Assembly (NCBI GenBank): GCA_914767715.1
Contig: OU612075.1
Coordinates: 6,572,001-6,636,000, forward strand
Source: Membranipora membranacea
Lineage: Eukaryota; Bryozoa; Gymnolaemata; Cheilostomatida; Membraniporidae
Reading direction: 5' to 3'
Length of the DNA stretch: 64,000 nucleotides
Shown here: piece after piece, positions 1 to 64,000 of the stretch
Layout of the letters: every line of letters begins with the position of its first letter
How positions within the stretch are numbered: position 1 is the stretch's first letter
The notes under the pieces: generated by a model
Told to the model about the DNA's origin: nothing
What the model saw: the letters and a program-made list of their open reading frames with translations, nothing else
The model's database searches: none
Position numbers and translations under genes: made by a program

Positions 1-52
1 CCTGAAATAGCACAATCTCAGGTTGGCTAACATTTACTCATCCGATTTTGTG

Positions 53-134
53 CTAGCTAACATTAGGTCACCCCATAACTAGCTAACATTAGGTCACCCC
101 TTAACTAGCTATCATTAGGTCACCCCTTAAATAG
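53..134. repeat. 26-bp tandem repeat, about three copies
   Basis: Three head-to-tail copies of a unit starting CTAGCTAACATTAGGTCACC begin at 53, 79 and 105, an exact 26-bp period. A looser related copy (GGTTGGCTAACATTTACTC) lies just upstream at 21. The array sits in the RPB1 intron that follows exon 25 and shows no coding signal. A short-period minisatellite is the simplest reading. Confidence 0.8.
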
Positions 135-231
135 CTCAACTAAACTCAAGCTCATATTTACTCCTCTATGGTATATGAATACAATTTTGATGTGAAGGGT
201 AGATACTAGATGGGCTGTTGTTAACACTTAC

Positions 232-3200
232 CGTCTCCTCAAAGGAGCACCTGGCCAGAGCGCCAGTATCTTGTCTGTTGATTCCGTGCCTAGTGATGGC
301 CATCAAGTGACCTTTACATGTCATAATGTCACATAGAAGTGATAAATGTCTGTAGTTTACGTAAGAACCATCAAATGAGATGACGTGGTTCATCTCTTTC
401 TCAATAGAGCGGCGCACAGCCTCAATACCTGCAAGCAATATGGCATAAAATAATACATGCAAAGATCCACAGTCAACTGTCTACTGCAAACTTACAAAAT
501 GACAAAAAGATAGTTATCAGGAACCATAGAAGTCACACAAAAATCAGGAGAACGAAACACCAGATGCATGTGAGAAAAAAGACAGTACAGTAAAGTTGCA
601 AAGATCCACAGAGTCTACAGACTAATTCATTATTTACTATTTGAAAAAAATGACAAAATGAACCACAAAGGTCACACAATCTAAGAGTACAAAACACCGG
701 ATTACTTTTCATCTGTTAGTTAATCCTCACTATGATGATCAAAGGCAATATAAGTGCTAAACTCTGCCTAGTAGTTGGTAGTGGCATTCCATTATGAACA
801 ACGGCTCTGTTGGTTGGGCAGTGGGTAAAAATGGGATGCTACGAACACCATTCTGGACAACATTAGAGTAAAATGGTTACTTTTACAGCGATATTTACAT
901 GAGCCTCTGCTTACCTAGACAGGAGAAAATCTCGACGATATCATTAGAAGTAGATCTCTCCTTGTCCACACTAGGCTCAGATAACACTCTCATCAGACTG
1001 GTACCGTCCGTCTCCAGTATCCATTCTCTTATAGACTCATATTTACCATCAGCTGTGATCTGGAATCACAGATAATATTTGGTCACATATTATTCAGAAT
1101 GTTCAATGTTACATGATAAAGCAATGTCCGCTGAGAGCCTGAACTGACAACCAGAAACATTACAAAGAAGTGTTGTTTCATTCCTGTTTAGTAGTAATTA
1201 AGCTAGCATTGACCTGCCAATGGCTATAATCCATTGCACTCATGGATACAATCTATGGATGCCAATGTGTCTATGTAATTTAAACCCCATATCTATGGCT
1301 GGACTTACAATGGTACGTTTTTTATTCTCTTCTCTGGGTAGATGCATGTAGACTTTAGCGATCTGTTCCACTCCCTGGAGGGTCATGTCAGTGAGCATGT
1401 TAGACTCGATACATCTCAGGAATACATCATCCTCTATCTTATCCGCTATCTGCAAACATAAAACATAATTTTAGGTAAAACTTACTTTAATTTTTATGAA
1501 AACTAATAAATAAATGAAATTGATTTAAATGAGTCAGTGACAAATTATTATAGGTTTCTGATCGGAATTCTGATCATTATCTTGGACGTCTCCAGTAATG
1601 ATTAGTAAATTTTCGAAGTGGCAGAAGCTTGGATATTCATTGAAACATGTGTTGTATTGTACAAAATATTGAGATCTTGAGGAGCATGATGAACACTTCA
1701 CTTATTTGAATAGCCACAACAGAGTTCACAAAACGCATCAAACAACCACAAGGATATCTACTAGTTGACAACGATGACTAAATAGTTGCTTATTGTATCA
1801 CATTAAATCTCAAGCTGAGCCAAAAGTTATAATATAATAAATGTTACATAAAATATATAAAATAATTAGATATAATAAATATTATATTATAATAGGATAT
1901 AATTAATGGTTCAGAGTCATTCATACCTCTTCATCATCCCCCATCTTATCCCCGTCGTTGTTCATAATCCTAATTCTCAGCACCAGTTTCTCTGCATTGT
2001 CATCGTTAAGTATGACGTTCAGATCATCACCAAATCCAGCAGTGATCTTCTCAGCAATCTATGTAAAAGTTGAAATGTAGCAAATTTGAAGCAATAAATA
2101 TGGCTACTGGGATTATCTTCGCATTAAGGTGAGACACGAAACTCTAAGAAATAGCTTCATTTGAACCATAAACATAAAAACACTATACTATAAATATAAT
2201 AAGTATTTATATGTTTATGATTTGACCAATGGATCAACTGATTAAATACAACCGATTATTATTGTGAGTCATTCCATTTTCTTGTGGGAAACACCACAGT
2301 TTTTGAAATATTAATCAACAGTTCTACATAGGTCGGACTGCCAAACACTCAAAAGCCTATAAATGTGTGTTACCTGTTCCATGGTAAGTTTTTTATCTGT
2401 GATTCTCTTTCTGTCCAGTTCGATTCTCAGTAACCATGGCGATATCCTTGAGATATCAAAGTCAGGCATCTCGTAGTATAAGTTGACAAACTCCTGATCT
2501 TCGTTGATGACGGTACTCTGCGGGTTGGGGTCGTAGTATATGGCTGTGTTTGCTGTCACTTTACGTAGCGTCGTGTGCTCCAGTTTACAAAGCACATCCT
2601 GAATGAGGAGATACAGCATTATTAATAATAAAGGTTTAAAGTGAGGTTTTCATATTGGAGGATGTCATTAGCAAAAGGAAAAAATAAACTTTATCACCTC
2701 GTAAACAAACGAAAGAAAAAATATATATGCACAAAAATGATATGTGATTGATGGCATAATGGCAAACTAGAAATCACCAACAAACATTCCATCATTAACA
2801 GACACAACTTATTTTTGGGGTCATTGGGGCAAATGTACATTTAGGGAACACAGGTTGACAGTTTAGCACAGTTTGACATTGACAACTTTCGTGCTATTTC
2901 TTCTTTATTCTGGATTGGTTACAATCTTAATTGGCTCTGAGACACCTACCTTAGCCTTCTCGGCATCTCTTGCAGCCTGTCCCGTTAAGAAGACAGTGAG
3001 CGATGGTGTTTTTGGTTTCTTACTGATGTTGATAATCTCGTTGAGCCTGGGTACACCCAATGTTACATTCTTAGCAGACACACCGGCGTAATGGAAAGCG
3101 TTCAGTGTCCTCTGAGTGGCGGGCTCTCCAAGTGACTGGGCAGCCAGGGCTCCCACCATCTCCCCGGGATGTGCGTGAGCTTGCTGGAATCGTGCCTCAA

Positions 3201-6200
3201 TCTCACCTGTAATTATATACATATAGATTGTGCCTATGCAAATTAATGAGTCAGATTGTCGTTGGTATAAAAATGACTCGGAGCTGTTTAGAGCTGAGCC
3301 ATTGAAGACGGGGAAAGAATGGATGGGCAATTGAAAAGGGAGTTAGAAAATCAACATCACAGCATTGAACAGAGCTCAAACAATGTACAAAGTAATACTT
3401 GTCGATTATAATATCATAACATGGCAAATACTATTATAATATGACTGTAGATAAATGCCTATGTCTCGAATCACTCACTGACAAGCCAGTCGAAGGCCTC
3501 AGCGGTTAGCCTGTGTTCTTCTATAACACGACGAGAGCAGAGCATGGCTCTGACCAGACACTTCATCAGCATAGTAGCGTTCTCGTTAGCCTGCTTAGAT
3601 ATCCTATCGTCACCCTTCACTATCATAAATGTGTCACAGAGGCTCCTGTGAGAAGAAAATAATGTTACATGGACTTAAGCAAAGGTATACATTCGTGTTA
3701 TATCTTACATGGAAAATGCAGGTGGAATTTTAGAGCCTTGCTGTGCTACATTACAGCTGTCTCTTCGATCTCACTAATCCATTAATAAATAAAAGGAAAA
3801 GAAACAAGGGAAATTTGTCAATAAAAAAACTGGCTAAAATTGACCCAACCAATAACCATTTTTTTCCATATTCTCACCTTACGCCTTCCACTACCTTGAG
3901 CGGACTCAGATCTGTCTGTTTTCTGGCGTTGATTCTGAAGATCTTTTTGGCGTTCCATATGAGTCTCTCAATCTTACATGGCAGCACAATTCTCATGTCT
4001 CCCTTAGGGAATACCTCCCTCATACCGTCACGATCATCAATCAGTTGTCTCCATTCTGCCTCCAAAGCCTCAATAGCTCCGGTATCACCAGCCAGGTCAC
4101 GGATAACCTCCTCAGTCAGCACGTTACGTAGTGACCTATCATATACAACAACAAACACGGTGTAGAGAATCGGAGGGTAACCCCCCTCTGTACAAACGTT
4201 CCCTAAGCGTTATGGTAGATGGTACAATTTCTTCAACACAAAAGGACGCAGTTACCTTGTATGGACTCGAGGAATTTAATAATGTATGAACTTGGGTGTA
4301 CATGAGAGAAAGCGTGATTATTATAAAATTTATATAACTTTTGTCCTTTCCAGAGGCCTCACTTTTTATGCCATATCTTAACGACATATGTTCAATTTTA
4401 TCTAAGGTTTCTTTTAATATAAGAGAACTTATCATTAATGTTACTAAATGCAATATTATATCAACCATTTACAACTAACATTCTTAATGCACAAACTTCT
4501 GCTTCAAGATGTCTAGATTTTTGCAACGCAAGAGGATATATTTTCCACATACAAATATTATAAATTTTTGTAATGCATTCTGAACATCTCACCCATCGAG
4601 TTGTTATATAAATTATATCATACATATCATATATAATATATACATACATATATATATTATATTATGTATATGAATATATAATGTTATTACCTTTCATTGG
4701 TGGGATCAAACTTGAACTTCTTCTCGAACACGCCCTGACTAGGTTTGATGGTGGGTATATCCTGGAACTCTACGTGTGTACCGTCCAACCCGTCCTCTCC
4801 GTATTGGAACTGTATGACCTGCTCGACCTGGTTACGTACTGTACCATCGTACCTCACAGATAGAGACTCCATAGCCTTAATCAGCCTACGCTGGATATAC
4901 CCTGTGATAAAGAGAGACAGAGATAGATTATTATTGGAATGAAATCTTCATTTTAACTTATTTTCATTCGCAAGCTTTCCTTTTTCCTTTTTTTCCGGCA
5001 CCATTTGGAAAACATTCCTCTATTGCAATGAAATAGACGGCCAATAAGAGTGTTGAATAAATAAATAAATTGGGTCAATTACTATGCAAATATATATTTT
5101 TATAGGCCTTTCTAGGGTTGGATGCAATGTATAGTTAATCAGTAGGGTAGCCCTTTCTGACTAGTGTTATTAGGCAAAGACCGATCCGAATATCAACATA
5201 TCATATACCGTTGGATAGCTAGCCAGCTACTGAAAATGAATACTTGAACAAAAACTTGATTCGATGACGTTGTGTCATTTTAGGGAGAAAATGAGGCAGA
5301 AAACACTGTTTTTGTCAATGCAGATGGAGGATTAAAATTAATTGCAAGAAATTTCAAAACAGGTGGAATGTATACTTAGAGATGACGTTCATCATAAAAT
5401 TTGATTTTCTCTGATATATGACTAGTCTAAATTGACTTTTTACGTCACGCCATACAATGCATTTTTTTGTGAAGCTATGAAAATATGTGAAATTTCAATC
5501 ATCAATTCACAACAGATCATAGGCGCAAAACAAAATTAATTATGATTTTCTCTTAGAGTACTCTTCAAATGTCATACAAAAATTTAGCTTGCATAATGCA
5601 ATGACAGTAGACTCTCGAATACAGTTAATATTTCCGTCACCTTTGCATAACGTCAACAGAATTTTTCATTGCATCTTCATTCTTCTTTAATTTAACGCAA
5701 AAGAATGCCAAAAATCAGCTATTTTGAGGGACTTTTTAGGGACTTTTGAGGTGTTTTTTGGCATTCTTTTGTGTTAAATTCAAGAAGAATGAAGCTGCAA
5801 TGAAAAATTCTGTTGGCATTTCCTGTGTGCACCATGGTTAATGAGAGCGGCTTCGTATGTGAGAACTTTCAAAAAAACTTTGTTTGGCCACAATAATGGT
5901 TATTCGGACAGCATGTTTGACGTTATGTAAAGGTGGCGAAAATATTAGCTGTATTCGAGAGTCTACTGTCATTGCAATATGCAAGCTAATTTGTTGAAAG
6001 GCAATGTATACGACATTTTAAGAGTACTCGAAGAGATTATCATAATTAATTTTGTTTTGCGCCTATGATTAAATTTTGAATTAATGATTAAAATTTCACA
6101 TATTTTCATGGCTTTACAAAAATAATGCATTGTATGGCGTGACGTAAAAAGTCAATTTAGACTAGTCATATATCAGAGAAAATCAAATTTTATGATGAAC

Positions 6201-9200
6201 GTCATCTCTAAGTATACATTCCACCTGTTTTGAAATTTCTTGCAATTAATTTTAATCCTCCATCTGCATTGACAAAAACAGTGTTTTCTGCCTCATTTTC
6301 TCCCTAAAATGACACAACATCATCGAATCAAGTTTTTGTTCATGTATTCATTTTCAGTAGCTCGCCAGCTATCCAACGGTATATGATAGGTTGATATTCG
6401 GATCAGTCTTTGACATTACCTTAAGTCTTAACTTCCTCGAAGGATCCCAGTCAGAGAATCAAACTACCAGCTAGTGTATGACACTATAGATATATATATA
6501 TGAATAACAACTGTTTGGGATGGCCTGAATGATAACCCTGCATAAGTATACGTGGATTAAGCCTCCCACCCTTTTTCTACCATTTTTATAAACGAACTAC
6601 AGCATAAGTTGTGTCAATATGGTGCCAATCATAGAAAGCGTCTGCTTACCTGTCTCAGCAATTTTGACAGCTCTATTAATGAGACCCTCTCGTCCTTCCA
6701 TGGCGTGGAAGAAGAACTCTGTGGGATTGAGACCGGCCAGGTAGGAATTCTCTACAAATCCTCGAGACTCAGCACCGTAATCGTCTTTGATGAAGTGAGG
6801 TAGTGTTCTGTGTCTGAACCCAAAGGGAATACGTTTACCCTCAACGTTCTGCTGTCCTACAAAAGCGATGACCTGTCACAAAGTAAGAACAGTTTGTATT
6901 ACGCTGTCACAAAATAATAGAATTTTACATCACGCAAGCTGTTTCTGTTTTGTTTTAGGTTTCCACACAAGTTCATAGCAAGTAGCCACTACAAATTAGC
7001 ATGTATTGTATTTTGAAAGCGGAATAGCAACCCTGAGGCTAGCCAGCAACCAGCAGTATCCCTGTTTTTCTGCTGGCAGTGGATGGACAATGTGAAAAGA
7101 GAGAATGGGAATACATTCTCAACTCTGTTTTCACCATTCATCAAACATGTAAAAAAACAATTCATCATTTCCTGCCATATAAAATTGGTCAAAAAATATC
7201 GTAAGAACAGTATATAAGTCCATTTAATTATTATTTTTATTATAGACATATCAAATTTTATAGCACCGTACCTGTGAGATGTTAATTTTGGATCCCTTGG
7301 CTCCTGACACCACCATAGCCTTGAAGTTGTTGAATTCTGACAGAGATTTCTGAGCCAGCAATCCTGTTATATCTCTGGCGCCATTCAGGATTCTGTTGAC
7401 CTGATTCTCAAATGTCTGTCTGAGTGAGTTACCCGGAGTCGGCTCCAACTCATCGTTGTGGGCTTTCTCTATAATCTCAAACACATCCGCCTAAGGGAAA
7501 GATATGACAGAACATGTTTCATATTAAATCAATATCAACTACATGACATAATGTAATAATCATTATTATTAATAACATTTTAATTTATTAATATGTTATT
7601 ATATTATTATTTATATGATATTATACATATTATCACATATTTTAGGATTCTTTGAACAACAGCTCCAAAATGTCACTGCAATTCATCTGGGTTCATTGAT
7701 GCTGACTTGTGTCATATTTCTCAATAAATGTGATGCATCACAATCACAGGATATTCCAGAGTTGAGGCAAATCAATTTTGAAATCACACCTAACCTGCTT
7801 TCAGAGTCAAATGATTTAAATCAAATCCCTTGAAAGCAAGAACACAGATTTGTCAAATGATTTGATTCACTACAACTGATTTGCCTCAACTCTGGGGTAT
7901 TCAGCATCATAATATAACCTAGAGAGTCTGAGGCAATAAAAAATAATACTGTCATTCCTCTTGTAGTCAGAAGGTCTGACATAAGTAACGCTGCCACCTC
8001 TTGTATATAAGAGGTAATACCTGACATACTTTCTCAGAATTCTGCTCTGGGAGGTTCAACTTTTCAGCACAACCCTCATCAGTTTCAGAATGCAGCAGAC
8101 CCTTACGAGCCTTGTCAATAACATCCGACACGTCATCCTGATATCAAGATAACCAATCAGATAAGAGGTTACATTTAATAACCAATCAGCATAATAATCT
8201 CATTGACAAGCAAATGTGCATTCAGTAACTGAGATACAACACTATAGCCTTGCGCAAGGAGAGCTGCTTTACTCTGTTACACCTTGTAGTAGGCAATGTG
8301 TTGGTACTGAGCTGATCCCACCAGCTAATCAGAGCCAACACATCGGCTAACCTCGGAGACCTTGTGGAAAAGCTGTTGAAAATATCGATTCCCCCACACT
8401 CTGACGCACTTACCCTGGCTTTTCGGATGGCCTTCCTAATGTTGATATAAGTATCCTGATCGGCGATACAATCACCGATACCGATACTGTGACCCTCCAA
8501 CATGAGCCAGTTATTGATGGTAGTCTGGATATGTGAGTAGAAGAGTCCAGCCTCCTCGTGACTCAGCTCGAGAGCGACTATGTGAAGTATAGAGCCGGCT
8601 GAGGCTCCCAGGGACTTCTTACAGATAATACCACTGATCAACTCACCATCCTCTACCAGAACCTGAGACGAGGAAATACAATATAATATATAATCATATT
8701 ATAATACATATAATATTTATATATATATATATTTATATAAGATTGAGATCTTATTTACCAGCTCAGTGGGGACATCAACTATTATTTACCCTTGAGGATT
8801 AAAGTATTATCAGGTAGAAAATATTTGCGCAGGCTAAAAAAAGTGGATTATTATGGCTAGATAGCTCCTCAAATTGTTACCGTACACATAGTATATCATA
8901 CCATCTATGTACATGTTTATTTCACAGCATTTCTATACATACTTCAATATTGAGAATGAAAGAATGGTCTACTGGCCACACTGAGCATAAAAAGAACTGT
9001 TGTGCTAAGTACAAAATAACAGAAAAGATAACTGTCAATACTGCCTGCCAAAATAACTAACACTGTCTGCTAGATTAACGCTCCACCTAATACGCTAACT
9101 ATTACTGCTGCAGAATCAGATATTTGAGAGCAAAATATCACCAATCAGGTGATAATTCAACAGAAGAACATGAAGTTACCTACCCTGGTATCTCCAGGAG

Positions 9201-12200
9201 ATATCCACTTATAGGGTCCGCTATCTTCGTCATCAGGGTGAGTACTGTGTAACCTGATACAGTTAACTCTACCCGGTATAATCTGTGAGAACAGCTGCTT
9301 ACCAGTCCACAGGGGTGTGGGCTTCAGTACAGCGGGTATGGGCATACGCCCGTCCCATCTGGGCAGGAACATCAACAAATTCATCATCTGCTCCTGTAAT
9401 GGATAGTCAAACAGCTGGTCATCACTTTTCACTAACATAAAACGGCGTAATATTTCAATGAAAAACATTCCTAAAGATGATGTAGAATGACAATAAAAGT
9501 ATATAAGGCTAAGATATGAATTGTGAAACTGGGGCAATAATGAGGACCAGTTTTATCAAACTGATTATCAGCAAATTCTATGCATCCAACATTGCAGCTA
9601 TATAATGGAAGAAATTGATGGATGGATACTAATAAAGTTTGAAAAGAATTGGCCAATTAGTCCTGGAGTTATGAGTGAAACACCAGGGGAGAAGTATGGA
9701 TGGGCCATGTTAGCGAAAAGGACCAAAATCACAACAGCTTATTCAAACCATGCTATCAATTTGACAAAAAAAAACATTCTTCAGAGGCATACTAGGTCAT
9801 GTTTTGTATAGTTTTAAAGATCTCAGGCTGAAAAGCCATTAGGGCATATGAAATAAAACAGCCTGTGAGCCTAATTGCAGTAAAACTTCTGCAAAGTCTG
9901 AAAAATTGGGATCATAGTGGATCATAGTGATTTATTGCCTCCCCCTGACCACTTTGATCCACTATGATCCTTGCTTAAATAATTGAAAAAAAATCTAATT
10001 GCTATTTTCCACAATTTTGATTTCTTTATTATTTGCATTTACCCTATGAACTCACAATATTTGATTTACTGGGGTAATATATCCACTTTTCTAATAGGTT
10101 TGACCCTTTTATAAAATAAATAAAAAATGATAATAAAATGGATAAATGTAATAATATTTAAATGATAAATTAATAATTTCTAATGGTCACTTACTTTAGT
10201 GAGGAAGATGTCACGTTTAGTCATTTTCCTGACAGCTGTGAGGGTGTCCTGTACGATACCCATGACAGGTCTGTTAGACTGAGGAGTAATAATCATACGG
10301 GGTGACATAGCCAGCTGAAGGATCTCAGCTCTCGCCTCCATAGACTGAGGTAAGTGAAGGTTCATCTCATCACCATCAAAATCAGCGTTATATGGAGTGG
10401 TACAACTGGAAACATAGATTATCTGTGATGATTATGAAGGTAATATAAAGGCTAGGATAAAAATTACCTTCATATTCTAATGTAATCACTAGGTGGAGAC
10501 AAGTATTCGTAGGATGAGAATTTCTCCTTTTTGCACATGCTTGCAGCGGTGAAATCTGTGGCAAATCAATATGAACCCAACCGCATGACTTTACAAAAAA
10601 CTCAAACCAATGCAAGTGAGTATTAATGTTAGCTGATATTGAGTCACTTCAACATTAAACTCTAGCTAATAGTTATACTATGGCAGTAAGCATTCCATCA
10701 AAGTAATAATAAACAAAGCCACTATTTACCCATTCAGGAAATCATCTGATTGTTGAAATACATAAGTGTGTAGTTGTCTTCTCATAGACTTCATTGCCTG
10801 AGAGCAGACTTAACAAAAATCCAAATACATTACAAATTCTTGTCCGATACAAAATAAAAGTTGGTTAACGCCATCATGTTTTAGAGTTACTGATGTTCAC
10901 CATACCTGAGGTTGAGCCTGAACGTAGACCAGGGTAAGATCTTAGCCTTGTGACCCATCATACTCATTTTATGTAGTGTGGGCTGTCTGTAGAAGATGAT
11001 AACATCATCATCCTGCATGTGTCTCTCTACTTTATATCCCACCTCCAGATGAAGGTCACTGGCCTAGAAGCCAAACGAAATGAATTGTTATGGAACAAAC
11101 TAGGACTATTTGAAATAATAACAATTGCTGGTTTTAACCAGTGATTTACAAATAAAGACATACAAGACGATTGTTTGTTGTAGGAGTGTAGATGAAAAAT
11201 TAAAACGAAACAATCAAAAGCCAATCTACGAGATGCTAATAGTGGAGGCCATGAAAACGCCCCTCAAACATGCTTGTAGTATACGATCCCCGTTATCATG
11301 TATGATATATTTAGCCTTAGTACCTTAGGATGATATCGGAGATCTATAAGATCCCCGTTATCACGTATGATATATTTAGCTCCAGGATACTGTGAGTCTC
11401 CTCTTTGTACGAGCTCCTGTAACTTCTCTAAGTTAAACGGTGTCACTATCTCGGGGAATGTCATGTTCTGTGCGATAGATCTCGGCACACCCACCTACAA
11501 AATTATGTATTATATATATATATATATCAATCATAAAACAAATAAGGTAAGAACATAGCATAGCTGACAGATGACCAATGATTACTGGAAGGACAGTGGC
11601 TTAGTTAGCTCACCCAGAAGGTATTTGTTGTCTATTTAAACCTGACCCAGTTGGTGCAAAACTGTCAAAATTTAGCAGTTGTAGTTCATAAAGGTTGATG
11701 AAATATGGTTGATTAAAATAAGGGGCTCTTATAAGACGCCTCATGTTTGCACATAAGTTGTATTTGATCCCGGATGCTAGTGTTGGATATACTATGATCA
11801 GTTTGAGCAAAAAACATGTCTTACCTGATCGATTCGAAGATTAGGATCTGGTGTGATGACAGTTCTTGCTGAAAAGTCGACACGCTTTCCCATCAAGTTT
11901 CCTCTGACTCTTCCTTCCTTACCCTCCAGTCTGGCTTTTACTGCCTTCAGCGGTCTGCCAGATTTCTGTGTTGCTTTGGGTAATCCTGAACAAGAAGGGG
12001 AGACCAACAATTTCAATACTGTCGTATACATCAAAAAACTGGTATTCCCTTTTATTCATCTTAAATTTATGAACCACTAAATGTCTTATCAGTTATCGCA
12101 GTGTATTATCTAGCCTCAGGGAGCAATCTGTTGTATCAAGGATTGCTGGATTATGACAGTTACTACATTTCTAAGCTCAAAATATTGTAAATAATTCTTC

Positions 12201-15200
12201 ATTGACACTCTCACCAAATACTCTACTATCTCAGCAAAAATTAAAGAAACCTATTATAATAGTTCTTTCAAGCAAGTTACAAGATGACTTCTTACCAGGA
12301 ATGTCATTATCGATGAGTGTTGAGACGTGGAACTGTAGAAGTTTGACATCTTCAGCTATGATATGCGCAGCTGCTCCATTCTGTTCATTTCTCAGCAGCT
12401 GGTTGTTAGCTTTAACTATGTCAGCCAGTTTGTGGGTCAAATCATCCTATATGTAAATGAATTAAACATATGTTGTCGAGTTTTGGCAACAGATATTCTC
12501 AAGCCACAACAACACTCGGGGTATGGCATCTGGCTGCGAACAACATATATAGTTACTGCAACTCAAGGGTGAGCAAAACACACCCAGCATGTTGTGGTCC
12601 CAAATAATCACATTGGCGTCTTAATGTCAATGACAAGATGTACAGACTACTAGTACAATTTCCTGTCAAATACACGCAAAAATATCAAGCAAAAAAAGTG
12701 GTCTAAAAAGGACACAAAGATCACATACCTGATTCTTAGCCGAGCCAGCCATGACGACAGCTGGACGAACAGACAGAGGTGGTACAGGCAGCACAGTGAC
12801 TAACATCCAGTCAGGTCGAGCAAACTGAGGACTCAATCCCAGGATAACAATCTCATCCTCTGCAGACAAAAAATTTATAACTTATTACATGATTGCAGTG
12901 AATTTAATTTTACAAATTAAATTAAACTTAATAAGTTGTTCAGATATTCGTTCATGGATTCACAGCAAGCTCAAAGGTAATACTATCACCTGAGCTCACA
13001 TCATGGTGTGTAAGAATTCATCCTACCAACCCTGCTGTGCTTCATCTTTGAGAGTGTTGTGTACATTTGGAAGTTGTCTTCTCGCTGAAATTGGTTGCCT
13101 AGGGGAGCACAACTCAAAACTAGATACAAAATTCTACATTTTGGCAAAACTACTAATAGATACCTGTAATGCGCTTGAAGATCTCATGCACTCTCTCAGC
13201 TGTGAGTACCATCTTCTTCTCCTGTGTCTCCTCGTTGACATCTTTCCACTCAGCTGTGAGCTCCAGACATGTCCTTCTTATTTTGGGCTGATGACGACCG
13301 CAGCCACCATGTCCCTGATTAAATTAAATTTCAAGAATTAAAAATTTGACATAACCTTACATGCTATTCATGTAACACACATGCAGTACAAAACAACACA
13401 CTGGAGCTGTGGTGGTCATGTTGTGACAGAGTTTGATGGACAAACTGATGACATTGCCCTTATTATTTACAAACTCCCAGATTAACCTAGTTCGATATCC
13501 TTGCAGAAGTCAATAAACTATCAAAATAATTAGTCTCTCTCAGTCAAACTGCATGCAATGTATAAAACAGCTACTGGTCACCTCCACATAGCTCATACTT
13601 CTACATATAAAGTCACCGTTGCAACTGCTACCTACCTTTGCTGTCCAGCTATCAATTATACTTAGTTGCAGATACTTTTATTTTAATTACTGTTTGCCAA
13701 ATTCAAGGGGTTTTTATTGGTTTGGTTACGCTGCTACTTTTTTTGTTTGGGGGGGGGGGTACCTCCAAAACAAAAAAGGAGCCGCGTGACAAAGCTAGGT
13801 TTTTATATTTTCAACGTACACCTTTTTTTACTCGTAAAAATCTCTGGAGAAGGATTATTAAATTAAACAAACAAACCACCTTCTATTTAAAGTCAGTGGT
13901 GCAATTGTGACCTCCCTTTGCTTTCGCATTTATAGCTTACCTTCTTTTTTCCGTCGCCCTGTTCCTCTGCTTGATTCTCCTTATCAAACTCGTCTCCTCC
14001 CTCACACAGCTTCTTACCCTTACACAGATCATATATACCTGCCAGTCTCTTACGAGGGTGTAACTTTGTCTTAGATAGTACGCTTTTCACTGGTGCCCCA
14101 GCCTGTATAAAGAAATGAATGATAGAGTTTGTAACACAATGCCTATCATCTATGTGTATATCTATTTTCAAGCTTTAAAATCTCATATTCTTCCTCTGTT
14201 CTCTGATGTGCCATGCATTTATAAGTTATTTACACAAATATGGTAAGATTAAGATGGTTCATCTCTATATTATAGAGATGAACCATCTTAATCTTCCATA
14301 TTTGTTCCACTTAATGATCAAAACTGCAACTTCATAATCATCACACATCACCATTACCGCCAGTTCATGAGCAACAATGAGAAAATTTGGTTGCAATTAT
14401 TAGTTGTTGTAAAATATGTGGCAGGCTAACACATATAATGGATTCTCTTGTAGACAACTCACAGGGTCAATAAGCAGCTTTGAGCAGTAGAAGCACACAC
14501 ATCTCAGTACTTTGATGGTCTTTGTAAAGAATCCGATGTGATATACTGGTTTGGACAGCTCAATGTGGCCGAAATGTCCGGGACAGTCATTCATAGTGCC
14601 AGCACATGTCATACATCTGCAGAGAAAACACATAAAATATGAGGAAAACATCATCAATAATCCTGGTTTCACAGAGAGTCAATAGTTGTCTTTGATGCGC
14701 AATTCTCTTAGGAGACAGGGGCATGGTCAGAACATATTAATATATAGCATGCCTCTGCATCAACGGGCCTTAGGAGTGAAGTTGAGAAATTGCCGCATTT
14801 AGAGTATTCAACGAAACATACAGAGCTCACACTCTTGGGGGGTTTTAATCTTAATCTGCAAAACTTTGTCACCCATTCACTCTTATTGACATGGAAACTC
14901 TCAATTCGTTCACTGCTTGATGGAACTATATAGTCATAGTGAAATTTGTCTGATAGAAAGAGCAGAATAGCAGGGATCACAAGCAATAAATTTTGCTTGA
15001 ACAGCCTCATAATAAATTAAAGACCCATTTCTTACCAAAAAATCAGATCGCTTGCCTACCTGGAGTTTCTGTCTACAGTACCCTGACGCGGGTCATTGAG
15101 CCCTTGGAGTTTAGGTCTACCGCCCTCCATGGTCTCAGGGTACTTGATGCCTCCTTCTGTGACTGACATACTTCGCTAAAACACACAATCAGGTTTTAAG

Positions 15201-15666
15201 TAAGTTGTTGGTTGATGTTTGGTTCTGACAAAAAAGCAGTGAAATATCTGATCAGAACATTTTTTGAATCATATCTATCCATGACAGTAGTATATCACAA
15301 AACTGGCATACTTTGATAACAATGTGTTTAGCTTTCTCCGATTTTTCCTTGTTGAGAAGAAGATAAAGGTCTTGTTTTCAAATGATGAACATCTTGGTAG
15401 GACTTTGTGAGCGATTCAATAAAGAATTCGCTCCTATGACAATAGCATATCTAATCTTCACACCTCGAGCTTGAATCATATATTTTGTGTTACAGTAAAA
15501 TTTGACTCTCGTGTGCACAATATGAACATATAAAAACAATAAACTACACCCTTCGTGAGATCTTTTATAGCCTTACCAACTCATCTGGTGACAGGATACC
15601 AAACTGCACACGCTTGACCGTTCGCACTGTAGCTTTAGAATCGTTAGTCAAAGCATTGGTAGCCAT
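232..15666 (-). CDS. POLR2A: RNA polymerase II largest subunit RPB1, 25 coding exons, 3' end (CTD) outside the window
   Basis: Catalytic subunit that makes mRNA in the nucleus. Exons, transcript order: 15577-15666, 15060-15175, 14463-14616, 13941-14102, 13164-13314, 12729-12859, 12296-12446, 11825-11985, 11324-11494, 10906-11063, 10195-10405, 9184-9393, 8414-8662, 8021-8137, 7272-7490, 6650-6872, 4691-4901, 3878-4135, 3479-3645, 2950-3206, 2374-2598, 1927-2058, 1309-1449, 915-1059, 232-428. All introns are GT-AG and the sum is 4407 nt, exactly 1469 codons without a stop. The start gives [20 protein letters not shown], matching the RPB1 N-terminus. Landmarks: clamp zinc site C70, C73, C80, H83; catalytic NADFDGD with Asp 490, 492 and 494; bridge helix near 870-900; trigger loop near 1130-1145; foot and cleft domains after that. 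The heptad CTD is not reached. Odd points: several invariant active-site residues are changed and exon 14 is extra (see findings). The identification is certain; whether this is the only RPB1 copy is not. Confidence 0.97.
5175..6412. mobile_element. 1.24-kb near-perfect palindrome (foldback element) in RPB1 intron 16
   Basis: The left end CAAAGACCGATCCGAATATC (5175) is the inverse of the right end, which finishes GATATTCGGATCAGTCTTTG at 6412. The two arms of about 600 bp match almost base for base up to a centre near 5735, where GAATGCCAAAAA faces TTTTTTGGCATTC. There is no coding potential. This is a foldback, long-TIR type nonautonomous DNA element. The flanks TTATTAGG and ACATTACC do not give a clear target duplication. 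Confidence 0.85.
7751..7901. repeat. Imperfect inverted repeat in the intron between RPB1 exons 14 and 15
   Basis: ATATTCCAGAGTTGAGGCAA (7751) recurs inverted as TTGCCTCAACTCTGGGGTAT ending at 7901, with about 100 bp between the arms. It could be a small MITE. It would fold in the pre-mRNA between the two related exons 14 and 15. Confidence 0.75.
8021..8137 (-). CDS. POLR2A: RPB1 exon 14: in-frame 39-codon extra exon in the funnel region
   Basis: This 117-nt exon is bounded by a good acceptor (CAG/GATGAC) and donor (CAG/GTATTA), and both ends are phase 0. It codes residues 706-744, starting [15 protein letters not shown]. Removing it joins the end of exon 13 (KAIRKAR) to the start of exon 15 ([13 protein letters not shown]), which is the contiguous order in human RPB1 (KKAKQDVIEVIEKAHNN). 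The exon is therefore additional to the known protein, and its start resembles the start of exon 15. It may be a duplicated exon, used constitutively or as a cassette. The splice signals are seen; the usage is inferred. Confidence 0.8.
11283..11382. repeat. Partial duplication of the end of RPB1 exon 9 in the adjoining intron
   Basis: GATCCCCGTTATCAYGTATG followed by ATATATTTAGC occurs at 11283 in the intron and again at 11350 inside exon 9, 67 bp apart and nearly identical. On the minus strand both copies read roughly AKYII(H/R)DNGD. The intronic copy lies just past the exon 9 donor and has no splice site of its own that I can see, so it looks like a small tandem duplication and not an exon. 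Confidence 0.75.
14235..14304. repeat. 70-bp hairpin in RPB1 intron 3
   Basis: CAAATATGGTAAGATTAAGA at 14235 is mirrored by the inverse sequence ending CATATTTG at 14304. Arms of about 33 bp are broken only by one extra base, and the loop is a few bases. It is one of several snap-back sequences in this window. Confidence 0.8.
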
Positions 15667-15727
15667 GATTGGCACCAGTCAGGTTGACTTCCAGTTGTTG
15701 TGTTTTAGGTTTATCACTGACGACTGT
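15667..15727 (-). other. RPB1 5'-UTR segment with upstream UTR intron
   Basis: A strong acceptor (TTCTGCAG/ACAGTC, exon start 15727) lies 61 bp before the RPB1 start codon, implying a noncoding upstream exon. On the same strand a good donor GACT/GTGAGTAC ends a candidate noncoding exon at 18152. If both are used, the 2.4 kb between them, including the minisatellite, is a 5'-UTR intron and the promoter lies near 18200-18400. The donor pairing and promoter position are inferences. Confidence 0.5.
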
Positions 15728-16469
15728 CTGCAGAATAAAACGTTGATTGGTGGTTAGTACACAATATATATATATATATACATTTATATATCGCCCAGTA
15801 AAACCAAAAATTATAGCTGCCCATTATCAATAGTTGACGTGATTGCCTCATTTCAAGATCACATGCCTGGTATTTCAATGATCTTACACTTTTTGTCAGA
15901 AGAAGGTAATGGCATGATGAGTAAGCCTGCTCTCAATCAATTCATTGGGAGCAGAGAGCACACTACACCTACATGGATCTAAAGGTTGCTTGCATGGACT
16001 ATACCTAGCACTATTATGAGCTTTCAATCAAAACCTTTCTCAGTAAATCCAGTGAAGCAATGAGCAAGGGGGAGAAAAAGTCTCCGACCCTGCTTAAATG
16101 AACCCTAGCTAGAGGCTAGAACCAATGAACTAAACCTAGTGACATTGCTAGAACCACAGCATTTCCTAAGTTAGGATATGCAGGATATACAGTAGAAAAG
16201 AGTAGTAGTCTAACCGAGGTAACTACGAAAAATACTCTAGTAGTTCTTCAGTACTAAACATAGACCTACCAACTTGGCCTACCTACTACACAACGTCCAC
16301 AGACATAGAGAGATAGACTCCCTACAGTTGGGAGTTTATTCATTGGGCTCATGCCTACCTACTACTACTACTACCTACTACATACATACAAACAAACATA
16401 ATCTAAGCATACATCTATTCATTCATATAATTCAATCCATTGCTTGACACTGACAGCAGGGAGAATTAC

Positions 16470-17800
16470 AGTGCATATACAGACTAGGCCTCTATGTTAC
16501 AAGTACAAGATACCTAATATCCTACTGAGTGTATGTGCAGACTGGGCCTTCAGGGCACAGGTACAAGATACATAAAATACTACTGACTGCAGACTTGGCC
16601 ATCAACACACTTACAAGATACCTAATATTCTACTGAGTGCATATGCAAACTGGGCCTTTATGATACAATTAAAAGATACCTAGTATTCTACTGAGTGTAT
16701 GTGCAGACTGGGCCTTTATGATACAATTAAAAGATACCTAATATTCTACTGAGTGTATGTGCAGACTGGGCCTTCAGGGAATAAGTACAAGATACATAAA
16801 ATACAACTGACTGCAGACTTGGCCATCAACACACTTACAAGATACCTGATATTCTACTGAGTGCATATTATGCAAACTGGGCCTTTATGATACAATTAAA
16901 AAATACCTGGCCTCTATTCTACAAGTACAAGATACATAGTTTTCTTCTGACTGCAGACTTGGCCTTCTACGCACTTACAAGATACCTAATAGTCTACTGA
17001 GTGCATATACAGACTAGGCCTCTATGTTGCAAGTACAAGATACATAATTTTCTACTGACTGCAGACTTGGCCTTCTACACACTTACAAGATACCTAATAT
17101 TCTACTGAGTGCATATACAGACTAGGCCTCTATGTTACAAGTACAAGATACATAATTATTCTACTGACTGCAGACTTGGCCTTCTACGCACTTACAAGAT
17201 ACCTAATATTCTACTGAGTGCATATACAGACTAGGCCTCTATGTTACAAGTACAAGATACATAATATACTACTGACTGCAGACTTGGCCTTCAACACACT
17301 TACAAGATACCTAATATCCTACTGAGTGTATGTGCAGACTGGGCCTTCAGGGCACAGGTACAAGATACATAAAATACTACTGACTGCAAACTTGGCCATC
17401 AACACACTTACAAGATACCTAATATTCTACTGAGTGTATGTGCAGACTGGGCCTTCAGGGCACAAGTACAAGATACATAAAATACTACTGACTGCAAACT
17501 GGGCCTTTATGATACACTTACAAGATACCTAATATTCTACTGAGTGCATATACAGACTAGGCCTCTATGTTACAAGTACAAGATACATAAAATACTACTG
17601 ACTGCAGACTTGGCCATCAACACAATTACAAAATACCTAATATTCTACTGAGTGTATGTGCAGACTGGGCCTTCAGGGCACAAGAATAAGATACATAAAA
17701 TACTACTGTCTGCACACTTGGCTTGACACCAATAAAAGATAGGCCTACTTATATTCTACTGACTGCGGACTGGGCCTTAATAACACACAAGTAAAGATAC
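16470..17800. repeat. Dimeric minisatellite, about 1.3 kb
   Basis: Two alternating half-units of roughly 50-56 bp repeat for over 1.3 kb. Half-unit A contains AAGATACCTAATATTCTACT then GAGTGCATATACAGACTAGG; half-unit B contains AAGATACATAA then CTACTGACTGCAGACTTGG. The A-B dimer of about 106-110 bp is the higher-order unit. Copies diverge by point changes and some junctions are A-A. There are no ORFs. It lies upstream of the RPB1 start codon, probably in the 5'-UTR intron. Confidence 0.9.
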
Positions 17801-17872
17801 ATCAGTTTCATGTATAATAAATAATTATTCATAAATAAACAGACAGAGTGGTACTGTCATAGGACTACCTAT

Positions 17873-18098
17873 GGGGTCTTTCAATTAGAAACAGCCAAAA
17901 TCACCAACTGATTGCTCACTCAGTGAGTGAGTGATCCCTGCCAGGCTCTCGCTCTCAAATCCCTCAGCCATAGATAGATGGAACTATTTACATTCTGAGT
18001 GAGCAATTTGGGAACGAAATTGTGTCTAATTTTGAGCAATGTGATAGTTGTGATAACTTGCTTTAGTAAAGCATCGCTCTTTCTATTTGAAAGACCCC
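17873..18098. mobile_element. Short MITE with GGGTCTTTCAATTA inverted ends, copy 1
   Basis: A 226-bp element opens with GGGGTCTTTCAATTAGAAAC and closes with TATTTGAAAGACCCC. Its inside matches 38877-39114, including ACATTCTGAGTGAGC and GGGACGAAATTGT or close variants. It is noncoding with terminal inverted repeats of about 15 bp, so it is a nonautonomous DNA transposon. Confidence 0.8.
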
Positions 18099-18352
18099 CT
18101 GCATTTCCTGAAGTAGTCATAATGGTACAGCAGAGAAAGAAAAGTACTCACAGTCAACAGTATAGTTGATAAGTTGTTGATTGATTGTTGGTGTGTCTGG
18201 TTACTACTCTTCTCCAGTAACTAATAACAGCAGGTTGACAGGTTAACACTGGCTAACAAAGCTCATCAGCAGAAAATAGATAGTAAGCAATATCTAGCAG
18301 AGGTTCAGTAGGTTTTGCTGTTGTAGATGCGATAGGTGTGTGCTGAAATAGG

Positions 18353-19914
18353 ATTCTTTCCAAAAATAGTTTTAACTGTTGTCTGAAGAATTTTCAAACT
18401 TGCCTCCAATATTTATTATAAACATTTGAACTGTTGACCTGTAACACGATTGGCCAGTAGATCGAAATTTAAGGACAGATAACTCCTTACAAAACAAAGA
18501 CCCATCGTGCTAGTAATTGCATTCAACAGACTATAATATTACAATACAACGACAATTGACTACTAAATAGATATTGGTGTCAGTATATGTACAAAATTGT
18601 AAGACAGGTAAATCACATAAATTATAAATAAACAGAGATCTGCCATCATCATCCTTCTTGACAACTTTGCCTAGAGTTCATGAGAAAGCCTTCAGTTGTT
18701 AGGTCAATCAGTAAGGAATAGACTAGACTTTATCATCCTTAGACAGACTGATTGACACACAAATATGTATATTTACATATAAATGTATGTCATATGTCTG
18801 AAAAAAGGCTAATTCATTTGATACCACAACCAAGTTCAAATTTGTAGTGGAGGAAAAAAATAGCAGCTCTTGCTCTCAAATTCATTGATTATTTTTATCA
18901 TCCAAAGTTTAGAAGTGTACCATCAATCTCTCTTTCAACGCATAAGTGAAGATATGTGACAAGAAATTTGCAAAGTATCCAGTTGGACAACCAAAGTGTG
19001 TACAACTTCTGGAAAATGTTGCCACAGAAACGATAATTTGGCTCCAGGCAGACTTCAACTGCAGACCAGAAGGAAGTAGTGTTCTAGAATCTAGGATATT
19101 CTTTTTTAGGCACTGCAAAGGCAATTTCAAAGGTAGTCTGATCAATTATTAAACCAACTCACCAGATGTAAAATTGTGTCACGAATTCAACTGTGTTTTT
19201 ATTTTTTAGATCAGAGCACTGGATCAAAAGTTAGGGGGGATTTGGTGACGCAAATTTTCAGCAAAATCTCAATAATGATAAAGTGTCCCTGGCACCCAAC
19301 ATTCTTGACGTCGCGTCATACATAGTTACTGAGCAATGCACTCCTCTAGCTTATCTATAATGTGTGCATTTCTTTCATCTAAGTGTCTAGCTGTACTAAT
19401 TCTACCCTGATCACAATGCAATTTTCAGATTTGTTCTAGGACCAATACATCAGGAGATAGTGAGCCATCAAACACCAACATTCTGAGTCGATTTGTTAAT
19501 ATGCTGTATATCAAAACGTATGAAGGCTATAACACAGAGTTATTCATACTAGGGTGGCATACAGTTTCACAGGATTGCTTTTCTTGTACTAATATTACCC
19601 TTGTGATCATGATGCAATGTTCAGATCTAGGACCGATATCACAGGATATAGAGGGCTGTCAAACAGAGAGAGGGAGAGAGTTTACAGTAATAAAGATGAA
19701 TGAGGGGGTGAGATGAGATAAGCCTAGATACTCAGAAACTTCTGGATCTAAATCATACAATCTAATAGAACTTGTTCACACCAAACAATGGAAACTGTTA
19801 TATACAACTTAAAAATCTTGCATGAATATGTTGATCTAAGTTTGGAAGTAATCTATGCTCTTAAATTTGTGGAATAAAACACCATACTATTTAATTAAGT
19901 CTATTTGCATAAAC
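18353..19914. other. Gene-free stretch
   Basis: I see no exon with convincing splice sites or recognisable protein here. A diverged direct duplication of about 100 bp is present: segments near 19384-19475 and 19578-19680 share patterns such as CAATTTTCAGAT / CAATGTTCAGAT and CTAGGACC. A short open frame at 18946-19152 shows no family signature. Confidence 0.5.
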
Positions 19915-21130
19915 CAGTCAAAGAGCTGTTATGTTCCAAGCAGGGTTGTTTTTACGATGAGCCCTGTATTTTGCATGTTTCAACTTACATATTAGTGGAG
20001 AGGTGATAACTGGTTTGCCTATAGGTACACATATATTCTTGATAGAAAAATGCTCATCATTTATAATGACAATACATAATCCTGGAACTTCTCAACTTTC
20101 ACATTGAGTGAGTTTTCATTGTACATGAAATCCCAATTTGTCTTGGCTAGCTCCTTTGTCAGGGATACCTTCAAATCAGGGGTTATTTCCCTTTTTTTGA
20201 CAGTATGATACCTTGGGTGTAGTTGCAATATGATGGATCAAGTGAAATTGCAGAGTGGTCATTTGTGCTTATTGGAGCAAGTTTTGTGCAATTGTCATAG
20301 TACTCGGCGATATCTGTGAAGACGAGATCCAAGGTATTACTCTCTCTGGTAGCAAAGGAGACTATTTGTTTAATAGGGAACAGGACAGATATATGTCTAG
20401 TGTCAAGATCATTAAAATCACCGCATATGATGAAACGAGCTGATCAATACTGTAGCCAGGAATTTGGCTATACTTGAATCCAAATGATCAATTGTTTCTT
20501 CTTTTATACATTTGGATAGGTTCGGAGGATGATACACAAGTCCAATAATCACTGGATTGTGATTAGAGTTATGCAGGGCGATGTAACAACCAGCAAGCAG
20601 ATACATGTTGATTAGTGTATCTTTGAAGGCATTTGCGCGAAAACTCATTTCTTGCCTAAATGGCAACTCCGCCTCCTTTTCTGTTTACTCTATGGGTAAA
20701 GTGAACGTTGAAATCTGCTATCTTGTATAGTTTCTCTTTGGCCTTAGTTAGCCAGGACTCAGTTAGCAGTAAGAAATCATAGTTTGAAGATAGTAGCTTT
20801 AGTTCTTCAAACTTTTCTGAGTTGAGGGATCGCATGTTGTGGAAATAAATTCTTGGATGTCTGTATTCACCATTTGTGATGTTTTTGTTATTTATGTTGT
20901 CCCTTTGCATATATAATCAAGCAGTTGGAGGTTTCAAGATGAATAACGAGGTTTTTCAACCATCCATATTGAACTGTAGCTATTAAGTCTTACTCCATTT
21001 TCTAGACACTCTTCTAAAGATTGCTCATCGGTAAAAACTATCTTGACGGTACGTGTATGAATATCTTTTTTACAATGCGATTACATGCAGCGCCTGGATA
21101 TTTTGCTTGTATGTCTTGCTGCATTGTAAT
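19915..21130 (-). pseudogene. Decayed CR1/Jockey-like LINE: ORF1 end plus endonuclease domain
   Basis: The minus strand carries an endonuclease (EEP) domain in pieces. Seen in order: HNMRSLNSEKFEELK and DFLLLTESWLTK (20656-20910); GLVYHPPNL; GDFNDLD; SNTLDLVFTD; and NDHSAI. These are the usual LINE endonuclease motifs, with catalytic Glu, Asp and His positions still readable. Downstream comes the linker that precedes reverse transcriptase (KNICVPIGKPVITSPL, to about 19923). Upstream, RTVKIVFTDEQSLEECLENG (about 21000-21060) looks like the end of a gag-like ORF1. Frameshifts near 20660 and 20060, a stop, and the lack of a following RT show that the copy is dead. Such elements nick DNA and reverse-transcribe at the nick. 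Confidence 0.75.
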
Positions 21131-21441
21131 AGCAATAATATGCTTGGCATCAAATAATATATCAAATAACATTGTGATAGCATAAAGAAAATGTATGAAA
21201 AATAATTGTACAACAAAATTCAGCTATTTCACATAATCGATAATTACCTATTTGGCTCCTATGATTTCTCTGCAGCAAATATATCTGGTATGTGTATGAA
21301 TTGTCACTGTATATACGGCCATATACAATTACAACAAATAATATCTATGAATACAACGATGCATCTTTGTCTCTGTGACACACTTTCTAGAGTGAAGTCC
21401 CTATAATTTAGGCTTAAGTGCTAACAAAAGAAAACATCATA

Positions 21442-24400
21442 ACGAGCATAGTAGTCAACGGACAGATCCCTAAAAAGTGGCTCCGTTAAGGCGTTTCGTG
21501 ATATCGGAAGGAACAAAGCACCACCATATATCAAATCGAAGCTAGGACTCTAGGGAATAAGAATATTTTGGTAGTAAAAGATTTAAATTGGGGGGCACAC
21601 CTGAATCGGAGGGTTAAAGAGAGGAAACTTCAAATTTGTCAAAAATATACCTATTTGCATTACACATCACAGAGAGTGTTCCTATCACAATAAATTTGGT
21701 TTACACAGTTATTTTAGATTAATACATAGTGAGTGACATAAAAATAGTTGACAAAACTTTCTTGGATTTTTATGCTGCCGGATATTTCGAGGGCACCAAA
21801 AAATTAGTGTGATTTGGTTATACTGTAGACGAGGACTTTTTTTTCGTTTTTCAGATTCACCCAAGTGTACAGAGGCTAGATTCACATGTTTGTTTCACTT
21901 CCTGAAAGTCTCAAAACTAAAACTTAAATATTTTTTAAGCTATGGTCATTTCAAATATGAAGAATTTATTCGGAGTTGTCCCGACAGCGAATTACAAATG
22001 CATTTTCACTTGCCGATCTTTGAATAAAATTAATTTTCCAAATGTAGATTTAGAATAAATCACTTGCTGCCACCCTTCTTAACATGGTTGAGTATAATTT
22101 TGTCTCTGCTTAACTTTAAATATGTTATTATTAATTTCCTTCACTATTCAATGAATGATGATTATTGGAACAATTTTTTGAAGATTGAGATTATTGTCTG
22201 ATGTCACCTTGTTTCTAATTTAAAAAAATGGTGTATAAGAAAGTATAGTAACCTACTGTCATTATAAGAGCTTCAAAACGTAAAACAACATTTGTGATCG
22301 GACAAGGCAGTCCTACATCCTACACCGCTGAGATATGACCAAATTATTCTTGTGTCGATGTTTATTGAATTGTCTTGAAAGTTAAAATGCACAAGGATCC
22401 CCCAGGCCAGCAGTTTAGTAACAACTTGATAGAGCACTGTCCCAAAAGGCCACTGAGCTACAAATAATACACAAGCAAGCAAACCGTCTCCAGGTTTGCT
22501 GACACAACAATCTCTTTCATAGGGTGTGAAAAGAATGAACTGCAAGAGATGCGTCTTTGGTTGTCAGCCTTAACTTTTTGAGAGGCCAAGTGTATATTCT
22601 TCGTTGTCAACAAAATGAAAGTGAGTCGACAAATTTTTCAAGCGTCTATTAGTATGACTGAGGTTCAACAGAGAAACCAGATAGACGTGTGATCGTCATT
22701 TACAAGCACAGTCTGATCAGGATCATCTAGCTATTGAGGCACAATACAACAACAGCTGTCAGTAATACATAATGAAAAGAGTCTCACACCGGACTGCCTA
22801 GATCAGATAGTATTTTATAAGTCAAGTAACCTATTCCTATACCAGTTTTTATATGGCAGTAAGATCTCACTAGAGCCAGGCATTAAAAAAGCAAGCGATT
22901 TATAATCAGGTTTCTCCATCGAACCAACAACACCCCTATCCTGTAGGTGAACATATTCTAATACATGCCTCAAAGATTTGGTATGTTTGTTTTCAACTTC
23001 ATCAACAAATTAAAAATTTTGAAATTAGAGTGTATTTGGGTGCGGCAGAGATAAGGCCAACATGCGCAATCAGGGTGTTAAGGTTTTTTGTTTTTTGAGG
23101 TACCAGTCCATACACCATACGAGATGTGGCAAAAATACGTGATGAAAAAAGTCAGCACCTCAAGACAGGAAGTAGCACCTGAGTGCCAAAGGTGGCCTGA
23201 GTCTTTTTGTATTCCAGGTTGTTGGACAGTTTGTTCCACAGGGCCGACATTTGATAGGAGGCGCACGGGTGTCGGTTTGCTAATGAAGTTAGATTAAATG
23301 AGTTAAATGTGCTCTGTGAGCAGATTAAAGTTTCAATTTATAATGTTTGATTTCTTAAAAGGGTTTGGGATGAAGTTAATCTTTCTGATTTTAAATAGTT
23401 ATAATAACTTGTGCTGGCTGTATCTGCGTTGCCTGACATCTCAATAAGTTCCATATAATCCAAAAAACCATCACAGTTTCACACATTCCAAAGGCTGATA
23501 AAAAATCATGATACAGTTTAGCATTAACACACATGGTTTTTGGCAATTTTTGAAAACAGTATAATTGTTATTCCGATTTTATCCCATCATTCTGTTACAG
23601 ATAAAAGGGGCAGTGTAAATTGGAATTTAAAAATGGAGATAAAGTCGGACCCAGAACTTTTAAATAACTGAGGAACCCAATCGTTTATAGTACCTGCCTC
23701 AGAACATATTCTTATTGACCACCTAAATCCTTCTGTAATATGCAAGGCAGGACCTGAAGTGCTCAATTGAACACGGCTTAAACACATATGGGATAATTCT
23801 GAGAGCAGGACATGTCGATGGAGGGTATCAAAACTCTGAGTTTCATTCACTCATGGCTGTCAAAACTTTGTGAGCTAGCAATGAAAGTACCTTATTGGTT
23901 GATATATATTCCCTTAACTGCAGTGCGCCATCATTGAATTCAAAAGTTGAGTCGCAAAGGGTGGGGACTTGTCTGCTGATGCAGCTTTGAAATAGGTCCC
24001 GAACAAGCTAACCATGTCATAGCTGCACTCATTGGAGATGCCAAAAAAGACGCTCCGCCCGCGTGAAAAGCTGCTCGATCTCCCAAGAACGGACGGTCTT
24101 GATGGAGCTCATGTAAATTGCTAAAAGTATGGCAAGACAGGCTTTTCTGGCAGAAGCAGCGAACAATAGCAAAGCAAAGATGTCTTCAATCATCAATAAC
24201 ATGGCAGACGAGATACTATGCAATGCTGTTGCTTCGGTGCTTGAGTTGCATTTTATGTGAAATGCTTGGGTGGGAGGGGATAGCAAGGAGGGAAAAAACT
24301 TGTGCCAGGTGGTCTGTTACATTTCACACAAGTTTCTTCATCACACATCGGCTGAAGAAATTGGCTAATCATGAGTTGTCATTCAGACAAATACACAGGG

Positions 24401-25621
24401 GCGACTGCAAGTCAAAGTCATGCTAAGAACTGCTCAATGGTGGCGTGGCATCATTGGAGACGGACAATTAAACAACTCAGCAGCTACCCAGTTTGTGCTA
24501 AAGCTGTAGTGCTTCGAGAGTAAATTTAGCGTTCTGACCAAGTATTGCTGAATTTTGGGGTCAAGATATAGGTGATAATCTATATAAAATTCCTTGATGT
24601 AAGCTTTCTTTGGCAACCTCACAGAAATCTTATAATAATCAAATTAATGTACCAGGTTTCTATAAATGAAAAAAACCAAATTCAAGATCCAACGTAAATT
24701 TTCATCCTGTAGGGAGCTGCTCTGCACGAAATGGTGGTGCAAGTCTCATGCACCTAAAAATTATAATACCCTGTCATATTGTCTGTTAGACACCAACTAT
24801 TCTCAGGGAAGGATGAACACAGAGGATACTTTCATCCTCTGTCTGTCTCTCTGACTATTAGGCAAGCGAATGGGAGATTGCCCAGCCAGAATAAAAAAAT
24901 TGAACCATCTGTAATCAACAATCATCGGCGGGAGTTTACCGGGGCTGCCTGCAAGGTTGTATACACCGCACTACCCCTAGCTCTTAAAGATCTAGAGGAA
25001 TTGACAGCGACCAACTACCGGTCATCACAATGCAGAGTGTAAGCCTGCAGCTGCCATATATGAAGGGGAACTTTTGCCGCAATCTTGTCGCTGTGGGTGC
25101 GACGTCTGCTTCGACTTTCGAGCTTAAAACAAAGCTGTATATTCAGATTGGGGTGACTATGACTGCTGTACCTCTTCTGAGATATGGCAGATTGCTTATG
25201 ACCCGTCTGTGTAATATTTGGTTGAAGTAAAACCTTGTTAAACTACAAAAAAGTGGAAAAAATCCGAAACGGGGAGACAACTAACACTTTGCAAAAATTA
25301 AATTTGTTTAAGGGTGTTTTTTGTGATTTTTTTAGAAATACAAAATTTATTTTTTAAACATGGATAAATATCATCCAAATGCATATTTTTGAGGCATTGG
25401 AAGTATATATTTATCATCCTGGGGAGAAACAGGCCCAAAAAAGTCCAAAAAAAATTTGTTTTGCTTAAAAAAATGGCCGCCCCCCAAATTTTTTTCTTTA
25501 CTACCTTGATATTCTTACTCAGGAGAAAATTCCCTTCGATTTGATGTATGGTGTTGCTTTGTTCCTTCCGATATCACGAACCGTCAAAAAAAGATGATCT
25601 GTCCGTTGACTATAGCTTCGT
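21442..25621. mobile_element. 4.2-kb element with inverted ends of about 140-165 bp
   Basis: The left end (21442-21605) and right end (about 25480-25621) are inverted copies. Shared pieces include AGTCAACGGACAGATC, TTCGTGATATCGGAAGGAAC, AAAGCA(C/A)CACCATA and ATCAAATCGAAG, ending in a run of Gs next to TTTAAATT or AAATTT. The interior has no intact gene. I could not assign a superfamily or a clear target duplication. It is probably a nonautonomous or decayed DNA transposon that has taken in other debris. Confidence 0.7.
23715..23865 (-). pseudogene. Possible reverse-transcriptase fragment
   Basis: The minus strand reads SFDTLHRHVLLSELSHM followed, in a second frame, by FRSCLAYYRR. This resembles the LINE reverse-transcriptase stretch of the form AFDTVDHxLLLxKL...WFxSYLxxR. 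It is very short, needs a frameshift, and lacks the YxDD box, so it is a degenerate scrap at best. Confidence 0.35.
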
Positions 25622-25673
25622 AGCTAACAAATAAGAAGCTTTGCATAAAGCCTACTGCTAGACTTCTCATGGA

Positions 25674-26182
25674 ACAGAAATATTGGCATAACTCTATAAA
25701 GTTAAAAACACAACACAAGGGGCTGATCTGACATTGATCTGATTGGCTGTCCCACTAGTGTGAATAATATAGCCTGGGAAATTGAATACAAAACTGCAAA
25801 CAGTAATTAAATGCTGTCAGTGTTGATGACTTGGACATTCCTAGAATGCTACTAGGGACTGGTCTTTTTTGCAAGCCCTTTGTTTGACAAAAGAAAGCTA
25901 ATATTGCTATTCCAGATATGGACTGTAATATTACCACCATTATTTCATCCAAAGCAAATATCTTTAATAATAGCCTTCGTGATTGAGAAAAATTAATGAA
26001 AATGCCTGAAACTGGTGATAAGTTTTAGGCTAGCCGCCAATGTCACCTGAATGTCAATCACAGAGACCGTAACCCTATATGTGCAGTGTAATGGTCTAGC
26101 TCTTGATGAAGGTTTTTTCAAAAATAAACTAATATTGGTACATGTGTATTTACTTTACTTGAAGATTTGTGGTAACGCCCCC
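25674..26182. repeat. Repeat module, copy A, left half (target of the Ginger insertion)
   Basis: This segment matches the inverse of about 36243-36925. Shared stretches include CCACTAGTGTGAATAATATA, GGTTACGGTCTCTGTGA in inverse, and the run CACTGCACATATAGGGTTAC in inverse. It is cut at 26182 by the Ginger element and resumes at 33168. There is no coding signal, and no terminal structure was identified. Confidence 0.8.
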
Positions 26183-26455
26183 TGTAGAACCCACAAACGT
26201 CACAAACGTCAAAACCTCGCAATCTAGCGTTCCACTAACGTCGCAATCCCAAAAACGTCGCAACGAAGGGTTTTTTAAACGTCGCAATTTTTTAAACCTC
26301 GCAATAACTCGAACCCACTAACGTCGCAAATGTCGCAACTCAACAAAAACGCCGAGTTGTCTCCTCGTTAGATGCAAATCGATGAATACGATTTGCTGTG
26401 ATTAGTGGACAGGAGCATACAAATTTCAAAACACTGTGGGAGTTGAAATATTGAA
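26183..26455 (+). repeat. Left inverted end of the Ginger element with GTCGCAA sub-repeats
   Basis: It contains many copies of the short motif AACGTCGCAA or close variants (for example at 26238, 26257, 26277 and 26319). The next segment, CGAGTTGTCTCCTCGTTAG, also recurs inverted in the right end. Repeated short motifs in transposon ends often bind the transposase; that role is inferred. Confidence 0.8.
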
Positions 26456-29400
26456 GATAGTGTACCAAGTCGTATAAGAGAAAAAATTTGAAATCCTAGG
26501 ATCATGATAGAAGTTGTTCCTTCAGAACTCATTACTGCTGTCTCATACAGGATGCTTATCAAAAATTAGCACAAGTAAGGTGAGTATCTGCATATATGTC
26601 AAGCCTGAAATATACTGTCATGTTTGATATAGGCTATGCTCAAAAGTTGTTATGAGGTTGTTTGCACTACTTGAAATATCAGAAATTGGGAAAAATGTTA
26701 AATAATTTTTGCATAAATCGCTCCATCTCTTTATGAATTTCCCTTTATAAATATAGAATAAGCAATTTTACATCATTCCCAAAATTCAACATTTTGTTTT
26801 CCATATAGACTTTATGATAATAAAACCTTAACAGGTACCATATGAACCATTAGGTGGTGATTTAACGACATTGCATTGAGTAATAGTCATGGTGTTTTTA
26901 CCGCACTGCAATCCAGAGAGCAACTTTGAACAAGATTTTGAGCTTGTCGCTCTCAGTTTTTGCAGTCAAATAAAAGTTTGAATTGACCACGACAGGTTGT
27001 AGCTCAATGCTGTTAGTAAACTCAAATCCCAGTGGAAGAAATTTGAGTTATGGACAAGAGACTGTCGACTGCAGGTCAATGATAGTTGAATTGCATATTT
27101 ACGGGATTTGATATTGCTTTGTGACCCAGCGGTTCATTGTTAATGGCTTTGTTTTAATAGTATGAAATTATGGGTTTCCATGAACAAATCATGTCAAATC
27201 TATTTAGCCCAATATACTTTGGGAATTCCAGAGAATTGAATTATTTATCCTATTGTCCTATTAAATTTTATTGATTTGTTATTGTTTACTCTCTGAAAGA
27301 GAAATCTTCAAAGTGCTACATCCTGCAAAAGCATGTCCAACAGAAGCCTGTCTTGATAAGCATTGCTGATAGGAGGGGGAACCCCTCTGTAAAGATACTC
27401 ATCAGCTTTACAAAAACACAACAAAATTCATCACATAAAAAACGCTGTATTGCGTGTCAAATTAAAACTTCTTTTGTTTCACCAGCTTAAACTGGAGACT
27501 CGTTTTAACACCCCAACTAGTTGTTACTGCTCTCATCTGCAGGATTAGGTTCAGTCCAATTTCGGGGAACAATAGAGTAGTTTACTCTTCAAACAGGGGA
27601 TCCAGGGTGCAGTATTGTGTCGGAGGAGTGTATTTATTGCGACTTCTGGCCACCTCTCAACATCTTTATGGGGCGTTGGCTCTCCTTGATTGGTGTGGGG
27701 GATTTGGTCCCGCCCTGGTCTTTGTGTTGGTGTGTTCCCTGCATATCTGGTAAAACTTCAGTAAGGTAAAGTTTCAGTGTTCTTTTATGAGTCAGTGCAC
27801 TCAGTTCAGTCTTCCGCCTAGACATACAGTGGGATGCCTACTACTTTTTCAGTGGTCTAGGGAAGGGTGCAACAAATAAAATAAAAAGAGCTGAAAAGAT
27901 CTGCTGTAGCCTTAGCCTACTTATTATCCATAGTAATAAATGAATATAACATGATTGTCAGCCAGCGCCAATATCACATAAATATGCCTATATATTTATG
28001 AATTTATTTATGTGATATATATATATATATATATGCATAGAGTCAAATTTGTAGGCTACAGTGTGGCAACTGGTAAAGGTTTTCATTGCCTATCAACAGC
28101 TTGAAAATGTCTTTCAACCATCAACTATCATTTTTTGTAGGTTTTGCTGATTCTCAACCACAGCAATATGAGATTACTCTGTTATCTATCGATATTTTAT
28201 GTAAGTACTTAAATTTTATTGATCATTAATTTAACTCCTATGCAGTTGTGAAATATTACTGCATGCCTGAACTTAGCCCGTAATCCTGATCTTCAGCACT
28301 GGTTTGATCCTAAAAATACCATGATGTATTTTTTTACGGGTTGTTACTTTATTTTCTAGCAAATACAGTTAGTGCTTGTGGGGGCTATATGGTGATTCAT
28401 TAAATTTTATGGAAACATATCTTAAACACTACATGAGATTTAAAATAGCGTGGAATGTTTGATTGACTCATGGATTTGCGGAGACATAAATGTGTGCATG
28501 ATGAGAGCAGTGAGTTGCTGAAACACCTACTGAATAAATCAATATAATTGTTAGGTTCTGATAGAAGTTCACAGAACATCTGCACGTGGGCCAAGATCCA
28601 TCAAAACACTAAGCGAGGAAGAATATTGTACCGGTATGTTAATATATCAGGAGAGTTTTAGCAACACAGACGTTTATTTGTGTAATATCACGAGCTGGTA
28701 CCCTGAATAATAAAATTCAAAGTAAATAATAAAACTGGCATAGTGTGGTGATGATACAAAGCAAAGGTGCTATATGTATGAAAAATCAGCCTCAGCGAAA
28801 TACAATTTGATATTATTAATTATTATGCTGTCAATAACGTTAGGTGTTGCTTGCTATTCGATTCGATTCATATTGAATGAAACATTTGAATGCAAAGAAT
28901 GATGTTACATGATAATTATTATTACACTTACAAAAATACTGCCCCTCCGTTAACATACAGTAGGTAGGATAAATAGTTAAGATCTGGTCTAATGATTAAC
29001 GTATAGATGTAGATCTTTATCTGAAAGAAATGGTTACAAATCCTAAATACATGCTTATTTGTAAGCGCAATAAATTTACACAGAAATACAAAGTGAATCT
29101 CAGTGTTTCAAATGATCAATTCAAGTATCATATTATCAAACACATTGCGTTAATTGAAAAGCAACAATAATTGGTAAAGGTGAATTTACTGCTGACGTGC
29201 TGTCAATCTGTCCTCAAGTATTGAAGATGACAAAAAACTACTAGAGCAAAATAATCATATCAAACAAATATTCTAGCTGCACTTACAACTATTGTAGATG
29301 TTATCCGTTTGGTAGAATAGAAAACAGTACGGTTAAATAGAATGTTGAGTATGATCTGCTGACATAGTAACAAAGTCAGCGTCTGCTGTACTGATGTAAG

Positions 29401-29636
29401 ATATTGTATCTCATAAAATCAGTGGTGTGATGGTGACGTACACACTAGAGTGCCCACTTCGGTGGCTAAATTGACACTAGCACATAATTGCCTTGCTGCA
29501 TATGACTGGGTGTGTAACAGTGTATGGATAAAAGAAAGCTAAGTAATTATGGTGCTACAAGTGTAAAATGGTTAGAATCAGATATTCTGAATATACTGAT
29601 ACAAATATGATCTTTTGATTGCAATGATCACAGAAA

Positions 29637-31792
29637 AGTTCAATGTTCCTGGCAACGAGAGGACTAAAGAACAGTTGGCGGTCATACGGAAATTTTATCG
29701 CAACAGACACAGATACTCAGTTTAAGGGGCTCTCCCTGTATTGTTCATAGGTCAGTTAATACAAAATATTCACATGGCACTTGCGTACTCTCTTTACAAA
29801 TAAAGCACCATTCACGCCAGTCACCGCTGAACAGGTTATGGAAAGGATTCAAATTGGTTGTTAAGTCTTCTGATTCTTGTCTGGCCAATGATGGCAAAGA
29901 GTATCGCTACATCCTGACAGTTCTTGATGTCATGAGCCGATTTTGTTGGGCAAGGCCTCTTCAGCGTAAATCAAGTTCGTCGGTGGCTGCTGCCCTGTTG
30001 GATATCTTTGACACTTATGGTGATCCTCTTATTGTTCAAAATGACCGAGGAAAGGAATTTGAGGGGGAGGTAACCAAGCTTTTGAAAATCAGGAAAATCA
30101 AACACATACAGAGCTCTCCCTATCATCCGCAATCCCAAGGAAAGGTTAAGAGGAGTCACAGAACGCTGAAGAGTGTGTTTGCATTTCACATTCTTAAAGG
30201 TAACTCTTTGTGCTGGGCTGACGGATTGAAGGACAATATTAAATTGGTGAATGATCGACCCAAACGTGTTTTAGGGAATCAGTCTCCATTTGAGGTGTTC
30301 TTTGGCAAGTCAAAGCATGGCAGATCTTCTCTCACCCCAAATGAAATTCAGCAGAAAGCTAGGCAGGCAACTTGCGTTTACACCAAATGTATGATAAAGG
30401 CACAGGAAAAGACACTGAAAACTCCTGTTTATGACATTTATGATAAAGTCTTGGTAAGGGTACCTTTTAAAAAGTCCAGAGAGACCTCAAAACAAAAGTG
30501 TAGAAAAGCCATTGTGATCGAACGCAAGCTTGATTTCTACAAGTACATACTATTGTACAAGGATGATGCAGGCCATCATAAGAGATCTTGGTTTTCAGTG
30601 AAAGACATCACATCTTACACTCAGAAGAAACAGCAAGAGAGTCAAATTGCAAGTGAGCTAACGAAACCGCTGGATCATAATGACCGGATCAACAACTTGG
30701 AAACGGAGCATGGTTTAAATGTTATATTTGACCCTATAGGTGACGGAAATTGCCTCTTCCATGCAGTTGCTTTCCAACTCAGTTCAAATGGGTCAAACCA
30801 TGAATCACTTCGTTCTGAGGTAGTGAACTATTTACTTTCTCACCCATTCTTGGCCCAACAACAAAATGACATTTCGGCATCATCATTTGTACAGCATCTC
30901 TCCAGCAGATTACCTCGTCTCCATGGGTAGAGACGGGACATATGGTGACCATATCGTGATCCAGGCACTTGCAGAAATGCTGAGTATCCAGATACTCGTT
31001 CTATTCTCTACAACAGAAGCAAATATTCTGATACGACCTGATGGCCAAAACGTATTTGAACCAAGTGAACCATATATTGTCCTTGGTCATTTACCAGAAA
31101 ACAACGGCGAACATTACGTCGCACTTGGACAAGATTTGGCTGATATTGTTACTGTGATAACAAGATCACCCCAGATACAACTTCAGACAGAGAGCAAGGT
31201 TGATGTGACTCCCCTAGCAAGGGTGCAACCAGCAGTAACGCCCCGAAGCCCAATGCCAGCTGTACAGGCCTCAGAAGACGTTAATGAGAACTTGTTAGAC
31301 CTTCCAGTTGAAATGCTAACAATTATCTTTACTATGGTTATTGACAATAACTTTACAATATTATAATATGAGATGTTGCTGGAGATGCAAGAATTGTATG
31401 AGTTCGTATCATTGTATGTTACAAGACCCAGCCCATCCTTACTCTCATTGCCAAATCATATCGTTAACAACATTGTTCAATTATCTCTTTCTGGAGATAT
31501 TCTCACATTTTGTATGCTGAGGAAAATGCATGAGCTGAACTTTCTAATCAATGATGTCTTCATACCAAGGGAAACAATTTGTATGAATGCTCAGCTTGAA
31601 AGTACGTTGAATCCACACAAGCTGCCAGTAATTGGAGCCATATCACGAGCTAGCGGGAGAAACAGTGGGCTCATGATTGAGATCAAGAGGTGGCTTGTAT
31701 CCAACAGCGCGCGGTACAACGCTTGGTTAGTTTTGTTGGCAGAAAGGAATGGATGGTATGTAGTTAGTGATATATTTTGGAAGAAATATTGA
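29637..31792 (+). pseudogene. Ginger transposase: integrase core + OTU protease + F-box-like region, broken
   Basis: Integrase core: EYRYILTVLDVMSRFCWARP, then GDPLIVQNDRGKEFEG (second catalytic Asp), then SPYHPQSQGKVKRSH. In this family the K before RSH is normally the catalytic Glu; here codon 30148-30150 is AAG. The first catalytic Asp region (about 29845-29862) is out of frame with a stop. After about 250 residues comes an OTU cysteine-protease domain: DPIGDGNCLFHAVAFQL (Asp and Cys) and GEHYVAL (His). A one-base shift near 30900 separates its two halves. The tail, continuing to 31792 past a stop at 31364, has two F-box-like stretches, LLDLPVEMLTIIF and LLSLPNHIVNNIVQLSL. A short upstream piece (from 29637) is the remnant N-terminus. 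The intact family protein would cut and join DNA, and the OTU part would remove ubiquitin. This copy is inactive. Confidence 0.8.
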
Positions 31793-32899
31793 TGTGATAC
31801 CTTTTATTGTACATATTTTCAGAACTCTTTATTAGGCACAAATTTAACGAACTTATCATAACCACAAAATTAAAATTAGTATATTTTTGTCACACACTTA
31901 CTTACGCAGAACTCAGCTATACTTTTTTTTAACTGTAAATACGTTACTCAATCATATCTGTTTATATTCTCACTTCCGCAAAATCAAATAAAGTTGATTG
32001 CACTACGCAGCCAAAAATATGAAATTGTAATGTCACAACCTTCCAAATAAATTATTGCCAAATAACAGTTAATCTCAAGGATAATGGCAGCAATTTGGAA
32101 AAAAAACTATACAAGGCTAGTTATCAAAATAATATTGATTCTTGTATGCAGCCAAAGCCATACAATTGGCTGTTAGTATGTAGATGAGTGTATACCATGG
32201 TACAATACTTTGGAGTTTCCAGTCACTTAGTTCAGGGCTAAAAAAATTTGACTTGTATGTCTATATATCTGCTAGATGTTTATAAGCTGTTATCAGACGG
32301 AATGAGTTATCCCCTCCGAGAAAGAAAGGGCACAACTCCGATAGTTGGTTAACGCCTTATTACACAAATAGATGGCTATTATGGCAAACTCATGCTGTGA
32401 CACGGCAGTTACCAGCAGTTTTTTCTCTTAATCTCATACTCTCTACCTATCAATACCATGAGATTTCAACCAATAAAACAAACACAGTTATCGATATCAG
32501 TACACGTTAATCTCCTAATATTAAAGGCGCTCTATGAGTGCAATAACGGAGATATTGATGCTTATGAATGCAGCCATTAATGCCAGCTCAATCTTTTCTG
32601 GGCCGATCCCATACTGCCATTTAACCATGGAAAGTCGATCAAATTCACACTTAGGTCAGTTTGTGTAGTATATAGATATGTACTAACAGTACAGCCTAGT
32701 GGGCCACCCCGAGCCAAACGACAAACCCATATCCGATTAGGATCCGTTTGAAATTACAGCATAACAATCCCTTTTATGGTAGCAGTAATGGATTCTGATG
32801 TGACAAGACACTGAAAGTGAAGTGAAAAAACAGAGATTCATATGACACGAAAAATACTCATCAATTAACCATTGCACAAAATAGAACATTGATATTCAA

Positions 32900-33167
32900 T
32901 TCCCCACAGTGTTTTGAAGTTTGTATCTCCTGTCCACTAATCATAGCAAATCGTATTGCATCTAACGAGGAGACAACTCGGCGTTTTTGTTGAGTTGCGA
33001 CATTTGCGATGTTAGTGGGTTCGCGCTATTGCGACGTTTAAAAAATTGCGGTGTTTGTGGGTTTGCGACGTTTAAAAAACCCTTCGTTGCGACGTTTTTG
33101 GGATTGCGACGTTAGTGGAACGCTAGATTGCGACGTTTTGACGTTTGCGACGTTTGTGGGTTCTACA
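32900..33167 (-). repeat. Right inverted end of the Ginger element
   Basis: It mirrors the left end: ACAGTGTTTTGAAGTTTGTA, CCTGTCCACTAATCA, ACGAGGAGACAACTCGGCG, then repeated TTGCGACGTTT units up to the terminal GGGTTCTACA. Divergence between the two ends is moderate, so the insertion is not recent. Confidence 0.8.
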
Positions 33168-33606
33168 CCCCCCCTTCCCTCCCTCAGTTATCAATTTCTG
33201 AAAGCGAAAACAAACTTATCATTGTTTACACAAAAAAGTATCAGTCACTCTGAGTAGTTTCATGTACCCTGATACTCCTTGGTTTCAATAACCAAAGATC
33301 ATGTTTTGGTGTACCTTGGCCAGGCAGGATTATAAATAACACTGATTACAGACATGAAGTTTAAGCTGTGTATTGCAACAATGACCTTCACCTTATCATT
33401 TATAATTGAAACAGCAGAATGTCACATTATTAGCTTAGCCTGTCCCAACCAGCATTGTTATAAGGTTGGGGGAGTGGGGGGGGGGGGGGCAAGCACAACC
33501 AAGCTTGTAAAGACAGGCTATGAATCTATCTCTGACAGACACCCATGTCTTGCGCTGCTTTAAATGGTATTAAATGGTGCGGTGGCCAATGTATTGTGTA
33601 TTGTGT
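33168..33606. repeat. Repeat module, copy A, right half
   Basis: It continues the module interrupted at 26182. TCAATTTCTGAAAGCGAAAA, CCTTGGCCAGGCAGGATTAT and GGTGGCCAATGTATTGTGTA all recur inverted (with small changes) at 35912-36225. A G-run of over ten bases at about 33474-33489 is private to this copy. Confidence 0.75.
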
Positions 33607-35447
33607 GCCCCAGAAGTCGGATTAATTGTATAAAAATAAAATGCACATAATGAATCATGAGAAAATATAGATAGCATAAGGGAATATAGCGCCAAATATA
33701 GGCTAAAGACAGCAAATCAAGCACTTCATGCTCAGCAATGATATTTACAGCAATGTTTAACTAATCTGGCTTAATTAATTCCCAAAATAAAGTGGAATAT
33801 GTTTGTTTATATAAATTCCTATACATATATTTATACATCGATGAAGGCTGCGCGTGATCAAGTTAGGGTTTACTGAGCTGAAATACTTTTTTCCTTCTAC
33901 TGTCCTCTAATTTTATATCATTTAATATGAGACATGGTGGAGACTGAGCGAGGACAAGCGGACTCTCAAAAAAGAAAATATTGATTAAACCTGCACTATA
34001 AAGCCCTTTGAATATCAAAGTATTAGGGAAAGCAAATTTAGCATTGGCATAATTGGATAAATTTCAATCAAGGTACCAAAGCACTTAAACCTTATCAGAA
34101 TTCAAACAAAACCCTGATTTGACAGCCACTGGTCAAAGAATGTCTAATCGATAATGAATACCGATACAATTTGTACTCTTCCGCTCCGCAATTGCTGAAT
34201 CGAGTTTACCTGGCAAGGAATTGTCACACGGAACACATTGCAACATTGAAAAGCCAGCAGCAGGGTCATGTAAAACCAAAAAAAACAATATTTTTACTAT
34301 GGCAGTATTGATTGATACATACACAGATTTGATCTAGTTGGTAAGGGATGGAGTTCATCTGTTTGCTTGCTCTATAACCACGTTGTAACAATAATGTTTT
34401 ACACACATTATGACCCATCAATCTCTACTTGTATTGGTTGTACAAACAGATAGTAGATAATAAATCTGATACCTAAACAAACAGGCTCATACTAAAATCA
34501 ACCCGTCAATTTGATCAAAAATCCACTTCACATCGTAAAACAGGCGAAAGATTTGATATTATTATTATTATACCTCAGTGGGCAGAAGTGACTGCACTTT
34601 CATGAGAAAAGTGTATATTTTTGCAATCTATCTTCAGTTTTGTCATGCACTCTGGTTTTCTATTGTATGCTTCAAGACGTGACATGGACATGGATTGTTG
34701 AGTTACAAGACATGGGAGAAAGGTGTAATGTGGTTACAACATGGTTGACATGCAAAAACAAGATCACAGTGGTATTACATAGCATACAAAATTAACATTG
34801 AACATTAGGATTGATACAAAACTCACACATTATTTGGGGAATAGAAAATCCGATAGTAAGTGCGCAATTACAAATGTTGACTAGTCGGATCACATCTAGC
34901 TAAACTAAGAATGTCAAAAATGATATTGGTGTGTCTGAAAAATGCATCTGAAAATGAATATCTGATACCACAGAAAACGATGTCGGCATGTAGTGTAATG
35001 TGATGAAAGGTTATGCATAAATCAGCAAGTTATTAAACTGTAGGAATATTAAAAGTGAGAACCACTTACAATATTGGTTAGAGCTCCTGGCTAAAAGATG
35101 TATCCTTTCCAATATCTGGGTGACTAGTGACAGTAAATGGGTGAAAAGGTGAAAAGCTTTAAATGGGTAAATGGGTGAAAAACCTTTCACATTTGTATGG
35201 AAAGCAATGACTTGCATTTAGAAAGAAAGCTTAAAATATAAGGCGGTACATATATCATGAACGCAGTTTTAGAACAAAAGGGGGCTTGTCAATGCTATGA
35301 CACCGATTACCAGACCCCTAACGCCAAGCGCAACTCCCACGGTTACAAACGTTGATTAGGCCTACATTGTTTATATATTCACTGGTTATTAGTTAGAATC
35401 CGTCTGTTGTGAAAGAACCTTTTCTCCAAGGTTACTTGAGCCTATAA
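33607..35447. other. Gene-free stretch
   Basis: I found no exon, RNA gene or repeat structure that I can name between the end of module A and the broken cysteine-rich exon. The short open frames here show no family motif. Confidence 0.5.
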
Positions 35448-35640
35448 CCGAGGTGAGTTTATCTTTAATCGAGTCGATTTGCTGTAGCTGCAGCTGTAGT
35501 AAACGTGTCCATCTTCGATAAGTTTAGCGAATGCTTGGATTTTCAGCACACTGCATAGCTGTTGTAGCAGAGTTTGCCCACGTACCACCAGCCGCACTTG
35601 GCCGGAAAACTGCATCGTGTGGTAAAATACACAGTATGGC
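35448..35640 (-). pseudogene. Broken copy of the cysteine-rich protein exon
   Basis: The minus strand reads FRPSAAGGTWANSATTA then, after a one-base shift, LKIQAFAKLIEDG. This parallels FRPSAAGGTWTNSATTANQC and LKIQAFKKLINDG in the intact exon at 37595-38171. Only the C-terminal third is present, and the frame is lost. The copy lies in the same order and orientation relative to a repeat module as the intact exon, suggesting an old tandem duplication. Confidence 0.75.
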
Positions 35641-35911
35641 TATTTGTGGAGAAATAACACCAGTAACTTTGTGTCAGTAATTAAATCTAGCCAAAATTCT
35701 GGCAGCTTTATCGCTATGCATCGACTGAACTCCCAGTACCAAGCTTTAAAACTCCGGAAAGCTACTTAACAAATGTGTACAAGGGGTCGGCTGTAGCATT
35801 ACTGAACTTTTGAACCAATAGAAGATGAGAACTTGTTTCCAGCAATCATAGATAAATTGCCATATGTTTGCTTAGGGTCAGATATGTTCCCGTATCCATG
35901 AATATATTTCA

Positions 35912-36925
35912 GTGGGTACAATACACAATACATTGGCCACCGCTACGTTTAATACCATTTAGAACAGCTCAGAAAACGGCATCTGTCAGCAATTGGGTCA
36001 TATCTAACTAATAATGTGTCATTCTACTGTTTCACATATAATTTATAGGGTGAAGGTCATTGTTAAAGTACACAGTAAATTTATGTGTAAGTGTCCGTTA
36101 TTGGTGCTATTTATAATCCTGTCTGGCCAAGGTACACCAAAACATGAACTTTGGTAATTGAAAATACTCAGAGCAACTGATAAATTGCTCATGTCAACAA
36201 AGAGTTTTGTTTTCGCTTTCAGAAATTGATATATGAGGGAGGGAGGGAAGGGGGCGTTACCCGTTACCACAAATCTGCAAGTAAAGTAAATACACATGTA
36301 CCAATATTAGGTTATTTTTGAAAAAACCTTCATCAAGAGCTAGACCATTACACTGCACATATAGGGTTACGGTCTCTGTGACTGACATTCAGGTGACATT
36401 GGCGGCTAGCCTGTAACATAATACCGTTTTCAGCACTGAGGTATACTACATAAATTCCATATCAATGGTTTCAGGCATTTTCATTAATTTTTCAGAGTCT
36501 CAAAGACTATTGATATTTGCTTTGGAAGAAATAACGATGCTAATATTGAACTCTATATCTGGAATAGCAATATTAGCTTTCTTATATCAAACAAAGGGCT
36601 TGCAAAAAAAGCCAGTCCCTAGTCGCATTCTAGGAATGTCCAAGCCATCAACTCTGACTGCATTCAATTAGTTAAAGAGCTCTAACTCCGGTGGTTCAGT
36701 GGCATTACATTATCATAGATGATAATGTAATGCCACTGAACCACCGGAGTTAGAGCTCTTTAACTAGCATTCAATTATTGTTTGCAGTTTTGTAAACAAG
36801 ATGATTCACCAGGCTATATTATTCACACTAGTGGGACAGCCAATCAGATCAATGTCAGACCAGTCCCTGTGTTGTGTTTTATATAACTTCATAGGGTTAT
36901 GCCAATATTTCTGTTCCATGAGAAG
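35912..36925. repeat. Repeat module, copy B (inverted relative to A, no Ginger insertion)
   Basis: About 1 kb matches the inverse of copy A along both its halves. Where A is split by the Ginger element, B reads straight through GGAGGGAAGGGGGCGTTACC at about 36240-36260. B carries its own private insertion, the 96-bp hairpin at 36671. Confidence 0.8.
36671..36766. mobile_element. 96-bp hairpin element with 11-bp target duplication
   Basis: GTTAAAGAGCTCTAACTCCG at 36671 begins a perfect palindrome with arms of about 45 bp and a 4-base loop (TAGA) ending CTTTAAC at 36764. GCATTCAATTA flanks it on both sides (36660-36670 and 36767-36777). The related module A has one copy of this site (GCATTTAATTA in inverse, near 25803) and no hairpin. 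This is direct evidence of insertion. Confidence 0.85.
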
Positions 36926-37594
36926 AATTTTATTCAATGAAATGTGATTAATATAGATATTGCCAATATATGGATATATGACAAAGTTCAACTTCCAATT
37001 ATGCTATAAAATTAAGTTTGAAGCTCAGCATTGTGAAAAATATCATATTCAATGCTCATGTTCCCATCTAAAATTCAAGCTGGGTTACTAAATATCTATA
37101 GCGGAATTTTATCAGAATCATAAAATTACAGTAGTTGTTCTCACAAAATATATTAATATTCGTCATTATTTTATTTTCCTCCAATCAACCCCTAAAAATT
37201 ATTCAACAAAAAATTCAAGCAAAAAGTGGGTACATCTGTGCAATCTTGTACATTATTGTGTAATAAAAAACCAATACGCTGGTGATTTTACCACTATTTC
37301 TTTATAGCAGAACACTATCACAATCATTAAATAAAAGTAGTTCTGGCAGATAGCAGAGTATCATCAGAAACATAAAACAAAAGCAGTTCTGAAACAATCG
37401 ATTAATATTTATATATTTGGATTAATATTAAATTTTCCATAAAGCAACTGTACACTGCGATAATCGCAGACACTCAATATTGGAGCCATGACTATTTTTA
37501 ACATCTTGTGTGACAAAAATTCAATACGTTGTTCCTATCTTGACTGGTTATTGGTTACTTTTTGTCGCATAATAACCAATTCTCTAAGATGACC

Positions 37595-38171
37595 TTAGCC
37601 TATAACTGGTTGGAATCCTTGGAGTAAGCGTGCCTCAGCTTCATCCAGTCCATCGTTGATCAGTTTTTTGAACGCTTGAATTTTCAGCTTCTTGCATTGA
37701 TTAGCTGTTGTAGCCGAGTTTGTCCACGTGCCGCCAGCCGCACTTGGTCGAAAAAACGCATCTCCTACTGTCCCTACCATTCTTATCCAATCCAAAAAAG
37801 GCAAATCACAGAGTCCGCTTTGTACGTAGCGATCTGGATGACTGGCAAAGGCCTTTTCTTTCAAATCTGTGCATGTTACTGCGGTACCGACCTGATCAGC
37901 AAGCTTCTGCTGGAGACATTTACGCACCATCCCAATCCATTGTTGACCAGCTTTGCTGAAACTGGGCAATGCAGCACTGTATTTCTCACAGTAATGCTTT
38001 CCAAAGTTAATGGCATATTCAGCGCTAGAGTTTTTACAGTCGTTGAATTTATCAAGACAGTTTTCGTACCAAAAGCAGTCATCACCAGAAGGTCTACGGC
38101 ATTGTTCTAATAAGGCAGGAGGTGTGGTAGTAGCTGCCGTTGATGATGTTGGGTTTGGTGAAGCAGTGCAC
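37595..38171 (-). CDS. Terminal exon of a cysteine-rich, probably secreted protein
   Basis: An open exon runs from a weak acceptor (ATTTATAAG/GTGCAC at 38171) to a TAA stop at 37595, about 190 residues. It starts with a Ser/Thr/Pro-rich linker (PTSSTAATTTPP). A compact domain follows: LEQCRRPSGDDCFWYENCLD, YAINFGKHYCEKY, then FSKAGQQWIGMVRKCLQQKL, then AFASHPDRYVQSGLCDL and LDWIRMVGTVGDAF. The spaced cysteines and the GQxWI...RKCLQ motif recall stanniocalcin-like and related invertebrate secreted proteins, but I cannot name the family. No upstream exon or signal peptide was found, so the gene model is partial. A broken copy lies at 35448-35640. Confidence 0.6.
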
Positions 38172-38540
38172 CTTATAAATATATTTTAATATTTACCATC
38201 TAGGCATGTTACAAATAACTGTGAGGTGATAACAGCAAGGCCATGAGAAAATGCAACACTGATAAGTAGAGTGTGTCATTCTGAAATAAAGCACTGTTTC
38301 TTGTTCATTATTTTTGTGGGCTGACCGGTTAACGATGTTATCAATGAAAAACACAAAAATATCTTGTCCAATATGCAATGTGTTGCAGATTCTTGTCTCT
38401 CAGTTGGTGATGGTTGGAAATGGGTTTTGATTTAATTGTGCAGAAATACAGCCAGTAAAACAAGGTCTTGTCATCTTATATTGCTGGCATGCTGTTCAGC
38501 TAAATAAAGCAGGGTATGGGAAACAAAACTTGTTACAGCG

Positions 38541-38818
38541 GAAGTGATACAATACACTGGTCACTGTTAGAGCTTTTACCATTAGAACTGTTCACCGAAC
38601 AAGCTATGGGTAATGATGTGGTAACGTATTCTATTACAAATGAATAGAAGGGTGAAGGCCATTACTAAATCTTAAGTCTTGCAAAGATGACATCATTATC
38701 AGTCCTTCAATACCCTGCATGAACAAGTTACACCAAACGTGAACTTTGGACATTGAAAATAAGTTTTTCTTCGAATCACAGACAAGTTTTTCGCTTTCAT
38801 AGGTTGATAACCGCTTGG
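38541..38818. repeat. Repeat module, copy C, diverged fragment
   Basis: It shares the order of blocks with the first part of copy B: GATACAATACACTGG, GGTGAAGGCCATTACTAA, GTTACACCAAACGTGAACTT and TTTTTCGCTTTCATAGGTTG. Divergence is clearly higher than between A and B. It follows the intact cysteine-rich exon as B follows the broken one. Confidence 0.6.
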
Positions 38819-38876
38819 CTTTTAAGATAATAGTACTCAGGTACCCACATAAGGTTCTAACAATTAATTGTACGGA

Positions 38877-39114
38877 GGGTCTTTCAATTAAAAATACCCA
38901 AAATCGCAATCTGATCACTAGCTCAGTTTGTGAGAGAGACCTGCTAGGGTCTTGCTCACAAATTGCTCACATATTGATGGAGCTATATACATTCTGAGTG
39001 AGCGATATGGGGACGAAATTGTCTTATTGAAAGACCACGTGAGCGGTAATTTTGAGTGATTTGACAGTGATAATTTTCTTTTAAAAAGTATCGCTTGTCC
39101 TAATTGAGAGACCC
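38877..39114. mobile_element. Short MITE with GGGTCTTTCAATTA inverted ends, copy 2
   Basis: The ends GGGTCTTTCAATTAAAAATA and TAATTGAGAGACCCCC are inverted repeats, and the interior matches the copy at 17873-18098 (ACATTCTGAGTGAGC, GGGACGAAATTGT). It carries about 12 bp more inside than copy 1. Confidence 0.8.
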
Positions 39115-39438
39115 CCTGGCTCATTATAACAAGCAATAGCGAATTTTGTTGAGCAGTTTTGAAGGTATATTGAAGTAAATACATTTAAAGTATGCACTGA
39201 TTCATCCAACTATCATTTCTATACTAAGCATGTAACACCTTCAATGTCATCTATAAAATGCGTACAGTCTAGCTGCATTGACACTACATCGATAGACTGC
39301 AGGCAAGGAGTCGTAAATAACATCATAAAACCTCGACTCCACTAAAATAAAGTAAAAAAATGTTTTCTTAAAAAATGCGCTTTTAACAAAAAATATATAT
39401 CAAGTCAAATTTATCAGGTATGTAAATTGTAGAAAAGA

Positions 39439-42400
39439 TCAAGGTAACAGTTGTTTTAATGCTGTTTTAAAGTCTGTAGATTTGAGAGTGAATCCTTCCT
39501 CAGTAAGTTTTGACGTGTCTAGCTGACAATCGTAGGGTCTGGGAGTCGCTGTGGGAAGAGGTTCTGTGGTGTCCGCTAGAATATCATAATGAATTTTGTT
39601 ATAGAAATAAAGATGGCAGAGCAGTGTCAATGAAATGACATGATATGCAGCATTCTATCTTTTTCCTTACATATGTTGGTTTTAGAGGCCAAGAAATAAT
39701 AAGCTCTAGCAACAAGTTTGCTCAGCTGCTTATTTGCTCAATCCGTTTCGAACCAGCCATGTCGGACAGAATCATATGCATAAAGTTTGATCATAATGCT
39801 GTTCTACTGACTAAGCGTCAAAAGAATGTTGGGCTGTCCAATAAAAAGCCTCGGATTGGTTACAAACTTCCTAGAGGAGTTTTTTTGTTCTATGCCCGAA
39901 TCAGTGAGCAGTCACCATAACGTTGTACTTTTGGAAGAGCGTGATGGCTGGGGTTCGACTTTCCAACAAATAGATGCATTTCTTCTTGAGCAAATCTACT
40001 ACTTCTACTACTGGAGGGCAACGGTAATCAATTTGCCAGTTTGAGGTCTTGCCACTAAGACCATTTTATACATCATTTTATTTTAACTACTGCTGCCACT
40101 CAGGCAAATCTGTGCTCATTGAATTCTTTATAGCTCCAAGATAACTAATTGAGGATTTTATCTCAGAATTGTCACCTAATAAGCTAATAATTTGCAAGAA
40201 CTGATCTTCAAAATCAGGGTATGAAGTTGACACACTAGCTGATGACATCATTAATTTCCATTAGTAATGCAGTAACTACGTCACATGATACAGTAGATAA
40301 TTAATTTCATGCTTGATTTTGACATCAGATTGTGCAAATTATTTGCCCATTAGGTGAGAATGCTGAGATAGCAGCCTCATAGTATTAGTTTTGAGCTATC
40401 CAATAAGCACACATTTGCCTGTGTGGCAGCAGTGGTTTAAGTAGACTTTACCTGTGATGTGTTCGGACTGCAATCCCATAACTTCAGCCATACTCATCGC
40501 CATGTCATATTTACTCAGCTGAACTGACTCAGAGAAATGATAAATACCCTTCACTGAAAACGGCTACAAATATCACAGAGTATTCATTGTGTGATTTCAC
40601 TTTGCAAGAAGCAATATTACTAAGGCCTCAGCTTTGCTGAGCAAATGCATGGATTGGGTTGCATGAAATATTAGCCTGGTCTTTGTTTACCACTCTCATT
40701 ATAATATTCTCCTTAGCATAACAGGTAGATTGAACCTTTCATAAGGTGTGTGCAGCTGTAACCATTAACACAGAGAGGCAAATGAACAAGAGAAAAGACC
40801 CCAGATCGTATATAAAATTGAACACCAACATAAAAACTCTGACACTACAGTCCACTTCCCCTTTCTAATTTTCATGTCCATTTTTTTGTTGCATATAAAT
40901 CTTTGTATTATCAAACATCCAGAATATAGGCCAAAACAAACTAAATAAAGAAAAAAAAAGAAATATACAAAATAAGATATAAAAAAAAAGACTAAAATGA
41001 AGAAAAAAACTACAAATATATATGCTCACCTTTGTAGAATGTTTGTCAACCATTTGATGAACAATATCAGCCACATTATCAGTATGAGTTGGGAATCGTC
41101 TTTGCCTGTGATCCATCTTACAAGCTTTACTGGAATCCTTTACTGCGTTATAGAGTGTAGTAACTGCACTCTCTCCTAAATACTCATACGGTCCATATAG
41201 GATAGGAACTCTTAGCACTGCATTATCTGCAAGAACAATTGACTATGGTAAAATATATAAGAGGGCTGGAACAAATTGCTTGCTCTCAAGTCTGATCAAA
41301 TTTTCAATGTTTATCATTTGCCTGAAGATTGAAACCCAATTGAAACGGTAGTGCAACAACTAATGTGAGCTTCTGTCTGTCCTCAGTCTCAAAAACATGT
41401 CAGAGCACACTAGAACCTCGGACCTACAGGATGAAGGACTGCTGAAAAACAATTTCAGCACTTCATATTTAAGTGCAATAACTTCATTGACTTTGTTGCC
41501 TATTGAAAAGAAACTTGTAATTCAAACCATCTCTCTCAAAACGTGCTGCTTGCAATAGTTATTGACTGCTCTTTATACACATCAGGGAGTTTGTGAGATA
41601 TTTTTCCCAAACTCCCTGTTTGCAATGAACTCCCTCTTCCTCAGGAATAACAACAGGACGATATTGACCAATCAGCAAACAGTATCACTTGAGCTATGTC
41701 TGGGACATTTGTTGAAATCAAAATGGCCGCCAAGTGATGAAATCAATATTACATCTATGAAATAAAATGGCTAATAAGCCCGTATTCCTTACAAAAGAGT
41801 TCATGACTATTAGTTATATCTCAAGAAAACATCTTACCCTACCATTCTACAGATGCATCACTTGCCAAATATACCTGATAGTAGTGTTATTGATTATGTG
41901 AATATCAACACACGTGTGTATTTTGTTGCTTATTTCTTTCTTGGCTCAAAAAATGTAGTTAGGGTGGTCTCTTGGGCCCCAAACTATGCTCATTGGATAG
42001 AGCAGATGTTGTAGGTAATCAACTATGTTTAACTTTTCCAAAACATTGTCCATGTGAGGGTATAGCAAGCCACAAAAGCAAAAATGTGTCTTCAAAATAC
42101 TTCACAAATGATGCAATTTCACAATAAATATCTTCAGTCATAGTGCACTTAGAGACATGTGGTTTTGTTTATCAGGTAAACGCCCATTTGATTGAGATCA
42201 GCTATGAATCAAATACAGCTTACTACCCCTCAATAATCCTAGAAACATGATCTGCTCTGCTCTGAATTGGTGGCAGTGAACCTTCTCAGCCAATGAAAGC
42301 CCTGATATTATTTGATGCAGTGAGTCTATTGTTTATTTTCTATTGTTTAGTGGCATACACAATGGAAAGCCGAATATTCCTATATAGACCTAATCTATTA

Positions 42401-43493
42401 AGCCTATATTATAAGGGACACTAAATAGGCCAAATGTCTAGAACATCACACTAGGCCACACCCACAATTCCTATGTGTTGTTATTCCTGAGGAAGAGGGT
42501 GTTCATTGCTGTTTGCATGCACTGTCTTCATCATTTACAAAGTTATCTGCTCGCTCATCAATAAGAAGACAATTACAAGTCATAATCGTAATACCATTGT
42601 ATACAAACCTGGGTGACAAGCTAGCACACATTTCTCTCCATCGTACTTCATCTGACCATACTTGTTAAGAGGATTCGGTGTTGCATCAACCTTATAAGGT
42701 GCTGCAGTACCATCAAATACATAGTCGGTACTTATGTATAGCACCCAACTGTTGTTTTTCTCTGAAATAAAAATGTTAAGCCGTTATTAGAAGAATTAGC
42801 CAGGATTTAACTACAGCGCTTCTTATCTGAAGAAGTTGTAATGAATGGACATTTCAAATTATTGCTGGAGTTATCTATTCATGTGGCCATGAGCATCTTT
42901 TGATTATTGTTGTACAATACTCTGAGGTTGTTATCAACAAAACTTACTTGCCAAGTCGCAAATATCTTGAGTTGCAGTCACATTGATTGCCTCAGCTTCT
43001 GATGTTGCATTTTCTATCACATCCGGCCATCTAATTGCAGCGCAGTGAACTACTACATCCGGCTGTAATCAAAGCATACACTTGCGAGTGTTCAGAAACA
43101 AATATGTAATCCGAACAGTAGACTGTCTAACTATTTTATGGGCTAAACTGAGCACGTGTATTGTGTACTTAGAATTGGTTTTTGATCATTGAGCCATCTA
43201 ACTTGAGCTTAACTCAGATCTATATACCCACTCTTAGCTAAAATATGTACTAGAATACATATTTATTGGAAGATATGCTTTTTTTTAGTAACACTTACTT
43301 TTATCTTGTCCATCAATTGTTCCAGTTGTGATTTATCAGTCAAGTCAACTGACACAAGCTCAGCATTCTTCTGAGTTCTCTTGAAAGCACTTCCTGTGAC
43401 ATCATGTGATGCTGATTCTTTGAATAGCTTGTACACCTGTCGTCCTAGCAGCCCAGAAGCACCAGTAAGTAATACCTTCATACTTTGTGCCAT
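39439..43493 (-). CDS. MAT2B: Methionine adenosyltransferase 2 subunit beta, six exons
   Basis: Regulatory subunit of the enzyme that makes S-adenosylmethionine. It is an NAD(P)-binding extended short-chain dehydrogenase fold, also related to dTDP-4-dehydrorhamnose reductase. Exons: 43299-43493, 42948-43062, 42609-42761, 41030-41226, 40452-40548, 39439-39575; total 894 nt, 297 residues (human about 334). MAQSMKVLLTGASGLLGRQV holds the Rossmann motif GxxGxxG (residues 11-17). Then come VVVHCAAIRWPDV, YISTDYVFDGT, YxxxK at Tyr138/Lys142 (YGQMK), VLRVPILYGPYEYLGESAV and RRFPTHTDNVADI. The end RPYDCQLDTSKL parallels human RPRNAQLDCSKL. The start at 43493 is chosen because the Rossmann strand follows directly. 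Exon 5 uses an AAG acceptor (GTGAAG/GGTATT); using the CAG six bases upstream would read into a stop. Confidence 0.95.
41623..42505. repeat. Inverted repeat pair about 0.8 kb apart in MAT2B intron 3
   Basis: GCAATGAACTCCCTCTTCCT then CAGGAATAACAACA (41623 onward) recurs inverted near 42470-42505 with one or two changes. Next to the left arm, CAGGGAGTTTG...CAAACTCCCTG forms its own small hairpin (41582-41606). The pair may be the ends of a nonautonomous element, but no target duplication was found. Confidence 0.6.
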
Positions 43494-45671
43494 GTATGAC
43501 AAGACGGTTCCCTTGGAATAAAAAATCAATTAATGGATACTCAGTGTGTGGAAGGTATTCTCTCGCTGGCCCTGCAATTTATGTACAATGGTTGTGAGCT
43601 CGCTAATCAATATCACTGGTTTCTGAGCCAAACAGCTGCAGGCAAGCTCTAGATCACATTGGACTGAAAGATTCAACTGTCGTAGCACTAAGTGAATTAG
43701 GAGGACTAGACGTTGACAAGATGCAGACCTTGAGAGAAAAAGGTTGGTTATGCCATGACAAACTTGAAGATGGTACAAAGAGTCTCAATAAAATGGAACA
43801 GTCAAGTGATATGAGGGCCCGTTTGAGACCTAGCGAGTGTGTACAAAGAAAGTGAAAAACAGATTATATCCATGAAAATCGTCATTAAATTAAAGCGCGG
43901 TTGAATGAACCTTACAGCAAGCAGGTTGCTGTCAAGAAAAAGACACAGTTGAGTTAGATCTAGATGAGCCAATTATGGAGAATAAAGCTGAGAATATGCT
44001 ATGCTTGTCTGCTGTGATTTACTGATTGGTATTTGTTTTTTTTCCATTTTATGGAGGAAGGCCTTAGTTTTATCACTATCAGTCAACTTTGGTTCTGAAC
44101 AGACTCAGAGACATGAACCAAACATTGATCAATTGGCCTCATATCAGCCTTGCCCGAGACAACTATCTGATTACTCTTGCATCGATAGTGAACTCTTTAT
44201 TGATCATAATTGCTCGCTTATGCCATCTATTCTCATTTATGGTATATATTCCCCTAGTTCTCAAATATAGTTGAAGACCGAGCTAATATCAATAAGCTTT
44301 GGTTGAAGAACAGGATATGTAGCCTGGTATTCTTGTGGAGCACAACTTTAATCAATGTATCATCGCCAGAGATTATATCCATTGACCTGATTTGATTGGT
44401 TATTATTTGTTGTCCAATCAAAAGATGTGTCATATCTCATTAGCCAATCATGCTCAGGAACAAAAAAGTCAGGGTGTATTCAATTTTTTCATGATGTGCA
44501 AGTGATTAAAGTATTAAAATACAGTATTTTTATTGGTTTTTGTCTTTCCTACCCCATAATTGAGTCTTATCACCGGATAATTACATCTCAGGTAATGGTA
44601 ATATACTGATCAAATGGATTTAGTGAACATTGAGAAGTTCATCATAGCCTAAACAAACATTCAATCAATGCAAAGTAAGTGAGTCGACCTTTTCTTCATT
44701 TAATTAATTAATCTATACTTTTACTTATTTAGGCCAAACTTAAAATGATAATCAAGTAGTTATCATGTGTTGTTCTACTTGTTTTATACACATGACATTT
44801 GGTTGGATGTTTTTTCCAATTTCCTTAACTGTATTCTTGTTACTGTATCAAGGATGAGTTAGAGATTGAGCATCATGCTCTATTCCTCTTCTGTGTCTCC
44901 TCATTCCCAGCCCACTTGCGAGTGCATGTTTAAGAGAGAGAGAGAGAGAGGAGAGAACCACATATACCCATCCATTGAATGTTGTCGGAATTTTTTGTGA
45001 GCACTGAAAAGAGATGAGAATTATTTAACACACACTCTAATCTTTTTCTCTTCACTCATCCCTGGAACAGTTACAAATGGTCAGGAAGAGCAAAAACTTC
45101 TCTGTTCAATTAGCGGTGGAAAATCTATCGCTCAATCAGGATAATGTTCGAGTACAATAAACAGTATTCTTCTCCACAAACCTGCACAGCTGAGCAGTAT
45201 ATGTCATTATGTTCGCTCTAAGCATGGGCCCCTGGGACTTACATATTGTCTTTACTTTGCCAATGTCCACTATCAACCACCAAAAAAACGGTGTTTTTTG
45301 GGTGGTTGATAGTGGACATTGGCAACCACTATCAACCACCCAAAAAACACCGTTTTTGGGTGGTTGATAGTGGACATTGGCAAAGTAAAAACATGTAAGT
45401 CCCAGGGGCCCATGGCTCTAAGCCTAGGCCCTGGGCCTATTTATCACACAGTTTACTGAATTCAATTACCCCATACCATGACTAATCCATCATGTAATTC
45501 CCTTTATATTTGTTTTCAGTTCATAACCAGAAGTAACAGAAAGATTTGAAATCGGCCTAATTATCTGGTCACATAGGGAAGTCAGGATATCGTCACAACA
45601 TTCATGTATAAAAACTCAATATAACTGTCGGGTACACAGATCACAGCCAATGGTAACAGACAAATAAGAAT
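43494..45671. promoter_or_regulatory. Divergent intergenic region between MAT2B and ECT2
   Basis: The two start codons point away from each other, 2.2 kb apart. I see no further gene in this space. It holds a (GA)n run at about 44937-44952 and the nested palindrome at 45223-45414. Promoters for both genes must lie here, but no TATA box or initiator can be singled out by eye. Confidence 0.5.
45223..45414. mobile_element. 192-bp nested palindrome 0.3 kb upstream of the ECT2 start
   Basis: CATGGGCCCCTGGGACTTAC at 45223 is mirrored by the inverse ending CCCAGGGGCCCATG at 45414. Each arm holds its own hairpin built from ACTATCAACCACC / GGTGGTTGATAGT around an AAAAAACGGTGTTTTTT-like loop. It looks like a foldback MITE. 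Confidence 0.8.
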
Positions 45672-48600
45672 ATGTCAACTCAAAGTGAAAAACTGATATT
45701 GGTTGGACCTCGATGTATAAAGGATTCTAAGCTCAGGACCGCAGCACAGGTAAGTGAAGGGCAAGAAATAAAACCCTGTGACACCTTAGTTTAAAAAGTA
45801 AATGGGACGGTGGTGTAGCTTTAGCTACATCCGTACTCTGCAAGCAGAGTCCCCTAGTCAATCACTCATCTTACCGATAGTTCTGCTTTTATGGCATTGG
45901 ATGAGTCTGTGCAGCGCAATCCATACACAACAGGTATACCTTCTAGATAGCCTCTTACTGTTAGTCTGCGTCGAGACTCGAATTCATGACCATTCACATC
46001 AGATGCGTTGAGAGGTGAACTCCTATACCCAACCATGACCGACCTATAACTCTAGTGCCAACCCAAGCACAATAGATGCCAGTCTAATGGAAATACTACC
46101 TTAGTACAATAGACCAATACGTGACAGTAGAACCTATCAATCATGTATAAATCTCTGTAGGCGTAGTACCATAGACTGGAAGACTGTCTAAACTGGAACA
46201 TGTCATAATAAGCATCTGTTTTTGAGCAGTTTTCACCAAATATTTTAAAATAATATTATGTTACTACTATCAATATTCCTTGTTAACATTATGTGAAAAT
46301 TTCTTTTTGTAGAAATTTTCGGATAGATATGAGATATGTTTCTCGGACACTGGTATAGAATACGCTGGCAGTCTGGATGACACGGGAGTCATCACAATGG
46401 TGTATGATGAGTTTACTGATGAGATCTTTCACAAACTGAGCACAAGGGGGTGCTGTATCATGGGACCACAGATAGTAATCGCAGCCGCTGAAAAAGACCC
46501 TGTGAGTCAATATTTAACTCGTCTCTTTCCTTGTTTTGATTAAAAATTTGAGGTATTCACTACAAGTTGTCCAAAGCTTGGCATGTAAGATATTTTCTTG
46601 GTGGTCAAGAAATACAGTCACAGATACTTGTATCTATGCTCAGTATGATTAAGGTTCTCATGCTAGGTTTTTGAAGTTGAGTCCCGCCTTTTTTGTTGGG
46701 AGTTGGCCCTGGCTTCTCTGAAATCACCTGGTCATAGCTCAATCCAATAACATAGACTCTCGTAGGGAGAACACATCTATACATAGTATGCCATTGAGTG
46801 GTAATGATGATCCAATGAATCAGCTTTTTTCAGATTTTCAGATCACAAGCAATTCTGTTAGTCGTCTTATTTCTTGTTGGAGATGCACAACTACAATTTA
46901 AAATGCACATTTGAGCAGAACAAGGGGTTTTGAATTACAAATAAGGAGTTTATGTATGTACATACATTTTTCTGTGCTCCATTGGCTGCCAAACAGAGAT
47001 CAGAAGTGTATTATCCCTTTAAGATAATGCCTGATATTACATATTTTAGTGGTTTAGAGAATTGACTGATGTCTGACAGAATGTGATTGATAGGGCGATT
47101 AGCAGTGGTCACTATTTGGATGAGCCAACAAATTATTGATTGCCTTCAGTTTCTACTCTCCTCTTTTCGCTAATAAAATATTGGCATGTAAATGTTCGAT
47201 GTCATATCTATGGTAATTTCTTGGGTGCTAAATATCACACTGCTCAGAAAATTTAAGTTTGCTTGTTGAAAAAACCAAGGTCAACTTATCCTCTCATATA
47301 TATACATTTTTATTTGCAATTCGTCATTCACACATGATCTCCCTGAAAAATAAACTATGATCATAAAGAAAATCAAGGGAGAAATCTTAACTCAATCCCC
47401 TGAAAACAATTTAAATTTATGTATGGTTGATGATGAACGCATACATGTTGAGGAAGGTTCTTGACTGCTGTAGTTGTATGAACTAATGCTGTTCATTAAT
47501 GACTATCTTGGACAATGTCCAAAACACATATAAATGGACATGATCAAGAAGGATCTCCAATCCTGTTCTCTCAGTGTGAAGAGGATGCTCAGGACAGGAT
47601 TAGAAGGAGAAGTTTGATAGAGCTAAGCCTCCAGCAGGCACCCGCTTCCCGAACAGGAAAGTGCGGAGATATGTAAGGATTAATGACTATCGTTTATGTT
47701 TTTCTTTCGACAGCCCGCCTTGTCTCGGAGAAGACGACCCGTGTACAATAACGCCTTGAAGGATCAGGTGATTTGTTTTACTGGCTTCAATGAGAGGTCA
47801 CAGATATCACAGCTTGCCTCTTTAGTACATTACATGAATGGAACAATACGCAAAGATTACAGTCCTAATGTTACTCATGTCGTGGCCAACCATTGCAAGG
47901 GTGAAAAATACAAAGTAAGTCACTTCTCTAATTTTTGTTTCTTGTTTTGCTTGCTAAGGCACATTCGGAAGAAATGATGAAGATTGTTGTCAATAAATGA
48001 ATAAAAAGAAAAAAAACATTATTTATGATTACTTAAAAACTGCAATACTGCGTATACGGCCACATCTCATTGAATAACACATCAGTTAGTGGAAAATGTA
48101 TTGAAGATCTCCATGCACCATTTAGAGACGTGATCTGTAGAGTCATTCACTTGTAACCTTTTCAGACATAGCTATTTTCAAACCTGTTGTTACAATACCT
48201 GTGCTCCATTTTTTTGTAAATGGAGACGACTCATTCTATTGTGTTTGCTTATTTACATTACACCCATGTATTACTGAAATTCCTTTGGTTATTTTTGCAA
48301 ATAACTTGTCTTTTAATGGTATTAGAGGCCAAGTATGTGTCAAACATGCATTATTCGAGGCATTTAATTATAACTAACTGCTTATTGATTGGTGTGCCTT
48401 CAAAATTAACTTACTAGGCTATTGGGTCCTCCGAAAATAGATACGATACTCAATGTGATGTGTTCCTAGAATATGGAACAAGCGCAATAGAAGGCTATAA
48501 GGATTAATGATTGAATTTCCAAGTCCATCTCTTACTGGCTTGTGGTCTCCAAAAACCAGCTGGCATGGAATAAAACTATATAAGGTGTGATCAATAAAAG

Positions 48601-51600
48601 ACAATAAAGACAAAAATTAAATTTTCAAATCTCTCACTGACATCATCAGTGTATTGAAGTTGGCAGTTAGTTGAAATAAATGTTCTATTTTACTCCTCAG
48701 AAAGCTGTCAGCCTTGGCAGACCCATCATGCAACACGACTGGGTTCATCAACTGTGGGAGAAACGAGATAATCCCAGTATTACAGCTAACTCTCCTGAGA
48801 TGGTAAGTGAGTTCACATCTCACTGTTACTATAAGGGTGATAGACATAGTGAGCTGGGAGCCTAGTGAATTATCCATGCACCACCCCATATCTCCACCAA
48901 TTTTTATCAGTCTCCATCCAATGTGAGATATTATAGACAGCAAAACCAGATGGTGTGTAAAAACAAGACTTTTTGTGGGATTCCCCCCCCCCCCCCGAGT
49001 TGTAAAATCGATAACGGTTCACTTGACAGATTGCGTATTTTCGAATTCAAGTATCTATTCCATCTCTTGATCTAAACCCATACATGAGCCCAGAGAAAAG
49101 TATACGTGGCGTGTCTGCAGTCAGCTATAAAAGCCTCTGTTCCCACACATCATTATTGAGTAATTCCTAGAATATGATACTTAGCTTTGAAATGAGCATG
49201 GGATTCCAAATTCAATGTTGTCCTGTATAATTTTTCTCATCCACATCTGCCGACAGAGTTAGCAAATCGAAAAAAAACTACAAACAACCTTAGTAATTAA
49301 ACATGTGGCATCACCCCAGAATGTGAGTTCATTTTTAACTGTATTGATTTAATGTTTGGTCAAGTCCAAGTTCCATGCTTTTTGTTGCTTTGTAGATGCA
49401 GTTTCGAGCACCTCCATTCCTCAGATGCGGTATAGCTTTTCATGGGTTTTCTGAAGCTGATGTAAAAGAAATGGAAGAGATTGCTATGACTAACGGTGAG
49501 AATTCACCCAACCAAACAGTCCATATGTTTTTGCTTGATTTATTGAAACTGGAAATACAGTGGTCCCTTGGATATACCAAAGGGTCCACAGGTTAAATTC
49601 ATTCATGTTTTCTACTACTTTTGAGATCTTCAAACCCATACCAAACTTGGACTCATTGGGGTTGTGACTCTATTATAGATTATGCGGATATCCTATCTGT
49701 TCTGTGTAGTGGTATACTCCAGCTTTGATTCTGATTAAGTTTTAAATCACAGAGCAAAGCTTCTAGCTGATCTGTCAAATTATTAAATGACCTGTAATAG
49801 CTCATCTATATGAACATTTGTGCAGACTTGTATTTTACTCTTGGCAATGTAAATGTCCACTTTCCTTTGTGTTGTGCTACACCCTGGGTTCCATTCCGAT
49901 AGGTTATGTTATGTTACCCAACCTTGTGCTTTTGTTATCCTCAGGTGGACAGTTATGTCAGTCAGTAGACTCAGAGTGTACACACATAGTAGTGGATAAC
50001 AAGGACACCTTACCACATGACGTCAGGTCGAGTATAGCCTTAGTGAAGGCCGAGTGGTTCTGGGCTAGCGTGCAGATGGAGGTGTGCGCCGATGAGCGGC
50101 TTTACGCTGTGCAAGTGGTAAGAGTTTGTGTGTATCCGGACTTTTATCTGTAGAGGGCGGTGAATTTGTTGACATTCTAAAATGTTAATGAACCAAATGG
50201 ATGGATGTAAAGTGTGTTATTGACAAGTTTTGTGTATGGGTGAGGATCGAAATCTGTATGGATTACAAACGTTGAACATAATATATATTATATCATTATA
50301 TATAATATATATTTTAGTGATAACGAAACAAAATAAGTGCTAAGTTGACTGAAAGCAGCATATACTGTTGCAAGCACAACACAGATACATGATACAATGT
50401 GATGTTTTGTATGATTTTATATCAAGTCACACCAACTTGAATTCGATTAACAGGAGGGTAGAGAAAACACACCGTCAAAACTCACTCCATCTAAATCGCG
50501 TTACTCTCTGAGTCGCAGTAAGAAGAGAAAGCGCCACCTACGAGAGAACCTGGCTGCTTTAGCTAGTGAAGGGGAGATAACCCCAGGCTCTGCTCACTCG
50601 TATAAGAGCAGACGATCATCAGCTGATCACCTGAACGCCTCGCTCATCAGTGGTGACCTCACACCTGACTCCTCGGGGTGTCTGCTAGGTGAGTGACTGA
50701 CTATTCATCGAGACTGTTGACATTGCCAATTAGGTAATTGGAGAGCTCAAACTGTGCCAATATAGCTGACAGTAGCATTTCATTATCAACCACTCTCCTG
50801 GGTGGTTGATAATGAAATGCTACTACCAACTATCCCAGCCCAGTTTGTGCGCCTAAACTGCCAAATATGTGATAGTTGGTTTGCATGATTTGAAGTAGGC
50901 CTTCCCTACCACCTATTTCTCATCTTGTTGTTGAGGGAGAGTTCTAATCACTCCTGGCAAATCGCTTTTCTGTTTAAAGTGGGAAGTAAATGATTTGAAA
51001 TAAGCCCTTCCCTACCCCTAATATCTCGTCTTGTTGTGGCAAGAGAATTCTAAGCACCGGCACATGCATTAATATTGCTCCTGTAAGTAGGAGATGTATA
51101 TTTATTTGATACAGTGCATGTTGACTTAGTTTTATTAAATGAACAGTTCACACAACATTAATCGGTAGAGAGGCTGGAAGCTGGTAGCAAAATTTTCAGC
51201 ATTGAGGATTTTCACCTCCCTCTGTGGCTCTAGGGTTGGGTTGTTTAATTTTATGCTAGTTTCGGTGGTATGGATGACCTTTTTCTGAGAATTAACCATG
51301 TTATATTTCAGAACGTAAATTACCATCTGCAGTTTATGCTGAACCAGGTAAAAGCTTTTGCAAGGCAACCGCTAATCGTTTCACCGTATCAATCTGGGTT
51401 TTCATGGTTATCACAAAATGAAATTTTTGTTATTGAGTTTAATGAATTTAAGGGCAGTTAGAGAAGTGAGGTTATGCGGTGTGTGGCAATTGTCCCTATT
51501 TCAAGTTCCAGAGAAACAACATGTGTAAAATTCGATCTTACATTTAAAAAAAATATATTTGGGATTATTATTCAATCATCATATTAATTTAATTTCTCCT

Positions 51601-54600
51601 ACCACAACACTATGGCTTGGGAGAGAACTGTATCCATGTGTATGGGCAATGTAAATCAAGTTTTCTTTGCATGACCAGACAAAAATAAAGATGCGTATAA
51701 TGGAATGCAGCTGCACATACCATCATCGATATATAATATGTTCTGCAAAATATATACGAAAGTGGCTTAACCCTACCCTAACCTTTATCTGATGATATAT
51801 TACACTGGTGATGGCTGTATTCAAAAGTAAACATAAAACTTTACGTAGAGTTTATTCAAAGAGTAGTTTTAGTCTCTTCCTGCTAATCTGCTTTAACTAT
51901 TACTTTACTTTTCGTCAAACCTCTTCCCTTCCTGTGACTATAGATTCACCATCGCCCAGCAATGTGAAGAAGACTCCTAAATCTCCCACACCAGAGAAGG
52001 CCTTATTGACCTCCAGTGTCAAGCCGTCAGCTAAAAAGCTGGTGGTGGGAGAACTGTTACAGACGGAGATTAACTACTGTCGGATCATGTCTAATGTCCT
52101 CAAGGTGAGAAAAACTCCTAAAATTTTGGGGAGAGAGTAAGAATTCATGATTGGTGCCAATGTTTATAGTACATGTAGTTGTAGTTCAAGTACACTGAAT
52201 CTGTTCGGGTTGCTGGTTGTGACATTCCAAATCAGTGGCTGGGTTTGTGGGATGGAGTTGATAATAGAATGCTACTACCACCAAGCCGGGCAACATTAAA
52301 CACTCAAACTATAACTGTAGTTAAACCTCTGAATTGTGATTCAAAACATGAGATGGTCTCCCAGAACTGACAAGTTGCTGTTTCACATTACCAGACAGGT
52401 TTTTCAACCTTCCTACTATTGACATCGCAACGCAATTAATTCCTTGTTAACCTAAGCCTCAATTTCTGTAGATATTTCGTGATGGAGCTGAGAACACAGA
52501 GCAGCCCGGCGGTGCTATCCTCTCTAACACAGATAGTAAGATTATATTCGGTAAGATCCCTCCTATACTAGAGGTACACGAAGAGATCAAAGTAGACCTG
52601 GAAAACCTGCTGGAAAACTGGACCGATGATGTCGCTGTAGCTGATATTATACTCACTAAGGTAGCATATAAAGATGACGGTGTATTATATGTATGTGGTA
52701 TTGGCATGCTTGAAATCATGGTTCTCATAATATATTTACAGTTTACACAATGCAATACACAATATACAGAATTCTGAACTATAGTTAAAAACATTATTTC
52801 GATGCTTCATGTGAGGCTTAAATAAATCTTATGATGTATGATATAATAATGATAATCTGATTTGAAATTATGCGTTATGCAACTGTGTGCAATGTTATAT
52901 AATCTCAGCCAACCACATGGAGTGGGTATGACAGGGCTCGGCCTGAGATTCGGGGGTGGAAGAGTGCAGAATGGCTCAATTCAATGTATGAGAACGGTAA
53001 TTATACTTTCATGCATTTTCTTGTAGGTTGAGAAGCTGCGATCAGCGTATCCACCATTTGTAAACTACTTTGAGAAGACTAAAGAGAAGATTGTCTCCTG
53101 TATGAAGACAAATCACAGATTCCACGCCTTTATGAAGGTCTGCGAGAGGAAACCTGAGTGTGGGAGACAGGGACTCGCTGATCTCATGATGAACGTGGTA
53201 CAGAGACTGCCCAGGATTGAACTGCTACTACAACGTGAGTTACTGGATATTATTAAAATGTATAATATTTCAATTTTGCACGAATAACCGAGTGTCACTA
53301 GTTCAAGAAGAAAAGTCTGCTATTTCCCATATACTTTAAGTAGTGAAATTTATCACTAGCTAATATTTACGCAACCTAGTTATATTAGTGCTATCCAACA
53401 TTTAGTCACCCTCAAACTCTAGCTAATATTTGCTTCTTCTTGGTATTTCATTGAACCCTTTTTGTCATGATTTTTTGATGAATGTATTATCTTCTTTGTG
53501 ATCACCATATGCTTGGAAATATAAATTGATAATGAAATATTGCTATATCATTAAATATTATTACAAAGTCTCATGGGCATCCCTATTTACAGAGATACAC
53601 AAGTACACAGATAAGAAATCATCAGATTATCGTAACCTAGAGCTGGCTCAGTCAGATCTGAAGGATGTCACCACACATATAAACGAGGATAAGCGGATCA
53701 CTGATGAGAGGATGGTACTATTTGAGATAATGAACGACATCGAGAATTGTCCTGTAAGTAAATAAGAGGAGGTGAAGGTCAACGCGATCCCCATAATGCA
53801 TTATTCTTGAATGCAGTGACATAAATCTATCTTCGTAGGTATCGTTATATTACTGGTAGCTTTGATATAAAGATGGGGTTCTTCAACCTTTACTTTCCAA
53901 AATTTTAAGCCACCTAAGGCTGTTGATAATGGTATTATTGCATCTGGAGATCTTTGGTGTATTACCAAGGACTTGTATGCGTGTCTTGTTTAGTTACCCT
54001 TGAATCTAATCATCCTTATAAGAACTGATTAATATACGCAATGTTCGTTCGTTTTGCTTTAATAAAAAAATTTTTTTAATTGTTTACTTCAACGCAATAA
54101 CTTTGCGTTGCCATCTTATCTGATGTATTTTATTTTCTAGCCAAATCTGCTGTCAGCCAGTAGGAATTTCATTCTCAAAGTCGATGTAGACGAGGTATCA
54201 GATATACTAGCCGGCAGAGGAGAACATCTCACTCTGTTCATATTCTCAGATAGTATTGAGGTTAGTAGATCATTGAGATGTTTTGATGTGGGGTGGGATG
54301 AGAAAACACAACTCCAAGTAAATGCGTGAATAGCGGGTTTTCTAATTAGCGCCATCAACCCAGTATTTTTGGGGATGATGAGATGGCGCAGCGGAGCTGT
54401 GGGTTCGAGTACTAATGGGAAGCTTTCAAGGTCAAATTGTTCGAGCCTCGAGCACCATTGGGTGTATACCTCTCCTCTCCTTATGGAGGAAGTAACCCTC
54501 AGTTTCTGTGATTTGGATTGGTCCAGAAAACTTGAAGAGGTTGCAAGATCAAAAACAAGATTGTTGGGGCCTTGACGAGTCTCTGTAACAGTCATAAGAC

Positions 54601-57600
54601 TTGAGACTGAATGAAGTCTGAGCAAAAAAGACTGGGGGGCTTGATGTGGCTTTTTGACATATTGAGTGCTTTCGGTGTTGCGCTTGGGAAATTGGAGGAT
54701 CAAAAACTTTGTATTGGTTTAAAGGATCAATGAAATAAAAAATCAGCCATTTTCAGTCATTAGAATAGGCTACAGCTTTCAGTGCACAATGTTAATTTAA
54801 ATTCATTTTCTATGCAGATCGTCAAGAGGAGGCATAAAGCAACCACCACTCCTTTCAAAAGTCCAGCGGCTAACAAGTCAGCTAAAGAGACGCCTTCTAA
54901 CAGCCGGAGTAAACCTTTCAAGCACTTAGAGTTCATGACCTTACAGAGTATCAAACGTATCATAGATATTACTATGGACGAAGACGGTAAGGCTCAGTAA
55001 TTCATCAACATGATATTTGAAGTGATTGTGAAGGAATCAGGTTTTTGGTATCATTCTCAAGTTCTCAGTCTATTTTATAAAACTGTTATAAGGTTCATTA
55101 ACAGTGACCCACTTTCCACTGTTTTCACTCAAATTTGAGATGAGAAGGTACTATTTTCATGAAAGCACCATTTAAGTTCCTTCTCATCCCAATTTTGAGT
55201 GAAAATCAGTTGAAACTGGACCACAAACTGTTAATAATCATTCTAGCAGTTTTCTAAGTTAGACTGAGAACTCTAGATTGATACCAAAGGCCTGATCACT
55301 TTAAACAGACCTGATGTGACTCAAATGAAATCTCTTTAGGCCTCAATGCACGGGGCCCTCAAGTGAATGCCTTGCCTTGGTAGAGATTCCTATACGAACA
55401 TAGTTTTACAGTAAGAGTAATAGAACTCTCAATAGATGATAGATGTTAACATCTTGGTCTCTGATCTGCCAAGGTGTAGAAGCTTGAGGTAAATAGTGCA
55501 TTGCAGTTGACAAAACCTCTATGTTTCATTACATTTGATTCGTTTCACCTCAAATATTATATGCGCAGAAATGAAGTTTGGAAGCTACAAAATGATTTGA
55601 TTTTTATTTATATGTATTGACCCTCTTACTTTGTCGTAGGTGGTTTCACAGACGGCAGCAGCCCAATCTTCTGCTTACTGTGTAGAAAGGTGACCGATAC
55701 TCGGGAAAAGCTTCTCACATTCCAAATACAAGACCCGGATAATATCGATAAAACTCAGTTTATGAGTACGCTTGCCAAAAACATCGCTAACTCATTCTGT
55801 AGGACTGATTACGTGAGTAGACAATAGACAAATATCTACCTATTAAAAAATATTTTAAATATGTATTCATATGTCTATGAATTAGACACATAAAAACATT
55901 TAAAAAATATTTTGTTATGCACATTTTTATGTCTATGAATTAGACTTGGCAAGGTACAGCACTGTACCGATTGCAGTGGGGCTGTTCGGTATAATTTGAA
56001 TGACCTTGATATATTCAAACAAATCTTATTATGGTATCTCTGTCAAATATGTGGACTAATATCCTCTCACCTGCCAATCTATGGCAGAGCAACTGATATC
56101 CTGGTATATAATTTGTCCAGTAACGGAAGCTATACATAGCATATGCCTCTGGTGGTCATAAACAATCGCTGCAAGACTGTAATCAGGGAGGGTAGGTATA
56201 TCCCACCAGGGAGTTCGGGGTCCCAAACTCCCTGATCCAACACTCCCTGCTGTAATATTGAAATGAAATAAGGAGTTGTGCTCTTTCATTGATTTTGTCA
56301 CATTGAAGAGATAACTCCGAATAACGTATGTTCAAGTATGTCATCACGGAGGGTGGTCATGTAGCGTTGTTAGGACATTGGATTGTAATGTTGCATTGAT
56401 AATGAAACCTGAAGTTGTGTGCATTTCAACCAAAGAAATTAAGTGTTAGACTGACACACTATTTATACTTATTTTAGGATACACTTGTCATAGCAAAGCC
56501 AGCAGTAGATTTCATGATCACACCACTAGAAGGTCAAACTAGCAGCAACAAAACTATGACAAGAGCAGTCAGCAAGTAAGTTATCTCGTGTCTTAACTGC
56601 TGAATCTGAGGCTATGAGATATTGTGTTCATGGGGGGGCATGTGGTTAACAATTGAGGTCTTCCACTCCATAGTTTGTGAGGCTATTTTTTCATGAAGGA
56701 TTGAAATATTTCTTGAGGAAACGTTTACCTTTTTGCACAGCCAATTAGCCATCTATCCACTTTGCCTCATTACAATTTGTAAGTCTCCACGTCATCAGTT
56801 AGTGAAAATTGGTACCAGCTTGAATTGAGTTGACCTCAAATTAGCTAAACTAATCTCTTAATCTGATGAAAGTGTGAAAGTGTCTGAGTTCATGTATCAG
56901 AGTTACGAATCTCCCCTAGCACTACACATCTTCTAATCTTACATTTTACAACTCAACTCCCAATCAGCCCGCATTGTCAAACAAAAACAAAGTTGGTAGA
57001 CTTGTTTGGATCCTGAATATTTTAGGCTCTGCTCATTTTCTGAGATTCTGCTAAATGCGACTCTTTCAAACAAGAATGCGACTACATATTTAATTTCACC
57101 TATTTACATCCCAAAGTTAATTTAAGTCTAGCCTGCTAGTTTGTGTGTAGTCGAGTTTAAATAGAGACCCTTGAGGAATTCCCTCTAGGTTGGGAAATAC
57201 GTCCCACGCGATCTAGGCCTAGTTCTTATTTAAGCTCCTTGGCATCACAACCCAGCTTTGTATTACTTGTACACGCTTACTAAATGTGTTATATATAATC
57301 CCTTCATGCGAACAGTGGCTGTGAATTCCAGGCAAATTCCAAATTGGCTCTTAGTAAGACCAATCAAGGGATTGGCCGAGTAACCTAGATGTTTCAACAA
57401 TAATTCTTAGTTTATGAACTGTTTTGAGACTTAGGTCTAAAAGAATTATGGTCCGCTTTTTCATCAGTTTTATATGGTCATGGTCTACTCCAGATATAAA
57501 CAATAAACTCACACTGGTCATAGGCATGATGATCAAAACAACAAAGATCTAAAATTAGCTGTTTCTCTAATCTTTCAGCTGACCATATACCTAATTGTTT

Positions 57601-60600
57601 CTATTGAGGGTCTTAGTTTGAGTGTTGGGACACTAACCATTTATGTTCTTTGGCTCAGTAGAATTTGGTCCAATTTCAAGTCAAAATAAGCTGATGATGT
57701 TATGGTACCTTGTCAGGTTAATAAAATGGAAAACTTGAGAAATGATCATAGACCACAGCATCATAGCATGCAGATGATATCGACAAGCTATGTTGTACGG
57801 TTTGCCTACCCCTACAACATAGCTTGTCACGGCATTATCTCTACTCTTCATGGCTGACCCACTGTATGCTGACCAAAATCTATGTAGGCCAGGAAAGGTT
57901 TATCACTAAGCTCCATTGCAATTAATTTTATAGATACTGTTTTATCCAACCTTTTTTTCATGTCATGTATCTTTTTACCCCTCAGGTTTGGTAAGCGTTT
58001 GAGTCGAGCCATGACCATTAAAGGAGTGCCCTCACCTCTGAAGCGAGCCGTCTCTACAATAATGACACCGACCCGCAGGTCATCTATGAGAAGAAACGAC
58101 ACTTCCTCAATATCCTCGGCTTCTAGTATGTGGGACCTGGATGTGAGTTTTCAAAATATATCTTATCTATCTTCAGATAAAGCTTACACAGCTGTTACAC
58201 AAAGGTCTTGGTCTAAAACAGTTGGTGGGAGCTAAAACTAACATTTTTTGAAGAAGGAGTACAAGCAAACATTTTTTTGTCAGACGGTGTTGCTCGGAAA
58301 TTTGTTTATCAAACTAAGGAGTTGATCATAATAGCAGAACAAATTAACAAGTCTTAGAATAGCAGATAGGCATTATTACCAAACAAGACATGGATTTTAA
58401 TTTGGTCGTCCCCAATATCCAACTGTATAGTGATATAAGATTACGCATGACATCATAATTTGCAGCAGCCATCACAGAGCACCATTGAAGAGGTGAAATT
58501 TAGTGATAGCTACTAGCTAGTCAGAGTGTTCTGCTGTCCTGTTGATATGATATCCCTCCTTTGTTAATTAGCAGCATATGAATTGATGCCAAATTATTGT
58601 TTCCTCTGCACTGTCATATTAGGAGTGTCAACTATGATTTAATACCTTCCTAGGAGACTAATCACACTTACTATCTCCCAAATGCCTGTGTGGCTGTCCA
58701 AGCTAGTCCTAAAAATTTAAGCAAAATCTATCTGTCTTCTTGTGGCTGAATTTTAAATCTCATCAAAATAGTTTAACCGCTGAGCAATTTGAAAGGACAA
58801 AATGGTCTATTTTCCTCTACACATTTCAGCAGCCATAGCCTGTGTTTCTTGCTTTGCTAGGCTAGTCTCGCTTCAGTGACATCTACCGTGGCGCCTGATG
58901 ATCTCTCTTTCATAAGCACCTCTACTAACTTTTCACCCAATAACAGCACAGCTAATAGACCCCCAACCGCTAACCGCCGCAGATCTATTATATCGAGAGT
59001 AAAAAACAGAATCCGTGGTACTAAGGCTAAAAGCGTTATGATAGCTGATGGTATAGCCTCGCCTCCTATCGCCACTCGTACGAGGCGTCAGTCCTTGTGG
59101 AGCCTTCAACCCACCCCTGAAAACAAGCTTTCTCCAATCAAATCCATGGAGTCTCTTGAAATTGGCGGGTTTTTCAACGGCATTAAGAAGGGACTAGCAG
59201 CATTAGTTACTGACAATACTGGTAGTCATGATGATAGGAGTGTCGCCAACAAACCAGGCACACAAAAACAGTCGACACCCATCAACACTGATGGGTCCAC
59301 GCAAGCTTTGGATGTCACTCCGATGGCTGTAACAGACGTGGTGCCCTCGTGCTCGAATGATGCTTTGGTTTCGCAATCGCAGCAGAAGCTAAAATTTGTG
59401 TTGCCGACAATGGATACCACTCCGTGTCTGTCTGCTAGAAAGCGACAGTCCACCCATGTGATAAGAAGCATCTTGTCGACTAGTAAGAAAGCTAAAACCA
59501 CCGTCAATTGCACCACACAGCCAGTTGAAGACTATTTAGCGTCTGCGACGGAAGTATTCGGCAAATTGAGAAAGTCACTGCAGCCTATAGCTGATGCGTT
59601 TGGGGTCTTGCCTGCTACGCCAGCCAAAAGTGATAATGGTGAGGGAACGGTTGAGGCGGCCCTCACCCCTGGCTATCTGAATCAGTACACTCAGCAATAA
59701 TCTCTAACAATAAACTCAGCGTGTTTAGTAAGAAATGAATGGTCAGAAAATCTCATGTCAGGCCATCACACACGTTATACAAGTGTTTATAAGTTCCAGT
59801 TTGAGATTCATAGTCTACTCTTGTTGTTAGATACAGATTTATTTTTTGGATTAATTGTTAGTTTCTTTGCAAATTTAATTTTGTTACTAATAATTATTTT
59901 GCCACCATAATATTCTTTGAGCATGCCCATTGACTATATTCTCAATAAAATATCGATTAAAATGACATGATTTGTCCTTGATTGAGATTGAGATTGCGTT
60001 GTGCACGTTAGTTTTCTGTAGGAAAACAACTTTCTTGACAGCTAACCCTTTCACAGCACTAAATGCTCCTCATAGTAAGGCTCCTATGTTTGTGTTGCAT
60101 TTTCCTTTCCGCATTTTTATGTTTTGTTCAAAAAACGAGTGTTGATTGTTACCTCTTATCTGATTGGTTCATTGTTGATTGTTTCCCCTTTTCTGATTGG
60201 TTCATACCACGCACTGAGTTCTCTTACTAACACCATGTTTATGTTTCCTTTTGTTTTCCATCAAGTGTAAGCAAATCACCCACCCCACAATGGCTAGTTC
60301 AAATCCTGATTTGGATTTAAATTTTGAAATATCCTTATGCTCGCTTCTACTCGCTTACTCCTATGGCAGAATATGTGATGGTTGCATTTGCTTGATTAAA
60401 ACTCTATTATGAGATAAGAGAAAAGTTTCTTCAATTCTATGTTTTCGGCCATATCATTAAATCTGATTCGTATATATTTCAACCAGTAGGGATCATGCTC
60501 TGTTTGCTGCCATTATGGATGAGAGACCCCTTACTGGTTGCAACAGCAAGAGCCAAGCTAAAAAAAATTCTTCCATGCATAATGCTACATCCTAACATTA

Positions 60601-60818
60601 TAATCTAACAGCATGATATTTTATATTTCCTTTAACAGGGAGGAGGGTCTCCGCAGCTCGACACACTAGGTACAGACTCACCAGTATTTAGTTCCTATGC
60701 TTCTCTTCCACGCAGCCATAATAAAACCTCTATTGGTGCTAGCACTTCAACCATCGCCGGCCATAGCAGCAAGGAGAGAAGAAAACTACGAGTCTCAACA
60801 GCTCTCACTAAGTACTAA
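45672..60818 (+). CDS. ECT2: ECT2 Rho guanine-nucleotide exchange factor, 16 shared exons plus alternative last exons
   Basis: Activates RhoA at the cell equator for cytokinesis. Exons: 45672-45749, 46313-46501, 47714-47914, 48701-48802, 49396-49495, 49945-50117, 50454-50688, 51944-52104, 52472-52660, 53027-53234, 53593-53753, 54141-54260, 54818-54986, 55640-55812, 56478-56575, 57986-58142, then 58861-59700 or 60639-60818. The shared part is 838 codons. N-terminal BRCT-like region about residues 1-90; BRCT1 (VICFTGFNERSQISQLASLV) 90-190; BRCT2 (FLRCGIAFHGFS, CTHIVVDNKD, KAEWFWASVQM) 190-285; basic nuclear signal SKKRKRH near 305 with nearby TPSK sites. DH domain about 395-600 (LQTEINYCRIM, YPPFVNYFEKTKEKI, KPECGRQGLADL, VVQRLPRIELLL, THINEDKR). 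PH domain about 600-760. Start at MSTQSEKLILVGPR. Length with the short end is 897, close to human ECT2 (914). Confidence 0.95.
45800..46060 (-). repeat. Possible tRNA-derived SINE in ECT2 intron 1
   Basis: On the minus strand a stretch near 46040-45960 has an A-box-like TCATGGTTGGGTATAGG, then ACCTCTCAACGCATCTGATG (anticodon-arm position), then a B-box-like GAATTCGAGTCTC, with spacing typical of a tRNA head. An unrelated tail follows. No poly-A or microsatellite end is obvious and no second copy was found here. Confidence 0.4.
50772..50823. repeat. 52-bp hairpin in ECT2 intron 7
   Basis: GTAGCATTTCATTATCAACC at 50772 pairs perfectly with GGTTGATAATGAAATGCTAC ending at 50823. The TATCAACCAC/GGTGGTTGATA core is shared with the palindrome at 45223-45414. 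A half copy (GTTGATAATAGAATGCTACT) lies at 52257 in intron 8. Confidence 0.75.
55036..55297. mobile_element. 262-bp foldback element in ECT2 intron 13
   Basis: ATCAGGTTTTTGGTATCATT at 55036 is mirrored by GATACCAAAGGCCTGAT ending at 55297. Inner blocks also pair: GTTCTCAGTCTA, TTAACAGT and TTTTCACTCAAATTTGAGAT. The arms are imperfect, suggesting an older insertion. Confidence 0.7.
57782..57828. repeat. Short hairpin in ECT2 intron 15
   Basis: GACAAGCTATGTTGTA (57782) and TACAACATAGCTTGTC (to 57828) are perfect inverse copies around a 15-base loop. Confidence 0.7.
58861..59700 (+). CDS. ECT2: ECT2 alternative terminal exon 17 (279-residue tail)
   Basis: After acceptor TTTGCTAG/GCTAGT the frame stays open in phase 0 to a TAA at 59698-59700, giving 279 residues. 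The tail is rich in Ser, Thr, Pro and basic residues, including RRRSIISRVKNRIRGTKAKS and TRTRRQSLWS, with many S/T-P sites, so it is likely disordered and possibly phosphorylated or membrane/nuclear-binding. No domain is recognised. An AATAAA lies 244 bp past the stop. Human ECT2 has no tail of this length as far as I recall. Confidence 0.75.
   Translation, partial: ASLASVTSTVAPDDLSFISTSTNFSPNNSTANRPPTANRRRSIISRVKNRIRGTKAKSVMIADGIASPPIATRTRRQSLWSLQPTPENKLSPIKSMESLEIGGFFNGIKKGLAALVTDNTGSHDDRSVANKPGTQKQSTPINTDGSTQALDVTPMAVTDVVPSCSNDALVSQSQQKLKFVLPTMDTTPCLSARKRQSTHVIRSILSTSKKAKTTVNCTTQPVEDYLASATEVFGKLRKSLQPIADAFGVLPATPAKSDNGEGTVEAALTPGYLNQYTQQ
59944..59949 (+). terminator. Poly(A) signal AATAAA after ECT2 exon 17
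   Basis: CTCAATAAAATAT gives the canonical AATAAA 244 bp beyond the exon 17 stop. It supports exon 17 as a true 3' terminal exon. Confidence 0.6.
60639..60818 (+). CDS. ECT2: ECT2 alternative terminal exon 18 (59-residue tail)
   Basis: Acceptor CCTTTAACAG/GGAGGA leads into a phase-0 frame ending at TAA 60816-60818. The tail GGGSPQLDTLGTDSPVFSSY ... SLPRSHNKTSIGAS ... KERRKLRVSTALTKY is short and basic at the end, like the C-terminus of human ECT2. Exon 16 ends in phase 0, so it can join to exon 17 or to this exon. Confidence 0.75.
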   Translation, partial: GGGSPQLDTLGTDSPVFSSYASLPRSHNKTSIGASTSTIAGHSSKERRKLRVSTALTKY

Positions 60819-61209
60819 CTAAATAATCTCACCACGTACAAACATGGGCTCAGCTTTAATATACTGCAAGGTGAGGATTTAAGGTCGCTTACAGCATGCT
60901 TACTCTTTCGTTGGATCTTTGCAGTACAACTAATTTTGCATTTTGCATTTCTGTTCTCTTCCTTTGGGTATTTCATCAATTTAAACATGCCACTTTTTCG
61001 ATCTATAACCTAGTCAAATTTATGAAATTGTAAGTTTGAAACCATCAACCATCTGGGAACAGTCGTCGTTTTCAAGCATTAACCAGACACATCACTTGGG
61101 TTAAATAGAAAGCCATGGGCAATAACTATCTACTGCCCAACCCTTGGTACAGGGAATTTCTGACGCAACGGTCCCTTTAATCAACAGCACTTTAATCTTA
61201 TCATTGGCC

Positions 61210-61222
61210 AATAAACAATAAA
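61210..61222 (+). terminator. Paired AATAAA signals after ECT2 exon 18
   Basis: AATAAACAATAAA gives two poly(A) hexamers about 390 bp past the exon 18 stop. A further AATAAA lies at 61744-61749. Either could end the short isoform mRNA. Confidence 0.45.
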
Positions 61223-63418
61223 TGTATATTATAATTGTAAGGCAAACAGTTATCCATCTATAATTGCAAACGATCTATTGATTGTTTTTTAGAACAACAG
61301 TTGGGGAACTCTAAAGCGGAGACTGAGTAAAAGGGTTTCTGTTTCGCGTCACAACCTTGGTTGGTGAGAAAACTTGAGTATAGCTTATTTACCGCTCCTT
61401 TCTATTCTGCAGCATCACAGCCAAGAGAGGGCACTTTAATATTATAATTCCGTTACATATTACTTACGAAGGGAGGATAACTTTTAAACCAGTATATAGT
61501 TCAGTTTGCATCATTGTTTTTTACCAACTTTTGATAGTAATATTATTTTTATATATCCGCATGCTTTTTTGTGTTTTACTGAACGTTGCTATTAAATTCA
61601 AACTCAATTCCCTCACTTTGGGTTGTGGCTATGACTAAAATTATGCCTTGCTATAATATGAAGAGCATGCTGTATTTGACTAGGATATGTGTTATAAAGT
61701 AGTTAAATTAAAATTTTCTTGTAGCTATAGACAATGGATCTAAAATAAATATGGATTGACAAAGTTTAATCAAAGGCAGCAATTTTCAAATCACTTATCT
61801 ATCTCATCCCAGAAAAAAATATACCAATTAATTTTTGTGTAATAAACAATACTTTTTTACCATCCACTATCAAATTACCCAGAATCCTCACAACTTATCT
61901 ATCTTCAAGCCAAACAATGAGTCTGCTTTCATACAGACTAATCCGCATTAGTATCACTGGATGATGTTCGCTCGGTGAATGACCGGTCACATTTTCTCAT
62001 CCTTATCTTGAGGGAAATAGTTCATGTCTTACATGTGTATCAGCGAGAGTAGTGATAGATTTTAAATCCCTCTGGACACCTGCTAGTGGTTAATTATAGG
62101 GATATTATTGCATGCTGCCTAAAACCTGGTAAATGAACTGTAAGCCAGCCTATTAGACAACAATATTAACTAAGTTTCAGAAGATTTGTGTGTCATTAGC
62201 CCGATGGGGCCCGTTCCATTACTTAAATTGTCGGGAGAAATGTACACTTGCCCTCGGAAGTTGTGCTTTAGTCTAGGAACTCGGATGTCAGGGGTTACTC
62301 GCTGCTGATGATGATTGCAGACGAGCTGTGTTCGATGGAAAGCAGGCTACATTATCCTGTTGAGTATGTTTACATTCTTCAGTCAATAGCTATTTCTCAC
62401 TTGTTCAGGGGAAGCATAGCTATAATATTATTGCTTTTCCAACATGTCAACAACCTTTTTGTTTTAAAATGGTTCCTTGAATAGTGACTTATTGATAATT
62501 ATGATTGTGCAAATCTAAAATGTGCAAAGCATGATTTGAAAGCAGCTGGCATCGAAGACTAACATTATATGGAAGGATATGAGAATCTGATTGAACATGC
62601 TCAAAGGTTAGTCAAACTACAAGTAGTGTTTAGTTGAGTTTCTTTGGTCGTTGATCGGCTCTTGTGTCCATTCTCATAGTGATAGCCTACCAGTACCGGA
62701 CTTTAAATCGAAAGTGAAGAAGAAATGAAAGTACCCACTACGGAATGATAACAATTTACTGACTGGCATCTTTTCAGGCCTATGTGCGGCCAGGGTCTGG
62801 CAGGATTTGGTAGATTTATAAGCTTTTTAAGTTGCAGCACAAACTCATGAGCTTGGGTTAGTCAGTACTGACAAGTCTCTCTTGGGGGGGGTACCACTAA
62901 GAGAAGACGTGAATGATTGATTGCTAGTTACCACCTCTATCTGTCTTGCCTTCTCAGGACTTGAATTTTTTTTATGTATTCTAAATGGTAACGTTGCGCT
63001 CGCAGCTGTCTGAGCACCTCGACTAGAGTGTCTGGTATCAGAAATTGAATTTATGCAAAGTTAGTCATTAGATTTTGCATGAGCCCATGTCAAGGCTGTT
63101 CTTTAGTTCAATTGAGCTTACAAAGTATGTCTGATGGTCAGTCAGTGTAAGCCCTGGTGAAAGATTTACGTCAGGTTTAATCATGTATGTGATGTTCTAT
63201 TTAAGTTAAGAGAGGGCATACAGGGAGTGGCATGCATTACAGGACCTTGTTGCTTGATGCTTGGAGCTTTTAAAATGCCCATTTGCTACAGTATATATTC
63301 TGGACCATAGCAATTGCTGTGGAAGCTCACTTGGGAGTTTTGTATCTCTAAGCCAACATTTGTAACTTCAGATTTGTCTTCTTTTGACTCTGATAGTCTG
63401 CAAGCACTGGACTTCTAG

Positions 63419-63520
63419 ATTATTAGTATCGATACACCAGCCGCCAGTGTTACAGACAACAGAGACACTGACTTAGACCAGCCCTCCCTGCTTAGACTGG
63501 GCTTCAGTCCAACAATTTGA
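63419..63520 (+). other. Weak candidate exon
   Basis: After GGACTTCTAG/ATTATTAGT a frame compatible with ECT2 exon 16 (phase 0) stays open for 33 codons (IDTPAASVTDNRDTDLDQPS, then LLRLGFSPTI) and stops at TGA 63518-63520. The composition is protein-like, but the length could arise by chance. It might be a third terminal exon or part of a downstream gene. Confidence 0.2.
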
Positions 63521-64000
63521 AATTATCTACTCCACACAACAACAAAACAAAACCCATCAGCCAATCAAAACTAAAACACAAGCATACAGGTCGATTCAGA
63601 AAGGCACAATAATAGTGATACATGAGTAGATAACACCCCAAAAGCAATATCCAACACAACCCATAATACAGAAAAGGCCCCTATGTTGGCCTGAATCCCA
63701 GTCTAGCACTGACTGGGTGGGGTTTGCGCCTTCTTCTGTCAGCTGTGCTCATTCACTTCATCTTAGTGAATATTGATTGTGTCGTTTCTTGGAATTCATC
63801 AAGATATAGCAGGGTCGTAGTTTAGAAAAAATGGTAGGGGAGGCGCAAATCCTTGAGGGTGTGGAGAAACACCAGGTAGGGTATTGTAAGCTCCATCTGA
63901 GTCCCCAGTGCCCAGCCTCCAATGTGTTTTGAGATATAAATACCAAATGGAAGACCCAAATGAGCTGATTCTGACATGGAATATTAAATAATAGCATTTT

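Follow-up and report, generated by a model that had tools for sequence, protein, structure and literature searches.

The gene described here raises the question of whether the bryozoan Membranipora membranacea tolerates an RPB1 subunit with a rewired bridge helix, or whether the locus is a divergent paralogue of RPB1, the two options between which the original prediction did not choose. In the window, i.e. the whole 64-kb stretch of DNA that was analyzed, the question centers on the following features.

232-15666, minus strand: RPB1 (POLR2A) gene, 24 coding exons, from the ATG (15666) to about residue 1430.
10195-10405, minus strand: coding exon 11, harboring the intact catalytic NADFDGD motif, located by spliced alignment.
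6650-6872, minus strand: coding exon 15, harboring the bridge helix, with acceptor TGTGACAG, donor GTAAGC and an open frame.

The 3' end of the gene, including the CTD, falls beyond position 1 of the window. The exon model was obtained by spliced alignment guided by a human RPB1 sequence, and, as the alignment script permits only GT-AG introns and no frameshifts, the absence of frameshifts and the GT-AG pairs are partly built into it. A tblastn comparison of Watersipora subatra RPB1 with the window recovered the same 24 pieces, one copy each and with no block missing, and revealed no second RPB1 within the 64 kb. Over about 1,430 residues (about 4.3 kb of coding sequence) there is no stop and no evident frameshift, a usable GT-AG pair borders every exon, and an in-frame TGA is located five codons upstream of the ATG. 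For the last exon the script ended at 223, while the probable donor, read by eye, lies at about 231/232. All seven RNA_pol_Rpb1 Pfam domains (1-7) score above their cut-offs, identifying the product as a homologue of RPB1, and the earlier description of the bridge-helix exon as open, correctly spliced and without obvious decay is in agreement with the absence of stops and evident frameshifts and with a GT-AG pair at each boundary.

The intron that follows the bridge-helix exon contains an additional element.

5175-6412, intron after exon 15: foldback inverted-repeat element, outer arms of 294 nt that are 98% complementary, with nested arms.

An alternative, canonical exon 15 within the intron was considered and rejected, as each exon was found only once in the window by tblastn with Watersipora RPB1. 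Upstream of the RPB1 start, self-comparison offsets indicate a tandem array with a repeat unit of roughly 108 nt (16470-17766). Further along the window we observed an exon similar to MAT2B (methionine adenosyltransferase 2 subunit beta; 40868-41242, minus strand, PDB match with E=6e-15), ECT2-like exons (47687-52774, plus strand) with BRCT and RhoGEF matches, the latter under the Pfam cut-off, and a retroelement-like open frame (29668-30927, plus strand) with an integrase core domain followed in the same frame by a match to an OTU-type cysteine protease. Rfam matches were absent across the window.

The bridge-helix exon, the translation of which contains VIAFVGQQ, had been designated exon 16 but is coding exon 15 when the ATG exon is counted as the first. 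All four predicted changes are present and were read from their codons: G819E (GAA), D826N (AAT), T827R (AGA) and T831I (ATT) in yeast numbering, in which PMC3533926 prints the segment as 819-GGREGL-824. While the yeast equivalents were given correctly, the numbers 876, 883, 884 and 888 originally assigned to these residues were not, and the changes in the assembled protein are G837E, D844N, T845R and T849I. The same exon also encodes C782F in window numbering, a residue that the offset places at yeast C764. The protein thereby departs from the canonical bridge helix, (G/A)GREGL(I/V)DTA(V/I/C)KT. That the four residues are near-invariant was borne out, as G, D, T and T occupy these positions in 120 of 120 listed best homologues, including Watersipora RPB1 (P0001).

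A wider set comprised 360 proteins from three protein searches, each of which contributed its 120 best matches (of 7958, 1482 and 1036), and the bridge-helix motif was readable in 350 of them. Among these 350 motifs, G fills position 819 in 325 and A in the other 25, with E in none, so that this position is near-invariant rather than invariant in the wider set; at position 826, 349 motifs have D and one has E (P0161, with a shortened motif), and N does not occur; at position 827, 347 have T, two have M and one has K, and R does not occur; at position 831, 348 have T, one has I (P0231, Rotaria) and one has Q (P0161). Accordingly, no relative sharing E819, N826 or R827 was found in the 350 motifs from the 360 listed homologues. 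A further 83 loci consisted of 79 titled archaeal, one titled Proteobacteria and three viral contigs, the 80 genome loci being the best 80 of 583; here G819, D826, T827 and T831 are kept in 82 of 82 readable motifs, with the count for G819 biased because the seeds partly contained GGRE. Bryozoan-titled entries did not occur among these best 80 of 583 prokaryotic loci and three viral contigs. The DTAxKT core, described in the original prediction as kept in Pol I, Pol III and bacterial beta-prime, is nevertheless not universal among archaea: by our alignment, Methanocaldococcus jannaschii carries Q817 at the position of yeast T827. Other natural deviants of the bridge helix are P0231 (Rotaria sp. 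Silwood1), with T831I and A832V, P0157 with T827K, and P0340 and P0345 with T827M.

This degree of retention (D, T and T at 826, 827 and 831 in nearly all, and G or A at 819 in 350 of the 350 motifs, together with all four residues in the 82 readable loci, nearly all archaeal) argues against the possibility that the gene is the sole RPB1 of the species and encodes a rewired Pol II active center with compensating changes. Its open frame next to ordinary-looking genes (the MAT2B-like and ECT2-like exons) would fit a sole RPB1, as would the fact that some of the changes affect positions at which, according to the mutant literature, substitutions raise activity and could offset others. Still, we regard this possibility as very unlikely, also in view of the changes found outside the bridge helix.

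2950-3206, minus strand: coding exon 19, encoding the trigger loop, in which M1079R and T1083A in yeast numbering (residues 1097 and 1101 in the window protein) are found, along with G1065S and K1120N (window numbering).
7272-7490, minus strand: coding exon 14, funnel segment, with residue 742 changed to G, K746I and S749L relative to Watersipora (window numbering).
11825-11985, minus strand: coding exon 8, in which the switch 2 region carries K339E, from the alignment with homologues.
10906-11063, minus strand: coding exon 10, with N454Y, a neighbor of the NTP site, from the alignment with homologues.

The trigger loop, to which the same window-to-yeast offset of 18 applies as to the bridge helix, reads QRTLNAFH in place of the canonical QMTLNTFH, and M and T are found at both columns in 120 of 120 listed homologues. 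K339 and N454 would correspond to yeast K330 and N445; K330 is presumably a template contact, a role for which our literature search found no paper. K339E and N454Y are extra changes at invariant sites that a sole RPB1 would have to accommodate.

When invariant columns are defined as those identical in the 120 listed best homologues (best 120 of 7958) and the window protein is cut at residue 1428, it is altered at 14 of 554 such columns: K339E, R421L, N454Y, G837E, D844N, T845R, T849I, N977K, G1065S, M1097R, T1101A, K1120N, M1216I and F1242L. The uncut count is 15 of 558, the fifteenth change, D1432S, being read-through beyond the last donor. In addition, K746I and C782F affect near-invariant columns (119 of 120 each). 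Among the marks of a pseudogene, stops, frameshifts and lost splice sites are not evident across the 24 exons, whereas loss of constraint at invariant sites is present. Seven of the 14 changes reside in the bridge helix and trigger loop, which together contribute 65 columns to the 554 (P=4e-4 by a hypergeometric test); the bridge helix alone accounts for four changes in 32 columns (P=0.006) and the trigger loop without it for three in 33 (P=0.02), values which are flattering because the trigger loop was picked after its changes had been seen. A scan independent of modules found four changes inside 13 residues (P=0.005). Enrichment was absent from switch 2 (1/16) and from the NTP-site stretch (1/38). 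The totals of other proteins are of similar size, with 19 of 573 for P0053, 13 of 567 for P0023 and, using its own leave-one-out set, 10 of 564 for Watersipora P0001; none of the seven proteins compared, which include these three, has a change in the bridge helix or trigger loop.

In the alignment with close relatives that had been proposed as a check, the closest among the best 120 of 7958 matches is Watersipora subatra RPB1, which is 90% identical (144 differences in 1424 columns), while the next listed matches, among them brachiopod, mollusc, nemertean and annelid proteins, are at most 78% identical; with a 495-residue query, no match above 73% was among those listed. The Watersipora protein starts at the equivalent place and shares the domains of the window RPB1, but it is canonical in the bridge helix and trigger loop and at K339, N454, K746 and C782, unlike the window RPB1. 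Similarly, a JGI fragment with bryozoan-type residues (P0241), obtained with a 100-residue query, has a canonical bridge helix. A comparison of 141 shared residues gave one difference between Watersipora and P0241 and 10 between the window RPB1 and P0241. Canonical residues in both relatives again speak against a sole, rewired RPB1.

A maximum-likelihood tree of 20 taxa grouped the window RPB1 with Watersipora with a support of 100, by which a deep eukaryotic paralogue is ruled out. The branch of the window RPB1 measures 0.090 and that of Watersipora 0.046, and for the exons with bridge helix and trigger loop the lengths are 0.086 and 0.0075, an 11-fold difference. Polarization by the commonest state in 22 outgroup proteins, which is sometimes a bare plurality, assigned 66 changes to the window RPB1 and 35 to Watersipora, with 45 unresolved. 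In columns that are at least 99% conserved, 20 window-specific changes stand against two Watersipora-specific ones, and the excess on the window branch amounts to about 18 changes in conserved columns and about 13 in others. Tajima-type counts relative to Lingula were 60 for the window RPB1 and 35 for Watersipora (P=0.013). As judged by these sequence comparisons, the window RPB1 is of bryozoan ancestry, probably from a cheilostome as its one close relative Watersipora suggests, and lies on an accelerated branch.

Of the two original options, the divergent paralogue is favored because changes at invariant sites are spread over switch 2, the NTP-site neighbor and the trigger loop (and at near-invariant sites over the funnel), and because Watersipora and P0241 are canonical while the window branch is accelerated. 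We therefore suggest, with a probability of roughly 0.6, that the locus is a duplicated RPB1 gene under relaxed or otherwise altered constraint in its catalytic core, and that a canonical RPB1 located elsewhere in the genome serves ordinary Pol II transcription. The canonical gene, which would be expected to carry HAMGGREGLIDTAVKTAET, and relaxation as the cause of the changes are both what we infer from this pattern. As the locus contains introns, the duplicate would not be a retrocopy. The similar excess of changes in conserved and in other columns fits relaxed constraint.

How far decay alone could account for the gene was estimated by simulation of neutral decay starting from the window RPB1 coding sequence, with assumed indel rates. 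If all 14 changes were neutral, about 51-53 substitutions would be implied along with 1.6-1.9 stops and 2-4 frameshifts, and the chance of seeing no stop and no frameshift would be 0.006-0.027, or up to 0.076 if only 10 changes were neutral. As the whole account of the gene, decay is therefore possible, if strained. The clustering of changes in mobile catalytic parts is not what plain decay would predict, and uniform decay does not fit the near-unchanged last 112 residues of the visible protein.

223-1059, minus strand: last two visible exons, residues 1317-1428 (112 residues).

In this tail the window RPB1 differs from Watersipora at a single residue where about 8.4 differences would be expected (P=0.002), compared to 145 differing sites in the part that ends at residue 1316. 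For the tail, the branch of the window RPB1 has a length of about 0 and that of Watersipora of 0.010, while the remainder of the window protein gives 0.098. Among 2871 control pairs, a tail fraction so low falls under the 1% quantile, yet it does occur. With a near-unchanged tail and a diverged remainder, the gene looks mosaic, with an apparent breakpoint between exons 22 and 23 (about 1060-1310). Such an appearance could have arisen by gene conversion with a canonical copy, from a chimeric assembly or through local constraint. The mosaic look might be taken to indicate that the locus is an artefact, produced by sequence errors or by the fusion of two copies or haplotypes into a chimera, an explanation we hold to be highly improbable: random errors would bring stops and indels, which are not evident in the coding sequence, a chimera would still require one diverged parent copy, and tails as similar as this one are found among the control pairs. 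RNA editing was also rejected as a means by which canonical residues could be regained, as among the codons examined A-to-I editing could restore only G819 (GAA to GGA) and D826 (AAT to GAT), while those at T827 (AGA), T831 (ATT), M1079 (AGG), N445 (TAC), T1083 (GCT) and K330 (GAG) are unrestorable.

Adaptation to amatoxins was likewise rejected: C782F and G819E, the latter at what we take to be a residue of the amatoxin pocket, lie in or near the toxin pocket, yet the changes in the trigger loop, in switch 2 and at T831 are not needed for resistance. In PMC3276164, the alpha-amanitin-resistant C777Y of C. elegans is placed in the toxin pocket, and it would map to C782F by our deduced numbering; the window RPB1 differs from the C. 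elegans resistant alleles in that catalytic residues unneeded for the toxin are altered as well. A literature search for alpha-amanitin together with bryozoans yielded nothing beyond a review of fungal peptides.

Published single mutants give an indication of how the product might behave; the residue equivalences between M. jannaschii and yeast are those of our own alignment. In the passages available from PMC2776397, D816N of M. jannaschii (yeast D826N) is among the superactive RNA polymerase mutants, and substitutions of Q817 (yeast T827) give superactivity. Long, charged or bulky replacements of T821 (yeast T831), in contrast, lead to a dramatic loss of activity, which is attributed to contact with the RNA 3' end or the NTP; isoleucine is not named in those passages of PMC2776397. 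This loss adds to the evidence against a sole RPB1. According to PMC3533926, yeast G819A is slow and the triple mutant G819A/G820A/G823A is lethal. D826 appears to neutralize K830 through a salt bridge in the closed trigger loop (PMC5127505), and the M1079 pocket has many variants with a gain of function (PMC5127505, PMC10069792). PMC5127505 also indicates that gain- and loss-type changes can suppress each other in some yeast pairs. If translated, the window RPB1 should fold and assemble, with the seven core domains and DFDGD retained. G819E would introduce a charge into the bridge-helix hinge, D826N would deprive K830 of its partner, with T831I the 3'-end/NTP position would be occupied by a side chain that is bulky and branched, and M1079R would break the trigger-loop pocket. 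Extrapolating from the published single mutants, the product would probably be a poor polymerase unless its gain- and loss-type changes compensate for one another.

The mixture of gain-type changes (the D826N equivalent and the M1079 variants) with a loss-type change (the T831 equivalent) would, given the mutual suppression described in PMC5127505, also be in line with a functional, specialized RPB1 paralogue of restricted role, comparable in kind to the polymerases Pol IV and Pol V of plants. The open frame, the retained DFDGD motif, GT-AG pairs throughout and the concentration of changes within bridge helix and trigger loop point in the same direction. The closest kind known so far occurs in plants, where, according to PMC7714444 and PMC10229537, NRPD1 and NRPE1 are RPB1-type duplicates with an altered trigger loop and, in NRPD1, an altered bridge helix as well. 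The window RPB1 shares the altered bridge helix and/or trigger loop of such paralogues and looks like an early stage of a Pol IV/V-type change. However, Pol IV and Pol V have features of their own, namely a trigger loop that is shortened, a deletion within the bridge helix of Pol IV and new domains at the C-terminus, whereas the window RPB1 belongs to an animal and displays point changes only, without a deletion of the Pol IV type; we keep it out of the Pol IV/V class, since its duplication is a deduction. Moreover, E819, N826 and R827 occur in none (0/350) of the motifs, giving no sign of an altered state that has long been conserved, and the excess of changes strikes ordinary columns too. 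We therefore consider a specialized paralogue quite unlikely; a duplicate under relaxed constraint is more probable than either this or a rewired sole Pol II.

A partial parallel in another animal is the divergent RPB1 fragment P0231 of a bdelloid rotifer, with which the window RPB1 has T831I in common (HAMAGREGLIDTVVKIVET) but which differs from it in having A at 819, D at 826 and T at 827. Searches of the open-licence literature listed no paper describing an additional RPB1 of an animal in which the bridge helix is altered. It is unlikely that the locus is either a second functional animal RPB1 with retuned bridge helix and trigger loop, resembling Pol IV/V outside plants, or a compensated sole Pol II. 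If the gene were the sole Pol II, near-universally conserved catalytic residues would be dispensable in a compensated background. The locus may represent either a duplicate of a core enzyme in which the active center is the first part to lose constraint, or an experiment of nature in catalysis by compensated changes.
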